This document shows, one piece after another, positions 1-64,000 of a stretch of 64,000 nt of DNA (position 1 is its first letter; each line of letters begins with the position of its first letter). Where the stretch lies: positions 1 to 64,000 of the forward strand of contig JAFGVN010000109.1 of the NCBI GenBank assembly GCA_016937975.1. Direction: 5' to 3'. The position numbers and the translations under genes were made by a program. The DNA comes from Clostridia bacterium (GTDB lineage: Bacteria > Bacillota > Clostridia > Peptostreptococcales > Acidaminobacteraceae). The notes beneath the pieces were generated by a model that saw only the letters and a list, made by a program, of their open reading frames with translations, was not told the DNA's origin and searched no databases.

Positions 1-46
1 AGTAAATAGGTACCCACTAGGAACACATTTATAAAAAAAATAACTA

Positions 47-70
47 ATATAGAGAATAAGATCTCTATAT
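47..70 (+). promoter_or_regulatory. Inverted repeat in the thrS leader
   Basis: A perfect 9-bp inverted repeat (ATATAGAGA, 6-nt loop, TCTCTATAT) ends about ten bases before the GAGGAGG ribosome site of the first threonyl-tRNA synthetase gene. It has no T-run, so it is not an obvious terminator. It may be the tail of a longer leader that starts outside the window. Clostridial thrS genes are often under T-box control, but no T-box motif is visible here. Confidence 0.4.
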
Positions 71-93
71 ATCTATTATACGAGGAGGATCAA

Positions 94-2004
94 ATGATTA
101 ATTTAACTTTAAAAGATGGATCAGTACGTTCGGTAGAAAAAGGCAAAACAATATATGATGTTGCTAAAGACATCAGCGGTCGTTTGGCAAAGGAAGCTGT
201 TGCAGGTGTTGTGAATGGTAAAACAGTGGATTTAAGCTATATCCTTGAGGAGGACGTAGCATTAAATATTCTAACACTTAATGACGATGAAGGTTTGGAT
301 GTCTTTAGACATACAACAGCGCATGTCATGGCTATGGCGGTACAAAACCTGTTTCCAGGTACAAAATTAGCCATTGGACCTTCCATAGAAAATGGTTTTT
401 ACTATGATTTCGATACAAAGCATGTTTTTGTTCCGGAAGATTTAGATCAAATTGAAAAAGAGATGAAACGTATTATCAGTGAAGATTTACATGCAGAGAG
501 ATTTGTCTTAAATAGAGAAGACGCTTTGAAATTCGTCAACGAAATTGATGCTGATTACAAAGTGGAATTGATTAATGATCTTCCTGAAGGTGAAGAATTG
601 TCATTCTATAGACATGGAAAATTTGTAGATTTATGTGCTGGACCTCACTTATATGGTTTAAAACAAATTAAAGCATTCAAGTTGTTATCCATTGCAGGAG
701 CATATTGGAGAGGTGATTCTGATAGAAAAATGCTTCAAAGAATTTATGCAACAGCATTTCCAAAAGCATCTCAGTTAGAAGAACATTTGCATCGTCTAGA
801 AGAAGCAAAAAAACGTGATCATAGAAAGTTAGGTAAGGAATTAAAATTATTTAGTTTGATGGAACAGGGACCAGGTTTCCCGTTCTTCTTGCCAAAAGGT
901 ATGATTGTAAAAAACAAATTAATAGAATATTGGAGAGATGTTCATGAGAAGGCAGGCTATGTAGAAGTTGAAACACCACAGATTTTAAACCGTAGCTTAT
1001 GGGAAACTTCTGGTCACTGGTTCCATTATGCTGAAAATATGTACACTTTGAAAATTGATGATGAAGATTATGCCATTAAGCCAATGAACTGTCCAGGTGG
1101 CATGCTTGTTTATAAAACAGAACTTAGATCCTATAGAGATTTTCCAATGAGAGTTGGTGAATTAGGTAAGGTGCATCGCCATGAATTATCGGGTGCGTTA
1201 CATGGTTTGATGCGTGTTAGAGCCTTTACTCAAGATGATGCACATATTTTCATGTTACCTTCTCAAATTAAAGATGAAATCAAAGAAGTCGTAAGAGTTA
1301 TTGATGAAGTTTATCAAACATTTGGTTTCAAATATCACATTGAACTTTCAACTAGACCAGAAAAATCAATGGGTTCGGATGCAGAGTGGGAGTTGGCGGA
1401 AGCTTCATTACAACAAGCCTTAGAAGAATCAAATTTAGCTTACCGTTTAAACCCAGGTGATGGCGCTTTCTACGGTCCTAAAATTGACTTTCATTTAGAA
1501 GACTGTATCGGGAGAACATGGCAGTGTGGTACAATTCAATTGGATATGCAGTTGCCTCAGAGATTTGAACTAACTTATATTGGAGAAGATGGAGAAAAAC
1601 ATAGACCCGTTGTTATTCATCGTGTGGCTTTTGGTTCTATTGAAAGATTTGTAGGTATTTTAATTGAGCATTTTGCTGGTAAGTTCCCAACATGGTTATC
1701 ACCTGTTCAAGTAAAAATGATTACAGTAGCAGATCGTCATTTTGATTATGCAAATCAATTGAAGAAACAATTTGAAAAGGCTGGTATTAGAGTGGAATTA
1801 GATGCGAGACATGAATCGGTAGGTTATAAAATTCGTGAAGCGCGTTTGGAAAGAAATCCTTATATGCTTGTCATTGGTGATAATGAAGTTGAAAAACAAA
1901 CTATTTCTGTAAGATCACGTGATCATGGTGAACTAGGGGAAATGTCAGTTGAAGATTTACTTGCAAAAGTGAATAAGGAAATAGAAGATAAATTTACAGT
2001 TTAG
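94..2004 (+). CDS. thrS: Threonyl-tRNA synthetase, canonical copy
   Basis: Charges tRNA-Thr with threonine in the cytoplasm. The 636-residue protein has the usual layout: an N-terminal TGS domain (about 1-62), an editing domain with HTTAH and DLCAGPH (the His/Cys site that removes misacylated serine), a class II catalytic core, and a C-terminal anticodon-binding domain ending near RSRDHGELGEM. The zinc and threonine pocket is canonical: MNCPGGM (zinc Cys), the motif 2 region SGALHGLMRVRAFTQDDAHIF (zinc His plus the Asp that contacts the threonine hydroxyl) and VVIHRVAFG (second zinc His). ATG follows GAGGAGG at good spacing. A second thrS follows after 9 bases with its own AGGAG, so the two are probably co-transcribed. 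Confidence 0.96.
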   Translation: MINLTLKDGSVRSVEKGKTIYDVAKDISGRLAKEAVAGVVNGKTVDLSYILEEDVALNILTLNDDEGLDVFRHTTAHVMAMAVQNLFPGTKLAIGPSIENGFYYDFDTKHVFVPEDLDQIEKEMKRIISEDLHAERFVLNREDALKFVNEIDADYKVELINDLPEGEELSFYRHGKFVDLCAGPHLYGLKQIKAFKLLSIAGAYWRGDSDRKMLQRIYATAFPKASQLEEHLHRLEEAKKRDHRKLGKELKLFSLMEQGPGFPFFLPKGMIVKNKLIEYWRDVHEKAGYVEVETPQILNRSLWETSGHWFHYAENMYTLKIDDEDYAIKPMNCPGGMLVYKTELRSYRDFPMRVGELGKVHRHELSGALHGLMRVRAFTQDDAHIFMLPSQIKDEIKEVVRVIDEVYQTFGFKYHIELSTRPEKSMGSDAEWELAEASLQQALEESNLAYRLNPGDGAFYGPKIDFHLEDCIGRTWQCGTIQLDMQLPQRFELTYIGEDGEKHRPVVIHRVAFGSIERFVGILIEHFAGKFPTWLSPVQVKMITVADRHFDYANQLKKQFEKAGIRVELDARHESVGYKIREARLERNPYMLVIGDNEVEKQTISVRSRDHGELGEMSVEDLLAKVNKEIEDKFTV

Positions 2005-2013
2005 GAGATAAAA

Positions 2014-3963
2014 ATGATTAAAGTTACACTAAAAGATGGTTCAAAAAAAGAAGTGAAAAAAGGATCATCAGTATTTGAAGTCGCAAAAGAAATTTCTGGC
2101 CGTTTGGCAAAAGAAGCAATAGTTGGTGAAGTCAACGGCAAATTAGTGGATTTGAACTACATTTTAAATGAAGATGTAGAATTGAGTATATTAACCTTCA
2201 ATGAAGAAGCAGGTCGAGAAACTTTTAGACATTCTACAGCTCATATTATGGCAAGAGCAGTAAAAAAACTTTATCCAAATGCTAAATTGGCAATTGGTCC
2301 GGCGATAGAAAATGGATTCTACTATGATTTTGATGTGGATCAAAACTTAACACCACAAGATTTAGAAAAAATCGAAAAAGAAATGAAATCGATTATTGAG
2401 AAACAGGAAGTCTTTGAAAGATTTGAGCTAAGCCGCGAAGAGGCTTTAGCAAAAATGAAAGCATTAGATGAACCTTATAAAGTTGAATTAATTGAAAATC
2501 TTCCTGAAGATGCAATTATCTCTTTCTACAGTCACGGTGAATTTGTTGATTTATGTGCTGGTCCACATATGTTTAACATCAAAGCTATTAAAGCCTTTAA
2601 ATTATTAAGTGCAACAGGTGCTTATTGGAGAGGTGATGAAAACAATAAAATGCTTCAAAGAATCTATGGTACTTGTTTTCCAAAAGCATCTATGCTGGAG
2701 GAACATTTAGCGAGATTAGAAGATGCTAAGAAAAGAGACCATAATAAGTTAGGGAGAGAGTTACAACTGTTCACTACTAACGAGTATATTGGTCAAGGTT
2801 TACCTTTGCTTCTACCAAAAGGTGCTAAAATCATTCAAATTCTTCAAAGATTCGTTGAAGATGAAGAAGAAAGACGTGGTTATGAGCTGACTAAAACACC
2901 TTTAATGGCAAAATCTGATTTATATAAGATCTCAGGTCACTGGCAACTTTATAAAGATGGGATGTTCGTGTTAGGAGATGAGGAGGTTGACAAGGAAGTT
3001 TTTGGTTTGAGACCTATGACTTGTCCATTCCAAATTATGGCTTACAAAAATACACAAAAAAGTTATAGAGATCTTCCGAAGCGGTATAATGAAACTTCAA
3101 CTTTGTTTAGAAATGAATCTTCTGGTGAAATGCATGGTCTCATTAGAGTAAGACAATTTACCATTTCAGAAGGACATTTAATGGTAACGCCTGAGCAATT
3201 GGAAGATGAATTCAAAGGTGTTGTATCTTTAATCAATTATTTCATGGATGTACTAGGTATTTCTAATGATATCACTTATCAGTTCTCGAAATGGGATCCA
3301 AACAAATCGGATAAATATATTGGCTCGCCAAAACAGTGGGAGGCAGCACAAGATCAAATGCGTACCATCTTGGATCATTTGGCTATTGATTATGTGGAAG
3401 CAGAAGGTGAAGCTGCGTTCTATGGTCCTAAGCTAGATATTCAATTTAAGAATGTTCATGGCAAAGAAGATACAATAATCACAGTTCAAATAGACTTTGC
3501 ACTGGCAGAAAAATTTGATATGACTTATATCGATAAGAATGGTGAAAAGAAGTATCCATATATTATTCATAGAACATCTATTGGTTGTTATGAAAGAACA
3601 TTGGCGATGTTAATTGAAAAATATGCGGGTAAATTCCCAGCTTGGTTAGCTCCGGTACAAGTGAAGTTATTACCAATTGCCGATCGTCATTTAGATTATG
3701 CTTATGAGTTGAAGTCTAAGTTTGAAGCTAAAGGAATCCGAGTAGAAGTAGATGCTCGTGTTGAATCAGTGGGCTACAAGATTCGTGAAGCGCGTTTAGA
3801 ACGAAATCCTTATATGATTATTATTGGTGACAATGAAATTGAAAATCAAAATGTTTCAGTAAGATCAAGAGATAAAGGTGAATTAGGAAGTGTAGATTTC
3901 AATGAATTCTTAAAGGATTTAGTAGAAGAAATTGAAACTAGAAAAATTCTTTTAGAGCAATAG
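2014..3963 (+). CDS. Second, divergent threonyl-tRNA synthetase
   Basis: Tandem paralogue of 649 residues. The TGS and editing domains (HSTAH, DLCAGPH) and the anticodon-binding domain (VESVGYKIREARLERNPYM) closely match copy 1, but the catalytic core is clearly different. The three zinc ligands remain (TCPF, EGHLM, YIIHRTS) and so does the motif 2 Arg (LFRNESSGEMHG). The pocket around them changes: GGM after the zinc Cys becomes FQI, and QDDAH becomes ISEGH, so the hydroxyl-contacting Asp aligns with Glu. An insertion (about GDEEVDKEV) is also present. It is probably active; a role in resistance to a ThrRS inhibitor or in stress is inference. A strong terminator follows, ending this two-gene unit. 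Confidence 0.9.
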   Translation: MIKVTLKDGSKKEVKKGSSVFEVAKEISGRLAKEAIVGEVNGKLVDLNYILNEDVELSILTFNEEAGRETFRHSTAHIMARAVKKLYPNAKLAIGPAIENGFYYDFDVDQNLTPQDLEKIEKEMKSIIEKQEVFERFELSREEALAKMKALDEPYKVELIENLPEDAIISFYSHGEFVDLCAGPHMFNIKAIKAFKLLSATGAYWRGDENNKMLQRIYGTCFPKASMLEEHLARLEDAKKRDHNKLGRELQLFTTNEYIGQGLPLLLPKGAKIIQILQRFVEDEEERRGYELTKTPLMAKSDLYKISGHWQLYKDGMFVLGDEEVDKEVFGLRPMTCPFQIMAYKNTQKSYRDLPKRYNETSTLFRNESSGEMHGLIRVRQFTISEGHLMVTPEQLEDEFKGVVSLINYFMDVLGISNDITYQFSKWDPNKSDKYIGSPKQWEAAQDQMRTILDHLAIDYVEAEGEAAFYGPKLDIQFKNVHGKEDTIITVQIDFALAEKFDMTYIDKNGEKKYPYIIHRTSIGCYERTLAMLIEKYAGKFPAWLAPVQVKLLPIADRHLDYAYELKSKFEAKGIRVEVDARVESVGYKIREARLERNPYMIIIGDNEIENQNVSVRSRDKGELGSVDFNEFLKDLVEEIETRKILLEQ

Positions 3964-3970
3964 AAGATTT

Positions 3971-4014
3971 AAACTGCTTTATGAAGTGAAAATTTCATAA
4001 GGCAGTTTTTCTTT
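3971..4014 (+). terminator. Intrinsic terminator after the thrS pair
   Basis: A 15-bp stem with one wobble pair (AAACTGCTTTATGAA against TTCATAAGGCAGTTT) and an 8-nt loop is followed by TTTTTCTTT. It lies 8 bases after the stop of the second synthetase. Confidence 0.9.
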
Positions 4015-4093
4015 GTTCTGTATGGAAAATCATAAAATAACATTAAGATATTCTATAGTTATTTTCAAAATAATGTCAATATTATGAATTAAT

Positions 4094-4101
4094 GTTATAA
4101 T
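4094..4101 (+). promoter_or_regulatory. Probable extended -10 promoter for the Lon-like gene
   Basis: TGTTATAAT carries an extended -10 (TG one base before TATAAT) about 75 bases before the Lon-like start. No convincing -35 hexamer is seen 17 bases upstream. Confidence 0.4.
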
Positions 4102-4174
4102 TTAATTAATCAAAGAATATTAGGTTTTAGCAATAAAAGTTGGGTATAGAGATAAAAAGATTAAGGAGGCACTC

Positions 4175-6628
4175 ATGGAAAAATTCCGTTTAAATGCAGA
4201 TCAGTTAACTTGTAAAATTCCTATAGAAGATTTAAGATTTGAAACGACAGAAGATTTAACACCGTTGTATGAAATGATAGGCCAGGAAAGAGCTGCCAAG
4301 GCTATGGAATTTGGCTTGAATATCCAACAGAGAGGTTACAATATTTATGTTGCTGGTGGATGGGGAACAGGAAGAAATACATATGTTCGTTATATTACAA
4401 GCAAGAAAGTTTTAGAGACTCCTGCGCCAAATGATTGGATTTATGTCAACAACTTTAAAGATCCTAGACAACCGATTGCAATTGCTTTAAAAAATGGTGA
4501 AGGTCGTAAAGTTAAAAAAAGTATGGCAAGAACCATTGAGTTTATACAAAATGAAATTGCTGAAGCATTTATTTCAAAAGAATATGAAAATACAAAAGCA
4601 ATATTGAGACAGGAATATTCTCAGAAGAATGCTGTAATCATTGAGGAATTAAATGAAATTGGTAAAAAATATAATTTTGCTTTTACACAAACTGAACGTG
4701 GTTTGGTGAGCATTCCATTAAAAAATAACAAACCGATGAGTGAAGATGAATATCGACATATCACGGAAGAGGAGTATGAACAACTTAGTACAAATTCAAA
4801 TAAGTTGACCTTGGAAACTGTAGATTTGTTTAATAAGCTTCGTTCAGAGGAAGAACTTTATCTTAATAAATTAGATGATCTTGATGCCAAAATGGGTCGT
4901 AAAATTGTAGCGTTTCATATTGGAAATTTAATAAAAAGATTTGGTAAGAATGAAAAATTAAAAGAATACTTCGAGTCTGTCATAGAAGATATTGTCGAAA
5001 ATCTGGAAGAATTCAAGGAAGAAGAACCGCCAGCAGAGGGGAATCCTTTGGCAATGTTGCAACAGCAAAGACCAAAGGAAGATTTCTTTATTCGCTATGA
5101 TATTAACTTGTTTGTAGACAATGGCGATAAGGATTCAGCTCCTGTTGAATTTGAAATTAACCCTACTTTTGTAAATTTAATTGGTAACATTGAATATCGA
5201 AATGAATATGGTGCTTGGAAAACAGATTTTACTCAAATCAAACCAGGTGCACTTCACTTGGCAAATGGTGGCTATTTGATTATTCAAACAAGAGACTTGT
5301 TAACAGCTCCTTATGCATGGCAAGCCTTGAAACGTGCATTGATAAACAAAGAAGTCAGCATTGAGAATATTGGCAAGCAATCTGGCGTTAATGCAACTCA
5401 GACCTTAAAACCACAAGCGATTCCATTGGATGTGAAAGTTATTATTGTTGGCGATTTCTATACCTATAACATCCTCTTCAACTATGATGAAGAATTTAGA
5501 AAGCTTTTTAAAGTTTTGGTGGATTTTGATGATGAGGTTGAGAGAAATCGTGAATCTGTGTTGAAAATGGCACGATTTATTGCAAGCTATGCTGAAAAAG
5601 ACAATATCAAATATTTCGATAAATTTGCAGTAGCTGAAATTGTAAACTATGCAACTCGTATGGCCAGCAATAAGGATAAATTATCTGCTCATTTAAATGT
5701 GATTGTCGATATTATTTATGAAGCTGATACATGGGCAAATATTTATGGTAGCAAGGTTGTTGGAAAAGAACATGTTCAAAAAGCTTTAGAGGAACAAAAA
5801 AATCGTACCAACAGGTTCCAAAGACGTTTGCTTGAGAACTTTGAAGATGGTACATACCTCATAGATGTAGATGGTGAAAAAGTTGGAGAAATCAATGGTT
5901 TAGCTGTTCTAGGAACAGGTATTCAATCTTTTGGTAAACCAAGTAAAATCACAGTATCGACCTATAGAGGCAAAGCGGGTTTGATTAACATTGAAAGAGA
6001 AGCCAATCAGTCTGGTCCTAGTCATGATAAAGGTGTTATGATTCTAAACGGTTTCATGGGTCACACCTATGCCCAAGATAAACCTTTGACCTTATCAGCA
6101 TCTATTGTTTTTGAACAATCTTATTCAGGTGTTGATGGCGACAGTGCTTCAAGTACGGAATTGTATGCAATTCTCTCGAGTCTTTCAGGACTTCCAATTG
6201 ACCAGAGTTTTGCTGTGACAGGTTCTGTAAATCAGAGAGGTGAAATTCAACCCATTGGTGGTGTAAACGAAAAAATTGAAGGCTTTTATGCTGTTTGTAA
6301 ACTTAAGGGTTTAACAGGTCGACAAGGGGTTATCATTCCACATCAAAATGTTAAGAACTTAATGTTGTGTCAAGAAGTTGTTCAAGCAGTAGAGGATGGT
6401 AAATTTAATATTTATGCTATTTCACACATCAATCAAGGTTTAGAATTATTAATGAATAAAAAAGCTGGGGAAAGACAAAAAAATGGTAAGTTCCCTAGAG
6501 GTACTATTCATTATTTGGTTGATAAGAAATTAGAAGAACTTGCTGCTCCGATTATGAAAAGAGCAACGGATGGAAGAAAAGCTGAAATGCCTGAAAAAGT
6601 AGAGGCTGTGGAAGAAACCAAAGAGTAA
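4175..6628 (+). CDS. Lon-like ATP-dependent protease (AAA_32/Lon_C family)
   Basis: Cytoplasmic AAA+ serine protease of the family related to archaeal LonB, usually about 800 residues as here (817). The N-terminal AAA_32 region has a Walker A variant AGGWGTGRNT (Arg in place of Lys, as I recall for this family). A coiled-coil insertion lies at about 115-255. The C-terminal Lon proteolytic domain keeps the dyad: Ser657 in VDGDSASSTE and Lys700 in GGVNEKIEG, 43 residues apart as in E. coli Lon. The C-terminal tail is charged. ATG follows AAGGAGG. It is monocistronic between terminators. The physiological substrate is unknown. Confidence 0.88.
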   Translation: MEKFRLNADQLTCKIPIEDLRFETTEDLTPLYEMIGQERAAKAMEFGLNIQQRGYNIYVAGGWGTGRNTYVRYITSKKVLETPAPNDWIYVNNFKDPRQPIAIALKNGEGRKVKKSMARTIEFIQNEIAEAFISKEYENTKAILRQEYSQKNAVIIEELNEIGKKYNFAFTQTERGLVSIPLKNNKPMSEDEYRHITEEEYEQLSTNSNKLTLETVDLFNKLRSEEELYLNKLDDLDAKMGRKIVAFHIGNLIKRFGKNEKLKEYFESVIEDIVENLEEFKEEEPPAEGNPLAMLQQQRPKEDFFIRYDINLFVDNGDKDSAPVEFEINPTFVNLIGNIEYRNEYGAWKTDFTQIKPGALHLANGGYLIIQTRDLLTAPYAWQALKRALINKEVSIENIGKQSGVNATQTLKPQAIPLDVKVIIVGDFYTYNILFNYDEEFRKLFKVLVDFDDEVERNRESVLKMARFIASYAEKDNIKYFDKFAVAEIVNYATRMASNKDKLSAHLNVIVDIIYEADTWANIYGSKVVGKEHVQKALEEQKNRTNRFQRRLLENFEDGTYLIDVDGEKVGEINGLAVLGTGIQSFGKPSKITVSTYRGKAGLINIEREANQSGPSHDKGVMILNGFMGHTYAQDKPLTLSASIVFEQSYSGVDGDSASSTELYAILSSLSGLPIDQSFAVTGSVNQRGEIQPIGGVNEKIEGFYAVCKLKGLTGRQGVIIPHQNVKNLMLCQEVVQAVEDGKFNIYAISHINQGLELLMNKKAGERQKNGKFPRGTIHYLVDKKLEELAAPIMKRATDGRKAEMPEKVEAVEETKE

Positions 6629-6630
6629 TT

Positions 6631-6664
6631 AAAGCCCATGAAGTCTAAAGACTTTATGGGCTTT
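6631..6664. terminator. Bidirectional terminator between convergent genes
   Basis: AAAGCCCATGAAGTC pairs with GACTTTATGGGCTTT (15 bp, 4-nt loop). T-rich DNA on one side and A-rich DNA on the other let it serve both the Lon-like gene and the convergent sirtuin gene. Confidence 0.88.
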
Positions 6665-6666
6665 CT

Positions 6667-7431
6667 TTATAGATCTAAATAAGAATTAAGTTCTTTTAAA
6701 ATTTCAGAAGTATCACCAATAATCTGGATGACTTCTGCATTGTTAACCGAATAATAATCAATGGGTTTATTGTTGATCACAAAAACTTTTAAATTGGGAC
6801 TTTTGTTTTCATAAGATAACATATTGAAAGGGGAAACTGTAAATGATGTGCCCATGATGATATGAACCTGATGCTTAAGTGATAATTGAATACTTTCTCT
6901 GAAGTATTTAATGCCTTCGCCGTATAAAACAACATTGGGTTTATAAACTTTTTTCATCGTTATTTTATATTGAAGTTGATCCTCTGTTCTTAAGTGCTCT
7001 ACTGGAACATTGCATTCTATAGTCTTGAAGAGATGCTGATCCTTATTGAGGATTTCGATAAGATCATATTCAAAAATATTTCCATGAAATTCAAAGACGT
7101 TTTTCGATCCTGCTGATTGATGAAGACGATCGACATTTTGGGTGATAATACCATTTATATAACCTTTCTTCTCAAGATTTGCAAGAATGAGATGGGTATC
7201 GTTAGGTTTTGCTTGAAAAACACTGGAGAATTTCTCTTGAAACGCAATGTAAAATTCATCAATATTTCTAAAAAAAGCATCTATAGATAAATCATCTTCA
7301 TGGTATTTTTGATAAAAGCCTTCTTTAGATCTGAAGTCGGGTATCCCAGAATTCGTGCTGACACCAGCTCCTGTGTAAACAATTCCTGGGGAGTGTTTTA
7401 ATGCTTCTGCAAGTTGTTCTATTGAGTTCAT
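6667..7431 (-). CDS. Sirtuin (SIR2 family) lacking the zinc-binding cysteines
   Basis: 254-residue NAD-dependent deacylase fold: GAGVSTNSGIPDFRS (NAD loop, from residue 21), TQNVDRLH (about 97-104), catalytic-type His116 in FEFHGN, and MGTSFTVSPFNML in the second NAD-binding half. Usual sirtuins carry four zinc-binding cysteines after the catalytic His. This protein has only one cysteine in total (Cys140), and the region between FEFHGN and VLYGEGIKYF is Lys/Glu-rich instead. The NAD site is intact, so it may be an active deacylase or ADP-ribosyl enzyme with a zinc-free small domain, or a binding protein. It is convergent with the Lon-like gene. Confidence 0.85.
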   Translation of the reverse strand: MNSIEQLAEALKHSPGIVYTGAGVSTNSGIPDFRSKEGFYQKYHEDDLSIDAFFRNIDEFYIAFQEKFSSVFQAKPNDTHLILANLEKKGYINGIITQNVDRLHQSAGSKNVFEFHGNIFEYDLIEILNKDQHLFKTIECNVPVEHLRTEDQLQYKITMKKVYKPNVVLYGEGIKYFRESIQLSLKHQVHIIMGTSFTVSPFNMLSYENKSPNLKVFVINNKPIDYYSVNNAEVIQIIGDTSEILKELNSYLDL

Positions 7432-7498
7432 ATAAAACCTCCTTTTTCTTATTGTATGACAGAATCCTTGAGAATGGTAGAGTTAACAAAAATATAAC

Positions 7499-7527
7499 TT
7501 GCAAATGATAATGAAACTCAGTATAAT
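7499..7527 (+). promoter_or_regulatory. Promoter of the chromate transporter gene
   Basis: TTGCAA, a 17-base spacer and TATAAT sit about 40 bases before the chrA start. Confidence 0.7.
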
Positions 7528-7541
7528 AATATCAACAAACG

Positions 7542-7558
7542 ATATCGGAATTCGATAT
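7542..7558 (+). promoter_or_regulatory. Palindrome just downstream of the chrA promoter
   Basis: ATATCG-GAATT-CGATAT lies between the -10 box and the ribosome site, near the expected +15. This position suits a repressor operator. The regulator is unknown. Confidence 0.45.
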
Positions 7559-7568
7559 AGGAGGAGAT

Positions 7569-8732
7569 ATGAATAAAATAACATTTTTAAAAGATGTTTT
7601 AATTTGCTCATTAGGTGCATATGGTGGACCCTCAGCTCACTATGGCGTCTTTACAGATCAAATGGTCGTCAAAAAAAAATACTTGAATGAGAAAGAATTG
7701 GTAGAACTGATTGCACTAAATAGCATCTTACCAGGACCTACAAGTACGCAAACAATTGTATCCATTGGATATAAAGTGGGAGGTCCTAGTTTAGCGTTTC
7801 TTACCATGCTGGTATGGGCTGTTCCAGCATTGATATTCATGACGACATTATCTTTCTTATATGCCATATTGGTTAAATTAAATTTAAATCTTGAAGGATT
7901 AAGATTCATAGGTCCGATGGCAGTAGGTTTCATTATTGTTGCAGCATATCGTATCAACAAGAAAGTGCTCACCAATCGAATGACTTGGATTTTAATGTTT
8001 TCATCTGCACTCATAACTTATTTTGTACGAGTGCCATGGATTTATCCATTGGTGCTCATGTCAGGTGGAATAATTGCTTATATTTTTTCGAAGGATGAAA
8101 AACGACATGAAAAAATAAAACTTAAGCCTCCTTACCTTTACTTGATTTTGTTCATTCTCTTTGCTGGTGGAAGTATTGCGATGAAACTCTTCTTTAATGT
8201 CCATCTCTTAGACTTGTTTGAAAGTTTCTTCAGATATGGTTATTTAGTTTTTGGTGGAGGACAAGTGGTGATTCCAGTCATGCATAGTGATCTTGTAGAA
8301 ATACATCAGTTTATGACAAGCGCAGAGTTCTTAACAGGCTATGGATTGGTACAAGGGATTCCTGGTCCAATGTTTAGTTTCAGTGCATATGCAGGTGGCA
8401 TGGCAGCAAGAGGTGTGAGTGTATATTATCAAATCGCTGGAGCTTTATTAAGTGGTATTGGAATATTTTTGCCAGGTTTATTGCTTATTTTCTTCGTATA
8501 TCCAATTTGGGAGAAATTAAAAACACTCCAACTGATTCAACTTGCACTTATAGGCATTAATGGCGTAGCAGGTGGATTAATAATAGTCTCTGCAATAATT
8601 TTGACAGAAAAAAGTGGTATAACCTTTATTAATCTAATGGTTACGTTGATCACGGTCGTATTGCTATTTACTAAGAAAATTCCTTCTCCATTATTAGTAG
8701 TGGGAACCATTGTTTTGGGTTTTATGCTTTGA
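7569..8732 (+). CDS. chrA: Chromate transporter, two-domain ChrA type
   Basis: Polytopic membrane protein of 387 residues with two homologous CHR halves. The first half has GAYGGPSAHYGVF and ALNSILPGPTSTQT; the second has YLVFGGGQVVIPVM and YGLVQGIPGPMFSFSAYAG. The GGG/GGP and PGP motifs are typical of the family, which exports chromate or related oxyanions by proton symport; the real substrate in an anaerobe could differ. About ten hydrophobic segments are evident. ATG follows AGGAGG, with its own promoter and a palindromic candidate operator upstream. No partner regulator gene is adjacent. Confidence 0.9.
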   Translation: MNKITFLKDVLICSLGAYGGPSAHYGVFTDQMVVKKKYLNEKELVELIALNSILPGPTSTQTIVSIGYKVGGPSLAFLTMLVWAVPALIFMTTLSFLYAILVKLNLNLEGLRFIGPMAVGFIIVAAYRINKKVLTNRMTWILMFSSALITYFVRVPWIYPLVLMSGGIIAYIFSKDEKRHEKIKLKPPYLYLILFILFAGGSIAMKLFFNVHLLDLFESFFRYGYLVFGGGQVVIPVMHSDLVEIHQFMTSAEFLTGYGLVQGIPGPMFSFSAYAGGMAARGVSVYYQIAGALLSGIGIFLPGLLLIFFVYPIWEKLKTLQLIQLALIGINGVAGGLIIVSAIILTEKSGITFINLMVTLITVVLLFTKKIPSPLLVVGTIVLGFML

Positions 8733-8764
8733 AGATAGAAATTTTAAAAAATTCAAAAAGGTTA

Positions 8765-8793
8765 TTGACATAATATGCATGCAAATGTATAAT
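8765..8793 (+). promoter_or_regulatory. Consensus promoter of the arginine operon
   Basis: A perfect TTGACA, a 17-base spacer and a perfect TATAAT. The spacer and -10 contain TGCATGCAAATGTA, which loosely resembles half of an ARG box. Confidence 0.85.
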
Positions 8794-8799
8794 CAATCA

Positions 8800-9156
8800 C
8801 AACAACATATTTAAATACGTCTGAAGTAATGAAAATATACATAAGCTAGTACAGCGAAGTGGGAAATGGTGTGAGCCCACTCAAATGTAAATGTATTGAG
8901 AACTTTACTAAGTAGCTCACAAGAAATTAAGTAAGGTGAGTCGGAGGTCCACCGTTATAGGGAATAGGTATCGACTAGTGTCCGTACTGAATTTGAGTGA
9001 GCATAAATATGCTAAGTTGGGTGGTACCGCGGAAATATTCGTCCCAAATGGAGGAGGGAAATTTCGTTGGTAGAAAACAAAGATCAAATTCACTACTGAT
9101 ATTTTTCATGTTAATGGCTAATGAAATGATTCTGCAAGGGATCATTTTTTTTTATG
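8800..9156 (+). promoter_or_regulatory. T-box leader of the arginine operon
   Basis: Regulatory RNA that senses uncharged tRNA. The diagnostic T-box GGGTGGTACCGCGG is at 9019-9032 and its pairing partner TTCGTCCC at 9038-9045. Upstream, the distal stem I hairpin AGCGAAGTGGG...AGCCCACT (about 8852-8883) and the stem I arms ATACAT/ATGTAT and AGTAA/TTACT are visible. The 3' side of the specifier loop reads TTGAGAACTT. AGA there would mean arginine, which suits the operon; AAC (Asn) one frame over cannot be excluded by eye. The downstream terminator at 9124-9153 is separated from the T-box by about 80 bases. Confidence 0.9.
9124..9153 (+). terminator. Candidate leader terminator of the T-box
   Basis: AATGATTC / GGATCATT with a TGCAAG loop is followed by a run of nine T. 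It lies between the T-box sequence and argG, so readthrough is needed for operon expression. Confidence 0.75.
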
Positions 9157-9159
9157 CCT

Positions 9160-9175
9160 GTGTATAAATATACAC
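9160..9175 (+). promoter_or_regulatory. ARG box (ArgR/AhrC operator candidate)
   Basis: GTGTATA-AA-TATACAC is a 16-bp palindrome. Its core TGTATAAATATACA fits the arginine repressor consensus TGNATWWWWATNCA at every position. It lies 28 bases before argG, downstream of the leader terminator, where a bound repressor would act as a roadblock or block an unseen second promoter. Confidence 0.7.
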
Positions 9176-9202
9176 CCGCAACTAATATTTATGGAGGTCT
9201 AA

Positions 9203-10483
9203 ATGAGTAAAAAAGTAGTATTGGCATATTCAGGTGGTTTGGATACATCTGTCATTTTAAAATGGCTAGAACTTGAAATGAATTATGAAGTCATTGCAGT
9301 ATGTATCGATGTAGGTCAAAAGGATCAATACGAAGAAGTGTGTTTGAAAGCTTTGAAAACCGGTGCAAAGAAAGCATACTGGGTAGATGTGAAATCGGAA
9401 TTTGTAATGGATTATTTATATAAAGGTATTCAGTCAGGTGCAATGTATGAAGATGACTACCTACTAGGAACTGCATATGCTAGACCCTTAATTGCAAAAA
9501 AATTAGTGGAGATTGCTAAATTTGAAGGTGCTGAAGCTATAGCACATGGAGCGACTGGAAAAGGTAATGATCAAGTGCGTTTTGAAGCTGGTATTAAAGC
9601 ATTAGCACCAGAACTTAAAATCATTGCACCATGGAGAATCTGGAATTTAAAATCCAGAGAGGATTGTATCGATTACGCTAAAACTCATGATATTCCTCTT
9701 TCAGTAACAAAAGAAAAAATATATTCAAGAGATGAAAATTTGTGGCATATTAGCCATGAAGGTGGCAACTTAGAAGAACCTTGGAATAAGCATAGTGAAG
9801 ATGTATATATGTGGTGTGTAGCACCTGAAAAAGGTCCTGATATACCTGAAGAGGTTACCTTGGAGTTTGTTCAAGGTTTACCTTTTAAAATCAATGGTGA
9901 AACCTACGAACCTGTTGAACTAATCCAAAAACTTAATGCAATAGGTGCAGCCCACGGTGTGGGAATTATTGATATCGTTGAAAACCGTTTAGTAGGGATG
10001 AAATCTAGAGGTGTATATGAAACACCAGGTGGCACAATCTTATACGAAGGTCATAAAGCCCTTGAAAAATTAGTCTTGGATCGACAAACCATGGCATTTA
10101 AAAAAATAATTAGTGAGAAGTATGCACATCTTGTTTACGATGGTATGTGGTTTTCCAAGTTGAAAGATGCTTTGGATGCTTTTATCCTAACTACTCAGGA
10201 AAAAGTAACTGGCACTGTAAAAATGAAATTGTATAAGGGCACATGTAAAAGCGTAGCTTCAAAATCACCGTTCTCACTTTATTCAGAGGAATATGTCACC
10301 TTTGGTGAAGATGATGTTTATAATCAACATGATGCAGAAGGTTTTATTAATTTATTTACTTTACCACTTAAAATTAATGCAATCATGAATGAACAGAATG
10401 TAGCATCATATAAAGAATTAGAAGGTAACTTCCAGTGTTTTGATGAAACATCACTGCATGGAAAAATGAAGCAGATTATTTAA
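9203..10483 (+). CDS. argG: Argininosuccinate synthase
   Basis: Joins citrulline and aspartate using ATP, the penultimate step of arginine synthesis. The N-terminal PP-loop [10 protein letters not shown] binds [24 protein letters not shown] and [15 protein letters not shown] form the substrate site. At 426 residues it is slightly longer than the usual 400. ATG follows ATGGAGGTC. First gene of an eight-gene operon with short gaps and overlaps, controlled by the T-box leader and ARG box upstream. The other ureolytic-branch enzyme (argH) is the last gene of the same operon. Confidence 0.96.
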
Positions 10484-10497
10484 GGACGGTTAAGTGA

Positions 10498-11601
10498 ATG
10501 AAAGGTTATCTTGTTTTAAAAGATGGTAGTATTTTTGAAGGAACCTTATTTGGAGATGTGACGTCGGAAGTTGGCGAATTAGTATTTAACACTTCTATGA
10601 CAGGCTATCAGGAAATAATCACAGATCCATCTTATTATGGGCAAATTGTAGTTCTGACTTATCCACTGATTGGTAATTATGGTGTTAATGATGAAGATGC
10701 GCAGCATGAAAAAACAGCAATTAAAGGCTTGGTTGTTAATGAGATTAATGAATCTTTCTCTTATTGGAGAGGGAAAAGTACTTTAGAGACATATTTGCTT
10801 GAACACCGTGTCATTGGGATTAAAGATGTGGATACAAGAGCTTTGACAAAACATATAAGAGATTATGGCACAATGACTGGAAAAATTATTCGAGCTTCAG
10901 AAGACTTAAATCAGTGTTTAGAACAGTTGAATGCTTATGATTTTTTAGAACATGTGAAAGCTGTAACCACAAAAGAAACTTATTATGTTCAACCGAATGT
11001 AGAAAGTTATAAAGTCGCGGTAATTGATTTTGGTATAAAAAAGAATATTTTGGAAGCGCTAAAGCAAAGAAATTTAGGTTTAAAAGTCTTTCCTGCTTTT
11101 TCAACCTATGAAGAGATTATGACTTATACTCCTGATGCCGTGTTTTTGTCCAATGGTCCAGGAAATCCAGAAACTCTAACTGATATTATTCAAGAAACAA
11201 AGAAATTCTTTGGCGTGATTCCTGTGTTCGGTATTTGCTTGGGACATCAGATCCTTGCTTTAGCCTTAGGCGGGAAAACCAAAAAAATGAAATTTGGACA
11301 TCGAGGTGGCAATCACCCTGTAAAAGATATTAAAAGGGATCAGATTTTTATAACGGCTCAGAATCATGGATATGTTGTAGTCGATGAAAGCTTGGATGAT
11401 CAAATTATTGAAGTGACTCATTTCAATGTAAATGACACTTCAATTGAAGGAATGAAGCACAAAGTTCTACCAATTCTCTCCATTCAATATCATCCAGAGG
11501 CTTCTCCGGGACCTTTGGAGTCTGGTTATATCTTTGATGATTTTCTAGAAATGATACAAAAGCATAAAAATCTACCTCAGAATTTTTTGGAGGCCATATG
11601 A
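10498..11601 (+). CDS. carA: Carbamoyl-phosphate synthase small (glutaminase) subunit
   Basis: Hydrolyses glutamine to supply ammonia to CarB. The 367-residue protein has the CarA N-terminal domain (LVFNTSMTGYQEIITDPSY) and a class I amidotransferase domain with nucleophile Cys in FGICLGHQ and His/Glu in YHPEASPGP. It starts 14 bases after argG and overlaps carB by four bases, so the two are translationally coupled. Being inside the arginine operon rather than a pyrimidine operon suggests an arginine-dedicated enzyme; whether another copy serves pyrimidines cannot be seen. Confidence 0.95.
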   Translation: MKGYLVLKDGSIFEGTLFGDVTSEVGELVFNTSMTGYQEIITDPSYYGQIVVLTYPLIGNYGVNDEDAQHEKTAIKGLVVNEINESFSYWRGKSTLETYLLEHRVIGIKDVDTRALTKHIRDYGTMTGKIIRASEDLNQCLEQLNAYDFLEHVKAVTTKETYYVQPNVESYKVAVIDFGIKKNILEALKQRNLGLKVFPAFSTYEEIMTYTPDAVFLSNGPGNPETLTDIIQETKKFFGVIPVFGICLGHQILALALGGKTKKMKFGHRGGNHPVKDIKRDQIFITAQNHGYVVVDESLDDQIIEVTHFNVNDTSIEGMKHKVLPILSIQYHPEASPGPLESGYIFDDFLEMIQKHKNLPQNFLEAI

Positions 11602-14600
11602 TAAAACAAAAAAAAATTATGGTGATTGGTTCAGGACCCATAACCATTGGTCAGGGTGCAGAATTTGATTATTCAGGAACACAAGCCTGTCAAGTGTTGA
11701 AAAGTGAGGGGCATGAGGTTGTACTTGTTAACTCGAACCCTGCAACGATTATGACAGATAAAAAAATTGCAGATATTATTTATTCAGAACCTTTGACCGT
11801 TGAATTTTTGGAGAAAATTATTATCAAGGAAAAGCCTGATGCACTTTTAGCTGGAATGGGTGGTCAAACAGCATTAAATTTAGCTTTATCACTATACGAT
11901 CAAGGTATCTTGAAAGCACATCATATTGAAATTTTAGGTACGGATATTAAGTCCATTCTAATGGCTGAAGACAGAAAATTATTCAAACAAGTCATGGAGA
12001 CGATTCATCAACCTGTATTGGAATCTCAAACAGCGAACTCTTTGGAAGAAGTACTTCAAATAACTCAAATGATAGGTTTGCCGGTAGTTGTAAGACCAGC
12101 TTTTACACTTGGTGGGACTGGAGGTGGCATTGCTGAATCGCTGGATGAGTTGATCGATATTGCTTCAAAGGGTCTTGCATTCTCATTAAATCACCAAGTG
12201 CTTATTGAAAAATCCATTAAAGGTTGGAAGGAAATTGAATATGAAATGATGCGTGATAAGAAGGGCAATGTCATTACGGTCTGTAATATGGAAAATGTTG
12301 ATCCTGTGGGGATTCATACAGGCGATAGTATTGTAATCGCTCCGTCTCAAACCCTAAGTGACAAGGAATATCAATTACTTAGAAAAGCATCCATTGATAT
12401 TGTCAATGCTTTGAACATTGAGGGTGGATGTAATGTACAATTGGCGCTTAATCCCAACACCTTTGAATACTTTGTCATTGAAGTTAATCCTAGAGTTTCA
12501 AGATCCTCTTCTTTGGCTTCAAAAGCCACTGGATATCCCATTGCAAAAATTGCAACAAAGATAGCTCTTGGCTACTGTTTGGATGAGATTGAAAATGATG
12601 TGACAGGTATGACAACAGCCTGCTTTGAACCAACCTTGGATTATTGTGCCGTTAAAATTCCCAAGTGGCCCTTTGATAAGTTTGAAACTGCACAAAGTAA
12701 ACTGGGCACTACGATGATGGCAACCGGTGAGGTAATGGCCATTGGCAATAACTTTGAGTCCGCTTTGTTAAAAGGCGTACGCTCTTTGGAAATAGGCTTG
12801 TATGGCTTATCTTATGATACCTGTAAGCAGATGACCCTCGATGGGTTGTTTGAAAAATTAAAAGAGGCTAATCATGAAAGGCTATTCATTATTGCTGAAC
12901 TCTTTAGACGACAGGTTGGTGTAGAACTTCTTTATGAAATAACGCATATTGATAAATTTTTTCTTGGGAAAATTAAAGGTATTGTACAGTTAGAGCACGT
13001 TGTAAAAGGACGGTTGCTTGAATTTGTAAATCCTGAAGAAATAAGAATGTTGAAGAAAAAAGGTTTTTCAGACCAAGAAATATCTAAATTATTATTAGCT
13101 TCAAAGGCTTCAGATGTTTATAACTTTAGAAAAATCCATCAGATTAAACCTTCATATAAAATGGTGGATACATGTGGAGGTGAATTTGAAGCACAATCAC
13201 CTTACTATTATGCCACTTATGATCAATTTGACGAGGTTCAGGTTTCCAATCATAAGAAAATCATTGTTGTAGGTTCAGGTCCTATTCGCATCGGGCAAGG
13301 TGTTGAATTTGATTATTGTTCTGTACATGGTGTGATCGCTTTAAAAGAAATGGGCTATGAAGCAATTATCATTAATAATAATCCAGAAACAGTCAGTACG
13401 GATTATGATATATCAGACAAACTCTATTTTGAACCAATTACTGAAGAAGACGTCATGAATGTCATTGAAAAGGAAAATCCAATAGGTGTAATTCTTCAAT
13501 TTGGAGGTCAAACAGCAATAAAACTTGCAGAGTATTTAAGTCAAATGGATGTCCCAATTTTGGGAACTTCTTTTGCTCAAATTCATGCAACAGAAGAAAG
13601 AGAAATTTTCCATCAAACCTTGAAGAAAAATGAAATTTTACAACCGGAAGGTCTTGGTGTAACAAGTGTTTTAGAAGGAATGGCTGCAGCAAAACAGTTA
13701 GGGTATCCATTATTAATAAGACCAAGCTATGTCATAGGTGGCTTAGGTATGTCTCTAATTTACAAAGAGTCCACCTTGAAAAAATATTTAGAAGAAGCTT
13801 TTGAAAAAAATAAGAAACATCCAATTTTAATGGATGCTTATGTAAGTGGCAAAGAGCTTGAGGTAGATGTTATCAGTGATGGTACAGATATTCTTATTCC
13901 CGGGATTATGGAGCATCTTGAAAAATCTGGTATTCATTCGGGAGATTCCACCTCAATTTATCCCGCACCATCCATTAGTGCAGATATCAAAGAAATGATT
14001 GTTTTATACACACAAAAGATTGCTGCTGCTTTTGAATTAGTTGGTTTGTTTAATGTTCAATTTATTTTAAAAGATGACACCGTGTTTGTTATTGAAGTAA
14101 ATCCTAGAGCATCAAGATCTGTACCCTTTATCTCTAAAGTTACAGATGTGCCAATGATTGAAATTGCTACTCAAGTGATTATGGGTAGAAAACTTGTCGA
14201 GTTGGCATATGGAGTAGGTCTATATCCTGAAAAAAATTTTTATGCTGTGAAAACTTCGGTATTTTCAATGGATAAAATAAAAAAAGCAGAAATTGCATTA
14301 GGACCTGAAATGAAGTCTACTGGTGAAGTGTTAACCATTGAAAAAGACTTAAATAAGGCTTTCTTGAAGGGATTTATTGCTGTATCTGGACAGTATCCTA
14401 AAGTTGGGAAAGTCCTTGTGAGTCTCTCTGATCTGGACAAAAGCCACTCCTTGTCAGGCCTTGAAATTCTAATGAATCTTGGATACGAACTTTATTTGAC
14501 AAAAGAAACATATGCATATATGAAGCATCAAATATTAAATTTCAAAGGTTTTGAAATTAGTTTTTCAGAAGCTTTAGGAATGATAGAAAATGAAACTTTG

Positions 14601-14804
14601 GAGATGATCTACAATACACCAAGGCTCGGAAATGTTGAAGAGACAAATGGGTTTAAATTAAGACGTGCTGCCATAGAAAGAAAAATCATGTGTATGACTT
14701 CGGTTGATACATTTAAAGCCTATACAAAAGTCTTGGAAGAGAACCTTCAGCTAGATGAACTAGAAGTGTATGATCTTTGCACTTTAAATGTGACTGTAAG
14801 TTAG
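11598..14804 (+). CDS. carB: Carbamoyl-phosphate synthase large subunit
   Basis: Makes carbamoyl phosphate from bicarbonate, ammonia and two ATP. At 1068 residues it is full length with two ATP-grasp halves. The N half begins GSGPITIGQGAEFDYSGTQA and has FTLGGTGGG and EVNPRVSRSS. The C half begins GSGPIRIGQGVEFDYCSVH and has YVIGGLGM and EVNPRASRSVP. An allosteric MGS-like domain ends the protein (about 930-1068). ATG overlaps the carA stop. With ArgF absent from this cluster, ornithine carbamoyltransferase must be encoded elsewhere. Confidence 0.96.
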   Translation: MIKQKKIMVIGSGPITIGQGAEFDYSGTQACQVLKSEGHEVVLVNSNPATIMTDKKIADIIYSEPLTVEFLEKIIIKEKPDALLAGMGGQTALNLALSLYDQGILKAHHIEILGTDIKSILMAEDRKLFKQVMETIHQPVLESQTANSLEEVLQITQMIGLPVVVRPAFTLGGTGGGIAESLDELIDIASKGLAFSLNHQVLIEKSIKGWKEIEYEMMRDKKGNVITVCNMENVDPVGIHTGDSIVIAPSQTLSDKEYQLLRKASIDIVNALNIEGGCNVQLALNPNTFEYFVIEVNPRVSRSSSLASKATGYPIAKIATKIALGYCLDEIENDVTGMTTACFEPTLDYCAVKIPKWPFDKFETAQSKLGTTMMATGEVMAIGNNFESALLKGVRSLEIGLYGLSYDTCKQMTLDGLFEKLKEANHERLFIIAELFRRQVGVELLYEITHIDKFFLGKIKGIVQLEHVVKGRLLEFVNPEEIRMLKKKGFSDQEISKLLLASKASDVYNFRKIHQIKPSYKMVDTCGGEFEAQSPYYYATYDQFDEVQVSNHKKIIVVGSGPIRIGQGVEFDYCSVHGVIALKEMGYEAIIINNNPETVSTDYDISDKLYFEPITEEDVMNVIEKENPIGVILQFGGQTAIKLAEYLSQMDVPILGTSFAQIHATEEREIFHQTLKKNEILQPEGLGVTSVLEGMAAAKQLGYPLLIRPSYVIGGLGMSLIYKESTLKKYLEEAFEKNKKHPILMDAYVSGKELEVDVISDGTDILIPGIMEHLEKSGIHSGDSTSIYPAPSISADIKEMIVLYTQKIAAAFELVGLFNVQFILKDDTVFVIEVNPRASRSVPFISKVTDVPMIEIATQVIMGRKLVELAYGVGLYPEKNFYAVKTSVFSMDKIKKAEIALGPEMKSTGEVLTIEKDLNKAFLKGFIAVSGQYPKVGKVLVSLSDLDKSHSLSGLEILMNLGYELYLTKETYAYMKHQILNFKGFEISFSEALGMIENETLEMIYNTPRLGNVEETNGFKLRRAAIERKIMCMTSVDTFKAYTKVLEENLQLDELEVYDLCTLNVTVS

Positions 14805-14812
14805 GAGAATAA

Positions 14813-15847
14813 ATGAAAGCAGGTATTATTGGATCCACTGGTTATGCAGGCCAACAGCTTGTTGGTCTTCTTATTAACCATCCAAAAGTCGAAATAAGTT
14901 TTTTAAGTTCATATACCTATGAGCATCAAATATTTTCTGATGTGTATGGCATATATGATCATATTGTGAAAATGCAATGCATTAGTTTATCAGAAGCTTT
15001 AGAAAAAGTGAAAGATATTGATGTCCTCTTTATTGCTCTACCACATGGTCAATCTCTTGAAATTATTGAACAGGTAAAAAATAAGTCTGTGAAAATTATC
15101 GATTTTGGTGCTGACTTTAGAATGAAAAATCATGAAACGATTGAAAGTTGGTATGGCTTAGTGCATCAAGACCTGGATCTTCTTCATGAAGCCGTATATG
15201 GGTTGCCGGAATTAAATAAAGATAAAATTATGAAGGCTTCTATCATTGCGAATCCAGGTTGTTATCCAACAACTGCCATTCTAGGTTTGTTGCCAATTAT
15301 TCGAGAAGAATATGTTGATCATCATTCTATAATTATTGATGCCAAGTCAGGTGTTACAGGTGCTGGACGGAAAGCAACACTTTCTCTTAGTTTTGCTGAA
15401 ACCAATGAGTCCATTAAAGCATACAGTGTTGGTGAGCATAGACATACGCCAGAAATCGAAGAAGTGCTCAATGCCTATTCAAATAAAGCATTTCTAGTAA
15501 ATTTCACACCACATCTTGTACCTATGCAGAGAGGAATTTTGTCAACTATTTATGTCAATTTAAAAGAGCTAATCAATGAAGAACAGCTTATGAAAGTTTA
15601 TAAAAACTTTTACAAGTCACATCCCTTTGTAAGGATTATTGATCAACTTCCTGAAACAAAAAATGTTGTAAGAACGAACTTTTGCGATATTTCAGTGAGG
15701 ATAGATCAGCGTACAAATCGGTTGATTATTGTATCTGCTATTGATAATTTATTAAAAGGTGCGGCAGGCACAGCGGTACATAATATGAATCTTCTTATGG
15801 GATATGAAGAAGATATGGGATTGAATTCGGTATTTTATTATTTATAA
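14813..15847 (+). CDS. argC: N-acetyl-gamma-glutamyl-phosphate reductase
   Basis: NADPH-dependent reduction of N-acetylglutamyl phosphate, third step to ornithine. The 344-residue protein has an N-terminal Rossmann motif GIIGSTGYAGQQLV, the catalytic Cys in IANPGCYPTTA, the GVTGAGRKA segment, and a His-rich C-terminal part (GEHRHTPEI, TPHLVPMQRGI). It lies 8 bases after carB with AGGAG before the ATG. Length matches the long bacterial ArgC type. Confidence 0.95.
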   Translation: MKAGIIGSTGYAGQQLVGLLINHPKVEISFLSSYTYEHQIFSDVYGIYDHIVKMQCISLSEALEKVKDIDVLFIALPHGQSLEIIEQVKNKSVKIIDFGADFRMKNHETIESWYGLVHQDLDLLHEAVYGLPELNKDKIMKASIIANPGCYPTTAILGLLPIIREEYVDHHSIIIDAKSGVTGAGRKATLSLSFAETNESIKAYSVGEHRHTPEIEEVLNAYSNKAFLVNFTPHLVPMQRGILSTIYVNLKELINEEQLMKVYKNFYKSHPFVRIIDQLPETKNVVRTNFCDISVRIDQRTNRLIIVSAIDNLLKGAAGTAVHNMNLLMGYEEDMGLNSVFYYL

Positions 15848-15870
15848 GAAAAAATTTTTAGGAGGCAAGA

Positions 15871-16314
15871 ATGATTCATTATATAAAAGCTGGATTTGAA
15901 GGGATGATGATGATCAAACCTTTGTGGAATAAACTAAGGGATTATCACAAGCATGTATCTCAATTTTTTACAGAGGATTTCCATATGGATAATTTTCAAA
16001 AGAGGGCAGAGCTTATTTCAAATAAAGAACATATACAAATCTTAGTGGCATATGATGATGAAACACCAGTAGGATACTTGATTGCATCCGTTCATGATCA
16101 ACAAGGAGAAATAGATTCGTTGTTTATTGAAGAGTCCTATAGAGGTCAAGAAATAGGCGAGTATATGATGCTTGAAACCATAGCGTGGATGAAAAGCTTC
16201 AGACCAACAGCGATTGTAGTCAGTGTTGCTTACGGTAATCAGGTGATGCCCTTTTATGAGAAATTCGGGTTTCTTCCAAGGTCGGTGATTTTAAAAAGTA
16301 AAATTGCAATTTAA
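15871..16314 (+). CDS. GNAT acetyltransferase inside the arginine operon
   Basis: A 147-residue single-domain Gcn5-related N-acetyltransferase. The acetyl-CoA site is IDSLFIEESYRGQEIGEYMM (about 88-107), with the later AYGNQVMPFYEKFGF segment typical of GNATs. It lies between argC and argB with AGGAGG before the ATG. No argA or argJ is present in the operon, so this may be a short N-acetylglutamate synthase, as known for the about 146-residue ArgO of Campylobacter. The sequence itself is a generic GNAT and does not prove that substrate; a tailoring or toxin-like acetyltransferase is the alternative. Confidence 0.8.
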   Translation: MIHYIKAGFEGMMMIKPLWNKLRDYHKHVSQFFTEDFHMDNFQKRAELISNKEHIQILVAYDDETPVGYLIASVHDQQGEIDSLFIEESYRGQEIGEYMMLETIAWMKSFRPTAIVVSVAYGNQVMPFYEKFGFLPRSVILKSKIAI

Positions 16315-16325
16315 ATGAGGCTATT

Positions 16326-17177
16326 ATGAAAACAATTCGAAGAAATGAACACGACCATCAACCTATTTATGTGATTAAGTACGGTGGATCAATTATGGAC
16401 TTGAAAGATGTAAAAGGCGCATTCATAGAGGATTTGATTGAATTGAAAAAATCTGGTATTCAAATCGTTCTTGTTCATGGTGGTGGCAAAAATATTACGG
16501 AAAGACTAAAAAAAGTTGGTCTTGAAACAAAATTCTTAATGGGTTATAGAGATACAACTCATGAAAGTATGAAAGAAATTGAAATGGTTTTATCGGGAGA
16601 AATCAACGGATCATTGGTACTTGAACTTAATTTGAATGCGGTTAACGCCATTGGTTTAAGCGGTAAAGATGGAAAAATGTTAAAAGCAAGAAGTAAATGG
16701 ATTACTTATGAAAATAAACCTTACAAGATGGAACATGTTGGAGCAATTGAAAAAGTCGATATGACGTTATTGAAGCTTTTGCTTAAAGAAGGTTTTACAC
16801 CGGTTGTGTCACCCATCGGATTTGATGATCAAGGAAAAACTTATAACATCAATGCTGATGATGTAGCTGGCAGTATTGCTTCTCATCTCAAGGCAGAAAA
16901 GTTATTTTTATTAACGGATGTTTCAGGAATACTTAAGGATATTAGCGAGCCCACATCACTTATCAAACTTTTAAACCTTTATGAAGCAAATCAATTATAT
17001 GAAACAGACATTCTAAAAGGTGGTATGATTCCTAAAATGCAGTGTGCAATAAATGCCTTAAAAGAAGGTTGTGAGTCTGTTTACATGATGAATGGCATCA
17101 TTGAGCATAATCTCATGAAATGTTTTAAGCATGAGGATTTTTGTGGAACAACGATAGTAAAGGAGTACTATGTATAG
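16326..17177 (+). CDS. argB: Acetylglutamate kinase
   Basis: Phosphorylates N-acetylglutamate, second step of ornithine synthesis. The 283-residue amino-acid-kinase fold shows VIKYGGSIMD, LVHGGGKNIT, the NINADDVAGSIA segment and LLTDVSGIL, then KGGMIPKMQCA near the C terminus. The N-terminal helix of arginine-inhibited hexameric types is short or absent. The last eight bases overlap argD. Confidence 0.94.
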   Translation: MKTIRRNEHDHQPIYVIKYGGSIMDLKDVKGAFIEDLIELKKSGIQIVLVHGGGKNITERLKKVGLETKFLMGYRDTTHESMKEIEMVLSGEINGSLVLELNLNAVNAIGLSGKDGKMLKARSKWITYENKPYKMEHVGAIEKVDMTLLKLLLKEGFTPVVSPIGFDDQGKTYNINADDVAGSIASHLKAEKLFLLTDVSGILKDISEPTSLIKLLNLYEANQLYETDILKGGMIPKMQCAINALKEGCESVYMMNGIIEHNLMKCFKHEDFCGTTIVKEYYV

Positions 17178-18330
17178 TGAATATATTTTAAATACCTATA
17201 AAAGAAACGAATTACTTTTGAAAAAAGGACATGGCTCATGGCTGATGGATCACTTAGATAACGAGTATTTAGATATGGTTGCAGGTATAGCTGTCAACAG
17301 TTTGGGTTATAGTCATCCTAAATTAGTAGCTGTGATGAAAGAGCAAAGTGAATTACTTTGGCATGTATCCAATTTATATTGGACAAAGGAGCAAGGCGTT
17401 TTGGCAGAGAAACTAATAGAATTGTCAGATCACAGCAAAGTGTTCTTTTGTAATAGTGGTACTGAAGCTGTTGAGGGAGCTTTGAAAACTGCAAAGAAAT
17501 ATGGACAAAATATAAATGTTCAGAAAAAAAAGGTGATTTGTTTTAATCATTCATTTCACGGTAGAACTTTGGGTGCGCTGTCTGTTACAGCTCAAGAAAA
17601 GTATTTAAAGTCTTTTGGTGTTAATACTGAGGATGTCATCGTATGTGAGTTTAATAATCTTGAAGAGGTAACCAGTAAAATATCTGATGAGATTTGTGGC
17701 ATCATTGTTGAACCTGTTCAGGGTGAGGGAGGCATTTATCCTGGAACACAAGGGTTTTTATCGGGGTTGAAAACCCTTGCGGATTCAAATGATATTTTAC
17801 TAATTTTCGATGAAGTTCAATGTGGTATTGGTAGAATGGGTACCTTTTTTGCCTATGAGCATTTTAATGTGGTTCCCGATGTGGTCTGTATGGCTAAAGG
17901 ACTTGGCGGTGGTGTGCCAATTGGTGCCTTTTTAGTGAATAAAAAAGCAGAAGTGTTGACTTATGGTGATCATGGAAGTACTTTTGGCGGAAATCCGTTA
18001 ATTTGCAGCTTGTCAAAAGCTGTAGTGGATGAAATCAGCAAGAAGGAATTTTTGAAAGAGGTTAAATTGAAATCAAAGAAACTAAAAGAAGGCTTGCTGA
18101 TTTTAAAAGAAAAAAATAATTTGATTCGTGAAGTACGTGGCGAAGGTTTAATGATAGGAATTGAATTGAAAACAAAAGCATCTGAAGTCGTTGAAGCTGG
18201 ACTAAAAAATAATTTGCTTTTAATCAGTGCTGGAGAGTATGTTTTAAGATTGGTGCCACCATTGATTATTAAGGAACAGGAAATAGAGTTATTTTTAAAT
18301 AAGTTCGAAGATATTTTAAAGCAATTATAA
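17170..18330 (+). CDS. argD: Acetylornithine aminotransferase
   Basis: PLP enzyme, class III aminotransferase, converting N-acetylglutamate semialdehyde to N-acetylornithine. The 386-residue protein has FFCNSGTEAVEGALK (phosphate cup), FHGRTLGALS, the Asp of LIFDEVQCGIGR, and the Schiff-base Lys in CMAKGLGGGVP. The start overlaps argB by 8 bases with AAGGAG upstream. The next enzyme, ArgJ or ArgE, is not in this window. Confidence 0.94.
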   Translation: MYSEYILNTYKRNELLLKKGHGSWLMDHLDNEYLDMVAGIAVNSLGYSHPKLVAVMKEQSELLWHVSNLYWTKEQGVLAEKLIELSDHSKVFFCNSGTEAVEGALKTAKKYGQNINVQKKKVICFNHSFHGRTLGALSVTAQEKYLKSFGVNTEDVIVCEFNNLEEVTSKISDEICGIIVEPVQGEGGIYPGTQGFLSGLKTLADSNDILLIFDEVQCGIGRMGTFFAYEHFNVVPDVVCMAKGLGGGVPIGAFLVNKKAEVLTYGDHGSTFGGNPLICSLSKAVVDEISKKEFLKEVKLKSKKLKEGLLILKEKNNLIREVRGEGLMIGIELKTKASEVVEAGLKNNLLLISAGEYVLRLVPPLIIKEQEIELFLNKFEDILKQL

Positions 18331-18355
18331 ACTTACTTGCATTGAGGAGGATAAG

Positions 18356-19738
18356 ATGAAATTATGGGGGGGACGTTTTAGTCAAAAGACGAATCATTTA
18401 TTGGAGACCTTTAATGCTTCGATTACATTTGACTATAAGCTCTTCAAAGAGGATATAGAAGGATCAATTGCTCATGCAACTATGCTTGAAAAAATTGGTG
18501 TGATTACATCTGAAGAACTTAAGCTTGTCATAAAGGGTTTAAAAGAAGTACAAGAGGATATTGAAGGGGATACTTCCATTTTAAACATAGAAAATGAAGA
18601 CATTCATATGAATGTTGAAAGTTTGTTGACTCAAAAAATCGGAACATTAGGAAAGAAAATTCATACAGCAAGAAGTCGAAATGATCAGGTGGCTGTAGAT
18701 TTAAAAATGTATACTAAGAAGAAAATACAAGGGATTTTGTCTTTGTTAGAGGAATTGTTATCTACTTTTTTAACTATCAGTGAGCAGCATATGGATTATA
18801 TTCTGCCTGGGTATACACATCTTCAGAGAGCCCAGCCAATACGATTGTCTTTTCACATCATGGCATATTTTCAAAAAATAAAAAGAGATTATACAAGATT
18901 TGAAGATGTTTTAGAACGTTTAGATGAATTACCTTTAGGAAGTGGAGCTATGTCAGGTGTCTCTTATGAAACAGATCGCGTTTTGATGAAAGACCTTTTG
19001 GGATTCAGTCGAATCAGTGACAATGCCATGGATGCCGTAAGTGATAGAGATTATGTGATAGAATTTCAAAGTGCAGCTTCTATTTTGATGATGCATTTAA
19101 GTCAAATCTCTGAAGAAATGATTTTGTGGTCATCCTATGAATTTAAGTTTATTGAGATCAGTGATGATTTTACCACTGGAAGCAGTATCATGCCACAAAA
19201 AAAGAATCCGGATGCCTGTGAATTACTAAGAGGAAAAACCGGTCGCGTCTTTGGAAATCTTATGGGTATTTTAACGGTGATGAAGGGCTTGCCACTGGCC
19301 TATAATAAGGACATGCAAGAAGATAAGGAAGGATTGTTTGATACAGTTGAAACTTTGATGATTTCTCTTCAAGTCTTGAACGAAATGTTAAAAACTGTCA
19401 AATATAATAAAAAACAGATGTTTGATGCTGTGCAATATGGGTTTTTAAATGCGACAGATATGGCGGATTATTTGGTATATAAAGGTCTGCCTTTTAGAGA
19501 ATGTCATGAAATTGTAGGAAAAATAACGAAAGATTGCATTGAGCAAAATATAATTTTTGAAGAAATGACATTGGAAATGTTTCAAAAATATTCTTTGTTA
19601 TTTGATGCATCTATCTTTGAAACCATTTCAATTGAGCAAGTCATTGAAAATAAAAAATCATTTGGATCCACATCCAAAAAATCAGTGCTTATTTCAATTG
19701 AAAATGGCTATGATTTCCTTAAAATAAAAAAACACTAA
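18356..19738 (+). CDS. argH: Argininosuccinate lyase
   Basis: Last step of arginine synthesis, splitting argininosuccinate into arginine and fumarate. The 460-residue fumarase-superfamily protein opens MKLWGGRF, with HTARSRNDQVAVD, TFYTHLQ-like GYTHLQRAQP, and the signature loop GSSIMPQKKNPD. ATG follows GAGGAGG. A terminator hairpin overlaps its stop codon, so this is the operon end. Confidence 0.96.
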   Translation: MKLWGGRFSQKTNHLLETFNASITFDYKLFKEDIEGSIAHATMLEKIGVITSEELKLVIKGLKEVQEDIEGDTSILNIENEDIHMNVESLLTQKIGTLGKKIHTARSRNDQVAVDLKMYTKKKIQGILSLLEELLSTFLTISEQHMDYILPGYTHLQRAQPIRLSFHIMAYFQKIKRDYTRFEDVLERLDELPLGSGAMSGVSYETDRVLMKDLLGFSRISDNAMDAVSDRDYVIEFQSAASILMMHLSQISEEMILWSSYEFKFIEISDDFTTGSSIMPQKKNPDACELLRGKTGRVFGNLMGILTVMKGLPLAYNKDMQEDKEGLFDTVETLMISLQVLNEMLKTVKYNKKQMFDAVQYGFLNATDMADYLVYKGLPFRECHEIVGKITKDCIEQNIIFEEMTLEMFQKYSLLFDASIFETISIEQVIENKKSFGSTSKKSVLISIENGYDFLKIKKH

Positions 19739-19752
19739 TTGTGTTTTTTTTA
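19726..19752. terminator. Terminator between argH and the convergent SDR gene
   Basis: AAAAAACAC-TAATT-GTGTTTTTTT overlaps the argH stop codon. It is AT-rich and short but has both an A-run and a T-run, so it may work in both directions. Confidence 0.65.
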
Positions 19753-20475
19753 CTTTGAAAACGACCAACCTTCATCGTTGTGATAGATCATAAGTTTTGA
19801 CATACCACCATCGATAGTAATGTTTTCTCCAGTCATAAAGCTGGCTTTGTCACTGCATAAAAACAATACCATGTTTGCAATGTCTTTTGGCTGTCCTACA
19901 CGTCCTACAGGATGTTGTGAAGCATCTGACTTTGAAAAAGTAGAATCAGTGGTATCAATCCAGCCTGGAGTGATAGAATTGACACGTACTTTTCCCGATA
20001 AACTAATGGCTAATCCGTGGGTCAAGGCAGTTATTCCACCCTTTGCAGCTGTATAACTTTCTGTATCTGGCTGAGATTGGAAAGCTCGAGTAGAAGAAAT
20101 ATTAACAATTGCACCATGATTCGAGAAATGAGGTAATAAAAGCATTGATAAATAATAAGGTGCAACAACACCTATTTTTTGAACATATAAGAAATCTTCA
20201 TAGCTACAGCTTGATAGGATACCACCTTTACTGATACAAGCATTGTTAATTAAAAAATCTACATTACCAAAGGTTTCAATGACTTTTGATTTGAAAGCGA
20301 GAAGTACACTTTCATCAGAAATGTTTCCTTGAAAAAACAAAGTAAAATTCTGATCACTCTCTTGTTGATCAATAACAGCGACTTTTGCTCCTTCGTTCAT
20401 AAAAGCTTCTGCAATGTTTCTTCCAATACCACTGGCACCACCTGTAATCACAACGACTTTATCTTTAAACATCAT
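19750..20475 (-). CDS. Short-chain dehydrogenase/reductase
   Basis: A 241-residue classical SDR with cofactor motif TGGASGIGRNIAEAF, structural INNACIS, catalytic Ser in NISSTRAF, YTAAKGG (Tyr-x3-Lys), and a PG-W-D-T segment after it. The Asp in VIDQQES after the second strand favours NAD over NADP. The substrate cannot be told. It is convergent with the arginine operon and appears monocistronic. Confidence 0.88.
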   Translation of the reverse strand: MMFKDKVVVITGGASGIGRNIAEAFMNEGAKVAVIDQQESDQNFTLFFQGNISDESVLLAFKSKVIETFGNVDFLINNACISKGGILSSCSYEDFLYVQKIGVVAPYYLSMLLLPHFSNHGAIVNISSTRAFQSQPDTESYTAAKGGITALTHGLAISLSGKVRVNSITPGWIDTTDSTFSKSDASQHPVGRVGQPKDIANMVLFLCSDKASFMTGENITIDGGMSKLMIYHNDEGWSFSK

Positions 20476-20726
20476 TTAATCCTTTCTTATGTAGTTCTTG
20501 CTCATTTTTATTTTACCACAACAATATTTTGTAAAAATTTACCAGCAGTTATTATTGTTTAGTTAAATTTTTAGAAAATTACTGACTGAATAATCTTATA
20601 TGGATGAATAGCTATGTTTACTAAACTGGCAGAATACATCTACTAAAAAGTACAAAGTCGTCTAATATTACTTTCACTAGTGTTTCAAGGTATGCAATTA
20701 GGCGTGACTTTACAAAAATACAAAGA

Positions 20727-21272
20727 TTAAAGATTATTCTGGTCGAATTTGTATTGTTCAATTAAAGCTTCAGCGACTTCCTTTGGCGATCTTCCGGATA
20801 TGTGAAAATGATTCTTTATGTCTCTGTAAACATGTTTATACCAACCAAGGTCTTTATTTATTTCATTAAGATAGTAATCTCTATGCTTATTTTTATATTC
20901 GTCATCTTTATAGACTATGTCATTTTCGTCACTGAAAACAAGTCGATCAAAAATATTCTCTGCTGTATCCATTAGTTCAATTGAAAATATATCATCTAAG
21001 GATAATAAAGGACGAATCCCTTGAAGATAGGATAATGGTGAAATTGCAATCACTTTACTGCCCTTTTTGGAGATAAGAAAATGAATTAGCTTGCAGCGAA
21101 TTTCATCACGCTCCTGAAGAGTTCCTGTTGACACGAATACTTCTAATGTTGTATTGAGATGTTTTTTTATTTCTACGTCTAGATCATAAAAATCATATTC
21201 CAAACTTTTGGAAAGCAATTCCCCTGTAATAGTTTTTCCAACATTTGATACGCCGAATAATAGTATATTCAT
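20727..21272 (-). CDS. Shikimate-kinase-like P-loop protein, degenerate substrate site
   Basis: A 181-residue P-loop kinase fold related to AroK: Walker A GVSNVGKT at the N terminus, YDLDVEIKKH (the DxD region) and VSTGTLQERDEIR in place of the family pattern around the substrate Arg. The GGG loop that holds shikimate in true AroK is missing: the segment after the second strand reads KVIAISPLSYL. The C-terminal half is longer and charged. Thus it may be a kinase for another small molecule. No aromatic-pathway genes are nearby. ATG follows a GGGAGG-type site. Confidence 0.65.
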   Translation of the reverse strand: MNILLFGVSNVGKTITGELLSKSLEYDFYDLDVEIKKHLNTTLEVFVSTGTLQERDEIRCKLIHFLISKKGSKVIAISPLSYLQGIRPLLSLDDIFSIELMDTAENIFDRLVFSDENDIVYKDDEYKNKHRDYYLNEINKDLGWYKHVYRDIKNHFHISGRSPKEVAEALIEQYKFDQNNL

Positions 21273-21563
21273 GATGAACCTCCCTTAGTATATTTTCTAT
21301 ATTATAATCTATTATACTGTATTGTGCATTATATTGATTGTCATGTTATCTCGGGTTTATTTTCGTGATTGTTAAAAAAAGTCAGGAAGTTTTTGAGAAT
21401 CTCATTTTGTGATTGCCGGTGTTTAAGGTGTTGTTTGACATTAACACAATCTCAAGAAAAAGGTTGCATGATCTATAGAGGGTTAAAATAAGAGCACGAC
21501 TTTAGCGAAATGAATGGATAAGTGGGGGACGGTACAATGATTTTGTATGTGGAATAACGGAGT
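21273..21563. other. Gene-poor stretch
   Basis: I see no gene here. It includes the AT-rich promoter region of the shikimate-kinase-like gene and a lone GTGGGGGACGGTAC motif near 21520 that resembles mobile-element flanks but is not repeated in the window. Confidence 0.4.
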
Positions 21564-22692
21564 TTACTTATGAAGACTTTTCATAATAAGCAGGATATTT
21601 ACACTAATATAATCAATTTTTACTGGCTCAATATTTGCATCAAAAAATGGATTAACAACCTGTGAATCAAACTGAGTCCCTGAAAATCTTCTGAGTTCAG
21701 CACTTGTTTTATCATAACTTAAAACCTTTCTATATGGTCTATCGGATGTCATAGCATCAAAGGCATCTGCCACTGCTATGATTCTTGCACCAATTGGAAT
21801 ATCCATTTTGTAACAATCTTGCGGGTAACCGTTGCCATTATAATGTATATGATGAAATTTAATCATTTTAAACAAAAAACTAAAATTCTTGATGTACTGA
21901 ATCACTTCAACATCTGAAGTAACATGCTCCTTCATTATTTTCCACTCTTCATCATTCAGTTTTGCTAGCTTGTTTAATATTCTGCTATCAACATTTAGTT
22001 TTCCAACATCATGGAACAAAGCTGCTAATCCAACCTTTTCATAATCCACCTGACTGAATCCTTTTGTACTTGCAATAAGTTTTGCATAATAACATACATT
22101 AGATTAATGATTATTTAGATAGTGATCTATCGCATCGATTGCCGTAATAAAAGCCTGAACCAAATCATTGGTCAAGTCACATTGTTCTACTTCATGTTTC
22201 TTTTGTTTTTAAATATAACATCTTATTTCTCGTCCGGCAACAGCAGCTAGTATAGAACAAATTAGAAATATGATGTCCTGGATGAAAAATTGCTTTGTGG
22301 TATTGCATGCAAATAATCAAATAAAAGGAAACAAGACAAACTTAAAACGGAGAATATTATGATTGCAAGTTTTTAAAAATACATTGCGCCTAAAACCATT
22401 GCTACGATCTATAATCCACCAACAAAAACGAGAATATATCGTTGATTGAAATCACCAGTGGCAACATTAAGAATATCAAGATACAGTAATGTCATTTTGG
22501 TTGATCATACAAATATCTAAACATAAATTACCTAAGAGTCCTATTTACCCAGGTTACAAAAAAAATTAAACTAAAAATGTGATTAAAAATCGTGAATTTA
22601 GACAAGGTTTTTTTATCACTATATATTGAATCCGTTGTATTACTAGAGGTCGGATTTTGCCTATCATATCCAAAGAGAAGAAATCCTGCCAT
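21564..22692 (-). pseudogene. Decayed membrane-anchored HD-GYP phosphodiesterase
   Basis: The 3' part encodes an intact-looking HD-GYP core (AALFHDVGKLNVDS, KFHHIHYNGNGYP, VADAFDAMTSDRPYRK), the domain that degrades cyclic di-GMP. Reading upstream in the same frame gives the normal start of the domain, but with TAA at about 22105-22107: FITAIDAIDHYLNNH-stop-SNVCYYAKLIAS. Functional domains have HSxxV there, so the stop replaces one codon. Further upstream, hydrophobic segments (QDIIFLICSILAAVAG; RYILVFVGGL-stop-IVAMVLGAMYF) continue with more stops and at least one frameshift, back to about 22692. GTG at 22049 could give a 161-residue fragment, but this looks like a dead sensor. Confidence 0.75.
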
Positions 22693-22885
22693 TGAAATAT
22701 AATGAATTCATATCATTCCAACTTACTATAACATGGGTTCTCCTTAAGCATTAAATGAAAGAGGAGCTAGAGAACTTAGTTGATTGAGTATGTTATCTTA
22801 TTTTAATATGATGATGAAATAGCTCCTATTCTCAATGTTATATATGGGGCAAAACGATTTTTTTACCAAAATAGTATATATAAAA

Positions 22886-22903
22886 TTGTTGATTTTTTAA
22901 CAA
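22886..22903 (+). promoter_or_regulatory. Rex-like operator upstream of the hydEGF cluster
   Basis: TTGTTGA-TTTT-TTAACAA differs from the Rex consensus TTGTTAA-N4-TTAACAA at one position. It overlaps the -35 box at 22889-22894, the right place for repression by the NADH/NAD-sensing repressor Rex. Confidence 0.7.
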
Positions 22904-22917
22904 ACTTTGTGTATGAT
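22889..22917 (+). promoter_or_regulatory. Promoter of the TM1266-hydE-hydG-hydF operon
   Basis: TTGATT, 17-base spacer, TATGAT. Predicted transcription start near 22924, giving a leader of about 200 nt before the first gene. Confidence 0.7.
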
Positions 22918-22923
22918 ATAAGC

Positions 22924-23124
22924 ATACCATGGCAAAGAGCTCAACTTTTTACTGTGGTCATCACATCGTGAACCTGATGAAATAAGTGTATTCTTATTCA
23001 AAAGGAAAGCTGCATAGGAACATTGCATATTTTGCATGTCTTTTTGTGTTGTCTTTCTCATTGGGTTTTGAGAAAGTTTTTTATTTTACGGGAAGAATAA
23101 GAACGATCAATTTTGGAGGCGAAC
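22924..23124 (+). promoter_or_regulatory. Structured leader RNA ending in a terminator (candidate attenuator)
   Basis: About 200 nt between promoter and first gene hold a series of hairpins: TCATCA/TGATGA (22958-22963 with 22975-22980), AATAAG/CTTATT (22981-22986 with 22993-22998), an imperfect ACATTGCA/TGCATGT (about 23020-23039), then a full intrinsic terminator at 23053-23088 placed before the ribosome site. GGAAAG near 23004 could pair with the CTTTCT arm of the terminator as an antiterminator. I tried to match SAM, TPP, FMN, cobalamin, c-di-GMP and T-box classes and none fits. Ligand unknown. Confidence 0.5.
23053..23088 (+). terminator. Leader terminator upstream of the hydrogenase maturation genes
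   Basis: CTTTCTCA-TTGGGTTT-TGAGAAAG is a perfect 8-bp stem followed by TTTTTTATTTT, 37 bases before the first start codon of the operon. Confidence 0.8.
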
Positions 23125-23376
23125 ATGAAGAAAATCGCTGTAATTTCAGCTATTTTAGATGATCCAATATGCAGCAACAAGAAGTTTAATGATGTTGTTG
23201 GGGATTATCAAATGATTATACGAGGACGAATGGGTTTACCTTTTCCAGAGGAACATATTTCAGTCATTTCACTAACGGTTGTTGGAGAACTGGATTTAAT
23301 TAATGAATTAACAGGAAAACTTGGTAATATCCCAGGTGTTACAGTGAAAACCGCTGTTTCAAAGAAAACGATATAA
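23125..23376 (+). CDS. TM1266-like iron-only hydrogenase system regulator
   Basis: An 83-residue small ACT/ferredoxin-fold-like protein (MKKIAVISAILDDP...VVGDYQMIIRGRMGLPF...). This family is commonly annotated as a putative regulator of the iron-only hydrogenase system and sits next to hydE/hydG/hydF in many anaerobes, as here. I chose ATG at 23125, which follows TTGGAGGCGAAC; an in-frame TTG 12 bases upstream lies inside the ribosome site. Its biochemical role is not established; a small-ligand or NikR-like sensor role is inference. Confidence 0.8.
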   Translation: MKKIAVISAILDDPICSNKKFNDVVGDYQMIIRGRMGLPFPEEHISVISLTVVGELDLINELTGKLGNIPGVTVKTAVSKKTI

Positions 23377-23388
23377 TGGAGGTTTGTA

Positions 23389-24435
23389 TTGAAAGTTCTT
23401 GATTTGATAGAGAAATTAAATCTAGAAAACAACTTAACGAAAGAAGAGATTGTTTATCTTTTAACGCATATGACAGAAGAAGAAAAGGCGATTCTATTCG
23501 ATTATTCTCTTCAAACAAAACGTAAATATTATGGTGATACAGTATATATGCGAGGTTTAATTGAATTTACAAATTACTGTATGAGAAATTGTAAATATTG
23601 TGGAATTCGGGCGAAGCAGTTCGATGCAAACAGGTATCGATTGACTAAAGATGAAATATTGAAATGTTGTGATCAAGGCTACTGGTTGGGCTATCGGACT
23701 TTTGTTTTGCAAGGTGGAGAAGACCCATATTATACCGATGAACTTTTAGTGGATATAATCTCAAGTATTAAGAAGCGATGGCAGGATGTTGCTGTGACCA
23801 TTTCTATTGGTGAAAGAACAATGGAAAGCTATCAAGCAATTAAAAACGCTGGTGCAGATCGTTACTTATTAAGACATGAAACAGCGAATGATGATTTATA
23901 CGAAGCAATTCATGAGGATATGTCTTTATCAAGTAGAAAAGAATGCTTAAACAACTTAAAAGCAATTGGATTCCAAGTTGGTGCGGGATTCATGGTTGGT
24001 ATTCCTGGACAAACACCGGAAATTTTAGCTGAAGATTTATTGTTTCTAAAATCATTAAATCCTCATATGGTTGGCATTGGACCGTTCATTCCACATGCAA
24101 AAACACCTTTAGGTGGATATAAAGGTGGTACTGTAGAAGATACTTTAGTTATGCTGGCATTAACAAGACTAATGCTTCCCAAAGTCCTTTTACCATCAAC
24201 AACGGCTCTCGGTACTTTAGACAACAAAGGTAGAGAAAAAGCATTAAAAGTAGGTGCAAATGTGGTGATGCCAAATCTTTCACCAACAGATGTGAGAGAG
24301 AAATATGAGTTGTATCAAGATAAGATTTGTACTGGTGATGAAGCTGCACATTGTAGACAATGTATTGAAGGAAGAATTAATTCTGTTGGATTCCATGTAG
24401 ACATGGGTCGAGGCGATTACGATAGTTGGAGGTAA
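23389..24435 (+). CDS. hydE: [FeFe]-hydrogenase maturase HydE, radical SAM
   Basis: Radical SAM enzyme that processes the diiron precursor of the H-cluster. The 348-residue TIM-barrel protein has the [4Fe-4S]/SAM motif Cys64-x3-Cys68-x2-Cys71 (YCMRNCKYC). It also retains the optional second-cluster cysteines Cys314-x7-Cys322-x2-Cys325 near the C terminus, as in Thermotoga HydE. It resembles BioB and PylB, but genome context and the C-terminal cysteines support HydE. The start is TTG after TGGAGG with 7-nt spacing. The end overlaps the upstream region of hydG. Confidence 0.94.
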   Translation: MKVLDLIEKLNLENNLTKEEIVYLLTHMTEEEKAILFDYSLQTKRKYYGDTVYMRGLIEFTNYCMRNCKYCGIRAKQFDANRYRLTKDEILKCCDQGYWLGYRTFVLQGGEDPYYTDELLVDIISSIKKRWQDVAVTISIGERTMESYQAIKNAGADRYLLRHETANDDLYEAIHEDMSLSSRKECLNNLKAIGFQVGAGFMVGIPGQTPEILAEDLLFLKSLNPHMVGIGPFIPHAKTPLGGYKGGTVEDTLVMLALTRLMLPKVLLPSTTALGTLDNKGREKALKVGANVVMPNLSPTDVREKYELYQDKICTGDEAAHCRQCIEGRINSVGFHVDMGRGDYDSWR

Positions 24436-24437
24436 GT

Positions 24438-25817
24438 ATGTTTATTAAACATGATTATATTTATGAAACTTTGGAAAATGGTAAAAATGCTGATTTGTCA
24501 GAAATTAAAAGTATTTTACAAAAAGCTGGTGATTTAAAAGGTCTTTCGCATTTAGAAATTGCTAAATTAATTCAGAATGATTCACCAGAGGCGAATGCAA
24601 TGCTTTTTAAAACGGCAGGAGAAATCAAGAAAAAAATCTATGGCAACCGTGTTGTTATTTTTGCACCATTGTATGTTTCAAACTTCTGTGTCAATTCATG
24701 TACTTATTGCGGTTACGCAAGAGGCAATGACTTTAAAAGAAGAAAATTAACGGATGAAGAAATTCAAGAAGAAGTTAAATTGTTGGAATCAATGGGTCAT
24801 AAGCGTATCGCTCTTGAAGTAGGCGAAGATCCTGTGAACTGTGACATTGATTATGTATGTCATGCAATTGATACAATTTACGCAACAGAAAATAAAAATG
24901 GCAATATCAGAAGAATCAATGTAAATATTGCTGCTACAACAGTAGAAAATTATAGAAAAGTATTGGATAAAGGTATTGGAACCTATATTTTATTCCAAGA
25001 AACTTATCATCAACCAACCTATGAAGCAGTTCATCCAAAATGTTTAAAAGGTGACTATGAATATCATTTAACAGCATTCAACCGTGCTATGGAAGCTGGT
25101 ATTGATGATGTAGGTGGTGGTGTATTATTTGGTTTAGCAGATTATAAATTTGAGCTGTTGGGTTTAATGCTTCACAATGAGCATTTGGAAGAAAAATTTG
25201 GTGTGGGTTTCCATACGATTTCTGTACCAAGATTACAAAAGGCTGAGGGGATGGAATTAAACCAGTTCCCTAACATTGTAACAGATGATCAATTTAAGCG
25301 TATTGTGGCGATTATTCGTCTTGCTGTACCTTTTACAGGTATTATTTTATCTACGAGAGAATCAGCTGTTATGAGAAAAGAAGTTTTAAATTATGGTGTT
25401 TCTCAAGTGAGTGCTGGTTCATGTACGGGTGTTGGTGGCTATAAAGAAGAAGCTGTTTCGGGAAAGAAAGTAGATCAGTTTGAAGTTGCTGATCACCGTT
25501 CACCACTCGAAATTATTAAAGAGCTACTTAAGGATGGTTTCATTCCAAGTTATTGTACAGCGTGTTATAGAAGTGGTAGAACTGGCGATCGTTTTATGCG
25601 ATTAGCAAAATCAGGACAAATTCATAATGTTTGCCAACCCAATGCTTTAATGACCTTACAAGAGTTTGCTCTTGATTATGGTGATGATGAATTGAAAGCT
25701 TTAGTAGAACAAGTATTGGAAAATGAAGTAAACAATATAGGCAAAGAAAATATTAAAGAATTGACCATTGGTAACTTAGATAAAATAAGAGATGGTGAAA
25801 GAGATTTATTCGTTTAG
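24438..25817 (+). CDS. hydG: [FeFe]-hydrogenase maturase HydG, tyrosine lyase
   Basis: Radical SAM tyrosine lyase that makes CO and cyanide ligands of the H-cluster iron. The 459-residue protein has the N-terminal SAM cluster motif Cys84-x3-Cys88-x2-Cys91 (FCVNSCTYCGY). The C-terminal auxiliary cluster motif is Cys373-x2-Cys376-x22-Cys399, which separates HydG from ThiH. ATG at 24438 follows TGGAGGTAAGT; a TTG 12 bases upstream is in frame but poorer. It lies 2 bases after the hydE stop. Confidence 0.95.
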   Translation: MFIKHDYIYETLENGKNADLSEIKSILQKAGDLKGLSHLEIAKLIQNDSPEANAMLFKTAGEIKKKIYGNRVVIFAPLYVSNFCVNSCTYCGYARGNDFKRRKLTDEEIQEEVKLLESMGHKRIALEVGEDPVNCDIDYVCHAIDTIYATENKNGNIRRINVNIAATTVENYRKVLDKGIGTYILFQETYHQPTYEAVHPKCLKGDYEYHLTAFNRAMEAGIDDVGGGVLFGLADYKFELLGLMLHNEHLEEKFGVGFHTISVPRLQKAEGMELNQFPNIVTDDQFKRIVAIIRLAVPFTGIILSTRESAVMRKEVLNYGVSQVSAGSCTGVGGYKEEAVSGKKVDQFEVADHRSPLEIIKELLKDGFIPSYCTACYRSGRTGDRFMRLAKSGQIHNVCQPNALMTLQEFALDYGDDELKALVEQVLENEVNNIGKENIKELTIGNLDKIRDGERDLFV

Positions 25818-25825
25818 GAGGGCTT

Positions 25826-27016
25826 ATGCAAGGTACACCAAGAGCAAATAGACCACATATAGCAATTTATGGGAATCGAAATGCTGGCAAGTCTTCACTA
25901 CTTAATGCAATTGTAGGTCAAGAAATATCGCTGGTATCCAAAGTGAAAGGGACGACTACGGATCCTGTCACTAAAACGATGGAGCTAATTCCTTTTGGAC
26001 CAGTTGTGTTTATTGATACAGCCGGCTTGGATGATCACGGTGAGTTAGGCGAATTAAGAGTAGAACGCTCGAAAAAGATTTTACAAAGAACGGATTTTGC
26101 TATTTATACCCATGATATTAATCAGGTAGATGAAATTTCCTTCAAGCATTTTATGAAAGAATTCAAGCGCTTTAATATACCTTATATGATTGTTTTCAAC
26201 AAAATAGATGAAGCGGATGAAACAACTTTAGCCATGTATGAAGAACTTTATCCTCAGGCACAATTTGTTTCAGCGTTGAATGAAACTCATATTTTGGAAT
26301 TGAAGGATGAATTAATAAAAAGATTGGAAGATGGTCAAGAAGAGGAAACTTTGATTGGTGATTTAGTGCCTTATAATGGAACAGTAGTATTGGTCGTTCC
26401 CATAGATTCAGAAGCACCAAAAGGAAGAATTATTTTACCCCAAGTCCAAGTCATTCGTGATGCGCTGGACCATGGTATAAAATGTCATGTTGTGAGAGAC
26501 ACTGAGCTTGAAGATACCTTGAAAGAACTAAAACATGTAGATTTGGTTATAACAGATTCCCAAGCCTTTAAAGAAGTTAATGAAATTGTACCTGACGAAA
26601 TTCCTTTGACGAGTTTTTCAATTGTATTTGCTCGACAGAAAGGTGATTTATGGTCTTTTGAAAATGGTATTAAAGCCATTGAAAACTTAAAGCCTGGTAG
26701 CAAGGTTTTAATTTCAGAAAGCTGTACACATAATCACTCTCATGAAGATATTGGGAGAGTTAAAATTCCAAAACTCTTAAATAAGAAATTAGGTTTTGAA
26801 TTAGATTACTCATTTAAGATGGGGCATGACTTTCCAAATGACATAAAAGATTTTGATATGGTCATTCATTGTGGTTCGTGTATGAACAATAAAAAAACCA
26901 TGCTTAATCGTATAACCATGTGTGATGAAATTGGTGTTCCAATTACAAACTATGGTATTGTATTAGCCTATATCAACAATATACTTGATGCATCTTTAGA
27001 GATGTTTAGAAAATAA
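25826..27016 (+). CDS. hydF: [FeFe]-hydrogenase maturation GTPase HydF
   Basis: Scaffold GTPase that carries the diiron subcluster to HydA. The 396-residue protein has a G1 loop GNRNAGKSSL, switch GTTTDPV, DTAGLDD (G3), NKID (G4), then a dimerisation domain and a C-terminal [4Fe-4S] domain with CTHNHSHED and HCGSCMNN (CxHxn-HCxxC). It is 8 bases after hydG with AGGAGG. All three maturases are therefore consecutive in one operon. A palindromic terminator follows. Confidence 0.95.
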   Translation: MQGTPRANRPHIAIYGNRNAGKSSLLNAIVGQEISLVSKVKGTTTDPVTKTMELIPFGPVVFIDTAGLDDHGELGELRVERSKKILQRTDFAIYTHDINQVDEISFKHFMKEFKRFNIPYMIVFNKIDEADETTLAMYEELYPQAQFVSALNETHILELKDELIKRLEDGQEEETLIGDLVPYNGTVVLVVPIDSEAPKGRIILPQVQVIRDALDHGIKCHVVRDTELEDTLKELKHVDLVITDSQAFKEVNEIVPDEIPLTSFSIVFARQKGDLWSFENGIKAIENLKPGSKVLISESCTHNHSHEDIGRVKIPKLLNKKLGFELDYSFKMGHDFPNDIKDFDMVIHCGSCMNNKKTMLNRITMCDEIGVPITNYGIVLAYINNILDASLEMFRK

Positions 27017-27020
27017 TTTT

Positions 27021-27052
27021 TAGCCATTCTGAATTCAGAATGGCTATTTAAA
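27021..27052 (+). terminator. Palindromic terminator after hydF
   Basis: TAGCCATTCTGAA/TTCAGAATGGCTA, a perfect 26-bp palindrome, followed by a short T/A tract. The T-run is weak (TTTAAATTT), so the call rests mainly on stem strength and position. Confidence 0.7.
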
Positions 27053-27163
27053 TTTACAGAAAAATAAACAAAGCTTAATAAATCATTATGTTTTCCTTAA
27101 CTTGAATTCAGTATTATGGACACATATTTTAACCCTCTATATAATGAGTGCGTGGAGGTGAAT

Positions 27164-28171
27164 ATGAAGAGAGTAAATTTTTTAGTCCTATTCTTATTGA
27201 TATCGGGTTTATGGTCTTGTGATGACCAGTTAGATGTCCAAGAGCAAAGGGCCAACAACAATGAAATAAAAATTGTTGCAGAAGATATTGAAAATAAACG
27301 TTATACCTTTATTGAAGGTGATGAAGCTGTAAATATTTTATCAGCAGATGATGATTACACGATAAAACTAAGCACCTTTGATTATGCTTCTAAATTTAAG
27401 TCGGAAGTTCCTTTAGATGTCGAAGGTAGAAAGACAATCTTAAAAACCCATGTATTAAGTTGGACGGCTGACCAGAAGGCGATTGTTGATAAACATATGG
27501 ACGATTTGGTAATGCGTCTTGACTCAATGAACATTGATATGCCAGAGATTCAATTTATTTTAACAGACAGTTCTGATGAAGGTGGTGCTGCTTATACAAG
27601 AGGCCAATCGATTGTCTTGAAACCTAATATGATCACAACTTCTGAAGGTACAAAAAGACTGATTGCTCATGAAATGTTTCATGTATATTCAAGGGCTCAT
27701 AAGGAGTTGAGAGAAGCAATTTATGGTGTTATTCACTATGAGAGATGTGAAGAATTAATAATACCAGAAGAACTAAAAGCATTGACAATTGCAAATCCAG
27801 ATGCTCCAGACAACAATTATTTTATTACAGGGAAGTATAAGGGTGTAGAATTATCATTTATTCCAATTATCTATTCTACATCATCCTATGACCTTGAAAA
27901 AGGCGGTTCATTCTTCTCGACTTTGAAGGATGATATGCTGGCAGTAGAAATTGTCGATGGCATACCACAGCCTCTTTATAATCTTGGTCAAGTATTGATT
28001 GTAAAAAAGGAAGAGATTGAGAATTATTATGAATTAATAGGCACCAATACGGAATATACCTATCATCCAGAAGAAACTATGGCAGATAATTTCGTACTGT
28101 TATTATTTGAGGAAAAGGTACCCTCACAATGGGTTGTGGATGGTTTGAAAAATATCATATCCCATGAATAA
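27164..28171 (+). CDS. Putative lipoprotein with zincin (HExxH) motif
   Basis: A 335-residue secreted protein. The N terminus MKRVNFLVLFLLISGLWSC is a lipoprotein signal with lipobox LWSC, so it should be anchored through Cys19. The middle has His169-Glu170-x2-His173 (AHEMFHVYSRAH), a metallopeptidase zinc motif. EETMADNF at about 303-310 supplies the third ligand Glu seen in many gluzincins. ATG at 27164 follows TGGAGGTG; an in-frame upstream ATG at 27116 would spoil the signal peptide. No family name is offered. It is monocistronic after the hydF terminator. Confidence 0.7.
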   Translation: MKRVNFLVLFLLISGLWSCDDQLDVQEQRANNNEIKIVAEDIENKRYTFIEGDEAVNILSADDDYTIKLSTFDYASKFKSEVPLDVEGRKTILKTHVLSWTADQKAIVDKHMDDLVMRLDSMNIDMPEIQFILTDSSDEGGAAYTRGQSIVLKPNMITTSEGTKRLIAHEMFHVYSRAHKELREAIYGVIHYERCEELIIPEELKALTIANPDAPDNNYFITGKYKGVELSFIPIIYSTSSYDLEKGGSFFSTLKDDMLAVEIVDGIPQPLYNLGQVLIVKKEEIENYYELIGTNTEYTYHPEETMADNFVLLLFEEKVPSQWVVDGLKNIISHE

Positions 28172-28181
28172 TGAATTAAAC

Positions 28182-28217
28182 CCCCCAGCTTTCCTATTTT
28201 AGAAAGTTGGGGGTCTT
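28182..28217. terminator. Strong bidirectional terminator
   Basis: CCCCCAGCTTTC pairs with GAAAGTTGGGGG across an 8-nt loop. It separates the lipoprotein gene from the convergent chemosensory operon. Confidence 0.88.
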
Positions 28218-28673
28218 TTATTCGATAACAACGTTTAACATCATTTCACCCATAGAAGTCATAAGTTTCATATGCTTTGTTGTATGATAGCTTAATAATA
28301 GAAATACTTCATCTCCGATGAGTAGTGAAGGAGGGGTGATATCCAATTTTAATTCTGGTGTAACAATTAAAGATAAAGCGTTGCCGCTAATCATATTTGC
28401 GATTTCAGCAATTGCGCTCCTTGACATATCATCAAAGGTTTCAACGGGCATGCCCATCATCATAAGTGACGCAATGCGCTTTGCAGTAGATGATGGAAAT
28501 GAGAAAGAGATATTACCTCTAAAATCACCTACAATACCAATGTATGCAGTAACCTCTTGTTCAATGACATATGCCTCAATATCAACAGGATCTTCTGCTG
28601 ATTCAAGATGGATGCCAAATTGAAGAAATGTTTGTTCTAGTGCTTTAAGAAAAGGCGTGATATCGGGTCTCAT
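28218..28673 (-). CDS. CheX-like phosphatase, copy 1
   Basis: A 151-residue protein with the CheC/CheX fold. The phosphatase signature E-x2-N is seen in SAIAEIANMISGNAL (about 85-99), followed by the typical TPP-SLL segment. Members dephosphorylate CheY-P or act as chemosensory effectors. It is the last gene of a five-gene reverse-strand operon and overlaps the start of the second CheX-like gene by 4 bases. No flagellar genes are nearby. Confidence 0.85.
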   Translation of the reverse strand: MRPDITPFLKALEQTFLQFGIHLESAEDPVDIEAYVIEQEVTAYIGIVGDFRGNISFSFPSSTAKRIASLMMMGMPVETFDDMSRSAIAEIANMISGNALSLIVTPELKLDITPPSLLIGDEVFLLLSYHTTKHMKLMTSMGEMMLNVVIE

Positions 28674-29149
28674 AAGATTTCACCTCCTTCGACGGCTATA
28701 TTGATCTTGAAAGGACCAGAATCTGTATTCATCTGAATGGTTACGGATTCCATTTTTATCTTTGCAACACCTAAATTTTTACCTGTGGCGACAACTGGAG
28801 GTGCTAAACGAAGACCTGAATGATAAGTGTTGTTGATGGAAGTAATTGCATCACCAGAAATGGTATTGGTCAGCTCTGAAATACCTGATAAATTTAACTT
28901 ATTCCTAAGGGTTAAAACTTCTTCAGCCATAAGATTTGAACAGATTTTTAGTCCAAGAAGGTGATTGACATCTAAAATAAATCTGCCTCTAAATTTACCT
29001 GAAAAACTAACTGATGCATAGGTGTCTATAATATTTAAGTAATCTTCTCCTGGAAGGAGATCGCCAAATTGTGTTACTTGAAGATCAACCATTTCTTTAA
29101 ACATATTAATTGTACTTTGAATAAAGGTATCTATTATTACAGGATTCAT
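28670..29149 (-). CDS. CheX-like phosphatase, copy 2
   Basis: A 159-residue CheX-fold protein with the active-site pattern GISELTNTISGDAI (E-x2-N), a hydrophobic LDVNHLLGLKICSNLM helix, and a PPVV segment. It is diverged from its neighbour, so this is a heterologous pair rather than a recent duplication. It lies 8 bases downstream of the CheY-like gene in the operon. Confidence 0.83.
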   Translation of the reverse strand: MNPVIIDTFIQSTINMFKEMVDLQVTQFGDLLPGEDYLNIIDTYASVSFSGKFRGRFILDVNHLLGLKICSNLMAEEVLTLRNKLNLSGISELTNTISGDAITSINNTYHSGLRLAPPVVATGKNLGVAKIKMESVTIQMNTDSGPFKINIAVEGGEIL

Positions 29150-29157
29150 ATGGCCTC

Positions 29158-29514
29158 CTAGACAAGCTTCTGAAAGACTTCGCTTATTTTTTCCAAATTG
29201 AAAGGTTTTTTCAAAAATAGATCGACACCAAGAGCGTTCGCCTCTGCTCTAATTTCATCATCTCCCATTGCAGTTAACATGACTATTTTCGCATTATTGT
29301 GCTTATCCTTAATATGCTTAACGGCTTCCAAACCATCCATAACAGGCATTGTAATATCCATGAAAACAAGATCTGGGTCCAAGGAATCGTATAAATCAAT
29401 TGCTTCCTGTCCATTTTTCCCTGCACCACAAACATCATGTCCTAACTCTGTGAGCACGTTTTTTAAAATCTTGTGAATCATAGGTGAATCGTCAACAATT
29501 AAAATCCTTTTCAT
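29158..29514 (-). CDS. CheY-like single-domain response regulator
   Basis: A 118-residue receiver domain without an output domain. It shows the acidic pair in IVDDSPMIH, phospho-acceptor Asp in LVFMDITMPVMDG (about residue 54), Thr/Ala in MLTAMGDD and Lys in FLKKPFN. It is the probable phosphorylation target of the CheA encoded upstream, with the two CheX proteins as likely phosphatases. Its ribosome site AGGAGGTGACC is strong. Confidence 0.93.
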   Translation of the reverse strand: MKRILIVDDSPMIHKILKNVLTELGHDVCGAGKNGQEAIDLYDSLDPDLVFMDITMPVMDGLEAVKHIKDKHNNAKIVMLTAMGDDEIRAEANALGVDLFLKKPFNLEKISEVFQKLV

Positions 29515-29524
29515 AGGTCACCTC

Positions 29525-29838
29525 CTAGGCTTTCTTAGTTATTTCCATGACTTTATTGAGTTTCATTATTGAAAACAAATCATAAATTTGTGGCCTTACA
29601 TTAATAACTTTCATGTTTTTCCGTATTGCTCAAGGGTCTTAAATACACCGATTAGAAAGGTAACACCAATAGAATCCATATTTTCAACAACATCAAGATT
29701 GATGATTAAGGTTTCAAAGGAATCTAAATTATTCAATATCAGTGATTTTACTTTATCAACCAATTCTTTGATGTAAATCGAAATCAAATCTTCCTGCAAA
29801 TCACATATCATCCTTTGATTTTCAAAATAATACTCCAT
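29525..29838 (-). pseudogene. STAS-domain anti-sigma-antagonist-like gene, frameshifted near the 3' end
   Basis: The first 75 codons encode a SpoIIAA/RsbV-like STAS domain with VVENMDSIGVTFLIG, where the Ser is the normal phosphorylation site. The frame stops at 29611 after EQYGKT. In the -1 frame the rest of the domain continues (NMKVINVRPQIYDLFSIMK... to a stop at 29525), which is exactly the expected last STAS strand and helix. The junction is a run of five A on the coding strand (29616-29620). It may be a real mutation, a sequencing error or a slippage site. It sits between cheA and cheY and would link chemosensory signalling to partner switching. Confidence 0.75.
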
Positions 29839-29850
29839 GGGTTCTCCTTT

Positions 29851-31866
29851 CTAGTTTTTATAGTTAACAAGCTGGTCAACATCCACAATGAGACTGACTT
29901 TTCCGTTGCCTAATAATGTGCAACCGCTGAGTTTCTCTGTATTCTTAAGATGCTTGGGTAATTTTTTTACAACAATCTGTTGATGATTTATAATTTTATT
30001 TACCCAAATGATCGCATTGCCTTTATCGTTTTCAATTTCAATCAGAATACCTTTAAGCAAATCTTCTTCTTCGCCTGAAAATCCCAGATATGATTTTAAA
30101 ACAATGATGGGATATGTTTTCTTACCGATGCGTATTAATTTTTCATTATTGGTGCCACAAATGATCATATCTTGATTTGGAATAATACAATTTTTTATAT
30201 TTAACGTAGGTATGATGTAAATGCCAGTATCCAGTGCTACTAACATGCCTTCAACAATGGAAAGTGTCAATGGAAGTTTGATATTAAATGTTGTACCGAA
30301 GCCTTCTTGGCTATCGATGGAGATTGTGCCACCTACCTTTTGTATACTCTTCAAAACCACATCCATACCAACACCACGGCCTGAATACTCAGTTACTTCC
30401 GTCTTAGTTGAAAATCCTGGTTCCAATATTAAATTAAATATTTCTTGATAGGAAAGTTCGTCAAAGGACTTATATACAATATTTTGATTATAGGCGGTTT
30501 GGTAAATTTCATATGGATTCAGTCCTTTACCATCATCTTTAATGCAAATAATAATTTCACTGCCTGTTTTTGATGCCTTTAGATGGATTTTTCCAGTCTC
30601 TTTTTTGTTCTTTTCTTTTCTAATTTGTGGTAATTCTATACCATGATCAACAGCGTTTCTTATAAGATGAATTAATGGATCAGATATGATTTCTGCAATT
30701 TTCTTATCAACTTCAATATCATCCCCAATAATTTCGATTTCAACGTCTTTATTCAGCTTAATACTAACATCTCGAACAACTCTTTTCATTTTATGAAATA
30801 AATTTGTGAGTGGTATAAGACGAACATCAGTAATGATTTCCTTTAATTCTAGAATTATTTTTCGATGTTGCCTACTTGCCTTCTGAAAACTCATAAGATT
30901 TAAATTAAGTATTTCAGGATTTTGAGTCACTATTGATTCTGAGATCACAAGTTCACCGATTAGATCCATAAGATGATCAAGTTTTGACAGTTTGACTTGA
31001 ATAGATTCATCGCCAATATCTACTGAACTATTTTGTAAAGGTGTAAAATCTGTTTCAGAGGTTTTCATTTCTTTTTCATCAGTTTTCTCAGGTATATAAA
31101 ATTGATTTTGTAGAGTTAATTCAACAATATAAGTCTTAGGAACATTAACAACAACTGCAACATCGTTTTTTTCTAGTTTAGATGCTAAGGTGATACGTAA
31201 ATGTACATCTGCTGAACCGTTTTCAAGAGCAATTAATACATGATCTAGGGATTTAATATCAGTACAATCTATTTGTGTATCAAGGAGAGATCCAATGGCT
31301 TCAATACGATGAAACATTTTTATGGGTCCACCTTCGTATAAGCTTAAATGATGATTGATGCCTAAGCTAATAGCATAGAAATTAAAATTTTCTTTTACGA
31401 AGTTTGCCATAGATTCTTGATGAATATTTGAAACCTTAAATATTTGATTGTAGGGATCCATAAACTCATAGGCTGCTTCAGGGGATATAGAATTAATGAA
31501 GATTAATTGGTTTAAGTTGTGAATGACCTCTGTAAGATCTAAAGTTTCACTAAATTGAAGGTCGGCAATCATATGCTTTAAAAGGTCTAAAGCTGTGATT
31601 GAGTGAGTGATCACAGCTTTGTTAGGTTTTAGCTTCTGTTTTCTTATTTCTCCAAAAACATTTTCCATGGCATGTGATAAATCCACAATATTTGACAAAC
31701 CAAAAAAACCTGCTGTTCCTTTTATACTATGAATTGCTCTAAAAATATCATTTACCTTTTCAAAGTCTTCCTCGTCTTCAAGGGTTAACAGAGTATGCTC
31801 AATGGTATCCATATGTTGGTTTGCTTCTAAAAGAAAATCATCAATAAATTCTTCGTTTTGAATCAT
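29851..31866 (-). CDS. cheA: CheA-type chemosensory histidine kinase
   Basis: A 671-residue hybrid with canonical order: Hpt domain with phospho-His46 (FRAIHSIKGTAGFFG), a P2-like or unknown region (about 130-270), dimerisation helices (LDHLMDLIGELVISESIV), HATPase with N box LIHLIRNAVDHGIEL, DDGKGL and YSGRGVGMDVV, and a C-terminal CheW-like domain (about 530-671). It phosphorylates the CheY encoded downstream. Neither a receptor (MCP), CheW, CheR nor CheB is adjacent, so the input is unclear. First gene of the operon; ATG follows AAAGAGG. Confidence 0.92.
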   Translation of the reverse strand: MIQNEEFIDDFLLEANQHMDTIEHTLLTLEDEEDFEKVNDIFRAIHSIKGTAGFFGLSNIVDLSHAMENVFGEIRKQKLKPNKAVITHSITALDLLKHMIADLQFSETLDLTEVIHNLNQLIFINSISPEAAYEFMDPYNQIFKVSNIHQESMANFVKENFNFYAISLGINHHLSLYEGGPIKMFHRIEAIGSLLDTQIDCTDIKSLDHVLIALENGSADVHLRITLASKLEKNDVAVVVNVPKTYIVELTLQNQFYIPEKTDEKEMKTSETDFTPLQNSSVDIGDESIQVKLSKLDHLMDLIGELVISESIVTQNPEILNLNLMSFQKASRQHRKIILELKEIITDVRLIPLTNLFHKMKRVVRDVSIKLNKDVEIEIIGDDIEVDKKIAEIISDPLIHLIRNAVDHGIELPQIRKEKNKKETGKIHLKASKTGSEIIICIKDDGKGLNPYEIYQTAYNQNIVYKSFDELSYQEIFNLILEPGFSTKTEVTEYSGRGVGMDVVLKSIQKVGGTISIDSQEGFGTTFNIKLPLTLSIVEGMLVALDTGIYIIPTLNIKNCIIPNQDMIICGTNNEKLIRIGKKTYPIIVLKSYLGFSGEEEDLLKGILIEIENDKGNAIIWVNKIINHQQIVVKKLPKHLKNTEKLSGCTLLGNGKVSLIVDVDQLVNYKN

Positions 31867-32022
31867 ATTTACCTCTTTTTACGAATATGTATTTATATAG
31901 CCAATTTGATGATGCATAAAACAATTATTTCAGAGGTGAAATTAAGTAGTTTTTTAAGAAAAGTCAGTGAAATTGTTGCTTAATTGTAATCTAAAATAAA
32001 GGTTTTCTATTAAAAACTATAG

Positions 32023-32028
32023 TATAAT
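32023..32028 (+). promoter_or_regulatory. Probable -10 box for ftsEX
   Basis: TATAAT about 44 bases upstream of ftsE, without a good -35 hexamer at standard spacing. Confidence 0.4.
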
Positions 32029-32071
32029 ATAAGTGTATGTTTTGAATTATAACCAATTAAGGAGTTTATAG

Positions 32072-32758
32072 ATGATAACGTTTAAAAAAGTCTTCATGCG
32101 CTATCCAAATGGTGTTACTGCATTGAATGGACTGGATTTAGAGATTAAAGAGGGTGAATTTGTTTTTATTGTTGGTCCCAGTGGTGCTGGTAAATCGACA
32201 TTAATCAAATTACTTTTAAAGGAATTAGAACCAACAAAAGGTCGCATCTTATTAGATGATCAAAATATCACAAAGGTACATAATCGACGCGTTCCCAAAA
32301 TCAGAGCGAAAACAGGTGTGGTTTTTCAAGATTTTAGACTGCTTCAAAATAAAACAGCATTCGAAAACATCGCTTTTGCATTAGAGATTACAAGAACTAG
32401 GGGTAAAGATATAAAACCGTTGGTCACTAAAGTTTTAGATTTAGTTGGTTTAAAGGGAAAAGAAAAATCTAAACCTCAGGAATTGTCCGGTGGTGAGCAA
32501 CAAAGAGTTTGTATTGCAAGAGCTATTGTAAATGATCCGCCGATCCTCATTTGTGATGAGCCAACAGGTAACTTGGATCCAGACACCTCATGGGAAATTA
32601 TGAAACTTCTTCGGAATATTAATAAATCAGGTACGACCATAATCATGGTTACCCATGACAAAGAAATAGTCAATGACATGAAACAAAGGGTTATTGCTCT
32701 TGAAAATGGTGTGATTGTAAGAGATGAAAGCAAAGGGGTGTATGGTTATGATGATTAG
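32072..32758 (+). CDS. ftsE: Cell-division ABC ATPase FtsE
   Basis: Cytoplasmic ATPase of the FtsEX complex, which transmits division signals to peptidoglycan hydrolases. The 228-residue protein has Walker A GPSGAGKST, Q-loop VFQDFRLL, signature LSGGEQQR, Walker B ILICDEPTGNLD and the switch His in MVTHDKE. The opening MITFKKVFMRYPNG is typical of Firmicute FtsE. ATG follows AAGGAG. It overlaps ftsX by a few bases. Confidence 0.95.
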   Translation: MITFKKVFMRYPNGVTALNGLDLEIKEGEFVFIVGPSGAGKSTLIKLLLKELEPTKGRILLDDQNITKVHNRRVPKIRAKTGVVFQDFRLLQNKTAFENIAFALEITRTRGKDIKPLVTKVLDLVGLKGKEKSKPQELSGGEQQRVCIARAIVNDPPILICDEPTGNLDPDTSWEIMKLLRNINKSGTTIIMVTHDKEIVNDMKQRVIALENGVIVRDESKGVYGYDD

Positions 32759-33647
32759 ATATGTCCTGTATGTTTTTAAACAAGCCCTTGTGAATTTATG
32801 GCGAAACAGAACGATGACTTTTGCTTCGATTACATCTGTAACAGCAACATTATTAATTTTGGGAATTATATTTCTATTGATTGTAAATATTTCTAATCTA
32901 GGGGACTATGCTTCTGATCAGTTTGATGTGATTCAAGTTTTTCTTAAAGATGATTTATCCATAGATGAAATGCGTGCCATTGGTGACAAAATTTCTGCAA
33001 TAGATGAAGTCAGCCAAATAACCTTTGAAACAAAAGAACAAGCTTTGGAAAAAATGAAACAAGAATGGTCTGAACATTCTCAGGTTCTTTCTGGTCTAGA
33101 AGAAAGAAATCCATTACCCAACTCTTATATTGTACAAATGGATAATTTAGTATACTCGGATCATATTGTTCGCTTAATGCAAGAAATCAATGGTATTGAG
33201 GAAATAAAGTATTATAGAGATGTCATTTTAAAGATAAACTCTATAACTCAATTTATAAGAAATATTGGTTTAACCATTATATTTATTTTATTATTTGTAT
33301 CTACTTTCGTAATTTCAAATACGATTAAATTAGCCGTTACAAGTAGAAAGAATGAAATTCAAATTATGAAATATGTTGGCGCAACCCATTGGTTTATTCG
33401 ATGGCCATTTATTTTGGAAGGGACTTTGTTAGGTTTCTTTGGTGCGTTGTTTGCAATGGGATTCATTTACATTGCATATAGCTATACTTATGATTTGTTA
33501 ACAAGTAATTTCTATGTGATTATTGCAGCTTACATTGTACCAGTACAAGGTGTTATGACAGATATTCTTGAAGTATTTTTGCCGGTTGGTGCTGGTATTG
33601 GTGCCCTTGGTAGTATGTGGGGTGTGAAACGATACCTAAACGTTTAG
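32748..33647 (+). CDS. ftsX: Cell-division permease FtsX
   Basis: Four-helix membrane subunit of FtsEX, 299 residues from ATG 32748. The first transmembrane helix (TATLLILGIIFLLIV) is followed by an extracellular loop of about 130 residues that contacts the hydrolase. Three C-terminal helices follow, with the RKNEIQIMKYVGAT coupling segment. I prefer ATG 32748 because GGGG lies 9 bases upstream; in-frame ATGs at 32742 and 32724 are possible. The hydrolase gene is immediately downstream. Confidence 0.93.
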   Translation: MMIRYVLYVFKQALVNLWRNRTMTFASITSVTATLLILGIIFLLIVNISNLGDYASDQFDVIQVFLKDDLSIDEMRAIGDKISAIDEVSQITFETKEQALEKMKQEWSEHSQVLSGLEERNPLPNSYIVQMDNLVYSDHIVRLMQEINGIEEIKYYRDVILKINSITQFIRNIGLTIIFILLFVSTFVISNTIKLAVTSRKNEIQIMKYVGATHWFIRWPFILEGTLLGFFGALFAMGFIYIAYSYTYDLLTSNFYVIIAAYIVPVQGVMTDILEVFLPVGAGIGALGSMWGVKRYLNV

Positions 33648-33655
33648 GAGTAGGG

Positions 33656-34792
33656 ATGAAAAAGTTTATCATATTATTATGCATTTTTATGTCAACTATT
33701 GTTTGGTCGGTATTTGCAATATCAGATGATATCGAAAAACAAGAAGGCATTTTGGATGACATGGAAGAACAGTTAAATCAATTAGATGAAACTCATAAGG
33801 ATTTTGTTGATCAACAAAATAAGGTCATTAGAAATATTCGTGGGTTAGAAGAAAAAGTACGATTAACTGAAGATGAGATAAAAAGTTTAAATGTTCAGAT
33901 TCAAGAGAATCAGGTACAAGTGAATCTTGCCAATTTAGAATTGGATGCAGCGAAACAAAAGTTAAGTGAGACCAATGATTTGTTGGATTCGCGTATTCGA
34001 GTCATGTATATGAATGGGACCGTTGGTTATTTTGAGGTGCTTTTGGAATCAAAAAACTTCGAAGACCTTCTGGTAAGAATTGACTTGCTTCAAAGAATTA
34101 TAGAAAGTGATACGGATTTAATTCTTCAAATGGAAGTGGACCAAGCCAATGTAGAAGAGAAGAAAGCTAATCTTGAAAATGAACAAACGAAATTAGTGAC
34201 GCTTCAAGATGAAATGACTGTGAAGAAATCTGAATTAAAAGCACAAATTGCAGAGCTTGAAGAGAAACAAATAAAATTGGAAGAAGATATTGAAGCGGTT
34301 GCGATACAAATTGATGAAATCAATGAAGATGCTGAAAAAGTTAAAGCGATAATTGAAGATTTAAAGCTTCAAGAACTTTATGCCGGTGGTAAAATGATTT
34401 GGCCAGTGGATGGTTATCGTACAATCAGCTCTCCTTTTGGTAATCGAATTCATCCTATTCTTGGTGTATATAAAATGCATACAGGCATAGACATTCCTTG
34501 TCCAACTGGCACTAAGATTATGGCAGCTCAACAAGGTACTGTTATTTGGTCCAACTGGTTAAGTAGCTATGGAAAAGCAATTATGATCGATCATGGTGGT
34601 GGCATTGTAACCTTATATGCACACAATTCAAGTTTGATTGTAAAAAAAGGTGACAAAATTGTAAAAGGCCAAGTGATTGCCTTGTCTGGAAGTACTGGCA
34701 ATAGTACTGGTCCCCATTTACACTTTGAGGTTCGTGAGAATGGTGAGTATGTTGATCCGATGATTGAATGGTTACAAGCAAGTGAATATTAA
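33656..34792 (+). CDS. EnvC/PcsB-like coiled-coil M23 peptidase
   Basis: A 378-residue secreted peptidoglycan hydrolase. The N-terminal hydrophobic signal (FIILLCIFMSTIVWSVFA) is followed by a long coiled coil (about 25-240) and a C-terminal LytM/M23 domain. The zinc site is complete: KMHTGIDIP (H-x3-D), with TGPHLHFEVR (HxH) near the end. It is therefore likely catalytic, unlike E. coli EnvC. Placement right after ftsEX fits control of the hydrolase by FtsX. ATG at 33656 follows AGGAGTAGGG. Confidence 0.9.
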   Translation: MKKFIILLCIFMSTIVWSVFAISDDIEKQEGILDDMEEQLNQLDETHKDFVDQQNKVIRNIRGLEEKVRLTEDEIKSLNVQIQENQVQVNLANLELDAAKQKLSETNDLLDSRIRVMYMNGTVGYFEVLLESKNFEDLLVRIDLLQRIIESDTDLILQMEVDQANVEEKKANLENEQTKLVTLQDEMTVKKSELKAQIAELEEKQIKLEEDIEAVAIQIDEINEDAEKVKAIIEDLKLQELYAGGKMIWPVDGYRTISSPFGNRIHPILGVYKMHTGIDIPCPTGTKIMAAQQGTVIWSNWLSSYGKAIMIDHGGGIVTLYAHNSSLIVKKGDKIVKGQVIALSGSTGNSTGPHLHFEVRENGEYVDPMIEWLQASEY

Positions 34793-34810
34793 AACAAAGG
34801 ATTTAATAAA

Positions 34811-36001
34811 ATGAAATTTAAAACCCAGTTCATAGCATTTATATTTGGAATAACAGTTGCTGTAGGAATAATGTTGACTTTGTTTGCAGTTGATGGTGTT
34901 GTTCTTGTGACCAAGCATCATCATACGACTTTGACGAATTTCTATCATGAATATGCCAAACTTGATGAAATAAAAGATGATATTTTAGATCGCTTTTATA
35001 TGGATATTAATGAAAGTGAACTCAATGAGGGCATGATTGATGGTATGTTTGAAGCCACTGATGATCGCTATTCTCGATATATGAATGCTGAGGAATTTGA
35101 GGAATATAAAAATTCAACGGATGGAAACTATGTTGGCATCGGGATACTCAGTGATGTAAGTGAAAATGAAATTCACATAACCCGTGTATTTCCAAACTCT
35201 CCTGCTGAAGGGGCTGGTATTTTACCAGGGGATTATGTTTTAGCTGTTGATGGTGAACATATTGATGATGTAGGTAGCGAGCGACTTATTAATATTATGC
35301 TAGGTGAAGCGAATACTCCTGTTGAAGTTGTGATTTCTAGAAATTCAGAAGAACTTGCTTTCCATATGAAAAGAGGAAAAGTAGAAATCCCTTTTATCAC
35401 TTCGACAATTATTGGTGATCTTGGATATATCTCAATTTATCAATTCGGTACAGATACTTCAAAGGCGTTTTTAGAACATTTGAATCAACTTAAAAGTCAA
35501 AATATTAAGGGCTTGATCATTGATGTAAGGGATAATCCTGGTGGACTGGTTGTTGAAAGTACAGCAATAGCGGATGAGTTTTTAGGTAAAGGAATTATAA
35601 TATATACCTTAGACAATGAAGGCAAAAAACATGAATATAAATCTGATCGTCATGAAGATGATATACCAATTGTAATGTTAGCCAATGGTCAATCTGCATC
35701 AGCCTCAGAAATATTATTAGCATCATTAAAGGATTATGACCGAATCCAGATTGTTGGAGAAAAAACATTTTGTAAGGGTATTGTGCAAGGCGTTAGTGCA
35801 TTAGAGGATGGGTCTGGGTATAAAATTACAATTTCTCAGTATTTTACAGCAAATGGTATAGCTATTCACCAAAAAGGTGTTGAGCCAGATTACGAAGTAC
35901 CATATGAGGGTAGAATCAATTATGAAACACCTGATTTAGAGAATGATCTTCAATTGATTAAAGCAATTGAAGTGCTAAAAGAAAAACTTATGTCCAAATA
36001 A
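34811..36001 (+). CDS. Carboxyl-terminal processing protease (S41)
   Basis: A 396-residue CtpA-family protease. It has one N-terminal membrane anchor (FIAFIFGITVAVGIMLTLFA), a PDZ domain (about 95-180, YVGIGILS) and the catalytic Ser of NGQSASASEIL with Lys in GEKTFCKGIVQ, a Ser/Lys dyad. The family usually has Gly where Cys sits before the Lys. It shares the operon with the M23 hydrolase, as in many Firmicutes, and probably trims an envelope or division substrate. Confidence 0.92.
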   Translation: MKFKTQFIAFIFGITVAVGIMLTLFAVDGVVLVTKHHHTTLTNFYHEYAKLDEIKDDILDRFYMDINESELNEGMIDGMFEATDDRYSRYMNAEEFEEYKNSTDGNYVGIGILSDVSENEIHITRVFPNSPAEGAGILPGDYVLAVDGEHIDDVGSERLINIMLGEANTPVEVVISRNSEELAFHMKRGKVEIPFITSTIIGDLGYISIYQFGTDTSKAFLEHLNQLKSQNIKGLIIDVRDNPGGLVVESTAIADEFLGKGIIIYTLDNEGKKHEYKSDRHEDDIPIVMLANGQSASASEILLASLKDYDRIQIVGEKTFCKGIVQGVSALEDGSGYKITISQYFTANGIAIHQKGVEPDYEVPYEGRINYETPDLENDLQLIKAIEVLKEKLMSK

Positions 36002-36075
36002 CAAAATCTATGTTAAAATAGTATTTGTGCCTGTGAGTTCAAATACATTTACGGGTTTTTGAAAGGAAGAGCATT

Positions 36076-36597
36076 ATGATAATTAGAAAAGCCAGCATTT
36101 ATGACAGTATTGGTGTGACAAAAGTTTATGTTGAAACATGGAAAACTGCTTATAGAGGAATTATTGATCAAGATTATTTAGAAAACATTAATTATGACAA
36201 GCAAAAGAGAAACTTCTTAAATATGTTGTCAAAAGAGAGTTTGATCTATGTAGCTGAATCAAAAATTGGTGAAATCATTGGTTTTGCAACACCTGAAGTA
36301 TCAAGAGATGATGGAAATAATATTAGAGGTATCGTTTCTTCTATATATGTTTTAGATCGTTATCAAGGTGAAGGTGTAGGTCATTCCTTATTAGAAAAAT
36401 CTGCAAATGCCTTTGTAAAATCTGAAATCAAGACGATGATCGTTTGGGTACTTAAAGATAATCCAGCGTGTGGTTTTTGTGAAGCGTTAGGTGGAAAGCC
36501 GAAAGAAACAAGATTGGACCAAATTGGTGGTGTAGATTATGTTTCTATTGGTTATGTTTGGGAAAATATTGAAAACGAGTTCGTCTTCAAAAAATAA
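36076..36597 (+). CDS. GNAT family acetyltransferase
   Basis: A 173-residue N-acetyltransferase with GNAT motif A at VSSIYVLDRYQGEGVGHSLL (about 95-114) and the N-terminal YVETWKTAYRGIIDQDYL segment typical of a RimI-like clade. Substrate unknown. AAGGAAGAG precedes the ATG. Confidence 0.85.
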   Translation: MIIRKASIYDSIGVTKVYVETWKTAYRGIIDQDYLENINYDKQKRNFLNMLSKESLIYVAESKIGEIIGFATPEVSRDDGNNIRGIVSSIYVLDRYQGEGVGHSLLEKSANAFVKSEIKTMIVWVLKDNPACGFCEALGGKPKETRLDQIGGVDYVSIGYVWENIENEFVFKK

Positions 36598-36704
36598 CAT
36601 TTTCTTTTCCTTTGATTTGCAAAAAAAATGTTGATAAATGTAGGATTCTAGGAAAATTTTTAACGATATTACTTTAGTGAAATTTTAACAGGATTCGTTG
36701 TGTG

Positions 36705-36743
36705 ACCTCCTATTTGTTGTGGTATAATAACAAAATAGGAGGT
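36705..36743 (+). promoter_or_regulatory. Inverted repeat enclosing the ribosome site and a TATAAT
   Basis: ACCTCCTATTTGTT (36705-36718) pairs with AACAAAATAGGAGGT (36729-36743), with one bulged A. The loop holds TATAAT. The right arm contains the AGGAGG ribosome site of the next gene, so a transcript from upstream would hide it. Confidence 0.6.
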
Positions 36744-36749
36744 TCTTTT

Positions 36750-37859
36750 ATGAACAGAAAAAAAATACCATATTTAGAGTTTTTACCTATAATCATAATC
36801 GGCTTGATTCTGTTTAAAGTCTTGGACCGAATTGATTCTGTCGCTTCAATATTATTATACCTTTTGAATATATTACAACCATTCTTTTGGGCCGTAGGTA
36901 TTGCATATGTTATTAATCCGATGATGCGTTTTTTTGAAAAGAAACTGAGAATTAATCGACTTATTAGCATTTTAATTTGCTATCTAATTGTTTTAGGTAT
37001 GATTACTGCAATTATTACCATTGTCATTCCGATGATTGTACAAAACGTAACGGACCTTTTAAATAACTTTAACGGTTATAAGGATGAATTGATTGATTAT
37101 ACCAACGAAAAAATAATTAACACTGAATGGTACGATGAATTAAATTTGGAAGAGTATATAAATGTAGATACATTGTCGCAATATATTGGTGATTTCTCCA
37201 AAATTTTAAGAGGCACTCTGGATCATATTGTAAACTTGTTAATTGCCTTCTTCGGCGGTTTGTTTAAAGTGGTTGTTGGCTTTGTCATAGCTGTATACTT
37301 GCTCTTAGATAAGGATAAATTCCAAAAGGGAATGAGAAGAATCATATACTCTTCATTAAAAGAGAAACAGGCAGATAAAACCATTTTGTTCTTTAAAGAT
37401 GTAAATATTATTTTTTCTAGATATATTATTGGAAAAACCATAGATTCCATTATTATTGGTTCTATGTGCTTTATTGGCTTACTGGTCCTCGATGTAAAAT
37501 ATGCTGCCTTACTTGCAATTATTGTAGGTGTAACAAACATGATCCCATATTTTGGACCTTTTATAGGTATGGTGCCTGCAATTGTGTTAACTGTGTTTTA
37601 TGATCCTATTAAAGCCTTGTGGGTTGCAATCTTTATCTTTGCCTTGCAACAATTTGATGGATACTTTCTTGGACCAAAGATTCTTGGTGATTCAGTTGGT
37701 TTGTCACCATTTTGGATTATTCTCGGAATTCTAGTTGGGGGAAGTTTAATGGGCGTTTTAGGGATGCTTTTAGCAGTACCAGTGGTTGCAGTTCTTCAAC
37801 TGGTAGTAACACGGGTTGTGAATCGTAGATTGGCAGATAAAGATTTGTTTATTGAATAA
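36750..37859 (+). CDS. AI-2E family transporter (PerM/YtvI-like)
   Basis: A 369-residue polytopic membrane protein. About eight hydrophobic segments, the PFFWAVGIAYVINP region near the N terminus and the GVTNMIPYFGPFIGMVP motif near residues 255-275 define the family. Members are proposed exporters; substrates are poorly known and AI-2 is not assured. ATG at 36750 follows TAGGAGGTTC. A terminator overlaps the stop codon. Confidence 0.9.
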   Translation: MNRKKIPYLEFLPIIIIGLILFKVLDRIDSVASILLYLLNILQPFFWAVGIAYVINPMMRFFEKKLRINRLISILICYLIVLGMITAIITIVIPMIVQNVTDLLNNFNGYKDELIDYTNEKIINTEWYDELNLEEYINVDTLSQYIGDFSKILRGTLDHIVNLLIAFFGGLFKVVVGFVIAVYLLLDKDKFQKGMRRIIYSSLKEKQADKTILFFKDVNIIFSRYIIGKTIDSIIIGSMCFIGLLVLDVKYAALLAIIVGVTNMIPYFGPFIGMVPAIVLTVFYDPIKALWVAIFIFALQQFDGYFLGPKILGDSVGLSPFWIILGILVGGSLMGVLGMLLAVPVVAVLQLVVTRVVNRRLADKDLFIE

Positions 37860-37884
37860 CCTAGCTTGCTAGGTTATTTTTTGA
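37855..37884 (+). terminator. Terminator overlapping the AI-2E transporter stop
   Basis: AATAACCTAG-CTTG-CTAGGTTATT with trailing T residues. The next gene begins 18 bases on. Confidence 0.8.
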
Positions 37885-37895
37885 AAGAAGGTAAC

Positions 37896-39506
37896 ATGAA
37901 ATTTCGCTTTTTTATCCTAGTTTTAATCGTAATAATTGGATTAACAATTGGATACTTTTCATATCAAAATTATGAAGGTGACTTTTTTGAAGTCTGTTTT
38001 GTTTACTACAAAACCAATGGCACATATGTAGTTGTTGGGGATTCCTCAATTAAAGTATCGGATGAAAACATCCATCTCTATGCTAAGCATATTATTAATG
38101 ATCCTTTCAATTACAGAATACAAAGCCCTACAAATTATAAAATCCCAAACAGCTATATGTATGAAACTTTGGTTTCTCTTTATGATGATGAGCATAATAT
38201 CTATATCATCAATGTCAGTTCAAAAGAAGTATACCTTTTAGAGGGTGTCGAAACCTTTCAAATCAATGAGAAAAAAGATTCGGTGATGCTTTTAAAAAAT
38301 AATGAGCTTCTTGAGATGAAAGATACAGGATTTAAAACTGAGATTAAGATTGCGGATCATATTAAAAGTTTCATAGCGACTGAGGATTTTAAAACTATTT
38401 TTGTTGTAGATGAAAAAAACGAATTAAAACGGTTGAATTCAGAAGGTAAAACCTTAGAACACATTGAAATAGGTTTGTTAAACGACTCCTTATTAAAAAT
38501 AGACGATTTTCTTCTCTTTAATACCGAAAAAAAAGGTTATATCTATGATATTAAAGATGAAAGAGTAATTGGAGTGTTTGAAAATCGACTATCTTTTGAA
38601 AATGCACAATACATCGATAATACTTTACTTATAAGAAGTGGTAGTGAACTGTATCAAGTAGAAGGCAATCGAATCGACTTGATACGAGGAGAGTACCTTT
38701 TGACAGAGGATATTAGTAATTATTATAAGGCCACTAACCAGACTGTTCATCAAATGAGAGGAGAAGTTCAAGTCCTACTTCTCGATCTAAATGACAAAAT
38801 TTATACCTATACGCCTAGAAAAGGAAGAAAAACATTTGAAATAAAAAATAATCAAAAATATATTGGGATGTTTAAGGAGTCTTTAACATATGTCTTCACA
38901 TCTGAAGACTCAAAGGGTATTACCTACTATAATGCTGAAAATGCATGGTCTGGAAAAAAAATTCGATTAGAGATAGAGCCTTTATGGGTAAAAGGACATA
39001 ATGAAGAAAACTTCATTTATGTTACAGATCAAAAGCCCTTAATGCAAATGTTTATTAAAGATGTAATCATACCACTAAATATTATTTCAGAACATTTTCA
39101 AGAACTCCTATGTGGTGGCGATGAGGATTATTATGTTATTGATAAATATGGTTTAGTATATGTGAATCAAAAAGGCAAAGCTGAAAGAATTTTTGAAGAT
39201 GAAAACATTCAAAACAGTTTGTTTGATCCTGAATCTGAAATGTTTTATTTTATTGATTCTTATAAAGCTTTATATGAGGTTGATCATAATAAAGTGACGC
39301 AGCTGGATCAAAATGTAAAAGAAATAGCACTCTTTAGAGAAGCTATGTATTATATCAATGAGGACAATAATCTATACGCATATAAAAATCATCAATTTAG
39401 AAAAATTGATGAGGGGGTATTAGAGGTACAATCGGTGTCGGTGAATGAAAGGGTTTTTGGCCTATATAATACAGTGCATATGTTTTATATTTTAGAAGAA
39501 AAATAA
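37896..39506 (+). CDS. Membrane-anchored protein of unknown function
   Basis: I do not recognise this 536-residue protein. One N-terminal helix (FRFFILVLIVIIGLTIGYFSY) anchors it, with the rest outside. The outer part has repeated short beta-strand-like units such as YIYDIKDERVIG, YVIDKYGLVYVN, YFIDSYKALYEV and YYINEDNNLYAY, consistent with a beta-propeller. This is inference from repeat rhythm. ATG at 37896 follows AAGAAGGTAAC. A terminator follows. Confidence 0.6.
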   Translation: MKFRFFILVLIVIIGLTIGYFSYQNYEGDFFEVCFVYYKTNGTYVVVGDSSIKVSDENIHLYAKHIINDPFNYRIQSPTNYKIPNSYMYETLVSLYDDEHNIYIINVSSKEVYLLEGVETFQINEKKDSVMLLKNNELLEMKDTGFKTEIKIADHIKSFIATEDFKTIFVVDEKNELKRLNSEGKTLEHIEIGLLNDSLLKIDDFLLFNTEKKGYIYDIKDERVIGVFENRLSFENAQYIDNTLLIRSGSELYQVEGNRIDLIRGEYLLTEDISNYYKATNQTVHQMRGEVQVLLLDLNDKIYTYTPRKGRKTFEIKNNQKYIGMFKESLTYVFTSEDSKGITYYNAENAWSGKKIRLEIEPLWVKGHNEENFIYVTDQKPLMQMFIKDVIIPLNIISEHFQELLCGGDEDYYVIDKYGLVYVNQKGKAERIFEDENIQNSLFDPESEMFYFIDSYKALYEVDHNKVTQLDQNVKEIALFREAMYYINEDNNLYAYKNHQFRKIDEGVLEVQSVSVNERVFGLYNTVHMFYILEEK

Positions 39507-39534
39507 GATAAGGCAAAAGTCTTATCTTTTTAGC
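39505..39534 (+). terminator. Intrinsic terminator
   Basis: AAGATAAG / CTTATCTT with a GCAAAAGT loop and T-run, overlapping the end of the unknown membrane protein gene. Confidence 0.8.
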
Positions 39535-39556
39535 TCATAAGAAAACCAATATTCAG

Positions 39557-39585
39557 TTGTATTTATGTCAAAAACATCATATAAT
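39557..39585 (+). promoter_or_regulatory. Promoter of uvrBA
   Basis: TTGTAT, 17-base spacer, TATAAT, ending 6 bases before a LexA-like box. Confidence 0.75.
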
Positions 39586-39590
39586 AAATA

Positions 39591-39604
39591 CGAACATATG
39601 TTTG
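39591..39604 (+). promoter_or_regulatory. LexA (SOS) box
   Basis: CGAAC-ATAT-GTTTG differs at one base from the Gram-positive LexA consensus CGAAC-N4-GTTCG. It covers the transcription start region of uvrBA, so the operon should be induced by DNA damage. Confidence 0.8.
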
Positions 39605-39614
39605 AGAGGTGAGT

Positions 39615-41594
39615 ATGGATAGATTTGAATTAGTCTCTGAATTTAAGCCAACAGGTGATCAACCAAAGGCAATTCAGGAACTTGTCGAAAGTATAAATAA
39701 TAAAGAAAAGTTTCAAACCTTACTTGGTGTTACTGGTTCAGGTAAAACCTTTGCCATGGCAAATGTTATTGAACAGGTACAAAAGCCAACTTTAATAATA
39801 GCGCATAATAAAACCTTAGCAGGTCAGCTTTGTGCAGAATTTAAGGAGTTTTTCCCGAATAATGCAGTGGAATTCTTCGTCAGCTATTATGATTATTATC
39901 AGCCAGAAGCTTATATTCCCGGCTCAGATGTATTTATTGAAAAAGATTCATCTATAAATGATGAAATAGATAAGTTGAGACATAGTGCAACACTAGCTCT
40001 TTTCGATAGAAAGGATGTTATTGTTGTTGCTTCTGTTTCGTGTATTTATGGTTTAGGCGATCCAATCGATTATAAAAATATGGTGATTTCCTTACGTCCG
40101 GGAATGGAGAAAAGCAGAGAGTCATTAATTGAAAAACTTGTGGAGCTACAATACAATCGAAATGACATTTCTTTTGTTCGGGGTACGTTTAGAGTACGTG
40201 GAGATGTGGTTGAAATATTTCCGATTTCAAATGATAAAATCGCTTATCGTGTAGAATTTTTTGGTGATGAAATTGATAGGATTTCTGAAATTCAAGTGGT
40301 AACAGGTGAAATTTTAGGTATAAGAGATCACGTGGCAATTTTACCTGCAAGTCATTACATTTCTCAGAAGGAGAAAATTGAAGCTGCTATAAAGCGTATT
40401 GAAGACGAAATGATTGAACAAGTTCAACTTTTTAAGGAGCAGGGAAAACTTATTGAAGCTCAACGTATTGAGCAAAGAACAAATTATGATATTGAGATGC
40501 TAAAGGAAGTAGGATTTTGTTCCGGCATAGAAAACTATTCAGGACCTATATCAGGTCGACCAAGAGGTTCAAGACCTTATACATTAATGGATTATTTTGG
40601 TGATGATTGGCTTTTAATTGTAGATGAATCTCATGTAAGTATTCCCCAAATTCGTGGCATGTATGCTGGTGACCAATCCAGGAAAAAAACATTAGTGGAC
40701 TATGGTTTTAGATTACCTAGTGCAATGGACAATAGACCTTTAAATTTTGAAGAGTTTGAATCGCTTTTGAATCAAGTGCTTTTTGTATCAGCAACTCCAG
40801 GACCTTATGAACATGATCATAGTAAAATTGTTGCTGAACAGATTATTAGACCAACAGGTTTATTGGATCCAATTATTGAAGTAAGACCCGTTGAAGGTCA
40901 AATTGACAATTTGTTTACAGAAATTAATCGTTGCGTGGAGTTAAATGAAAGAGTTTTAATTACGACATTAACAAAAAAAATGGCTGAGGATTTAACGGAT
41001 TATTTCAAATCTTTAAATGTCAAAGTAAAATATATGCATTCAGATATTGCAACGTTCGAAAGACTGCAAATCATTAAGGAATTGAGAAAAGGTGAATTTG
41101 ATGTTTTGATTGGTATCAACTTATTAAGAGAAGGATTAGATTTGCCTGAGGTTTCATTAGTAGCGATATTGGATGCGGATAAGGAAGGGTTTTTAAGATC
41201 AGAGACCTCCTTGATACAAACCGTAGGTAGAGCTGCAAGACATTCAAATGGTAGGGTGATTATGTATGCTAACAATATGACACGATCTATGCATAAAACT
41301 ATTGATGAAACCAATAGAAGAAGGGCACTTCAAATGGCATACAATGAAGAACATGGTATTGTACCAAAGTCTATATACAAAACTATTCGAGAGGATCTTA
41401 AGGCAACACATGTGGCTGAGGACGAAAGTTTGTACAATGAATTGGCAGAATACGAAGTGGATGACTTGTATGAATTAATTGAAGCATTAAGAGATGAGAT
41501 GAAAGCCGCTGCTGGTGATTTACATTTTGAAAAAGCAGCTGAGCTACGTGATAAAATAACCGAGTATGAAAAAATACTGGATCAAATCAAATAG
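39615..41594 (+). CDS. uvrB: Excinuclease ABC subunit B
   Basis: DNA-loading helicase of nucleotide excision repair, 659 residues. Walker A is GVTGSGKTF; the beta-hairpin [21 protein letters not shown], and helicase motif [14 protein letters not shown] follow. A C-terminal UVR motif ([20 protein letters not shown]) binds UvrC. I chose ATG 39615 because AGAGGTG lies at standard spacing; GTG at 39609 is in frame. Regulated by the LexA box just upstream. The stop is 11 bases before uvrA. Confidence 0.96.
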
Positions 41595-41604
41595 TGGAGG
41601 CAAA

Positions 41605-44424
41605 ATGTCAAAAAAATATATTGAGATTAAAGGTGCAAAAGAGCACAATTTAAAAAACATAGATGTGAATATTCCTAGAGATCAGTTTGTTGTCATCACT
41701 GGGCTAAGTGGATCAGGAAAATCCTCTTTAGCTTTTGATACCATTTATGCAGAAGGACAAAGAAGATATGTTGAGAGCTTGTCATCCTATGCACGTCAGT
41801 TTCTTGGACAGATGGAGAAACCTAATGTAGAATATATCGAAGGTTTATCACCAGCAATATCAATCGATCAAAAGACGACAAATCGTAATCCGAGATCGAC
41901 AGTTGGTACTGTAACAGAAATATACGATTATTTCAGATTATTATTTGCAAGAGTTGGAACGCCTCATTGTCCAACATGTCATAGAGAAATCTCTCAGCAG
42001 AGTGTAGATGAAATTGTTGATAATATATTATCTTATCCAGAAACGACACGTATTCAACTCTTGGCACCCATTGTGGTAGGGAAAAAAGGAACGCATAAAA
42101 GAGAGTTGAAAATGATTCAAAAGGATGGCTTTGTCAGAGTTCGAGTAAATGGTGAGATGAGAGAGTTGTCTGAGGAAATTGAGTTAGAAAAAAATAAAAA
42201 ACACACGATTGAAGTTGTTGTCGATCGTCTTATTGTTAAGTCGGGCATTGAAAAGAGACTTACAGATTCTGTAGAAACCGTACTTAAACTCTCTGAAGGT
42301 GTTGTAATTGTTCAAAAGGAAGATGGAGACGAAGTATTCAATACTAATTTTTCGTGTCCGGAACATGGTGCAGGAATTGCAGAAATGGAACCCAGAATGT
42401 TTTCCTTTAATGCCCCATATGGAGCTTGTCCAGAATGTAAAGGGCTCGGTTATCGCATGGAAATTGATCCGACTTTAGTTGTTGAAGATGAAAATTTAAG
42501 TATTCGTGATGGAGCAATAAGTCCATTTTCAAGTTCATCTGATGGTACTTATTATATACAAATGTTTAAATCTATTTTGGAATATCATAATCATGATGTA
42601 GACACACCTTATAAAGATTTATCTGAAGCCTGTCAACATGAGTTGATGTATGGCTCTAATGGTCGTATTATCGAGTTTAAATTTGCAAGTAAATTTGATG
42701 ATGATTATAGAACTTATAAAGCACCTTTTGAAGGTATTATCAATAATCTTCAAAGAAGATTTAAAGAAACGAACTCTGATTATATGCGTAATAAGATTCA
42801 GGAATACATGTCCTTAAATCCTTGTCCAGTATGTCAGGGCAAAAGGCTTCAAGAAGAAGTTCTTGCAGTAACAGTTGGTGGAAAAAACATCGATGAAGTG
42901 ACAAAATTATCTGTAAAAGATGCTTTAAGCTTTTTTAAATCCTTGGATTTTAAAGCGGGCAATAAGGTTATTTCTGAACAAATTTTAAAGGAAATTACAG
43001 CTAGATTGCAATTTTTAAGCGATGTAGGTTTGGATTACTTGTCATTAGATCGATCAGCATCAACCTTATCAGGTGGTGAATCTCAGAGAATTCGTTTGGC
43101 AACTCAAATTGGTTCAAGTTTAGTAGGTGTATTATATATTCTGGATGAGCCAAGTATAGGTTTACATCAAAAGGATAATGAAAAACTCATAAAAACATTA
43201 AGAAACTTAACGGATATTGGTAATACTGTAATTGTAGTAGAACATGACGAAGATACTATAAAGTCAGCAGATTATATTCTGGATATAGGACCTGGTGCTG
43301 GCGAACATGGTGGTGAAATTGTAGCCCGAGGCACTGTTGATGACATCATTAATGATGCTTCATCTATTACAGGTCAATTCATATCAGGAAAAAGAGTGAT
43401 AAAAGTTCCTGATATAAGGCGAACTTCAAACGGCAATAAAATTACAGTTTTTGGTGCTGAGGAAAATAATTTAAAGAAAATTGATGTAGAATTTCCATTA
43501 GGGATTATGACTTGTGTCACTGGGGTTTCAGGATCAGGTAAATCGACTTTGGTCAATGAAATCTTGTATAAGAGTTTGGCCAACAAATTATTAAGAAATA
43601 AGCAAAAGTCAGGTAAACATGATAAAGTTGAAGGACTTGAACATATAGACAAAGTTATTGATATTGATCAGTCTCCAATTGGTAGAACGCCAAGATCTAA
43701 TCCTGCAACTTATACGGGTATGTTTGATCATATCAGAGATTTGTTTGCATTGGTTCCAGAAGCTAAATCAAGAGGTTATAAAAAAGGTCGATTTAGCTTT
43801 AATGTTAAAGGTGGTCGATGTGAATCTTGTAATGGTGATGGTATCAACAAAATTGAAATGCATTTCTTGCCTGATGTATATGTTCAATGTGATGTATGTA
43901 AAGGCAAAAGGTACAATAGAGAAACATTAGAAGTTAAGTATAAGGGAAAAAACATTTCCGAAGTGCTTGAAATGACAGTTGAGGAAGGATTAACTTTCTT
44001 TGAAAACATACCAAAGATAAAAACAAAACTACAGACTTTGGCAGATGTAGGATTAAGTTATATTAAGTTAGGACAACCTTCAACCCAATTATCTGGTGGT
44101 GAAGCTCAAAGAATTAAACTTGCTACAGAGCTAAGTAAAAGAAGTACAGGAAAGACCTTATATATTCTTGATGAACCAACAACAGGGTTGCATATGGCTG
44201 ATGTTGAACACCTTATTGGTGTTTTGGATCGATTGGTGGAAGCAGGCAATACAGTCGTCGTTATCGAGCATAATCTCGATATGATAAAGTCCTCTGATTA
44301 CATTGTTGATTTGGGCCCGGATGGTGGAGATCGTGGTGGTACAATTGTTACATCAGGAACACCTGAAGAAGTTGCAAAACATAATACATCTTATACAGGA
44401 GAATTTTTGAAAAAAATTCTGTAA
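41605..44424 (+). CDS. uvrA: Excinuclease ABC subunit A
   Basis: Damage-recognition ATPase of nucleotide excision repair, 939 residues. Two ABC modules: [14 protein letters not shown] and [13 protein letters not shown] (Walker A), with [12 protein letters not shown] and [12 protein letters not shown] (signatures). Zinc-binding CxxC sets are seen ([33 protein letters not shown]). ATG at 41605 follows GTGGAGG. Its last codons and stop form the first unit of a four-copy 35-bp tandem repeat that runs into the intergenic region. Confidence 0.96.
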
Positions 44425-44538
44425 AGGTTCATTGAGAATTTTTGAAAAAAATTCTGTAAAGTTTCATTGAGAATTTTTGAAAAAAATTCTGTAAAGGTTC
44501 ATTGAGAATTTTCGAAGAAAATTCTATAAAGGTTCACA
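44399..44538 (+). repeat. Four tandem 35-bp repeats starting inside the end of uvrA
   Basis: Units begin at 44399, 44434, 44469 and 44504. Each reads GAGAATTTTTGAAAAAAATT and on through CTGTAAAGGTTCATT, so each contains the last uvrA codons and a copy of its TAA. Units 1 to 3 are nearly identical (one G/T change in unit 2); unit 4 has several changes. Each can form a small GAATTTTT/AAAAATTC hairpin. Confidence 0.92.
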
Positions 44539-44612
44539 GGAAAATTAAAAAATTCTTTCTAGCATTAATGAGAATGAAAAATATCTTTGTATCTAAACAT
44601 CTTATTCAATTG

Positions 44613-44642
44613 TTGATAATCTTTTGAAATTCAGGGTATAAT
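44613..44642 (+). promoter_or_regulatory. Promoter of the SprA-like gene
   Basis: TTGATA, 18-base spacer, TATAAT, about 20 bases before the start codon. Confidence 0.65.
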
Positions 44643-44663
44643 TATGGTACGAGGTGATTAAAG

Positions 44664-45239
44664 ATGCGTATTGCTGATCAAAAGACTATGCGTCAGTATT
44701 TACAAGATCATCATCCTATGACAGATCCAGAGGAGCAGTTTAAGAATAAAGATGTTGCTCATGTAAAAGCAGACTCTATACAAGGTCAAAAAATAAAGCA
44801 AGATATTTTGGAAATGCAAAAATGGGAAGCTCATGTAAAATCTCATGAACTTGCACACGCGATCGTGGGTGGTGGTAACATAAGTTCTGCTAGCTACGTC
44901 TATGCCTATGGACCTGACGGTAAGAAATACGCTTATGGTGGGGTTGTTAGTGTGCGCATTCCAAAGGGTTTAACACAAGAGAGTGTTGACCAATTGTCTC
45001 GTTTGAAACGAGCAACTTCTGCATCAGTTGATGCTTCACCTCAAGATTTATACACCGCATCGATTATTAGTGCAGAAGAACATTCTAGGGCAAGAATGCT
45101 TAGATTAAAGGAAGCGATTCAAAAATATGAAAAGCAGTTGAGTCAAAGTTCTCTTAATAAAATTAAGGATGGCGATGAGATATTCCATTATAAAAAGATA
45201 AATTTTCATAGCTACAGAATTATGGAATTATTTGTTTAA
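44664..45239 (+). CDS. SprA-like putative metalloprotein
   Basis: A 191-residue protein with KSHELAHAIVGGG (HExxH-like zinc motif) followed by SYVYAYGPDGKKYAYGGVVSV. This combination is the hallmark of the SprA-related family (putative metallopeptidases). The family pattern usually has EVxAHE; here KSHELAH. No signal peptide is seen. The C-terminal part has a long charged helix (SRARMLRLKEAIQKYEKQL). Function unknown; it is monocistronic. Confidence 0.75.
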   Translation: MRIADQKTMRQYLQDHHPMTDPEEQFKNKDVAHVKADSIQGQKIKQDILEMQKWEAHVKSHELAHAIVGGGNISSASYVYAYGPDGKKYAYGGVVSVRIPKGLTQESVDQLSRLKRATSASVDASPQDLYTASIISAEEHSRARMLRLKEAIQKYEKQLSQSSLNKIKDGDEIFHYKKINFHSYRIMELFV

Positions 45240-45241
45240 AG

Positions 45242-45274
45242 AGGTTTGAAGGTTTTCCTTTAAACCTTTTCTTA
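45242..45274 (+). terminator. Intrinsic terminator after the SprA-like gene
   Basis: AGGTTTGAAGG / CCTTTAAACCT with a TTTT loop and TTTTCTTAG tail. Confidence 0.82.
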
Positions 45275-45304
45275 GTTCAACAATTTCAAATTAGAGAGGC
45301 AAAA

Positions 45305-47173
45305 ATGTTTGATATAGAAGCTCAATTAAAAAAATTAACCACTCAACCTGGTGTTTATTTAATGAAAGACCAATATGGTAATGTCATTTATATCGGTAAG
45401 GCTAAAAATCTAAAAAACAGAGTAAGAAGTTATTTCAGAAATAGCAGTAATCATGATAAAAAAACCCAAGAATTGGTTTCTAAAATTGTTGAGTTTGAAT
45501 ATATTATCACTGATAGTGAAGTTGAGGCTCTGATTTTAGAAGCCAGTATGATCAGAAAATATCAGCCACAATACAATATACTTCTTAGAGATGACAAACA
45601 GTATCCATATATTAAAATTACCATAGATGAACCGTTTCCTCGTGTAATGAAGGTCTTCAAGGTAAAAAAAGACAATGCAAGATATTACGGTCCATATGTT
45701 TCTGGTGATTACATGCATCGCATTTTGGATTATATCAATACTTATTATCCTTTGAGAACCTGTGGTAAAATACCAGGGGCAGGTCGAGATCGACCGTGTC
45801 TTAATTATGATATTAAAAAATGTTTAGCTCCATGTTTTAAACCTGTAGATCGCCAAATGTATTTGGGCATGATCCAAGAAGTTATGGATCTTTTAGAAGG
45901 AAAGGTTTCATCCACTATTGAACTGCTTAAGAAAAAAATGCTAGAGCATGCTGAGCAAATGGAGTTTGAGAAGGCAGCAGCGATTCGAGATACCATTGTA
46001 GCATTTGAAAAGCTAGAAAAGTCTCAGAAATTATATACTTTGGATGAATCAGAAAGAGATATCATCGGTTTAGCAAGAGCAGAAGAGAAAGCTTGTTTTA
46101 TGGTTTTCTTTATCCGTCAGGGCAAGCTCCTTGGTAGAGAACAATATGTTATAGATGCATTAGAGGATGTATCCGATGAAGTTCTAATGGGAGAATTCAT
46201 TGAGAGATTTTATGCAAATGCCATGATTATTCCAAAAGAAATTTTAATCAGCCGTCAAGTGGAAGAACAAGAGCTTATAGAAGCGTGGTTGAAGCAAAAG
46301 ACGAACAAGAAGATTCAGTTGGTGCTACCGAAGATTGGTGAAAAAGCTAAACTGATTAGACTTGTAGAAAAAAATGCTCAAGAATATATTGAAAAATTCA
46401 GTGAAAAAATAGAAGCTGAACGAGAACGTATCGACCAATTAAAGAGTTACTTCTATGAACTTTTTATGATAAAAATGCAAAGATTCAGAGTAGAAGCTTA
46501 TGATATTTCTAATATCTTTGGTGCTTTTTCAGTGGGTTCCATGGTTGTCTTTGAAGGTGGTCTTAAAAAGAAGAGTGACTATCGTAAATTTAACATTAAA
46601 ACCATTGAAGGTGCCAATGACTATGGTTCTATGCAAGAAGTGTTATACCGTAGATTTAAAAGAGGTATTGAAGAAAGAACAGGAGCAAAAAAATTAGAAA
46701 ATAAATTTGATATTTTTCCAGATGTGTTGCTCATAGATGGTGGTGCTCAACATGCATCAGTAGTAGAAGATGTTATGGAAGCTTTATCTTTGGAAATCCC
46801 TGTGTTAGGCATGGTAAAAGATAGAAAGCATAAAACCAAAGCCTTAGTTTATAAGGGTATAGAATATGATATCAAACAATATCCTGAACTTTACAAGTTT
46901 ATTTATGGTATTCAAGAAGAAGTTCATAGGTTTGCCATTGAACATCACAAGACTTTGCGTTTACATGCCATGACGGCTTCTGTTTTAGATGACATACCTG
47001 GTATTGGCAAAAAAAGAAGAGAAGCTCTGTTGAAGCATTTTAAATCAATTGATAGAATAAAAAGAGCAACTGTTGAAGAGCTTGAAGAAGTTGAAGGAAT
47101 AACCAAGGCAGTTGCTGAAGATATTATGGATTACTTTGAAAAAATGAAGGAGAGAAACATTGATCAAGAATAA
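45305..47173 (+). CDS. uvrC: Excinuclease ABC subunit C
   Basis: Dual-incision nuclease of excision repair, 622 residues. N-terminal GIY-YIG domain (PGVYLMKDQYGNVIYIGKAKNL), Cys-rich PGAGRDRPCLNYDIKKCLAPC, UVR motif (about 200-235), RNase H-like nuclease core (AYDISNIFGAFSVGSMVVF, LLIDGGAQH), and C-terminal helix-hairpin-helix pair (VLDDIPGIGKKRREALLKHF). It is separated from uvrBA and no LexA box was seen upstream. The stop lies inside the start region of hprK, so they are coupled. Confidence 0.95.
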   Translation: MFDIEAQLKKLTTQPGVYLMKDQYGNVIYIGKAKNLKNRVRSYFRNSSNHDKKTQELVSKIVEFEYIITDSEVEALILEASMIRKYQPQYNILLRDDKQYPYIKITIDEPFPRVMKVFKVKKDNARYYGPYVSGDYMHRILDYINTYYPLRTCGKIPGAGRDRPCLNYDIKKCLAPCFKPVDRQMYLGMIQEVMDLLEGKVSSTIELLKKKMLEHAEQMEFEKAAAIRDTIVAFEKLEKSQKLYTLDESERDIIGLARAEEKACFMVFFIRQGKLLGREQYVIDALEDVSDEVLMGEFIERFYANAMIIPKEILISRQVEEQELIEAWLKQKTNKKIQLVLPKIGEKAKLIRLVEKNAQEYIEKFSEKIEAERERIDQLKSYFYELFMIKMQRFRVEAYDISNIFGAFSVGSMVVFEGGLKKKSDYRKFNIKTIEGANDYGSMQEVLYRRFKRGIEERTGAKKLENKFDIFPDVLLIDGGAQHASVVEDVMEALSLEIPVLGMVKDRKHKTKALVYKGIEYDIKQYPELYKFIYGIQEEVHRFAIEHHKTLRLHAMTASVLDDIPGIGKKRREALLKHFKSIDRIKRATVEELEEVEGITKAVAEDIMDYFEKMKERNIDQE

Positions 47174-48101
47174 AAAAGTTGATATACAAGAATTTATAAG
47201 TTTTATGAAATTAGAAGTTGTTACCATGTCCAACACCATTAATAGTATTGAAAGTTATGAAACTCATAAAATTGGACTTCAAATGGCAGGATATTTTGAG
47301 TATTTTCCAGAGGAGAGAATTCAAATCATTGGTATGACAGAATATAGTTTCTTCTATTTAGTTTCGCCTGAAGAGAGAATACAAAGAGCTGAAAGGATTA
47401 TGCAGGCACCTATTCCGTGTTTAATTGTTTGTAGAGATAATCCAGTGCCAAAAGAGTTGTTGGATGCCGCTAAAAAATACGATCGTACTATTTTGAAGAC
47501 GAAAGAAAATACTTCCATAGTATTGAGAAAAGCCATTGAATTCTTAAATCGGAAATTAGCAAAAACAATTGTAAAGCATGGTGTTTTAGTAGATATTAAT
47601 GGTGTTGGTACTCTGATTGTTGGAAAAAGTGGTATTGGAAAATCTGAAACAGCGTTGGAATTGATTAAAAGGGGACATCGTCTAGTTGGAGATGATGCTA
47701 TTGAAATTACTAAAATCAGTGAAGATACTTTAATGGGGCAGGCACCAACACTCATTAAAAATTTTTTAGAGATTAGAGGTATAGGCATCATTAATATTGC
47801 AAAATTGTTTGGTATGGTTGCCATTAAAGATAGTATAGAAATTGATTTGATTGTCAACTTTGAGCAGTGGGATGATAAGGTCGTGTATGATCGATTAGGT
47901 CTAGATCAAAAGTTTGAAGAGATTTTGGATGTAAAAGTCCCATATATTAAAGTACCAATCAAACCGGGACGAAACTTGGCTATTCTATTGGAAACAGCGG
48001 CGGTAGACATACGACAAAAGAAGCATGGCTACAATGCTGCAGCTGAATTAGATGAACGAACAAAAGAATATACACAAAGAAAAGCAGACGAGTCGAAATA
48101 G
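47160..48101 (+). CDS. hprK: HPr kinase/phosphorylase
   Basis: Bifunctional enzyme that phosphorylates HPr on a serine and sets carbon catabolite repression in Firmicutes. The 313-residue protein has Walker A VGKSGIGKSE, the acidic GDDAIEI, and the HprK signature EIRGIGIINIAKLFG. The N-terminal domain KVDIQEFISFMKLEVV is complete only from TTG 47160, which follows AAGGAG at 8 bases and overlaps the uvrC stop. A terminator overlaps its stop codon. Confidence 0.94.
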   Translation: MIKNKKVDIQEFISFMKLEVVTMSNTINSIESYETHKIGLQMAGYFEYFPEERIQIIGMTEYSFFYLVSPEERIQRAERIMQAPIPCLIVCRDNPVPKELLDAAKKYDRTILKTKENTSIVLRKAIEFLNRKLAKTIVKHGVLVDINGVGTLIVGKSGIGKSETALELIKRGHRLVGDDAIEITKISEDTLMGQAPTLIKNFLEIRGIGIINIAKLFGMVAIKDSIEIDLIVNFEQWDDKVVYDRLGLDQKFEEILDVKVPYIKVPIKPGRNLAILLETAAVDIRQKKHGYNAAAELDERTKEYTQRKADESK

Positions 48102-48112
48102 ACTCGTTTTGT
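48088..48112 (+). terminator. Terminator overlapping the hprK stop
   Basis: ACGAGTC-GAAATA-GACTCGT followed by TTTTG. Confidence 0.82.
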
Positions 48113-48380
48113 TCTATAATAAGCCACAAATTAGTCGAAATATGAAAAAAATGTAAGAATTTTTTTTGTGAAATTATTAATTAGTTTTCCAATTAAATCA
48201 CAATCTTTCAGTCTCTTTAGAATATTCAAAAAATTTTATAACCCAGTGCGGTACACGATTTAGAAAAACCTAGTAAAATAGAGGGTTTTACAAAATCTTA
48301 TAATAGAAATATTCAAAAAATAATACATGATTCAACACAGAAAAAAAATTGCGTAATATTGTATACATCTATATCTCATC
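48113..48380. other. AT-rich gap with no gene
   Basis: Both strands are full of stops and no RNA gene is recognised. An AAAACC/GGTTTT hairpin lies near 48265-48290. TTGTGAAATTATTAATTAG near 48166 is only a half Rex site. Confidence 0.5.
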
Positions 48381-48382
48381 TA

Positions 48383-48391
48383 TGTTATAAT
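48383..48391 (+). promoter_or_regulatory. Extended -10 promoter of the hydrogenase operon
   Basis: TATGTTATAAT (TG one base before TATAAT). TTGTAT lies 21 bases upstream, too far for a standard -35. Predicted leader about 175 nt. Confidence 0.5.
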
Positions 48392-48461
48392 GCATTTGTC
48401 TGTTAAATAAATAGCAATCGAAGCGATGATTTGAAAGGCTTTGAAAGGAAATAAATGATAT

Positions 48462-48490
48462 TGATTCTCAGTAAGAAATCAATTTTTTTA
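48462..48490 (+). terminator. Candidate attenuator hairpin in the hydrogenase leader
   Basis: ATTGATT-CTCAGTAAGA-AATCAAT followed by a run of seven T. The stem is AT-only apart from two GC pairs, so strength is doubtful. Like the hydEGF leader, it precedes the ribosome site. Confidence 0.4.
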
Positions 48491-48499
48491 TCAGATATC

Positions 48500-48517
48500 T
48501 TGTTAAAAGGTTCACAA
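48500..48517 (+). promoter_or_regulatory. Rex-like operator upstream of the hydrogenase structural genes
   Basis: TTGTTAA-AAGG-TTCACAA fits the Rex consensus TTGTTAA-N4-TTAACAA with one change, and that change (TTCACAA) is a common Rex half-site form. It lies 55 bases before hydC. Confidence 0.7.
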
Positions 48518-48572
48518 TGAATTCAATAAATTTTGAAGTATAAAATTTCTAAAGTTATTAAGGAGGTCACTA

Positions 48573-49055
48573 ATGGCAAAGAAACTGTCACAAGAAGAAT
48601 GTTTCGCTAAATTAAATGAAGCAATCGAGGTTCATAAAGGAAGTCAAGGCGCATTAATGCCAATCCTTCATGAAGCACAACATTTATTTGGTGCAGTACC
48701 ACTAGATGTACAAAAGGTAATTTCAAAAGCGTTGTCAATTCCTTTAGCTGAAATCTATGGTGTTGTTACTTTCTACTCTCAATTTACATTAGAGCCAAAC
48801 GGCGAATTTTTAATTGGAGTATGTATGGGTACAGCATGTTACGTTAAAGGCTCAGGTCCAATCTTAGACAGAATCTCTAGAGAATTGAATTTACCTGTAA
48901 AAACGACATCACAAGATGGTAAATTTACTTTGATTGATACAAGATGTATTGGCGCTTGTGGTTTAGCACCAGTTATCACAATCAATGACGACGTATATGG
49001 TAGATTGACTGAAGCTGAGATTCCAAGTATTTTAGCAAAATACATTAACGCTTAA
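48573..49055 (+). CDS. hydC: Electron-bifurcating hydrogenase, NuoE-like subunit
   Basis: A 160-residue thioredoxin-fold [2Fe-2S] protein, equivalent to HydC/HndA. Cluster cysteines are CMGTAC and RCIGACG, as in NuoE (C-x4-C ... C-x3-C). The helical N-terminal domain (HEAQHLFGAVPLDVQKVISKAL) matches NuoE. It passes electrons within the NADH/ferredoxin-coupled complex. ATG follows AAGGAGG. First of four co-directional genes with gaps under 50 bases. Confidence 0.93.
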   Translation: MAKKLSQEECFAKLNEAIEVHKGSQGALMPILHEAQHLFGAVPLDVQKVISKALSIPLAEIYGVVTFYSQFTLEPNGEFLIGVCMGTACYVKGSGPILDRISRELNLPVKTTSQDGKFTLIDTRCIGACGLAPVITINDDVYGRLTEAEIPSILAKYINA

Positions 49056-49087
49056 TTAGGATAGCAGAGATTTAGGAGGACAATTAC

Positions 49088-49447
49088 ATGAAATCGTTAG
49101 CAGACTTAGCGAAATTACGTGAAGAAGCTTTAAAAAAAGTTAACATTCGCGGTGAAAGAAAAGGTAAGAGAATTGTTGTTGGTATGGCTACTTGTGGCAT
49201 CGCTGCAGGCGCTAGACCAGTACTTAATGCTTTAGTTGAAGAAATTCAAAAGAGAAACATTCAAGATGTTGAAGTAACTCAAACGGGATGTATTGGTGTT
49301 TGTAAACTTGAACCAATCATTGAAGTTTATGATGAAAACAATGAAAAAACAACCTATGTTGAAATGACAGCTGAAAAAGCACAAAAGGTTATCGTTGATC
49401 ATATCGTAAATGGTCAAATTGTTGCAGAATTTACTATTCAAGAATAA
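49088..49447 (+). CDS. [2Fe-2S] thioredoxin-like subunit, HndB type
   Basis: A 119-residue single-domain thioredoxin-like ferredoxin. The cluster cysteines lie in MATCGIAAG and QTGCIGVCKLEP. Similar small subunits (HndB of Desulfovibrio fructosovorans) occur between the NuoE- and NuoF-like subunits of tetrameric bifurcating hydrogenases; Thermotoga lacks a separate one. An N-terminal leader helix of about 35 residues is present. AGGAGG precedes the ATG. Confidence 0.88.
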   Translation: MKSLADLAKLREEALKKVNIRGERKGKRIVVGMATCGIAAGARPVLNALVEEIQKRNIQDVEVTQTGCIGVCKLEPIIEVYDENNEKTTYVEMTAEKAQKVIVDHIVNGQIVAEFTIQE

Positions 49448-49484
49448 TTATTGATTATTTTACGGATATAACAGGAGGTTAAAG

Positions 49485-51275
49485 ATGGAATTATATAGAT
49501 CGCATGTCTTAATCTGTGGCGGTACAGGATGTTCTTCTTCAGGATCATTAACATTTGAAGATAAATTTGCTGCTGCTATGGCAAAACATGATTTAAACAA
49601 AGAAGTAAAATTAGTTAAAACTGGATGTTTTGGTCTTTGTGAAGCAGGTCCTATCGTGGTAGTTTACCCAGAAGGTGCTTTCTACTCAAGAGTAACTGAT
49701 GAAGATATTACAAAGATCGTTGAAGAACATTTGTTAAAAGGTAGAATTGTAAAGGGATTACTACATGGTTCTGCAATTGATGAAGAAGTAACGAAATCAA
49801 TTAATGAAGTTGATTTCTTTAAGAAACAAAAGCGTGTTGCTTTAAGAAACTGTGGTATTATCAACCCAGAAAACATTGAAGAATATATCGCATTTGATGG
49901 TTACCAAGCATTAGGTAAAGCTTTAACTGAAATGACTAGAGAAGAAGTTATTGAAGTAGTAAAAGCTTCAGGTCTAAGAGGCCGTGGTGGTGGAGGATTC
50001 CCTACTGGCTTAAAATGGACTTTTGCTTACAATGCACAATCTGAAAAGAAATATGTTGCTTGTAATGCCGATGAAGGTGACCCAGGTGCATTCATGGATA
50101 GATCGGTACTTGAAGGAGATCCACATGTAATCATCGAAGCTATGGCAATTGCAGCTTATGCAATTGGTGCTGATGAAGGTTATGTTTATATCCGTGCAGA
50201 GTACCCAATCGCTGTTAAACGTCTTGAAATTGCAATTGAGCAAGCTAAAGAAATGGGCTTATTAGGTAAGAATATCTTTGGTACAGACTTTAACTTTGAT
50301 CTTAAGATTAAATTAGGTGCTGGTGCATTCGTTTGTGGTGAGGAAACTGCTTTAATCGCTTCAATTGAAGGCGAAAGAGGTATGCCTAGACCTAGACCGC
50401 CATTCCCAGCGAATAAAGGTATCTTCGGTCAACCAACTGTATTAAACAACGTTGAAACTTATGCTAACGTGCCACAAATCATCTTAAATGGTGCTGAATG
50501 GTTCGCTAACATAGGTACTGAAAGATCAAAAGGTACTAAAGTATTCGCATTAGGTGGAAAGATCAACAATACTGGTCTTTTAGAAATCCCAATGGGAACA
50601 ACTTTAAGAGAAGTAATCTTTGATATCGGTGGTGGTATTCCAAATGGTAAAGCTTTCAAAGCTGTACAAACTGGTGGTCCATCAGGTGGATGTATTACTG
50701 CTGAACATTTAGATACACCAATTGATTATGATAACTTAATCGAATTAGGCTCAATGATGGGTTCTGGTGGTATGATTGTAATGGACGAAGACAACTGTAT
50801 GGTTGACGTTGCAAGATTCTTCCTTGACTTTACTGTTGATGAGTCATGTGGTAAATGTACGCCATGTAGAGAAGGTACAAAGCGTATGCTTGAAATGTTA
50901 GATAAGATTTGCGAAGGCAAAGGTACAATGCAAGATATCGAAGATTTAGAGCAATTAGCTTACACAATCAAAGATGCTTCATTATGTGGTTTAGGACAAA
51001 CTGCTCCAAACCCTGTATTATCTACATTGAAATATTTCAAGCATGAGTATCTTGCTCACGTTGAAGATAAAAAATGTCCAGCAGGTGTATGTAAAGACTT
51101 ATTAGCAATTACAATCACAGATAAATGTATTGGATGTACTATGTGTAAAACTGTTTGTCCTGTTAACTGTATTTCAGGTGAAAAGAAAGGCCAGCATGTG
51201 ATCGACCAAGATGCATGTATCAAATGTGGTGCTTGTATTGATAAGTGTCCTGTTAAGTGTATTGTTAAGAAATAA
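49485..51275 (+). CDS. hydB: Electron-bifurcating hydrogenase, NuoF-like flavoprotein
   Basis: The 596-residue NADH-binding and probable bifurcating subunit. An N-terminal [2Fe-2S] thioredoxin-like domain (CGGTGCSSSG, CFGLCEAGP) is followed by the NuoF core with GLRGRGGGGFPTGLKW (NADH/FMN), CNADEGDPGAFMDRS, and the [4Fe-4S] motif ESCGKCTPCREG. At the C terminus are two extra [4Fe-4S] motifs, CIGCTMCKTVCP and CIKCGACIDKCP, as in HydB of Thermotoga. ATG follows AGGAGG. Confidence 0.95.
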   Translation: MELYRSHVLICGGTGCSSSGSLTFEDKFAAAMAKHDLNKEVKLVKTGCFGLCEAGPIVVVYPEGAFYSRVTDEDITKIVEEHLLKGRIVKGLLHGSAIDEEVTKSINEVDFFKKQKRVALRNCGIINPENIEEYIAFDGYQALGKALTEMTREEVIEVVKASGLRGRGGGGFPTGLKWTFAYNAQSEKKYVACNADEGDPGAFMDRSVLEGDPHVIIEAMAIAAYAIGADEGYVYIRAEYPIAVKRLEIAIEQAKEMGLLGKNIFGTDFNFDLKIKLGAGAFVCGEETALIASIEGERGMPRPRPPFPANKGIFGQPTVLNNVETYANVPQIILNGAEWFANIGTERSKGTKVFALGGKINNTGLLEIPMGTTLREVIFDIGGGIPNGKAFKAVQTGGPSGGCITAEHLDTPIDYDNLIELGSMMGSGGMIVMDEDNCMVDVARFFLDFTVDESCGKCTPCREGTKRMLEMLDKICEGKGTMQDIEDLEQLAYTIKDASLCGLGQTAPNPVLSTLKYFKHEYLAHVEDKKCPAGVCKDLLAITITDKCIGCTMCKTVCPVNCISGEKKGQHVIDQDACIKCGACIDKCPVKCIVKK

Positions 51276-51319
51276 CATTTAGGATCGAAGAATACAAGTT
51301 ATAAGAGGAGGAAATCAAA

Positions 51320-53050
51320 GTGGTTAAAGTAACGATTAACAACACTGTGGTAGAAGTACCAGAGTCATATACAGTTTTAGAAGCTGCTAGAGAAGCTGGA
51401 TTCGACATTCCTACACTATGTTACATGAAAGAAATCAACGAAGTTGGTGCATGTAGAGTATGTTTAGTAGAAGTTGAAGGTGCTAGATCATTACAAGCTT
51501 CATGTGTTTTACCTGTTAGAGATGGCATGGTAATTAAAACAAATACAAAAAGAGTAAGAGAAACAGTTAAAACAACTGTGGAATTAATCTTAGCAAATCA
51601 TGATAGAGAATGTACACAATGTGTAAGATCTGGTAACTGTGAATTACAAACGATTGCTGAAGATCTTGGTGTTACAGGCTTAAAATATCAAGGTGCTAAA
51701 AGAGTAAAAAAATATGACGATTTTTCACATTCAATCGTTAGAGACACTTCTAAGTGTATCTTATGTGGTAAATGTGTTAACGTATGTAAGAAAACTCAAG
51801 ATGTTGGTATCTTAGGATTCCAAAACAGAGGTTTCAATACAACTGTAGGTCCAGCATTTGATAGACCAATGACAGAAACTGATTGTTTATTCTGTGGTCA
51901 ATGTATCAATGTTTGTCCAGTAGGTGCTTTAATGGAAAAATCAGATATTCACAGAGTATTTGATGCTATTGAAGACCCAGATACTTATGTAGTTGTTCAA
52001 ACAGCTCCAGCTGTTAGAGCTGCATTAGGTGAAGAATTCGGTTATGAAATCGGTACTAGAGCAACTGGTAAAATGGCTGCTGCATTAAGAAGACTTGGTT
52101 TCAATAATGTGTTCGATACGAACTGGGCTGCTGACTTAACCATTATGGAAGAAGGCACTGAATTATTAGGTAGAATTCAAAATGGTGGTGTATTACCAAT
52201 GATTACATCATGTTCACCAGGTTGGATTAGATACTGTGAATTCAATCATCCTGACTTCATTCCTAACTTATCATCATGTAAGTCTCCACACCAAATGTTT
52301 GGTGCAATTGCAAAGACTTACTACGCTGAAAAGAAAGGATTAGATCCAAAGAAAATGTTCGTTGTATCAGTAATGCCTTGTACATCTAAGAAAACTGAAG
52401 CTGCAAGACCAGAAATGGAAGTTGAAGGCTTAAGAGATGTAGATGCAGTAATCACTACTAGAGAATTAGCTAGAATGATTAAGCAAGCTGGTATCAACTA
52501 CAATAAATTGCCAGATGAAGGTTTTGATAACATTATGGGTGAATACTCAGGTGCAGGTGTTATCTTCGGTGCAACTGGTGGTGTTATGGAAGCTGCAATC
52601 AGAACTGTTGCTGACGTATTAACTGGTCAAGACTTAGAAAACATCGAATATGCAGCTGTAAGAGGCGTTGAATACATCAAAGAAGCAACTGTTACAATTG
52701 GTGATTTAGATGTTAAAGTTGCTGTAGTACATGGCACTGAAAATGCTGGTAGATTACTTGAGATGGTAAGAAATGGTGAAAAAGATTACCACTTCATCGA
52801 AGTAATGGGCTGTCCAGGTGGCTGTGTAAACGGTGGTGGTCAACCTCAACAACCTCAAAAAGTAAGAGACGTCATTGATTTACGTGTTGCTAGAGCAAAA
52901 GCATTATATGAAGAAGATCAAATTTTAGAAATTAGAAAATCTCATAAAAATGAAGAAATCAAAAAGCTATATGAAGAGTTCTTAGGCAAGCCTAATAGCC
53001 ACAAAGCTCACGATTTATTGCACACGCATTATACTTCAAGAGAAAAATAA
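51320..53050 (+). CDS. hydA: [FeFe]-hydrogenase catalytic subunit HydA
   Basis: The 576-residue M3-type [FeFe]-hydrogenase, the size of clostridial CpI. N-terminal clusters: [2Fe-2S] (CYMKEINEVGACRVC...C), His-ligated [4Fe-4S] (HDRECTQCVRSGNC), and two [4Fe-4S] (CILCGKCVNVC, CLFCGQCINVC). H-cluster motifs: L1 TSCSPGW, L2 MPCTSKKTEAARPE, L3 EVMGCPGGCVNGGGQP. The L1 motif has Ser299 where the textbook form has a second Cys (TSCCP). GTG start after AGGAGG. It is matured by HydE, HydG and HydF encoded at 23-27 kb. Confidence 0.96.
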   Translation: MVKVTINNTVVEVPESYTVLEAAREAGFDIPTLCYMKEINEVGACRVCLVEVEGARSLQASCVLPVRDGMVIKTNTKRVRETVKTTVELILANHDRECTQCVRSGNCELQTIAEDLGVTGLKYQGAKRVKKYDDFSHSIVRDTSKCILCGKCVNVCKKTQDVGILGFQNRGFNTTVGPAFDRPMTETDCLFCGQCINVCPVGALMEKSDIHRVFDAIEDPDTYVVVQTAPAVRAALGEEFGYEIGTRATGKMAAALRRLGFNNVFDTNWAADLTIMEEGTELLGRIQNGGVLPMITSCSPGWIRYCEFNHPDFIPNLSSCKSPHQMFGAIAKTYYAEKKGLDPKKMFVVSVMPCTSKKTEAARPEMEVEGLRDVDAVITTRELARMIKQAGINYNKLPDEGFDNIMGEYSGAGVIFGATGGVMEAAIRTVADVLTGQDLENIEYAAVRGVEYIKEATVTIGDLDVKVAVVHGTENAGRLLEMVRNGEKDYHFIEVMGCPGGCVNGGGQPQQPQKVRDVIDLRVARAKALYEEDQILEIRKSHKNEEIKKLYEEFLGKPNSHKAHDLLHTHYTSREK

Positions 53051-53056
53051 TAACTT

Positions 53057-53093
53057 AGCCTCTGTAGAAAATACAGGGGCTTTTCTTTATTTT
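53057..53093 (+). terminator. Terminator of the hydrogenase operon
   Basis: AGCCTCTGT / ACAGGGGCT with an AGAAAAT loop and TTTTCTTTATTTT tail. Confidence 0.88.
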
Positions 53094-53167
53094 GGGGCTG
53101 TGTGAATGACAAGTTTAATGAAATAATACGGACTTCATGATAAAATGAAGAAGTGAGGTAAATGAAT

Positions 53168-53842
53168 ATGAAGTATATGGATGAATTTGTAAGAGAAATC
53201 CCTTTGACTTTAGTGATTAATGATGAGGAAAAATGGACATTGTTATGTGAACCTTCTCATTTAAAGGCTTTAGTAGTAGGTTTTTTGTATGCCAATTACT
53301 ATATTCAAGGCTTAGATGATCTTGATAAAGTGATTATTGATGAAGAAAAGGGTATGTGTTATATCGAACTACAAAATAACCTATCTATTATGAATCACAG
53401 ATATGTTACTTCAGGCTGTGTAGATTCAGCTGTATTTTATCGAATGTTGGATGCTATTACCAATAAACCCTTGCAAAAGAAGGCTTTAAATACAACGCAA
53501 ATACGGTCTTTGAAAAATGCAATCAACTCATTGGAAGCTTTATCTGCTATTGGATGGTCTAAGACGCATAATTCTATTGTAAAGGATGTTTATCCTGTTA
53601 ATCGAATTTATAAAATTGTTGGTGAACAACTGATAGAATCAAAGCAATATGAGTTCATAATCCTTGATGAAAATCTTACAATGGAACTCCTCATAGCATG
53701 TAAAAGGAGTAACATCCATGGTATCTGCTATAGGGGATATGTTTCGGAAAAAGCCATTAGATTTTCAGAAAAAATGGGTATTGATTTAGTGAGTTTCCAA
53801 GAAAGTGGTGACATTTTTGTCCAGGGTAAAAAACTGCTCTGA
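53168..53842 (+). CDS. FdhD-like protein with altered cysteine loop
   Basis: A 224-residue relative of FdhD, the sulfurtransferase that activates molybdenum or tungsten formate dehydrogenases. REIPLTLVINDEEKWTLLCEPSHLKALVVGFLYANYYI matches the FdhD N-terminal pattern and GWSKTHNSIV, YRGYVSEKAIRFSEKMGI match later segments. The normal SSCGVCG loop, which carries sulfur, reads VTSGCVDS here, so only one Cys remains. A formate dehydrogenase is not in the window. Its place between the hydrogenase operon and the HydS module suggests a related job. I chose ATG 53168 (GAGG 9 bases upstream); ATG 53162 is possible. Confidence 0.75.
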   Translation: MKYMDEFVREIPLTLVINDEEKWTLLCEPSHLKALVVGFLYANYYIQGLDDLDKVIIDEEKGMCYIELQNNLSIMNHRYVTSGCVDSAVFYRMLDAITNKPLQKKALNTTQIRSLKNAINSLEALSAIGWSKTHNSIVKDVYPVNRIYKIVGEQLIESKQYEFIILDENLTMELLIACKRSNIHGICYRGYVSEKAIRFSEKMGIDLVSFQESGDIFVQGKKLL

Positions 53843-53868
53843 AATAGGAAACAATCGCCTTGAAACTA

Positions 53869-53896
53869 TTGAAAATAGCGCAAAAAAGTGTATAAT
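53869..53896 (+). promoter_or_regulatory. Promoter of the HydS regulatory module
   Basis: TTGAAA, 16-base spacer, TATAAT, about 50 bases before the first DRTGG gene. Confidence 0.6.
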
Positions 53897-53934
53897 AAAT
53901 ATATATTGTTAAAAAAATAACGTTCCTTGCGCTA
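53876..53934 (+). promoter_or_regulatory. Separated inverted repeat around the module promoter, with a weak Rex-like site inside
   Basis: TAGCGCAA (53876-53883) and TTGCGCTA (53927-53934) are perfect inverted copies 51 bp apart centre to centre, about five helical turns. They enclose the -10 box and the expected start. Inside, TTGTTAA-AAAA-ATAACGT (53906-53923) has a perfect left Rex half-site and a poor right half (three mismatches). Confidence 0.5.
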
Positions 53935-53946
53935 AATGGAGGCATT

Positions 53947-54294
53947 ATGAAATTAAAGGAAATTGCTGAACTGCTTAAATGTGAAATTTTAATAGGAGAA
54001 GCCTATTTGGAGCGAGAAGTTAAATTCGCTTTTGGCTCTGATTTAATGAGTGATGTTTTGGCCTATACTGAAGAAGACACCGTATTATTAACAGGTTTAT
54101 GCAATAATCAAGTGATTAGAACAGCTGAAATGCTAGATTTAAAATCAGTTGTTTTTGTTCGTGGTAAAAAGCCTTCGGAAGATATTATTGAAATGGCAAA
54201 AGAAGATGATATGTTATTGATGTGTACAGATTATAGTTTGTATGCAGCTTCGGGTATATTATATTCTCATGGTTTAGAAGGTACTGAAATTTAG
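53947..54294 (+). CDS. DRTGG-domain protein, copy 1
   Basis: A 115-residue small DRTGG-fold protein (MKLKEIAELLKCEILIG...), the domain also found next to CBS domains and in phosphotransacetylase. The segments DLMSDVLAYTEEDTVLLTGLCN and SVVFVRGKKPSEDIIEMAKE fit the family. Probably a small-ligand sensor; the ligand is unknown. A second such gene lies at 56051. First gene of a six-gene operon. Confidence 0.8.
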   Translation: MKLKEIAELLKCEILIGEAYLEREVKFAFGSDLMSDVLAYTEEDTVLLTGLCNNQVIRTAEMLDLKSVVFVRGKKPSEDIIEMAKEDDMLLMCTDYSLYAASGILYSHGLEGTEI

Positions 54295-54302
54295 GAGTAA
54301 AA

Positions 54303-54749
54303 ATGTATCGATTACAGCGCGATGAAAGTGATTTGGCAATGATGAAAGCCTTTGAAGTCTCCAATGAAGATTTTTCTTCAGCGGGTACAGCTTCAAGCAA
54401 AATAAAGAAAATATTACGTCAAATTGGTATGGATGCAGGTGTGATCCGTCGAATTGCAATAGCAACCTATGAAGCTGAAATTAACGTTGCTATTCATTCC
54501 AATGGTGGACATATTGAAGTTTATATCAAATCAGATAAAGTAGATATCTACGTTGAGGACACTGGTCCAGGTATTGCAGATATTAATCTGGCAATGCAAA
54601 AAGGCTATTCAACAGCGACCAAAGAGATTAGAGAATTAGGTTTTGGAGCTGGGATGGGATTACCCAATATGGAAAAGTGTTGTGACGATTTTTACATTGA
54701 ATCTGTCGTAGATGAGTATACAGCAATTAAAATGACATTCAATCTTTGA
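54303..54749 (+). CDS. RsbW/SpoIIAB-like GHKL ATPase
   Basis: A 148-residue anti-sigma-type ATPase/Ser kinase fold: N box ATYEAEINVAIHSNGG, G1 VEDTGPGIADI, G2 GFGAGMGLPNM. It could bind or phosphorylate a partner protein. It is placed directly before the HydS-like gene, as TM1422-type genes are near hydS in Thermotoga (from memory). ATG follows AGGAGTAAAA. Confidence 0.85.
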   Translation: MYRLQRDESDLAMMKAFEVSNEDFSSAGTASSKIKKILRQIGMDAGVIRRIAIATYEAEINVAIHSNGGHIEVYIKSDKVDIYVEDTGPGIADINLAMQKGYSTATKEIRELGFGAGMGLPNMEKCCDDFYIESVVDEYTAIKMTFNL

Positions 54750-54766
54750 TGATGGTGGGGGAAAAG

Positions 54767-56044
54767 ATGGAAAAGTATTGGCATTCCGTTATCCTGGATA
54801 ACGATTATTGCAATGGCTGTACAAATTGTTTGAGCAGATGTCCTACTCAAGCAATACGTGTCATAGATGGTAAAGCAAAAATAATGAAAGAGCGTTGCAT
54901 AGATTGTGGGGAATGTTTAAAAATATGCCATTTTCATGCAAAAGGTACACTTTCAGATGGATTGGAAGCAATACATCAATTTAAGTATAAAGTTGCAATA
55001 CCTGGTATTTCAATTTATGGACAGTTTCCGGCAGAATATGATATCGAAGATGTCTTTCAAGGCATATATAAACTAGGTTTTGACCTGGTATATGATACAG
55101 CCTATGCAGCAGATGTCTTAACAAAATTCCAAAATCAACTTCTTAAAGAACCCTTTATAGAAAAACCGATTATTTCGACATATTGTCCAGCAATTACGCG
55201 TCTGATTCAAATTAGATATCCGTCATTGATCGACAATATTACGCGATTGGAATCTCCAATGGAAGTTGCTGCACGGTTAGTAAAGAAGCAGCTGATGGAA
55301 GAAAAGGGATTAAGTTTTGATGAAATTGGTGTTTTTTATATCTCTCAGTGTCCGGCAACGATTACAAGTATTAAACAACCCCTTGGTTTGGAAAAATCAT
55401 TTATTGATGGTGGTATCAGTTTAGAATCCATATATTCCAAATTGCTTAAGATCATTGTAAAAGGCGAAAGACTGTATCCAACTGTTCAGAAAGCTTCAGG
55501 CAATGGTGTTGGCTGGGGTATGGTTGGTGGACAATCTTTTGGATTGGATACTGAAAAATATTTGGCTGTAGATGGCATAGAAGAAGTTATTCGAGTTTTG
55601 GATAAAATGGAGTTGGGTAAATTACCAGAAATTGATTTTTTTGAAGGATATGCATGTGTAACAGGTTGTTCTGGTGGTGTTTTAAATGTTGAAAATCCTT
55701 TTATGGCCAAAGCTCGAATTAGAATTAAATCAGCAGAACTTCCAAAATATAATCCGAATTTAATCGATGAAACGATTAAAAGAGAAGATTTGGAATGGGA
55801 TGTTGAAATGGAACCGAGATCCATTTTAAAACTGGATAGTGATTTTAAAGTAGCTTTAAGCAAAATGTCCAAATTAGAGGAGTTGGCTCAGAAACTTCCT
55901 GGTATTGATTGTGGTGCATGTGGTGCACCAACTTGCAGAGCTTTAGCGGAAGATATTGTTATGAACAGAGCTGCAATTACAGATTGCTTGGTATTAGGAA
56001 AATTTAATCGTAGAAGACAGAAAAAAAGTAAAACGGAAGTGTAG
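54767..56044 (+). CDS. hydS: HydS-like putative sensory [FeFe]-hydrogenase
   Basis: A 425-residue protein. N-terminal: two [4Fe-4S] motifs (CNGCTNCLSRCP, CIDCGECLKICH). Middle: an H-cluster-type domain with Cys140 in STYCPAI (L1), Cys195 in SQCPATITS (L2), and Cys297/Cys301 in YACVTGCSGG (L3). C-terminal: an extra Fe-S domain LPGIDCGACGAPTCRALAE. All four likely cluster ligands remain, but the proton-relay position in L1 is Tyr139 rather than Cys, a feature of putative sensory enzymes. ATG 54767 is preferred (GTGGGGG upstream); ATG 54746 overlaps the previous gene. Confidence 0.85.
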   Translation: MEKYWHSVILDNDYCNGCTNCLSRCPTQAIRVIDGKAKIMKERCIDCGECLKICHFHAKGTLSDGLEAIHQFKYKVAIPGISIYGQFPAEYDIEDVFQGIYKLGFDLVYDTAYAADVLTKFQNQLLKEPFIEKPIISTYCPAITRLIQIRYPSLIDNITRLESPMEVAARLVKKQLMEEKGLSFDEIGVFYISQCPATITSIKQPLGLEKSFIDGGISLESIYSKLLKIIVKGERLYPTVQKASGNGVGWGMVGGQSFGLDTEKYLAVDGIEEVIRVLDKMELGKLPEIDFFEGYACVTGCSGGVLNVENPFMAKARIRIKSAELPKYNPNLIDETIKREDLEWDVEMEPRSILKLDSDFKVALSKMSKLEELAQKLPGIDCGACGAPTCRALAEDIVMNRAAITDCLVLGKFNRRRQKKSKTEV

Positions 56045-56050
56045 GTTAAT

Positions 56051-56383
56051 ATGAAAATTATAGACTTAGTAAATCATGAAGATTTCAAATTAATTTCAAA
56101 AATCAGTCAAACAGAACGTGAAATTGCAGGGGTAGAATGTTGTGATCTATTAAGTTGGGTTATGGCAAATGGACAAGAAGGCGAAGCATGGATCACAGTT
56201 CAAATTCATTCTAATATTGTTGCAGTAGCAACTTTGCTTGATTTTTCTTGCATCATTGTACCTGAAAACATCGAAGTAGATGCAGAAGTGATTGAAAAAG
56301 CAACTGATGAGGATATTCCTGTATTTTCGACTCAACTTGATGCATATGGTATTTTTAAAGTTTTTTATGAAGCTGGCATTTAA
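56051..56383 (+). CDS. DRTGG-domain protein, copy 2
   Basis: A 110-residue small DRTGG-like protein (MKIIDLVNHEDFKLISK...). Sequence VECCDLLSWVMANGQEGEAWITVQ and the late VEVDAEVIEKATDEDIPVFSTQLDAY fit the fold. It is diverged from copy 1. The stop overlaps the ATG of the PHP gene (TAATG), so the pair is coupled. Confidence 0.78.
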   Translation: MKIIDLVNHEDFKLISKISQTEREIAGVECCDLLSWVMANGQEGEAWITVQIHSNIVAVATLLDFSCIIVPENIEVDAEVIEKATDEDIPVFSTQLDAYGIFKVFYEAGI

Positions 56384-57099
56384 TGAAATTATATTATGAT
56401 TTTCATATTCATACGGGTTTATCGCCTTGTGGTTCTGAAGATATGTCACCAAATAATATTGTAAACATGTCCCTTATTAAAGGGTTGGATGCAATTGCAA
56501 TTACAGACCACAATGGGATTGATAATGTGGCGGTATGTTGTGAAGTAGGTAGGAAAGCTGGTTTAATTGTAATTCCAGGTATAGAGCTTCAAACGATTGA
56601 AGATATTCATAGTGTGGCATTATTTAAAACCGTGGAGGATTTAAAAGCCTTTTATTGTGCCATTGAAGATCAGCGCTTGAAAATTAAAAATAAACCTGAA
56701 AAATTTGGAGAACAATGTATCTTTGACGAAATGGACGAAGTCATCAAAACTGAACCTATGTATTTAATAACGCCATTTACCATTCCTTTGAAGAGAATGA
56801 TTCAATTGGTTAGAACATATCAGGGCTTGTTATTTCCGGCACATATCAATAGGAATTCCTTTAGTATCATAAAAAGTTTAGGTTTTATTGATGATGAACT
56901 GGATATCCAGAACATTGAGTGGTATGGGAAAAGACCAATAGATGCTGAAGAATATGAAAAACGTATGAAAAAATCATATCGTGAGTTAATTAATTCAGAT
57001 GCTCATGAATTGGTTCAAATATCTGAAAAAGAAAATTTCATTGAAGTAGATGAAATGAGTATAGAAGGGATCTTCAGAACTTTGAACACAATGATATAA
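56383..57099 (+). CDS. PHP-domain phosphoesterase-like protein
   Basis: A 238-residue PHP-fold protein with YDFHIHTGLSPCG (HxH), AIAITDHNGI (TDHN) and PGIELQT motifs, and a late NSDAHELVQ. These are metal ligands of PolIIIA-type PHP enzymes. The substrate is unknown; a nucleotide second messenger or phosphoester is possible. Similar PHP genes sit in other hydS-type loci as I recall. Confidence 0.85.
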   Translation: MKLYYDFHIHTGLSPCGSEDMSPNNIVNMSLIKGLDAIAITDHNGIDNVAVCCEVGRKAGLIVIPGIELQTIEDIHSVALFKTVEDLKAFYCAIEDQRLKIKNKPEKFGEQCIFDEMDEVIKTEPMYLITPFTIPLKRMIQLVRTYQGLLFPAHINRNSFSIIKSLGFIDDELDIQNIEWYGKRPIDAEEYEKRMKKSYRELINSDAHELVQISEKENFIEVDEMSIEGIFRTLNTMI

Positions 57100-57110
57100 A
57101 GGAGATTCAG

Positions 57111-57674
57111 ATGAGAGAATTATCATTGCATATATTAGATATAGCACAAAATTCCATTGTAGCAGAAGCTGATGAAATAAGAATAGCAATTATTGAAGAT
57201 TATTTACAAGATCGTTTAGCTATTTGCATTAAGGACAATGGAAAAGGAATGGATCAAGAGACCTTGGCAAAAGTTGTTGACCCTTTCTATACCACTAGAA
57301 CAACAAGAAAAGTTGGACTAGGTATTCCAATGTTTAAACAAGCGGCAGAACAATGTGAAGGTAAATTTACCATTACATCTAATCTTGGTGTAGGGACTGA
57401 GATTGTAGCTGAATTTAAGCATTCACATATAGATCGTATGCCACTTGGTAATATGTCCGATACTTTAATTACGATTATTAATTCCAACGATAAAATCAAC
57501 CTAATGTATACCCATGAAATTGGAGAAGAGAAGTTTACCTTGTGTACTAGAGATATCAAGAAAACTTTGGGAGAGTTGCCAATTACCAACTTGGATGTAT
57601 TGATTTGGTTGAGAGATTACATTAAAGAAAATCTATATGAAATGTATGAGAAGGCAAAAAAATTCATGGTTTAG
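57111..57674 (+). CDS. GHKL (HATPase_c) ATP-binding protein
   Basis: A 187-residue protein with N box HILDIAQNSIVAEA, G1 KDNGKGMD, F-box VDPFYTTRTTRKVGLGIPMF and G2 GVGTEI. It has the histidine-kinase ATPase fold but no dimerisation/phospho-His domain, so it may phosphorylate or bind a partner. It ends the module; the strong terminator at 57719 follows. Confidence 0.85.
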   Translation: MRELSLHILDIAQNSIVAEADEIRIAIIEDYLQDRLAICIKDNGKGMDQETLAKVVDPFYTTRTTRKVGLGIPMFKQAAEQCEGKFTITSNLGVGTEIVAEFKHSHIDRMPLGNMSDTLITIINSNDKINLMYTHEIGEEKFTLCTRDIKKTLGELPITNLDVLIWLRDYIKENLYEMYEKAKKFMV

Positions 57675-57718
57675 GACCTAAAGGAAAAAATGGAAATTAA
57701 AAATTTGGTTTGATGATA

Positions 57719-57754
57719 ACTCTAGTACAATGATTTGTACTAGAGTAGTTTTTT
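57719..57754 (+). terminator. Terminator of the HydS module
   Basis: ACTCTAGTACA / TGTACTAGAGT (11 bp) followed by TTTTTTG. Confidence 0.9.
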
Positions 57755-57835
57755 GAAAAGAAATGCTATAGATAACATTAATGCCTTTTCATATGTATTT
57801 TGTGATGATAAAATGAATAGGTAAGCGAGGTAAGT

Positions 57836-58468
57836 ATGAATAAAGGATTTATTATATCATTGGAAGGCGGCGAAGGTGCCGGTAAAACAACAATTTTAGA
57901 GAAGTTGGTTGCGTGGTTAGAGTATGAAAAAGTTGATTACTTAACAACACGTGAGCCAGGTGGTGTTAGAATCTCAGAAAAAATAAGAGAGCTACTTTTA
58001 GATAAGGAAAACACTGACATGGACCCTAGAACAGAAGCGTTATTATTTGCTGCAGCAAGAAGACAACACTTGGTTCAAAAAGTATTGCCCGCTTTAAATG
58101 AAAATAAGGTTGTCATTTTTGACCGTTATGTGGACTCTTCTTTAGTTTATCAAGGCTATGTAAGAGGAATCAGCATCGATGAAGTTTTTAAACTCAATGA
58201 GTTTGCCATTGAAGGTATTTTACCGGATGTTACACTTTATTTTGATTTAGATCCCAAAATAGGCTTACAAAGAATTTCTGATGGCGACAGAGAAGTGAAT
58301 CGTTTAGATTTGGAACATTTTTCATTTCACGAAAAAGTGAGAGAAGGTTACTTGTTATTGAAAGATCGTTTTGATCGATTTAAGGTTATTGATGCAAGTC
58401 AAAGTATAGAAGGTGTATTTAGTCAGGTAAAAGCTGAAATTATTAAGGCAGGCATTGTCAATGAGTAG
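57836..58468 (+). CDS. tmk: Thymidylate kinase
   Basis: Phosphorylates dTMP to dTDP. The 210-residue protein shows Walker A LEGGEGAGKTT, REPGG, the DR(Y/S) motif FDRYVDSSLVYQG, and a short LID segment. ATG follows GCGAGGT. It overlaps the next small ORF by 8 bases. Confidence 0.95.
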   Translation: MNKGFIISLEGGEGAGKTTILEKLVAWLEYEKVDYLTTREPGGVRISEKIRELLLDKENTDMDPRTEALLFAAARRQHLVQKVLPALNENKVVIFDRYVDSSLVYQGYVRGISIDEVFKLNEFAIEGILPDVTLYFDLDPKIGLQRISDGDREVNRLDLEHFSFHEKVREGYLLLKDRFDRFKVIDASQSIEGVFSQVKAEIIKAGIVNE

Positions 58469-58631
58469 AATTGATGACATAAAAAAGGAATTAAAATCCA
58501 TGGAACATGTGAATGATTGCTTTTTTAATAATGATGGTTTATACAATGAAATGAGAATTTTAAAAGAGAAGTTATTAAAGGAGCTTGAAGCCTTGGAAAG
58601 GGAAGCAAATGAACTTAAAAAAGAGGGGTAA
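58461..58631 (+). CDS. Small coiled-coil ORF
   Basis: A 56-residue ORF (MSRIDDIKKELKSMEHVNDC...) overlapping the end of tmk by 8 bases, with a charged C-terminal helix (LKEKLLKELEALEREANELK). No family is recognised. Coupled translation after tmk supports it. Confidence 0.5.
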   Translation: MSRIDDIKKELKSMEHVNDCFFNNDGLYNEMRILKEKLLKELEALEREANELKKEG

Positions 58632-58779
58632 ACAAATTTTATTGGTGACTTTGATTCTTGTGATCATTTTAAACTTTTTACCAGTACATTATACGGTAAG
58701 GCTATTTATTGGAAGTTTTGGTTTTGGTTCGGGATTAGTTTTGGTCGTAGTCAGTAATAGTAAAAAATATGATTTATAA
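58609..58779 (+). CDS. Small two-helix membrane protein
   Basis: A 56-residue ORF starting at ATG 58609, inside the end of the coiled-coil ORF, after GGAAAGGGA. It has a basic start (MNLKKRGK) and two hydrophobic segments (ILLVTLILVIILNFL and LFIGSFGFGSGLVLVVV) with a short connector. No family recognised. Confidence 0.5.
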   Translation: MNLKKRGKQILLVTLILVIILNFLPVHYTVRLFIGSFGFGSGLVLVVVSNSKKYDL

Positions 58780-58806
58780 TGAAATTTTAAAATATGACTT
58801 TTAAGA

Positions 58807-58832
58807 AATTGTGTTTTCACACAATTTTTTTT
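58807..58832 (+). terminator. Hairpin with T-run before the TadE-like gene
   Basis: AATTGTG-TTTTCA-CACAATT followed by TTTTTTAT. It separates the tmk group from the TadE-like group. It is only a dozen bases from the next start codon, so a leaderless-like or read-through transcript is implied. Confidence 0.65.
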
Positions 58833-58843
58833 ATAATCATTAT

Positions 58844-59170
58844 ATGGAAAAAATTGTAAATAAAAAAGGCAGCCTTACGGTTGAGGCAATCATTATCATC
58901 CCTATTATAATCATATTTGTCAGTGGATTCATCATTATGTGGATTCATCTATTTGAATTTGATGTAGGAGTCATAGAAACACATCATAAAGTCTTAAATG
59001 GCGAAAATAGCAAAGTTGAAGTACAATTTACAATCCTTGAAAACGAAGTTGTAAAATCCTATCATTATTCGAATCATTACTTTAAAGTTGAAACCATACA
59101 ACGTATTGTTCGAACAATTATTTATGTCGTGGAGTTATATTTTGGACGTATACAAATTAAAAAACAATAA
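58844..59170 (+). CDS. TadE-like pseudopilin
   Basis: A 108-residue protein with the TadE-type N terminus: KKGSLTVEAIIIIPIIIIFVSGFIIMWI, i.e. Gly-Ser before a hydrophobic stretch with Glu at the fifth position, as in prepilin-like proteins. The C-terminal domain is small. ATG 58844 has no clear ribosome site; an upstream in-frame GTG at 58811 would lie in the terminator hairpin and is less likely. Overlaps the next gene by 29 bases. Confidence 0.65.
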   Translation: MEKIVNKKGSLTVEAIIIIPIIIIFVSGFIIMWIHLFEFDVGVIETHHKVLNGENSKVEVQFTILENEVVKSYHYSNHYFKVETIQRIVRTIIYVVELYFGRIQIKKQ

Positions 59171-61187
59171 AGGTGTCGTAACAGTAAAAATTCTAATAAT
59201 CTTAAGTGTATTGCTATCCCTTTCTTTTATGATGATACAAGTTTTATTTGAGCATTATAGCCAGAATCAGTTGTCACGTTTGATATACCTTCAAGGGGAT
59301 GATTTAAAAGGTCAAATGGATGGTTACTTATTAGAGCATTATGGACTTTTTGGTATTTATGATTATGATTTGAGAACCTTGTTTTCAACTAAGAATAATC
59401 CAATAAAGATTATTAATGTTGATCTTGAACCCTTGGAATCGTTAAGTCATTCAAACCAGATAAGAAAGCAAATAATCAATTTTATGCTATTAAGGATGCC
59501 GTCCAATTATTTGGATATGTTCTTAACACGGCTAGATATCATTAAAACAGCAGACAATACAAACCAAGCCATTGATCTGAAAACGACATTGGATTTGGCT
59601 TTTGGTACTTTAGAACAGTATTTCAATCAAAGTGTTATTTACAGTATAAAAATTAATGCATTTAATCCAGAAGTTTGGAGAGCACGGGATTTGTCTTTGA
59701 TAGATGCTTTTGAAGTTCTTAAAAAGAAGTTTTTGAGTGTCAATCAAATTGTAGAGATCTTGTATGAAAATTATTTGAGTTCTTATGATATATATTTAGG
59801 ATACTTAGATGAATTGAATTTAATAGAGGTTCCTACAGTAGAAATGGAGGAGAAACTCAGACTTTTCAAGGCAAAGTATGAAGATGATAAAAGGCTTTAT
59901 GAAGCAGCATATTATGAACTTACCGAGTTGTATGAAAATCTAAGAATATTAAATATAGACTATGAAAAGCATTTGAAAGTCATAGACACTTTAATCAGTG
60001 ATCATAAGATGCTCCTTGATATATTAAAGAAAATAGAATCCAAAAAAGATGAATTGAAAAAAATGTGTGGGATTACGACTCAAGGCATTTTGGCCATTGA
60101 AAGCATTGAAGAAGTTTCGAATACTTTAGTAGATGAAATTGATAAACTGAACCAGAGTTTAGAAAGTAAGAACCTTGATGTGATTGACGATATGACAAGC
60201 AAGCTGGAAAATAATTTAGTGATCCTAAATAAGATCAATACCCATTTGGTTTTGAGTTTTGAAAATTCAATCTCTAAACAACAATTAGCAGGTTATCAAG
60301 GAGACTTGGAGGATTATAGCGAGGAAAGAAATAAAAAGATAAATCCAGAAGATGAAGCCTATTATAAAAAATTCAAAAGAAAAGGTGATGAAACCTTTGA
60401 GGAAAGTTATGAAGGCGAAAAAGTTAAGAAGCAACTAAAGAAAGACACTGGTGAGGAAGAACCTAGTATATTTAAAGTGAAAAGTATCCTTAGCTCAGGT
60501 AAGAATCTACTGGAAGAATTTATGATCAATGAGTACATTGTTTCAACATTTACATGTTTTTCTCAAGCTTCCAGTTATGACTATGATTTTTTTGATAAAT
60601 ACAATCGTGAAAAGTACTTTCAAAGAGGTGAAGTTGAATATATATTATTTGGAAAAGATTTGGAAATTAAGAATGTTGACAGAACCATAGCCTCAATTTT
60701 TGCTATTAGAGTACTGATGAATGGCATTCATGTCTATTTGGACAAGGATAAGATGAGCATGTCAGAAAGTATTGGCATGGGTGTAGCAGGATGGACTGGA
60801 TTTGGTGGACCGTTGATTACGAATATTATAAGAGTAGGTTGGTCAGTCGGTGAAAGCTTTATTGATATGAAAAAACTTTTAAAGGGAGAAATCGTACCTG
60901 TGTTAAAGCTTTACCCTGAAGAATGGGAACTGGAAGTTGGTCTTTCAAAGAAAACAGGTAAAAGGAAAAGCCTTGGTTTTAGTTATCATGATTATTTAAG
61001 AGTTTTATTGCTAACCCTGGATTCAGAGACGAAAATGAACCGATTGGTACACCTCATAGAACTAAATTTGTATAAAGGAAATCGACCATATTCGCTCAAT
61101 CTGTATCATACCCATTTTTTTATAACAACCTCTGTTAAGATTGGTCCTTTTAATCAAGAGCAAACCCTTGAGGTTGAATATGAATAA
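59142..61187 (+). CDS. TadG/DUF5702-like envelope protein
   Basis: A 681-residue protein starting TTG after GTGGAG (59129-59134). The N terminus LKNNKGVVTVKILIILSVLLSLSFMMIQVLF is prepilin-like (Gly then a hydrophobic segment). The middle region (about 190-380) is rich in predicted coiled coil. A late hydrophobic patch (IGMGVAGWTGFGGPLITNIIRVGW) is present. It resembles the DUF5702 proteins found in clostridial Tad loci; no strong motif proves it. Overlaps the next gene by 8 bases. Confidence 0.55.
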   Translation: MDVYKLKNNKGVVTVKILIILSVLLSLSFMMIQVLFEHYSQNQLSRLIYLQGDDLKGQMDGYLLEHYGLFGIYDYDLRTLFSTKNNPIKIINVDLEPLESLSHSNQIRKQIINFMLLRMPSNYLDMFLTRLDIIKTADNTNQAIDLKTTLDLAFGTLEQYFNQSVIYSIKINAFNPEVWRARDLSLIDAFEVLKKKFLSVNQIVEILYENYLSSYDIYLGYLDELNLIEVPTVEMEEKLRLFKAKYEDDKRLYEAAYYELTELYENLRILNIDYEKHLKVIDTLISDHKMLLDILKKIESKKDELKKMCGITTQGILAIESIEEVSNTLVDEIDKLNQSLESKNLDVIDDMTSKLENNLVILNKINTHLVLSFENSISKQQLAGYQGDLEDYSEERNKKINPEDEAYYKKFKRKGDETFEESYEGEKVKKQLKKDTGEEEPSIFKVKSILSSGKNLLEEFMINEYIVSTFTCFSQASSYDYDFFDKYNREKYFQRGEVEYILFGKDLEIKNVDRTIASIFAIRVLMNGIHVYLDKDKMSMSESIGMGVAGWTGFGGPLITNIIRVGWSVGESFIDMKKLLKGEIVPVLKLYPEEWELEVGLSKKTGKRKSLGFSYHDYLRVLLLTLDSETKMNRLVHLIELNLYKGNRPYSLNLYHTHFFITTSVKIGPFNQEQTLEVEYE

Positions 61188-61860
61188 TAAAGGTGTTATT
61201 ACAATTGAAGGGCTCATTGCTTTTTCTGCTTTTTTATTGGTTATGGTTCTGATCATAAGTATGTTTCATTATTATGCTTATCAAGACTTAGTTGCTCAAA
61301 TCGCTTATGACAGTGTACTAACGAGTGAAATAGTTCATTTTGCATATCATGTTATCAGTCCGGAAGATTGGATTAAATATGAGAGCTATATACCTGAACC
61401 ATTGCTACCTCAAGTAGCACCGATTATAGAACAGGTTAAAACACTTGTTTCAGATGAAGGCTTTGAAATCTATCTTGAAAATTATTTGAAAGTAAAATAT
61501 AAAGAACATGATATAGAAATAGAACCGAAAGTGAGTTTAAAAGATGGCTATCTTGAATTGGAACTGGATTATGATTATTCCATGCCCTTTAATTTTAATC
61601 TAGAAGATCAGCTCTTTGTACATAAAGCTCTGTATCTTTATGGTGTCGGTGGACAAAAGCCTTCAATGGCTTTGAATAAAGAAACTAAGTATGTTTATGT
61701 GACTAAATCGGGGAGTAAGTATCACGAGGCGAATTGCTTTTATTTAACAAGAAGTACCACGGATAAAGAAGAAATCAGAAAAATCACTTTGGAAGAAGCA
61801 CAAAAAAGTTATTCGCCGTGCAGAAGGTGCATGATTAAGGAGGTAGATCTTTGGAAATAA
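61180..61860 (+). CDS. TadE-like protein with C-terminal HxxxC/CxxC domain
   Basis: A 226-residue protein. The N terminus NNKGVITIEGLIAFSAFLLVMVLIISMF is prepilin-like. The C-terminal domain KYVYVTKSGSKYHEANCFYL...SYSPCRRCM matches the small HxxxC-x(n)-CxxC domain often found at the end of secreted bacterial proteins and thought to bind metal. ATG overlaps the previous stop; the stop overlaps the next TTG start. Confidence 0.6.
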   Translation: MNNKGVITIEGLIAFSAFLLVMVLIISMFHYYAYQDLVAQIAYDSVLTSEIVHFAYHVISPEDWIKYESYIPEPLLPQVAPIIEQVKTLVSDEGFEIYLENYLKVKYKEHDIEIEPKVSLKDGYLELELDYDYSMPFNFNLEDQLFVHKALYLYGVGGQKPSMALNKETKYVYVTKSGSKYHEANCFYLTRSTTDKEEIRKITLEEAQKSYSPCRRCMIKEVDLWK

Positions 61861-62531
61861 ACCAAATTATTGCAGGTAAATATGAAATAACAGAAATTCT
61901 GAAAAGCACTCAAAACAAGGTAATTGCAAAATGTATTCATCAATCACTACGGAATCCTTGGCTAATTAAATATGTAAATGAACATGAGAATATCAATGAG
62001 CTAGAAGCTTTACTCGAACTTGAAGTGTATCATATACCAAAAATTATTGACTATTACCAAAGCGCTAAAGGAACATACTATGTTCTAGAGTATATTCCAG
62101 GTATGACCATGGATGAGTTCGTAAAGAGTTTTCAAATAAATACTAAAACTTTGGTTCATTGGATGTTAACTTTAGGGAAAATCATAGCAGATGTTCATGG
62201 TCAGGGCTATGTCCATGGTGATATAAAACCTGAAAATATCATGATAGTAGACGAAAAAGATTTAGTTTTAATTGATTTTGGATCCTGTTTTAAAGAAATT
62301 GATTCTGAATCCTTTACTTTTGAGTACGTTGCACCAGAACGCTTGTGTGATCTTGGTGTCGTGGATGACCGTTCAGATATTTATAGCTTTGGCTTAATCT
62401 TCAGAGAAATTCTTAGTAAAATGAAAATCAAGAAGAAAAAATTAGTTCATCTCGTTCAAAAATGCTGTGAGGTAGAAATTGAAAAAAGACCAAGGATGGT
62501 AGATGTGATAGCTCTTCTGAATGAAATCTAA
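61851..62531 (+). CDS. Small serine/threonine protein kinase
   Basis: A 226-residue Hanks-type kinase. It has the catalytic loop VHGDIKPENIM, DFG in LIDFGSC, APE in YVAPERL, and DIYSFG. The glycine-rich loop is degraded (ILKSTQNKVIAKC) and the VAIK Lys maps to WLIKYV, with no membrane helix or PASTA domain. TTG start after AAGGAGG, overlapping the previous gene by ten bases. It may signal to the pilin-like proteins. Confidence 0.85.
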   Translation: MEINQIIAGKYEITEILKSTQNKVIAKCIHQSLRNPWLIKYVNEHENINELEALLELEVYHIPKIIDYYQSAKGTYYVLEYIPGMTMDEFVKSFQINTKTLVHWMLTLGKIIADVHGQGYVHGDIKPENIMIVDEKDLVLIDFGSCFKEIDSESFTFEYVAPERLCDLGVVDDRSDIYSFGLIFREILSKMKIKKKKLVHLVQKCCEVEIEKRPRMVDVIALLNEI

Positions 62532-62558
62532 CGAATATATTAAAAATATTGAATACAG

Positions 62559-62588
62559 TTGCTTCTTATAGAAAATCTCACTTATAAT
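62559..62588 (+). promoter_or_regulatory. Promoter of the GH18-like gene
   Basis: TTGCTT, 18-base spacer, TATAAT, 26 bases before the start codon. Confidence 0.6.
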
Positions 62589-62613
62589 GAAATTGATGAA
62601 AAGAGGTGATGTA

Positions 62614-64000
62614 ATGGATGATAATAATATAGATCTCTTAATTAAGAAAAGATCAGAAGAAATAAAAAAAGAAAGAGAAGAACAACCTGTTACAACAAAT
62701 ACCCTTGAAGATGAAAGCATACCCACTCAAGAGCATAATCCATGCCAAAATGTGGAGAAAAAACTTAGACGTATGCAAAAGTGGAATCTTATTTGGAAGC
62801 TCTTAGCATTGGTTCTAGTCATTGGTGTAAATGTGCTTTGGTTTATGACCCTTCAATTGAACAATGATGTTTCGGATTTAAAACTTGAAGTTTTAAGCTT
62901 GCTTGAAGACGGGAAAGCCTATTATTTTAATGATATGCTTCTAGAAGAAACATCTTTGATACTTCTAGATAACAGAACCTTAATAGATGTGAATGTTGTC
63001 ATGGACTATATTGATAATCAAATTCACTATTCTAATAGTGGAACAAGGGTATATATTCCTTTAGAGAACATCAGTTATGAACTTGAGACGCCTGCATTAA
63101 CGGAATTTGTAAAAAAGAATATAGTGGATATCAATGTACCGATTGTAAGTAGAAATGATAAGGATTATATTGATTTCGAGGTCATCCAAAAATTATATGA
63201 TCTAGATGTATTTTATGGTATAGAAGGTAGCTTTATTATTTACAATCCCTTTACCGCTCAAATGGTTTCATTAAATTCGGATGTAGATTTTGTAAAAACA
63301 AGTCATGGCTTGAAACAAGTTGGTGAAGGTGAAGGTACAACCCTAGGTATCGTTTTAGATACCCATGAGAATTTAAGTCGTATATTTACTGAAAATGGTA
63401 GAATTGGTTACGTTGAAACCGCTAAACTTGCAACTTATCAGACCATTAAAGATGATTTTGTTTTAAATGAAATTAGAGCCCCTCATGATTATGGTGATGA
63501 TATTCATGTTACTTGGAATCAAATATCATCATTTTCAGCAAATCCCAATTTGACCATTGAACCTGACATGGATGGAGTAGATGTTATTTCTCCTACATGG
63601 TTTAGCTTGAATATCAATGGCATTATAATCAGTGAAGCTGATTTTAGATATGTAAAGGATGCCCACGAAAAAGGCTTGGAAGTTTGGGGACTTTTTTCAA
63701 ATAGCTTTAAGCCTGATTGGACTTCAGATATGTTAAACGAAGAGGTTTATAGAAAGAAAACAATCGCGCAAATTGCATTTTTCGTTTCTTTATATGACTT
63801 AGATGGTGTCAATATTGATTTTGAAAACATGTACTTGAAAGATCAAGATGCATTTACAGTTTTTATGGCCGATCTATATGATGTTTTATTGGAACAAAAT
63901 GTCGTACTTTCAGTAGATATGACTGTTCCTGGTGGTAGTGATCAATGGTCTAAAGTTTATGATCGCTTAAATATTGCTAAACATGTCGATTATATTATGC
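62614..64000 (+). CDS. Membrane-anchored GH18 glycosidase, 3' end cut by the window
   Basis: Open to the window edge; 462 codons seen. A charged N-terminal tail of about 60 residues is followed by one transmembrane helix (WKLLALVLVIGVNVLWFMTL) and a long extracellular part. The GH18 active-site strand appears as LDGVNIDFEN (DGxxxDxE). The family includes spore-cortex hydrolases and peptidoglycan lytic enzymes (SleL/YdhD type). ATG follows AGAGGTGATG. It has its own promoter. Confidence 0.8.
   Translation, partial: MDDNNIDLLIKKRSEEIKKEREEQPVTTNTLEDESIPTQEHNPCQNVEKKLRRMQKWNLIWKLLALVLVIGVNVLWFMTLQLNNDVSDLKLEVLSLLEDGKAYYFNDMLLEETSLILLDNRTLIDVNVVMDYIDNQIHYSNSGTRVYIPLENISYELETPALTEFVKKNIVDINVPIVSRNDKDYIDFEVIQKLYDLDVFYGIEGSFIIYNPFTAQMVSLNSDVDFVKTSHGLKQVGEGEGTTLGIVLDTHENLSRIFTENGRIGYVETAKLATYQTIKDDFVLNEIRAPHDYGDDIHVTWNQISSFSANPNLTIEPDMDGVDVISPTWFSLNINGIIISEADFRYVKDAHEKGLEVWGLFSNSFKPDWTSDMLNEEVYRKKTIAQIAFFVSLYDLDGVNIDFENMYLKDQDAFTVFMADLYDVLLEQNVVLSVDMTVPGGSDQWSKVYDRLNIAKHVDYIM

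Follow-up and report, generated by a model that had tools for sequence, protein, structure and literature searches.

A six-gene unit with a group D [FeFe] hydrogenase and its possible role in hydrogen or redox signalling in Clostridia

[FeFe] hydrogenases of group D (M2e) have already been published as a putative sensor class with a kinase-like neighbour (PMC6984386, PMC8163306). As far as these sources go, the sensory role of group D HydS has been proposed but not proven, and signalling by such a protein without a PAS domain has been named an open question (PMC8163306). TamHydS of Thermoanaerobacter mathranii, a member of this group, has two N-terminal [4Fe-4S] clusters, an H domain, a C-terminal Cx2Cx4Cx16C motif and no PAS domain, it has lost the relay cysteine, a GHKL gene adjoins it, and its class is often found near a bifurcating group A hydrogenase, according to the accounts in PMC6984386, PMC8163306, PMC10407848 and PMC13104023; its H2 production was described as 200-fold slower than that of CrHydA1 (PMC6984386). 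The putative H2 sensors of group C (M2f), i.e. TmHydS, HfsB and R. albus HydS, resemble the protein described here in lying near other hydrogenase genes (PMC11837493) and in their C-terminal [4Fe-4S] cluster, as indicated in PMC13104023, but differ from it by a PAS domain. A serine phosphatase-like gene belongs to the group C hfs operon (PMC11837493), and our group C locus L185 combines a histidine kinase fusion with a neighbouring response regulator of the sigma-54 type, whereas the module described here has separate GHKL, DRTGG and PHP genes. A HydS neighbourhood with kinase-like genes and a bifurcating hydrogenase has been partly noted earlier (PMC3561251), and beyond this no description of the module was found in the literature searched.

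The window, i.e. the whole stretch of 64,000 nt that was analysed, comes from a Clostridia bacterium (GCA_016937975.1, contig JAFGVN010000109.1, positions 1-64,000, forward strand). A preliminary description had claimed six tightly packed genes at 53947-57674, and this holds: all are on the + strand, separated by 8, -4, 6, -1 and 11 bp. In order, they encode DRTGG-1 (DR1; 53947..54294, 115 aa), the SpoIIAB-like GHKL kinase GK1 (54303..54749, 148 aa; HATPase_c_2, 37.6 bits), the group D HydS (54746..56044; two Fer4 domains, Fe_hyd_lg_C with 83 bits, FeS with 49.3 bits), DRTGG-2 (DR2; 56051..56383, 110 aa), a PHP metal-dependent phosphoesterase (56383..57099, 238 aa) and a second GHKL ATPase, GK2 (57111..57674, 187 aa; HATPase_c, 56.3 bits). 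Five of the proteins pass their Pfam cut-offs, including DR1 (PF07085, 32.4 vs 25.2 bits) and PHP (PF02811, 33.2 vs 26.4 bits), and DR2 alone falls just below (PF07085, 24.7 vs 25.2 bits). Pfam also agrees with the earlier claim of GHKL ATPases without phospho-His domains next to two DRTGG proteins and a PHP protein, as at E<=1, with filters that remove most weak matches, none of the six shows a HisKA, STAS or PAS domain, and no receiver domain is found in them. For HydS, ATG 54767 is a likelier start than TTG 54746, and with it the GK1-HydS distance becomes 17 bp instead of -4 bp.

The H-cluster cysteines of HydS (C147, C202, C304 and C308, numbered from TTG 54746) are the same in all 21 aligned HydS sequences and in 119/119 of a larger set. 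At the relay position (C299 of CpI), the alignment bears out the predicted tyrosine (Tyr139 from ATG 54767, Tyr146 from the TTG) with all four cluster ligands intact. The suggestion that this tyrosine marks a sensor did not stand: because the residue varies across 96 HydS encoded with DRTGG-1 and GK1 (Ala 58, Tyr 23, Leu 5, Ser 5, Phe 3, Thr 1, Asp 1), tyrosine is only one of several substitutions there and not diagnostic, alanine being the commonest. Together with the loss of the relay cysteine, the eight intact cysteines of two N-terminal [4Fe-4S] clusters, the H domain, the missing PAS domain and the aligned C-terminal motif C389-x2-C392-x4-C397-x16-C414, i.e. the Cx2Cx4Cx16C described for group D (PMC6984386), agree with a group D assignment. 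In a tree of 32 sequences, which included only two group C rows and no group B rows and in which T. wiegelii took the place of TamHydS, group D with the window HydS and the Thermoanaerobacter HydS lies on one side of a branch with support 75/94; group A hydrogenases are set apart with 100/100, and the separation of group D from group C, recovered in 69% of 200 bootstrap trees, is not firm. Within the proton path proposed for TamHydS, E289 corresponds to E300 here, as matched by motif and offset with TamHydS itself outside the alignment, and is Glu in 119/119 sequences. E252, reported as highly conserved in group D, is Gln in the window HydS and in 29/29 module loci of its order, and across the 96 sequences it is Glu in 57, Gln in 38 and Ala in one; we treat it as a usual rather than a defining feature. 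The window HydS thus differs from TamHydS by this Gln, by a relay Tyr in place of Ala, and by a Tyr at the M497 position.

The order of the module genes is conserved far beyond chance. The gene-neighbourhood survey found the five-gene core DRTGG-1/GK1/HydS/DRTGG-2/PHP in 80 of the 104 HydS loci whose flanks were long enough on both sides and, in the phylum sample, HydS and GK1 within 2 kb in each of the 66 genomes other than the window's that carry both. In these and the following counts close relatives figure separately, and independence is therefore overstated. Distances of at most 20 bp are kept for DR1-GK1 in 97/107, GK1-HydS in 52/110, HydS-DR2 in 77/101 and DR2-PHP in 96/104 pairs, and none of the counted pairs is on opposite strands. 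Among 199 genomes of the phylum, matches were found for HydS in 68, GK1 in 74, PHP in 69 and DRTGG in 82, with all four present in 64 and all absent in 116. GK2 matches (E<=1e-22) occur in 72 of the 199, all of which also have a DRTGG match; where group A6 HydA is present without a HydS match (76 genomes), only 6 have GK2. HydS also occurs with GK1 alone (Spirochaetaceae L132, L137 and L138; L080, L096), with DR1 alone (L062, L089, L097, L099) or with neither (L064-L074, L150), L097 and L137 being on short contigs, and therefore not all parts are needed everywhere. In L132, a receiver-domain protein precedes GK1.

Natural fusions link DR1 to GK1 in 4 genomes from two families, HydS to DR2 in 2 genomes from one family, and PHP to GK2 in 6 genomes from two families; eight of these twelve proteins were covered by the Pfam check. 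Five further proteins, all checked with Pfam, are CBS-CBS-GK1 fusions: four in three genomes without HydS match (G150, one; G177, two; G210, one), and a fifth beside HydS (G099). Because GK1 carries two CBS domains in genomes that have no HydS match, the sensor of the module looks exchangeable as judged from these sequences, and the core would be a sensor-independent switch. Of the proposed HydS-centred signalling module, the conserved linkage is thus retained, but not HydS as its fixed centre, as in 3/199 genomes the module occurs without a HydS match and its GK1 bears a CBS pair instead.

Upstream of the module lies hydC, a Trx-like [2Fe-2S] ferredoxin gene, hydB and hydA (48573..53050, +). 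hydA encodes a group A6 bifurcating hydrogenase (NF040763, 919 bits vs a cut-off of 765), and hydB was named by eye and from its use as query. A terminator-like hairpin after hydA (53057..53081, +; 10-bp stem with 5 G-C pairs) separates hydABC from the module, and another with a 12-bp stem and a T run follows GK2 (57719..57746, +), 8 sites of this kind being found vs 4.5 expected. The module is preceded by a promoter-like TTGAAA-16-TATAAT (53869..53896, +) with 11/12 consensus matches, where such sites are not in excess over the region (40 found vs 46.2 expected); two genomes of the same genus have a comparable -10 region at this place. Downstream of the -10 but ahead of the first start codon lies a Rex-like operator (53906..53923, +) with 3 mismatches, a degree of match that across the window is no more frequent than expected by chance; its 18-mer is identical in L035 and L036, and sites with at most 3 mismatches occur in 24/30 upstream regions of the window's order. 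A second Rex-like operator, with 1 mismatch, lies 55 bp before hydC (48500..48517, +). With at most 2 mismatches, such sites were found upstream of DR1 in 21/98 regions (1.2 expected) and of hydC in 21/60 (0.6 expected), and in 0/118 regions upstream of HydS and 0/89 upstream of PHP. A Rex gene directly precedes DR1 in 8 loci, five with a 4-bp overlap, all eight being among 20 loci chosen for odd features.

That the six genes form one signalling unit is well supported, and its chemistry and target can be proposed as follows. The unit would report the H2 or ferredoxin redox state to the electron-disposal machinery, with HydS, presumably a slow H-cluster protein, as the usual sensor. The state of HydS would be passed to DRTGG-2, a contact suggested by the HydS-DRTGG-2 fusions, and from there, probably via the paralogous DRTGG pair, to the serine kinase GK1, whose contact with DRTGG-1 is suggested by fusions as well. 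The substrate of GK1 is probably a DRTGG protein or an unlinked target, and the signal may be reset or balanced by PHP together with GK2. In some genomes, the CBS pair on GK1 would fill the place of the sensor. The unit most likely acts on HydABC or Rnf, whose operons adjoin the module, with hydABC the likely partner in the window, and Rex may set the expression of both the module and hydABC. We consider it an evenly balanced proposition that HydS, or CBS, signals via DRTGG proteins to GK1 and that a kinase/phosphoesterase unit thereby tunes electron disposal through HydABC or Rnf. Weighing against it are the nucleic-acid and nucleotide enzymes to which PHP is nearest in fold, the loci that hold only some of the parts or show no HydB nearby, and the finding that no transcription factor is constantly present. 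A more far-reaching version, which we regard as tentative and on the whole doubtful, would make the unit a new class of bacterial sensory switch: a pair of DRTGG proteins would replace STAS proteins beside a SpoIIAB-like kinase, and exchangeable sensors would feed in, either an H-cluster protein by way of DRTGG-2 or a CBS pair fused to the kinase. GK1 would then phosphorylate Ser35, the residue with which a DRTGG helix begins, and PHP would reverse this, so that H2/ferredoxin state and adenylate charge are coupled to HydABC, Rnf and the Rex regulon. S35 of DR2 is invariant in 95 sequences, and DR1 and DR2 have the D-L-x-S motif in common. No DRTGG protein is known to us to serve as a kinase substrate.

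Which other mechanisms come into question? It is conceivable, if rather unlikely, that DRTGG and CBS domains bind an AMP- or Ap4A-like adenine nucleotide which PHP hydrolyses, the GHKL proteins being ATP-gated effectors and not protein kinases. The model of PHP (pLDDT 95.5) is nearest to EndoQ (Z 21.9, rmsd 2.7, 212 aligned), with TM0559, RNase AM and the AMP-bound 2yb1 also among the nearest folds, and its metal-ligand set (D6, H8, H10, D42, H43, E68, H76, H154, D206, H208) is invariant in 89 sequences. Because these nearest folds are nucleic-acid or nucleotide enzymes such as EndoQ and RNase AM, and the PHP tyrosine phosphatase YwqE/CpsB is distant (Z 8.2), a plain protein phosphatase role seems less likely. 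The DRTGG model, made for DR1 only (pLDDT 96.5), best matches the solved DRTGG protein 2ioj (Z 17.7, rmsd 1.9, 114 aligned). By eye, DR1 has the stretches TGLCNNQ and VRGKKP. Its conserved residues lie at strand ends as in a ligand site, and among the solved structures closest to it is the CBS-DRTGG region of a family II pyrophosphatase (3l2b, 3l31), determined with AMP and diadenosine tetraphosphate according to a reference title in PMC7226116. As in these pyrophosphatases, CBS and DRTGG domains occur within one system, and CBS pairs stand in for HydS, but the DRTGG proteins of the module are free-standing, the CBS domains sit on the kinase and not on a DRTGG protein, and there is no pyrophosphatase. 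A nucleotide synthetase was not seen as a constant module member, and the catalytic residues of GK1 argue against a mere effector: E57 and N61 align with SpoIIAB 46/50, are invariant in 101/101 sequences, and are presumably the catalytic Glu/Asn of the N box as in SpoIIAB.

These same residues and the fold family would fit a partner switch of the SpoIIAB/RsbW type, in which GK1 acts as anti-sigma factor on a sigma factor from another locus, whose release is governed by HydS. The four PDB matches of GK1 at E<=0.01 are all SpoIIAB structures, its best characterised relatives, and the serine phosphatase-like HfsC of the group C hfs operon (PMC11837493) points in the same direction. However, GK1 reaches only 51.7 bits with the anti-sigma F family TIGR01925 (cut-off 135), neither a STAS anti-anti-sigma nor a sigma factor gene is found by Pfam within the module, and DRTGG-1 holds the place adjoining GK1 and is even fused to it, which makes this switch improbable. 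Two-component systems likewise combine GHKL ATPases with a sensor protein, but the module has no HisKA and no constant response regulator.

A regulatory subcomplex, in which the proteins bind HydABC or Rnf and alter its activity or assembly directly without transcriptional output, would agree with the finding that no transcription factor is a constant neighbour or member across the module loci, with the frequent position of GK2 between hydC and the ferredoxin gene, and with HydB nearby in 33/47 core loci checked or Rnf genes nearby in 8/51 loci. Nevertheless, HydB is not nearby in 14/47, some loci have neither HydB nor Rnf near the module, and HydABC can do without the module, since HydS and GK2 are both absent from 70/138 genomes with group A6 HydA; we judge this reading to have little probability. 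That HydS is a catalytic hydrogenase among maturation or housekeeping genes would be in line with its intact cluster cysteines, but is highly improbable given the replaced relay Cys, the Gln in the proposed proton path, the slowness of TamHydS from the same group, and neighbours with kinase-like and ligand-binding folds.

For group D hydrogenases, our analysis offers named partners of HydS, contacts suggested by fusions, an exchangeable sensor and Rex as the likely regulator, and each proposed part is testable in tractable thermophiles. The replacement of the sensor in some species provides a concrete route to testing how H2 sensing controls energy metabolism. As the four-protein core is present in 64/199 sampled genomes of the phylum, this may be a widespread way for fermenting anaerobes, those of gut and rumen among them, to tune H2 production.

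The six genes for DRTGG-1, GK1 (a SpoIIAB-like GHKL ATPase), the hydrogenase-like HydS, DRTGG-2, a PHP protein and GK2 (a second GHKL ATPase) occupy positions 53947-57674 of the window, i.e. of bases 1-64000 of contig 42 in a draft genome of 4.03 Mb. As the preliminary description stated, they are tightly packed. All are on the + strand, with spacings of 8, -4, 6, -1 and 11 bp, and Pfam assigns all six proteins, DRTGG-2 slightly under the cut-off. Upstream lie hydC, the [2Fe-2S] ferredoxin gene, hydB and the group A6 hydA, as well as a terminator-like hairpin (53057-53081). Since a promoter-like site precedes DRTGG-1 (53869-53896; such sites are not in excess in this region) and a terminator-like hairpin follows GK2 (57719-57746), the six genes look like a single transcription unit. 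We are nearly certain that they form one functional unit. The space between hydA and the module holds a diverged FdhD/NarQ-like gene (53162-53842, 226 aa) that scores far under the FdhD equivalog cut-off, has by eye a TSGC stretch with a single Cys, and is found near the module in few relatives only. Behind the module and a thymidylate kinase gene, the window encodes, at 58811-62531, proteins without Pfam match (two were scanned) and a small Pkinase-domain protein; some 9-11 related loci have similar genes downstream of their module.

The gene order was compared in 119 HydS loci, comprising 40 further loci (each above 250 bits) in 61 genomes around the window, 80 named loci that are the best 80 of at least 587, and the window itself, with two duplicates removed. 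Where at least 1.2 kb upstream was available, GK1 was found in 93 and DRTGG-1 likewise in 93 of 110 loci, both together in 89; with at least 1.5 kb downstream, DRTGG-2 was present in 91 and PHP in 87 of 111. The strict five-gene core from DRTGG-1 to PHP is intact in 80 of the 104 loci with both flanks. The other 24 include PHP-GK2 fusions (L052, L054), wider spacing (L105, L131), GK1-HydS alone (L080, L096, L132, L138), DRTGG-1-HydS alone (L062, L089, L099), HydS without any module gene (L064-L074, L150), and one locus without a PHP match and with hydC nearby (L147). Directly before the minimal GK1-HydS pair, a receiver-domain protein (L132, 9154-9543) or a CheW-like protein (L080, 9068-9535) is encoded. 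Two positions are seen for GK2: behind PHP, the arrangement of the window, and between hydC and the ferredoxin gene, for example in Thermoanaerobacter (L079), Acetivibrio (L108) and Christensenella (L118). A neighbor search across the loci gave no constant transcription factor. Among the clusters that it did yield are thymidylate kinase, Rnf genes and NAD kinase, each in 9-19 loci; Rnf and NAD kinase were Pfam-checked and the others named by eye. In the neighbor annotation of the window-related loci, the HydS and HydA profiles compete, and many HydS proteins are labelled HydA. An AraC regulator is a reported neighbor of TamHydS, the group D HydS of Thermoanaerobacter mathranii.

The components also co-occur at the level of whole genomes. 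With the window's proteins as queries against a sample of 199 genomes of the phylum, matches were found for HydS in 68 (threshold 1e-40), GK1 in 74 (1e-12, one of them weak, G073), PHP in 69 (1e-12), DRTGG in 82 (1e-3) and GK2 in 72 (1e-22), whereby the DRTGG count includes four genomes matched only in a frame of 441-455 aa (G063, G064, G111, G215), probably another DRTGG protein. Of HydS, GK1, PHP and DRTGG, 64 genomes have all four and 116 have none. This pattern is strong; related genomes are not independent, and the very small Fisher values were given no further weight. As GK2 is accompanied by a DRTGG match in all 72 genomes, while 70 of the 138 genomes with group A6 HydA (E<=1e-150) have neither HydS nor GK2, GK2 tracks the module more than HydABC. 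In all these counts, absence means no match among the limited number of candidates scored per genome (up to eight for HydS, 16 for GK2 and six for HydA). GK2-like matches of 101-104 bits in L182 and L183 are under the threshold and stay outside the 72. One family has three genomes (G186, G216, G242) in which the module is split, with GK1-HydS on one contig and DRTGG-1-DRTGG-2-PHP-GK2 on another.

Fusions were sought in 20 loci, mostly chosen because they had unusual spacing, long frames or only single matches, and in 16 more. DRTGG-1 and GK1 are a single protein in four genomes of two families (L187-L190), HydS and DRTGG-2 in one family (L185, L186), and PHP and GK2 in the window's family (L052, L054) and in another (L197-L200). 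Pfam recognizes both halves in L187, L188, L190, L185, L186, L052 and L197; in L189 the DRTGG half is under the cut-off (22.2 vs 25.2). Two CBS domains stand at the N-terminus of GK1 in L175, L176, L177 and L184, and a HydS match at E<=1e-40 is absent from the three genomes concerned; L196 has a CBS-GK1 together with HydS, and all five CBS-GK1 proteins were Pfam-checked. Other loci have DRTGG-1 without GK1 and HydS (L179-L181), or are without HydS and PHP (L182, L183). This is most simply read as a core switch whose sensor can be exchanged. One locus, L178, looks decayed: at 6665-8425, HydS and PHP are short fragments and GK1 was not found, with DRTGG-1, DRTGG-2, GK2 and hydABC still there and a Rex gene overlapping DRTGG-1. 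In L185 (9588-13272) and L186 (9763-13479), both sensor types adjoin: some 1 kb upstream of the module with its group D HydS, these loci encode a group C HydS with fused PAS and histidine kinase domains, along with a response regulator of the sigma-54 type (Pfam-checked in L185).

HydS belongs to group D (M2e) by its domain order, its C-terminal Cx2Cx4Cx16C motif and a tree, the class to which TamHydS is assigned (PMC6984386, PMC8163306). In the tree of 32 rows, with two group C rows only and none of group B, the D rows are set apart by a branch (support 75/94) that appears in just 69% of bootstrap trees, and the border between groups D and C is therefore not firm. All four H-cluster cysteines, described earlier as kept, are present in 119 of 119 HydS proteins, and the tyrosine noted at the proton-relay position holds up as well, being Tyr139 when counted from ATG 54767 and Tyr146 from TTG 54746. 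Among 29 loci of the window's taxonomic order with DRTGG-1 and GK1 (window included), the relay residue is Tyr in 23, Leu in four and Phe in two. In group D, the first proton relay has been proposed to be E252 of TamHydS (PMC10407848). The equivalent residue is Gln in all 29 loci (Q263 from TTG in the window), and the M497 position is Tyr in all 29, with positions matched by motif and offset and Thermoanaerobacter wiegelii (L079) as stand-in for TamHydS. In the 67 loci of the named set with DRTGG-1 and GK1, the relay and E252 positions are Ala and Glu in 57, Ala and Ala in one, and non-Ala and Gln in nine. Taken over all 96 such HydS, a relay Ala thus pairs with Glu in 57 of 58 and any other relay residue with Gln in 38 of 38, a rule that is broken in HydS without both DRTGG-1 and GK1. 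The published proton path is therefore not universal in group D. One scan of viral contigs with HydS gave no relative. It is quite probable that HydS senses H2 or the redox state for the module.

How might such a signal be passed on? E57 and N61 of GK1 are invariant (n=101) and align with SpoIIAB residues 46 and 50, which we take to be the catalytic base and a metal ligand. GK1 may work like SpoIIAB; its assignment as a SpoIIAB member fails on score and on partners. DRTGG-1 is predicted to have a DRTGG fold (2ioj, Z 17.7, rmsd 1.9, 114 aligned; 3l2b, 14.9; HPr kinase, 10.8), and a STAS-like fold is absent from these fold lists, which speaks for the lists only. Its residues D32, S35, T49, G50, N53, R72, K74 and T94 are invariant or nearly so and lie in the model at or just past the ends of four strands, which suggests a single binding face. 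S35, with which a helix begins, does not vary in either DRTGG-1 (n=100) or DRTGG-2 (n=95) and might serve as phospho-acceptor. We see about an even chance for GK1 to be a protein kinase that acts through the DRTGG proteins. The ATP-site motifs of GK2 (n=75, in an alignment whose profile included fused proteins) and the metal ligands of PHP (n=89) are kept; the PHP profile likewise included fused proteins. The PHP model is closest in fold to EndoQ (Z 21.9, rmsd 2.7, 212 aligned), followed by TM0559 (Z 16.9), RNase AM (16.1) and YwqE (8.2).

The module may also be linked to Rex by its upstream regions, which were scanned with a Rex-site pattern. One Rex-like site with one mismatch lies 55 bp before hydC, and one with three mismatches between the -10 element and the DRTGG-1 start, the latter 18-mer being identical in two genomes of the window's genus. 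As three-mismatch sites occur at chance level in the window (19 found, 18.9 expected), the interest of the two sites rests on position and conservation. A second near-perfect site, with one mismatch, is at 22886-22903. In 180-bp upstream regions, with expectations from shuffles, sites with at most two mismatches precede DRTGG-1 in 21 of 98 cases (1.2 expected) and hydC in 21 of 60 (0.6 expected), and there were none before HydS (0/118) or PHP (0/89). The DRTGG-1 signal comes mainly from the window's taxonomic order (24/30 with at most three mismatches vs 14/68 in the named set). A Rex gene is directly upstream of DRTGG-1 in eight of 119 DRTGG-1 loci and overlaps it by 4 bp in five of them; these eight all belong to the 20 loci picked for odd features, and Rex was Pfam-checked in L180, L190 and L192. 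In the window's genome, the single Rex match is on a different contig.

Regarding the target, HydABC or Rnf is somewhat favored. The window's genome has four Fe_hyd_lg_C matches, i.e. three A6-type HydA and HydS. Of 47 core loci checked (51 qualified), 33 have HydB within reach, and Rnf genes are in eight of 51. In L053, the genes past GK2 are rnf genes (RnfC, RnfD and an Rnf-Nqr subunit Pfam-checked), and Rnf genes are likewise in the locus of six HydS without module (L066-L069, L072, L150; RnfD checked in L067 and L069). In several of these six, genes for NAD kinase and pseudouridine synthase are also nearby (Pfam-checked in L069). The common thread is the control of ferredoxin/NADH electron disposal. 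The sensor class is known, and no description of the attached DRTGG/PHP/GHKL output module was found in the open-access literature searched.
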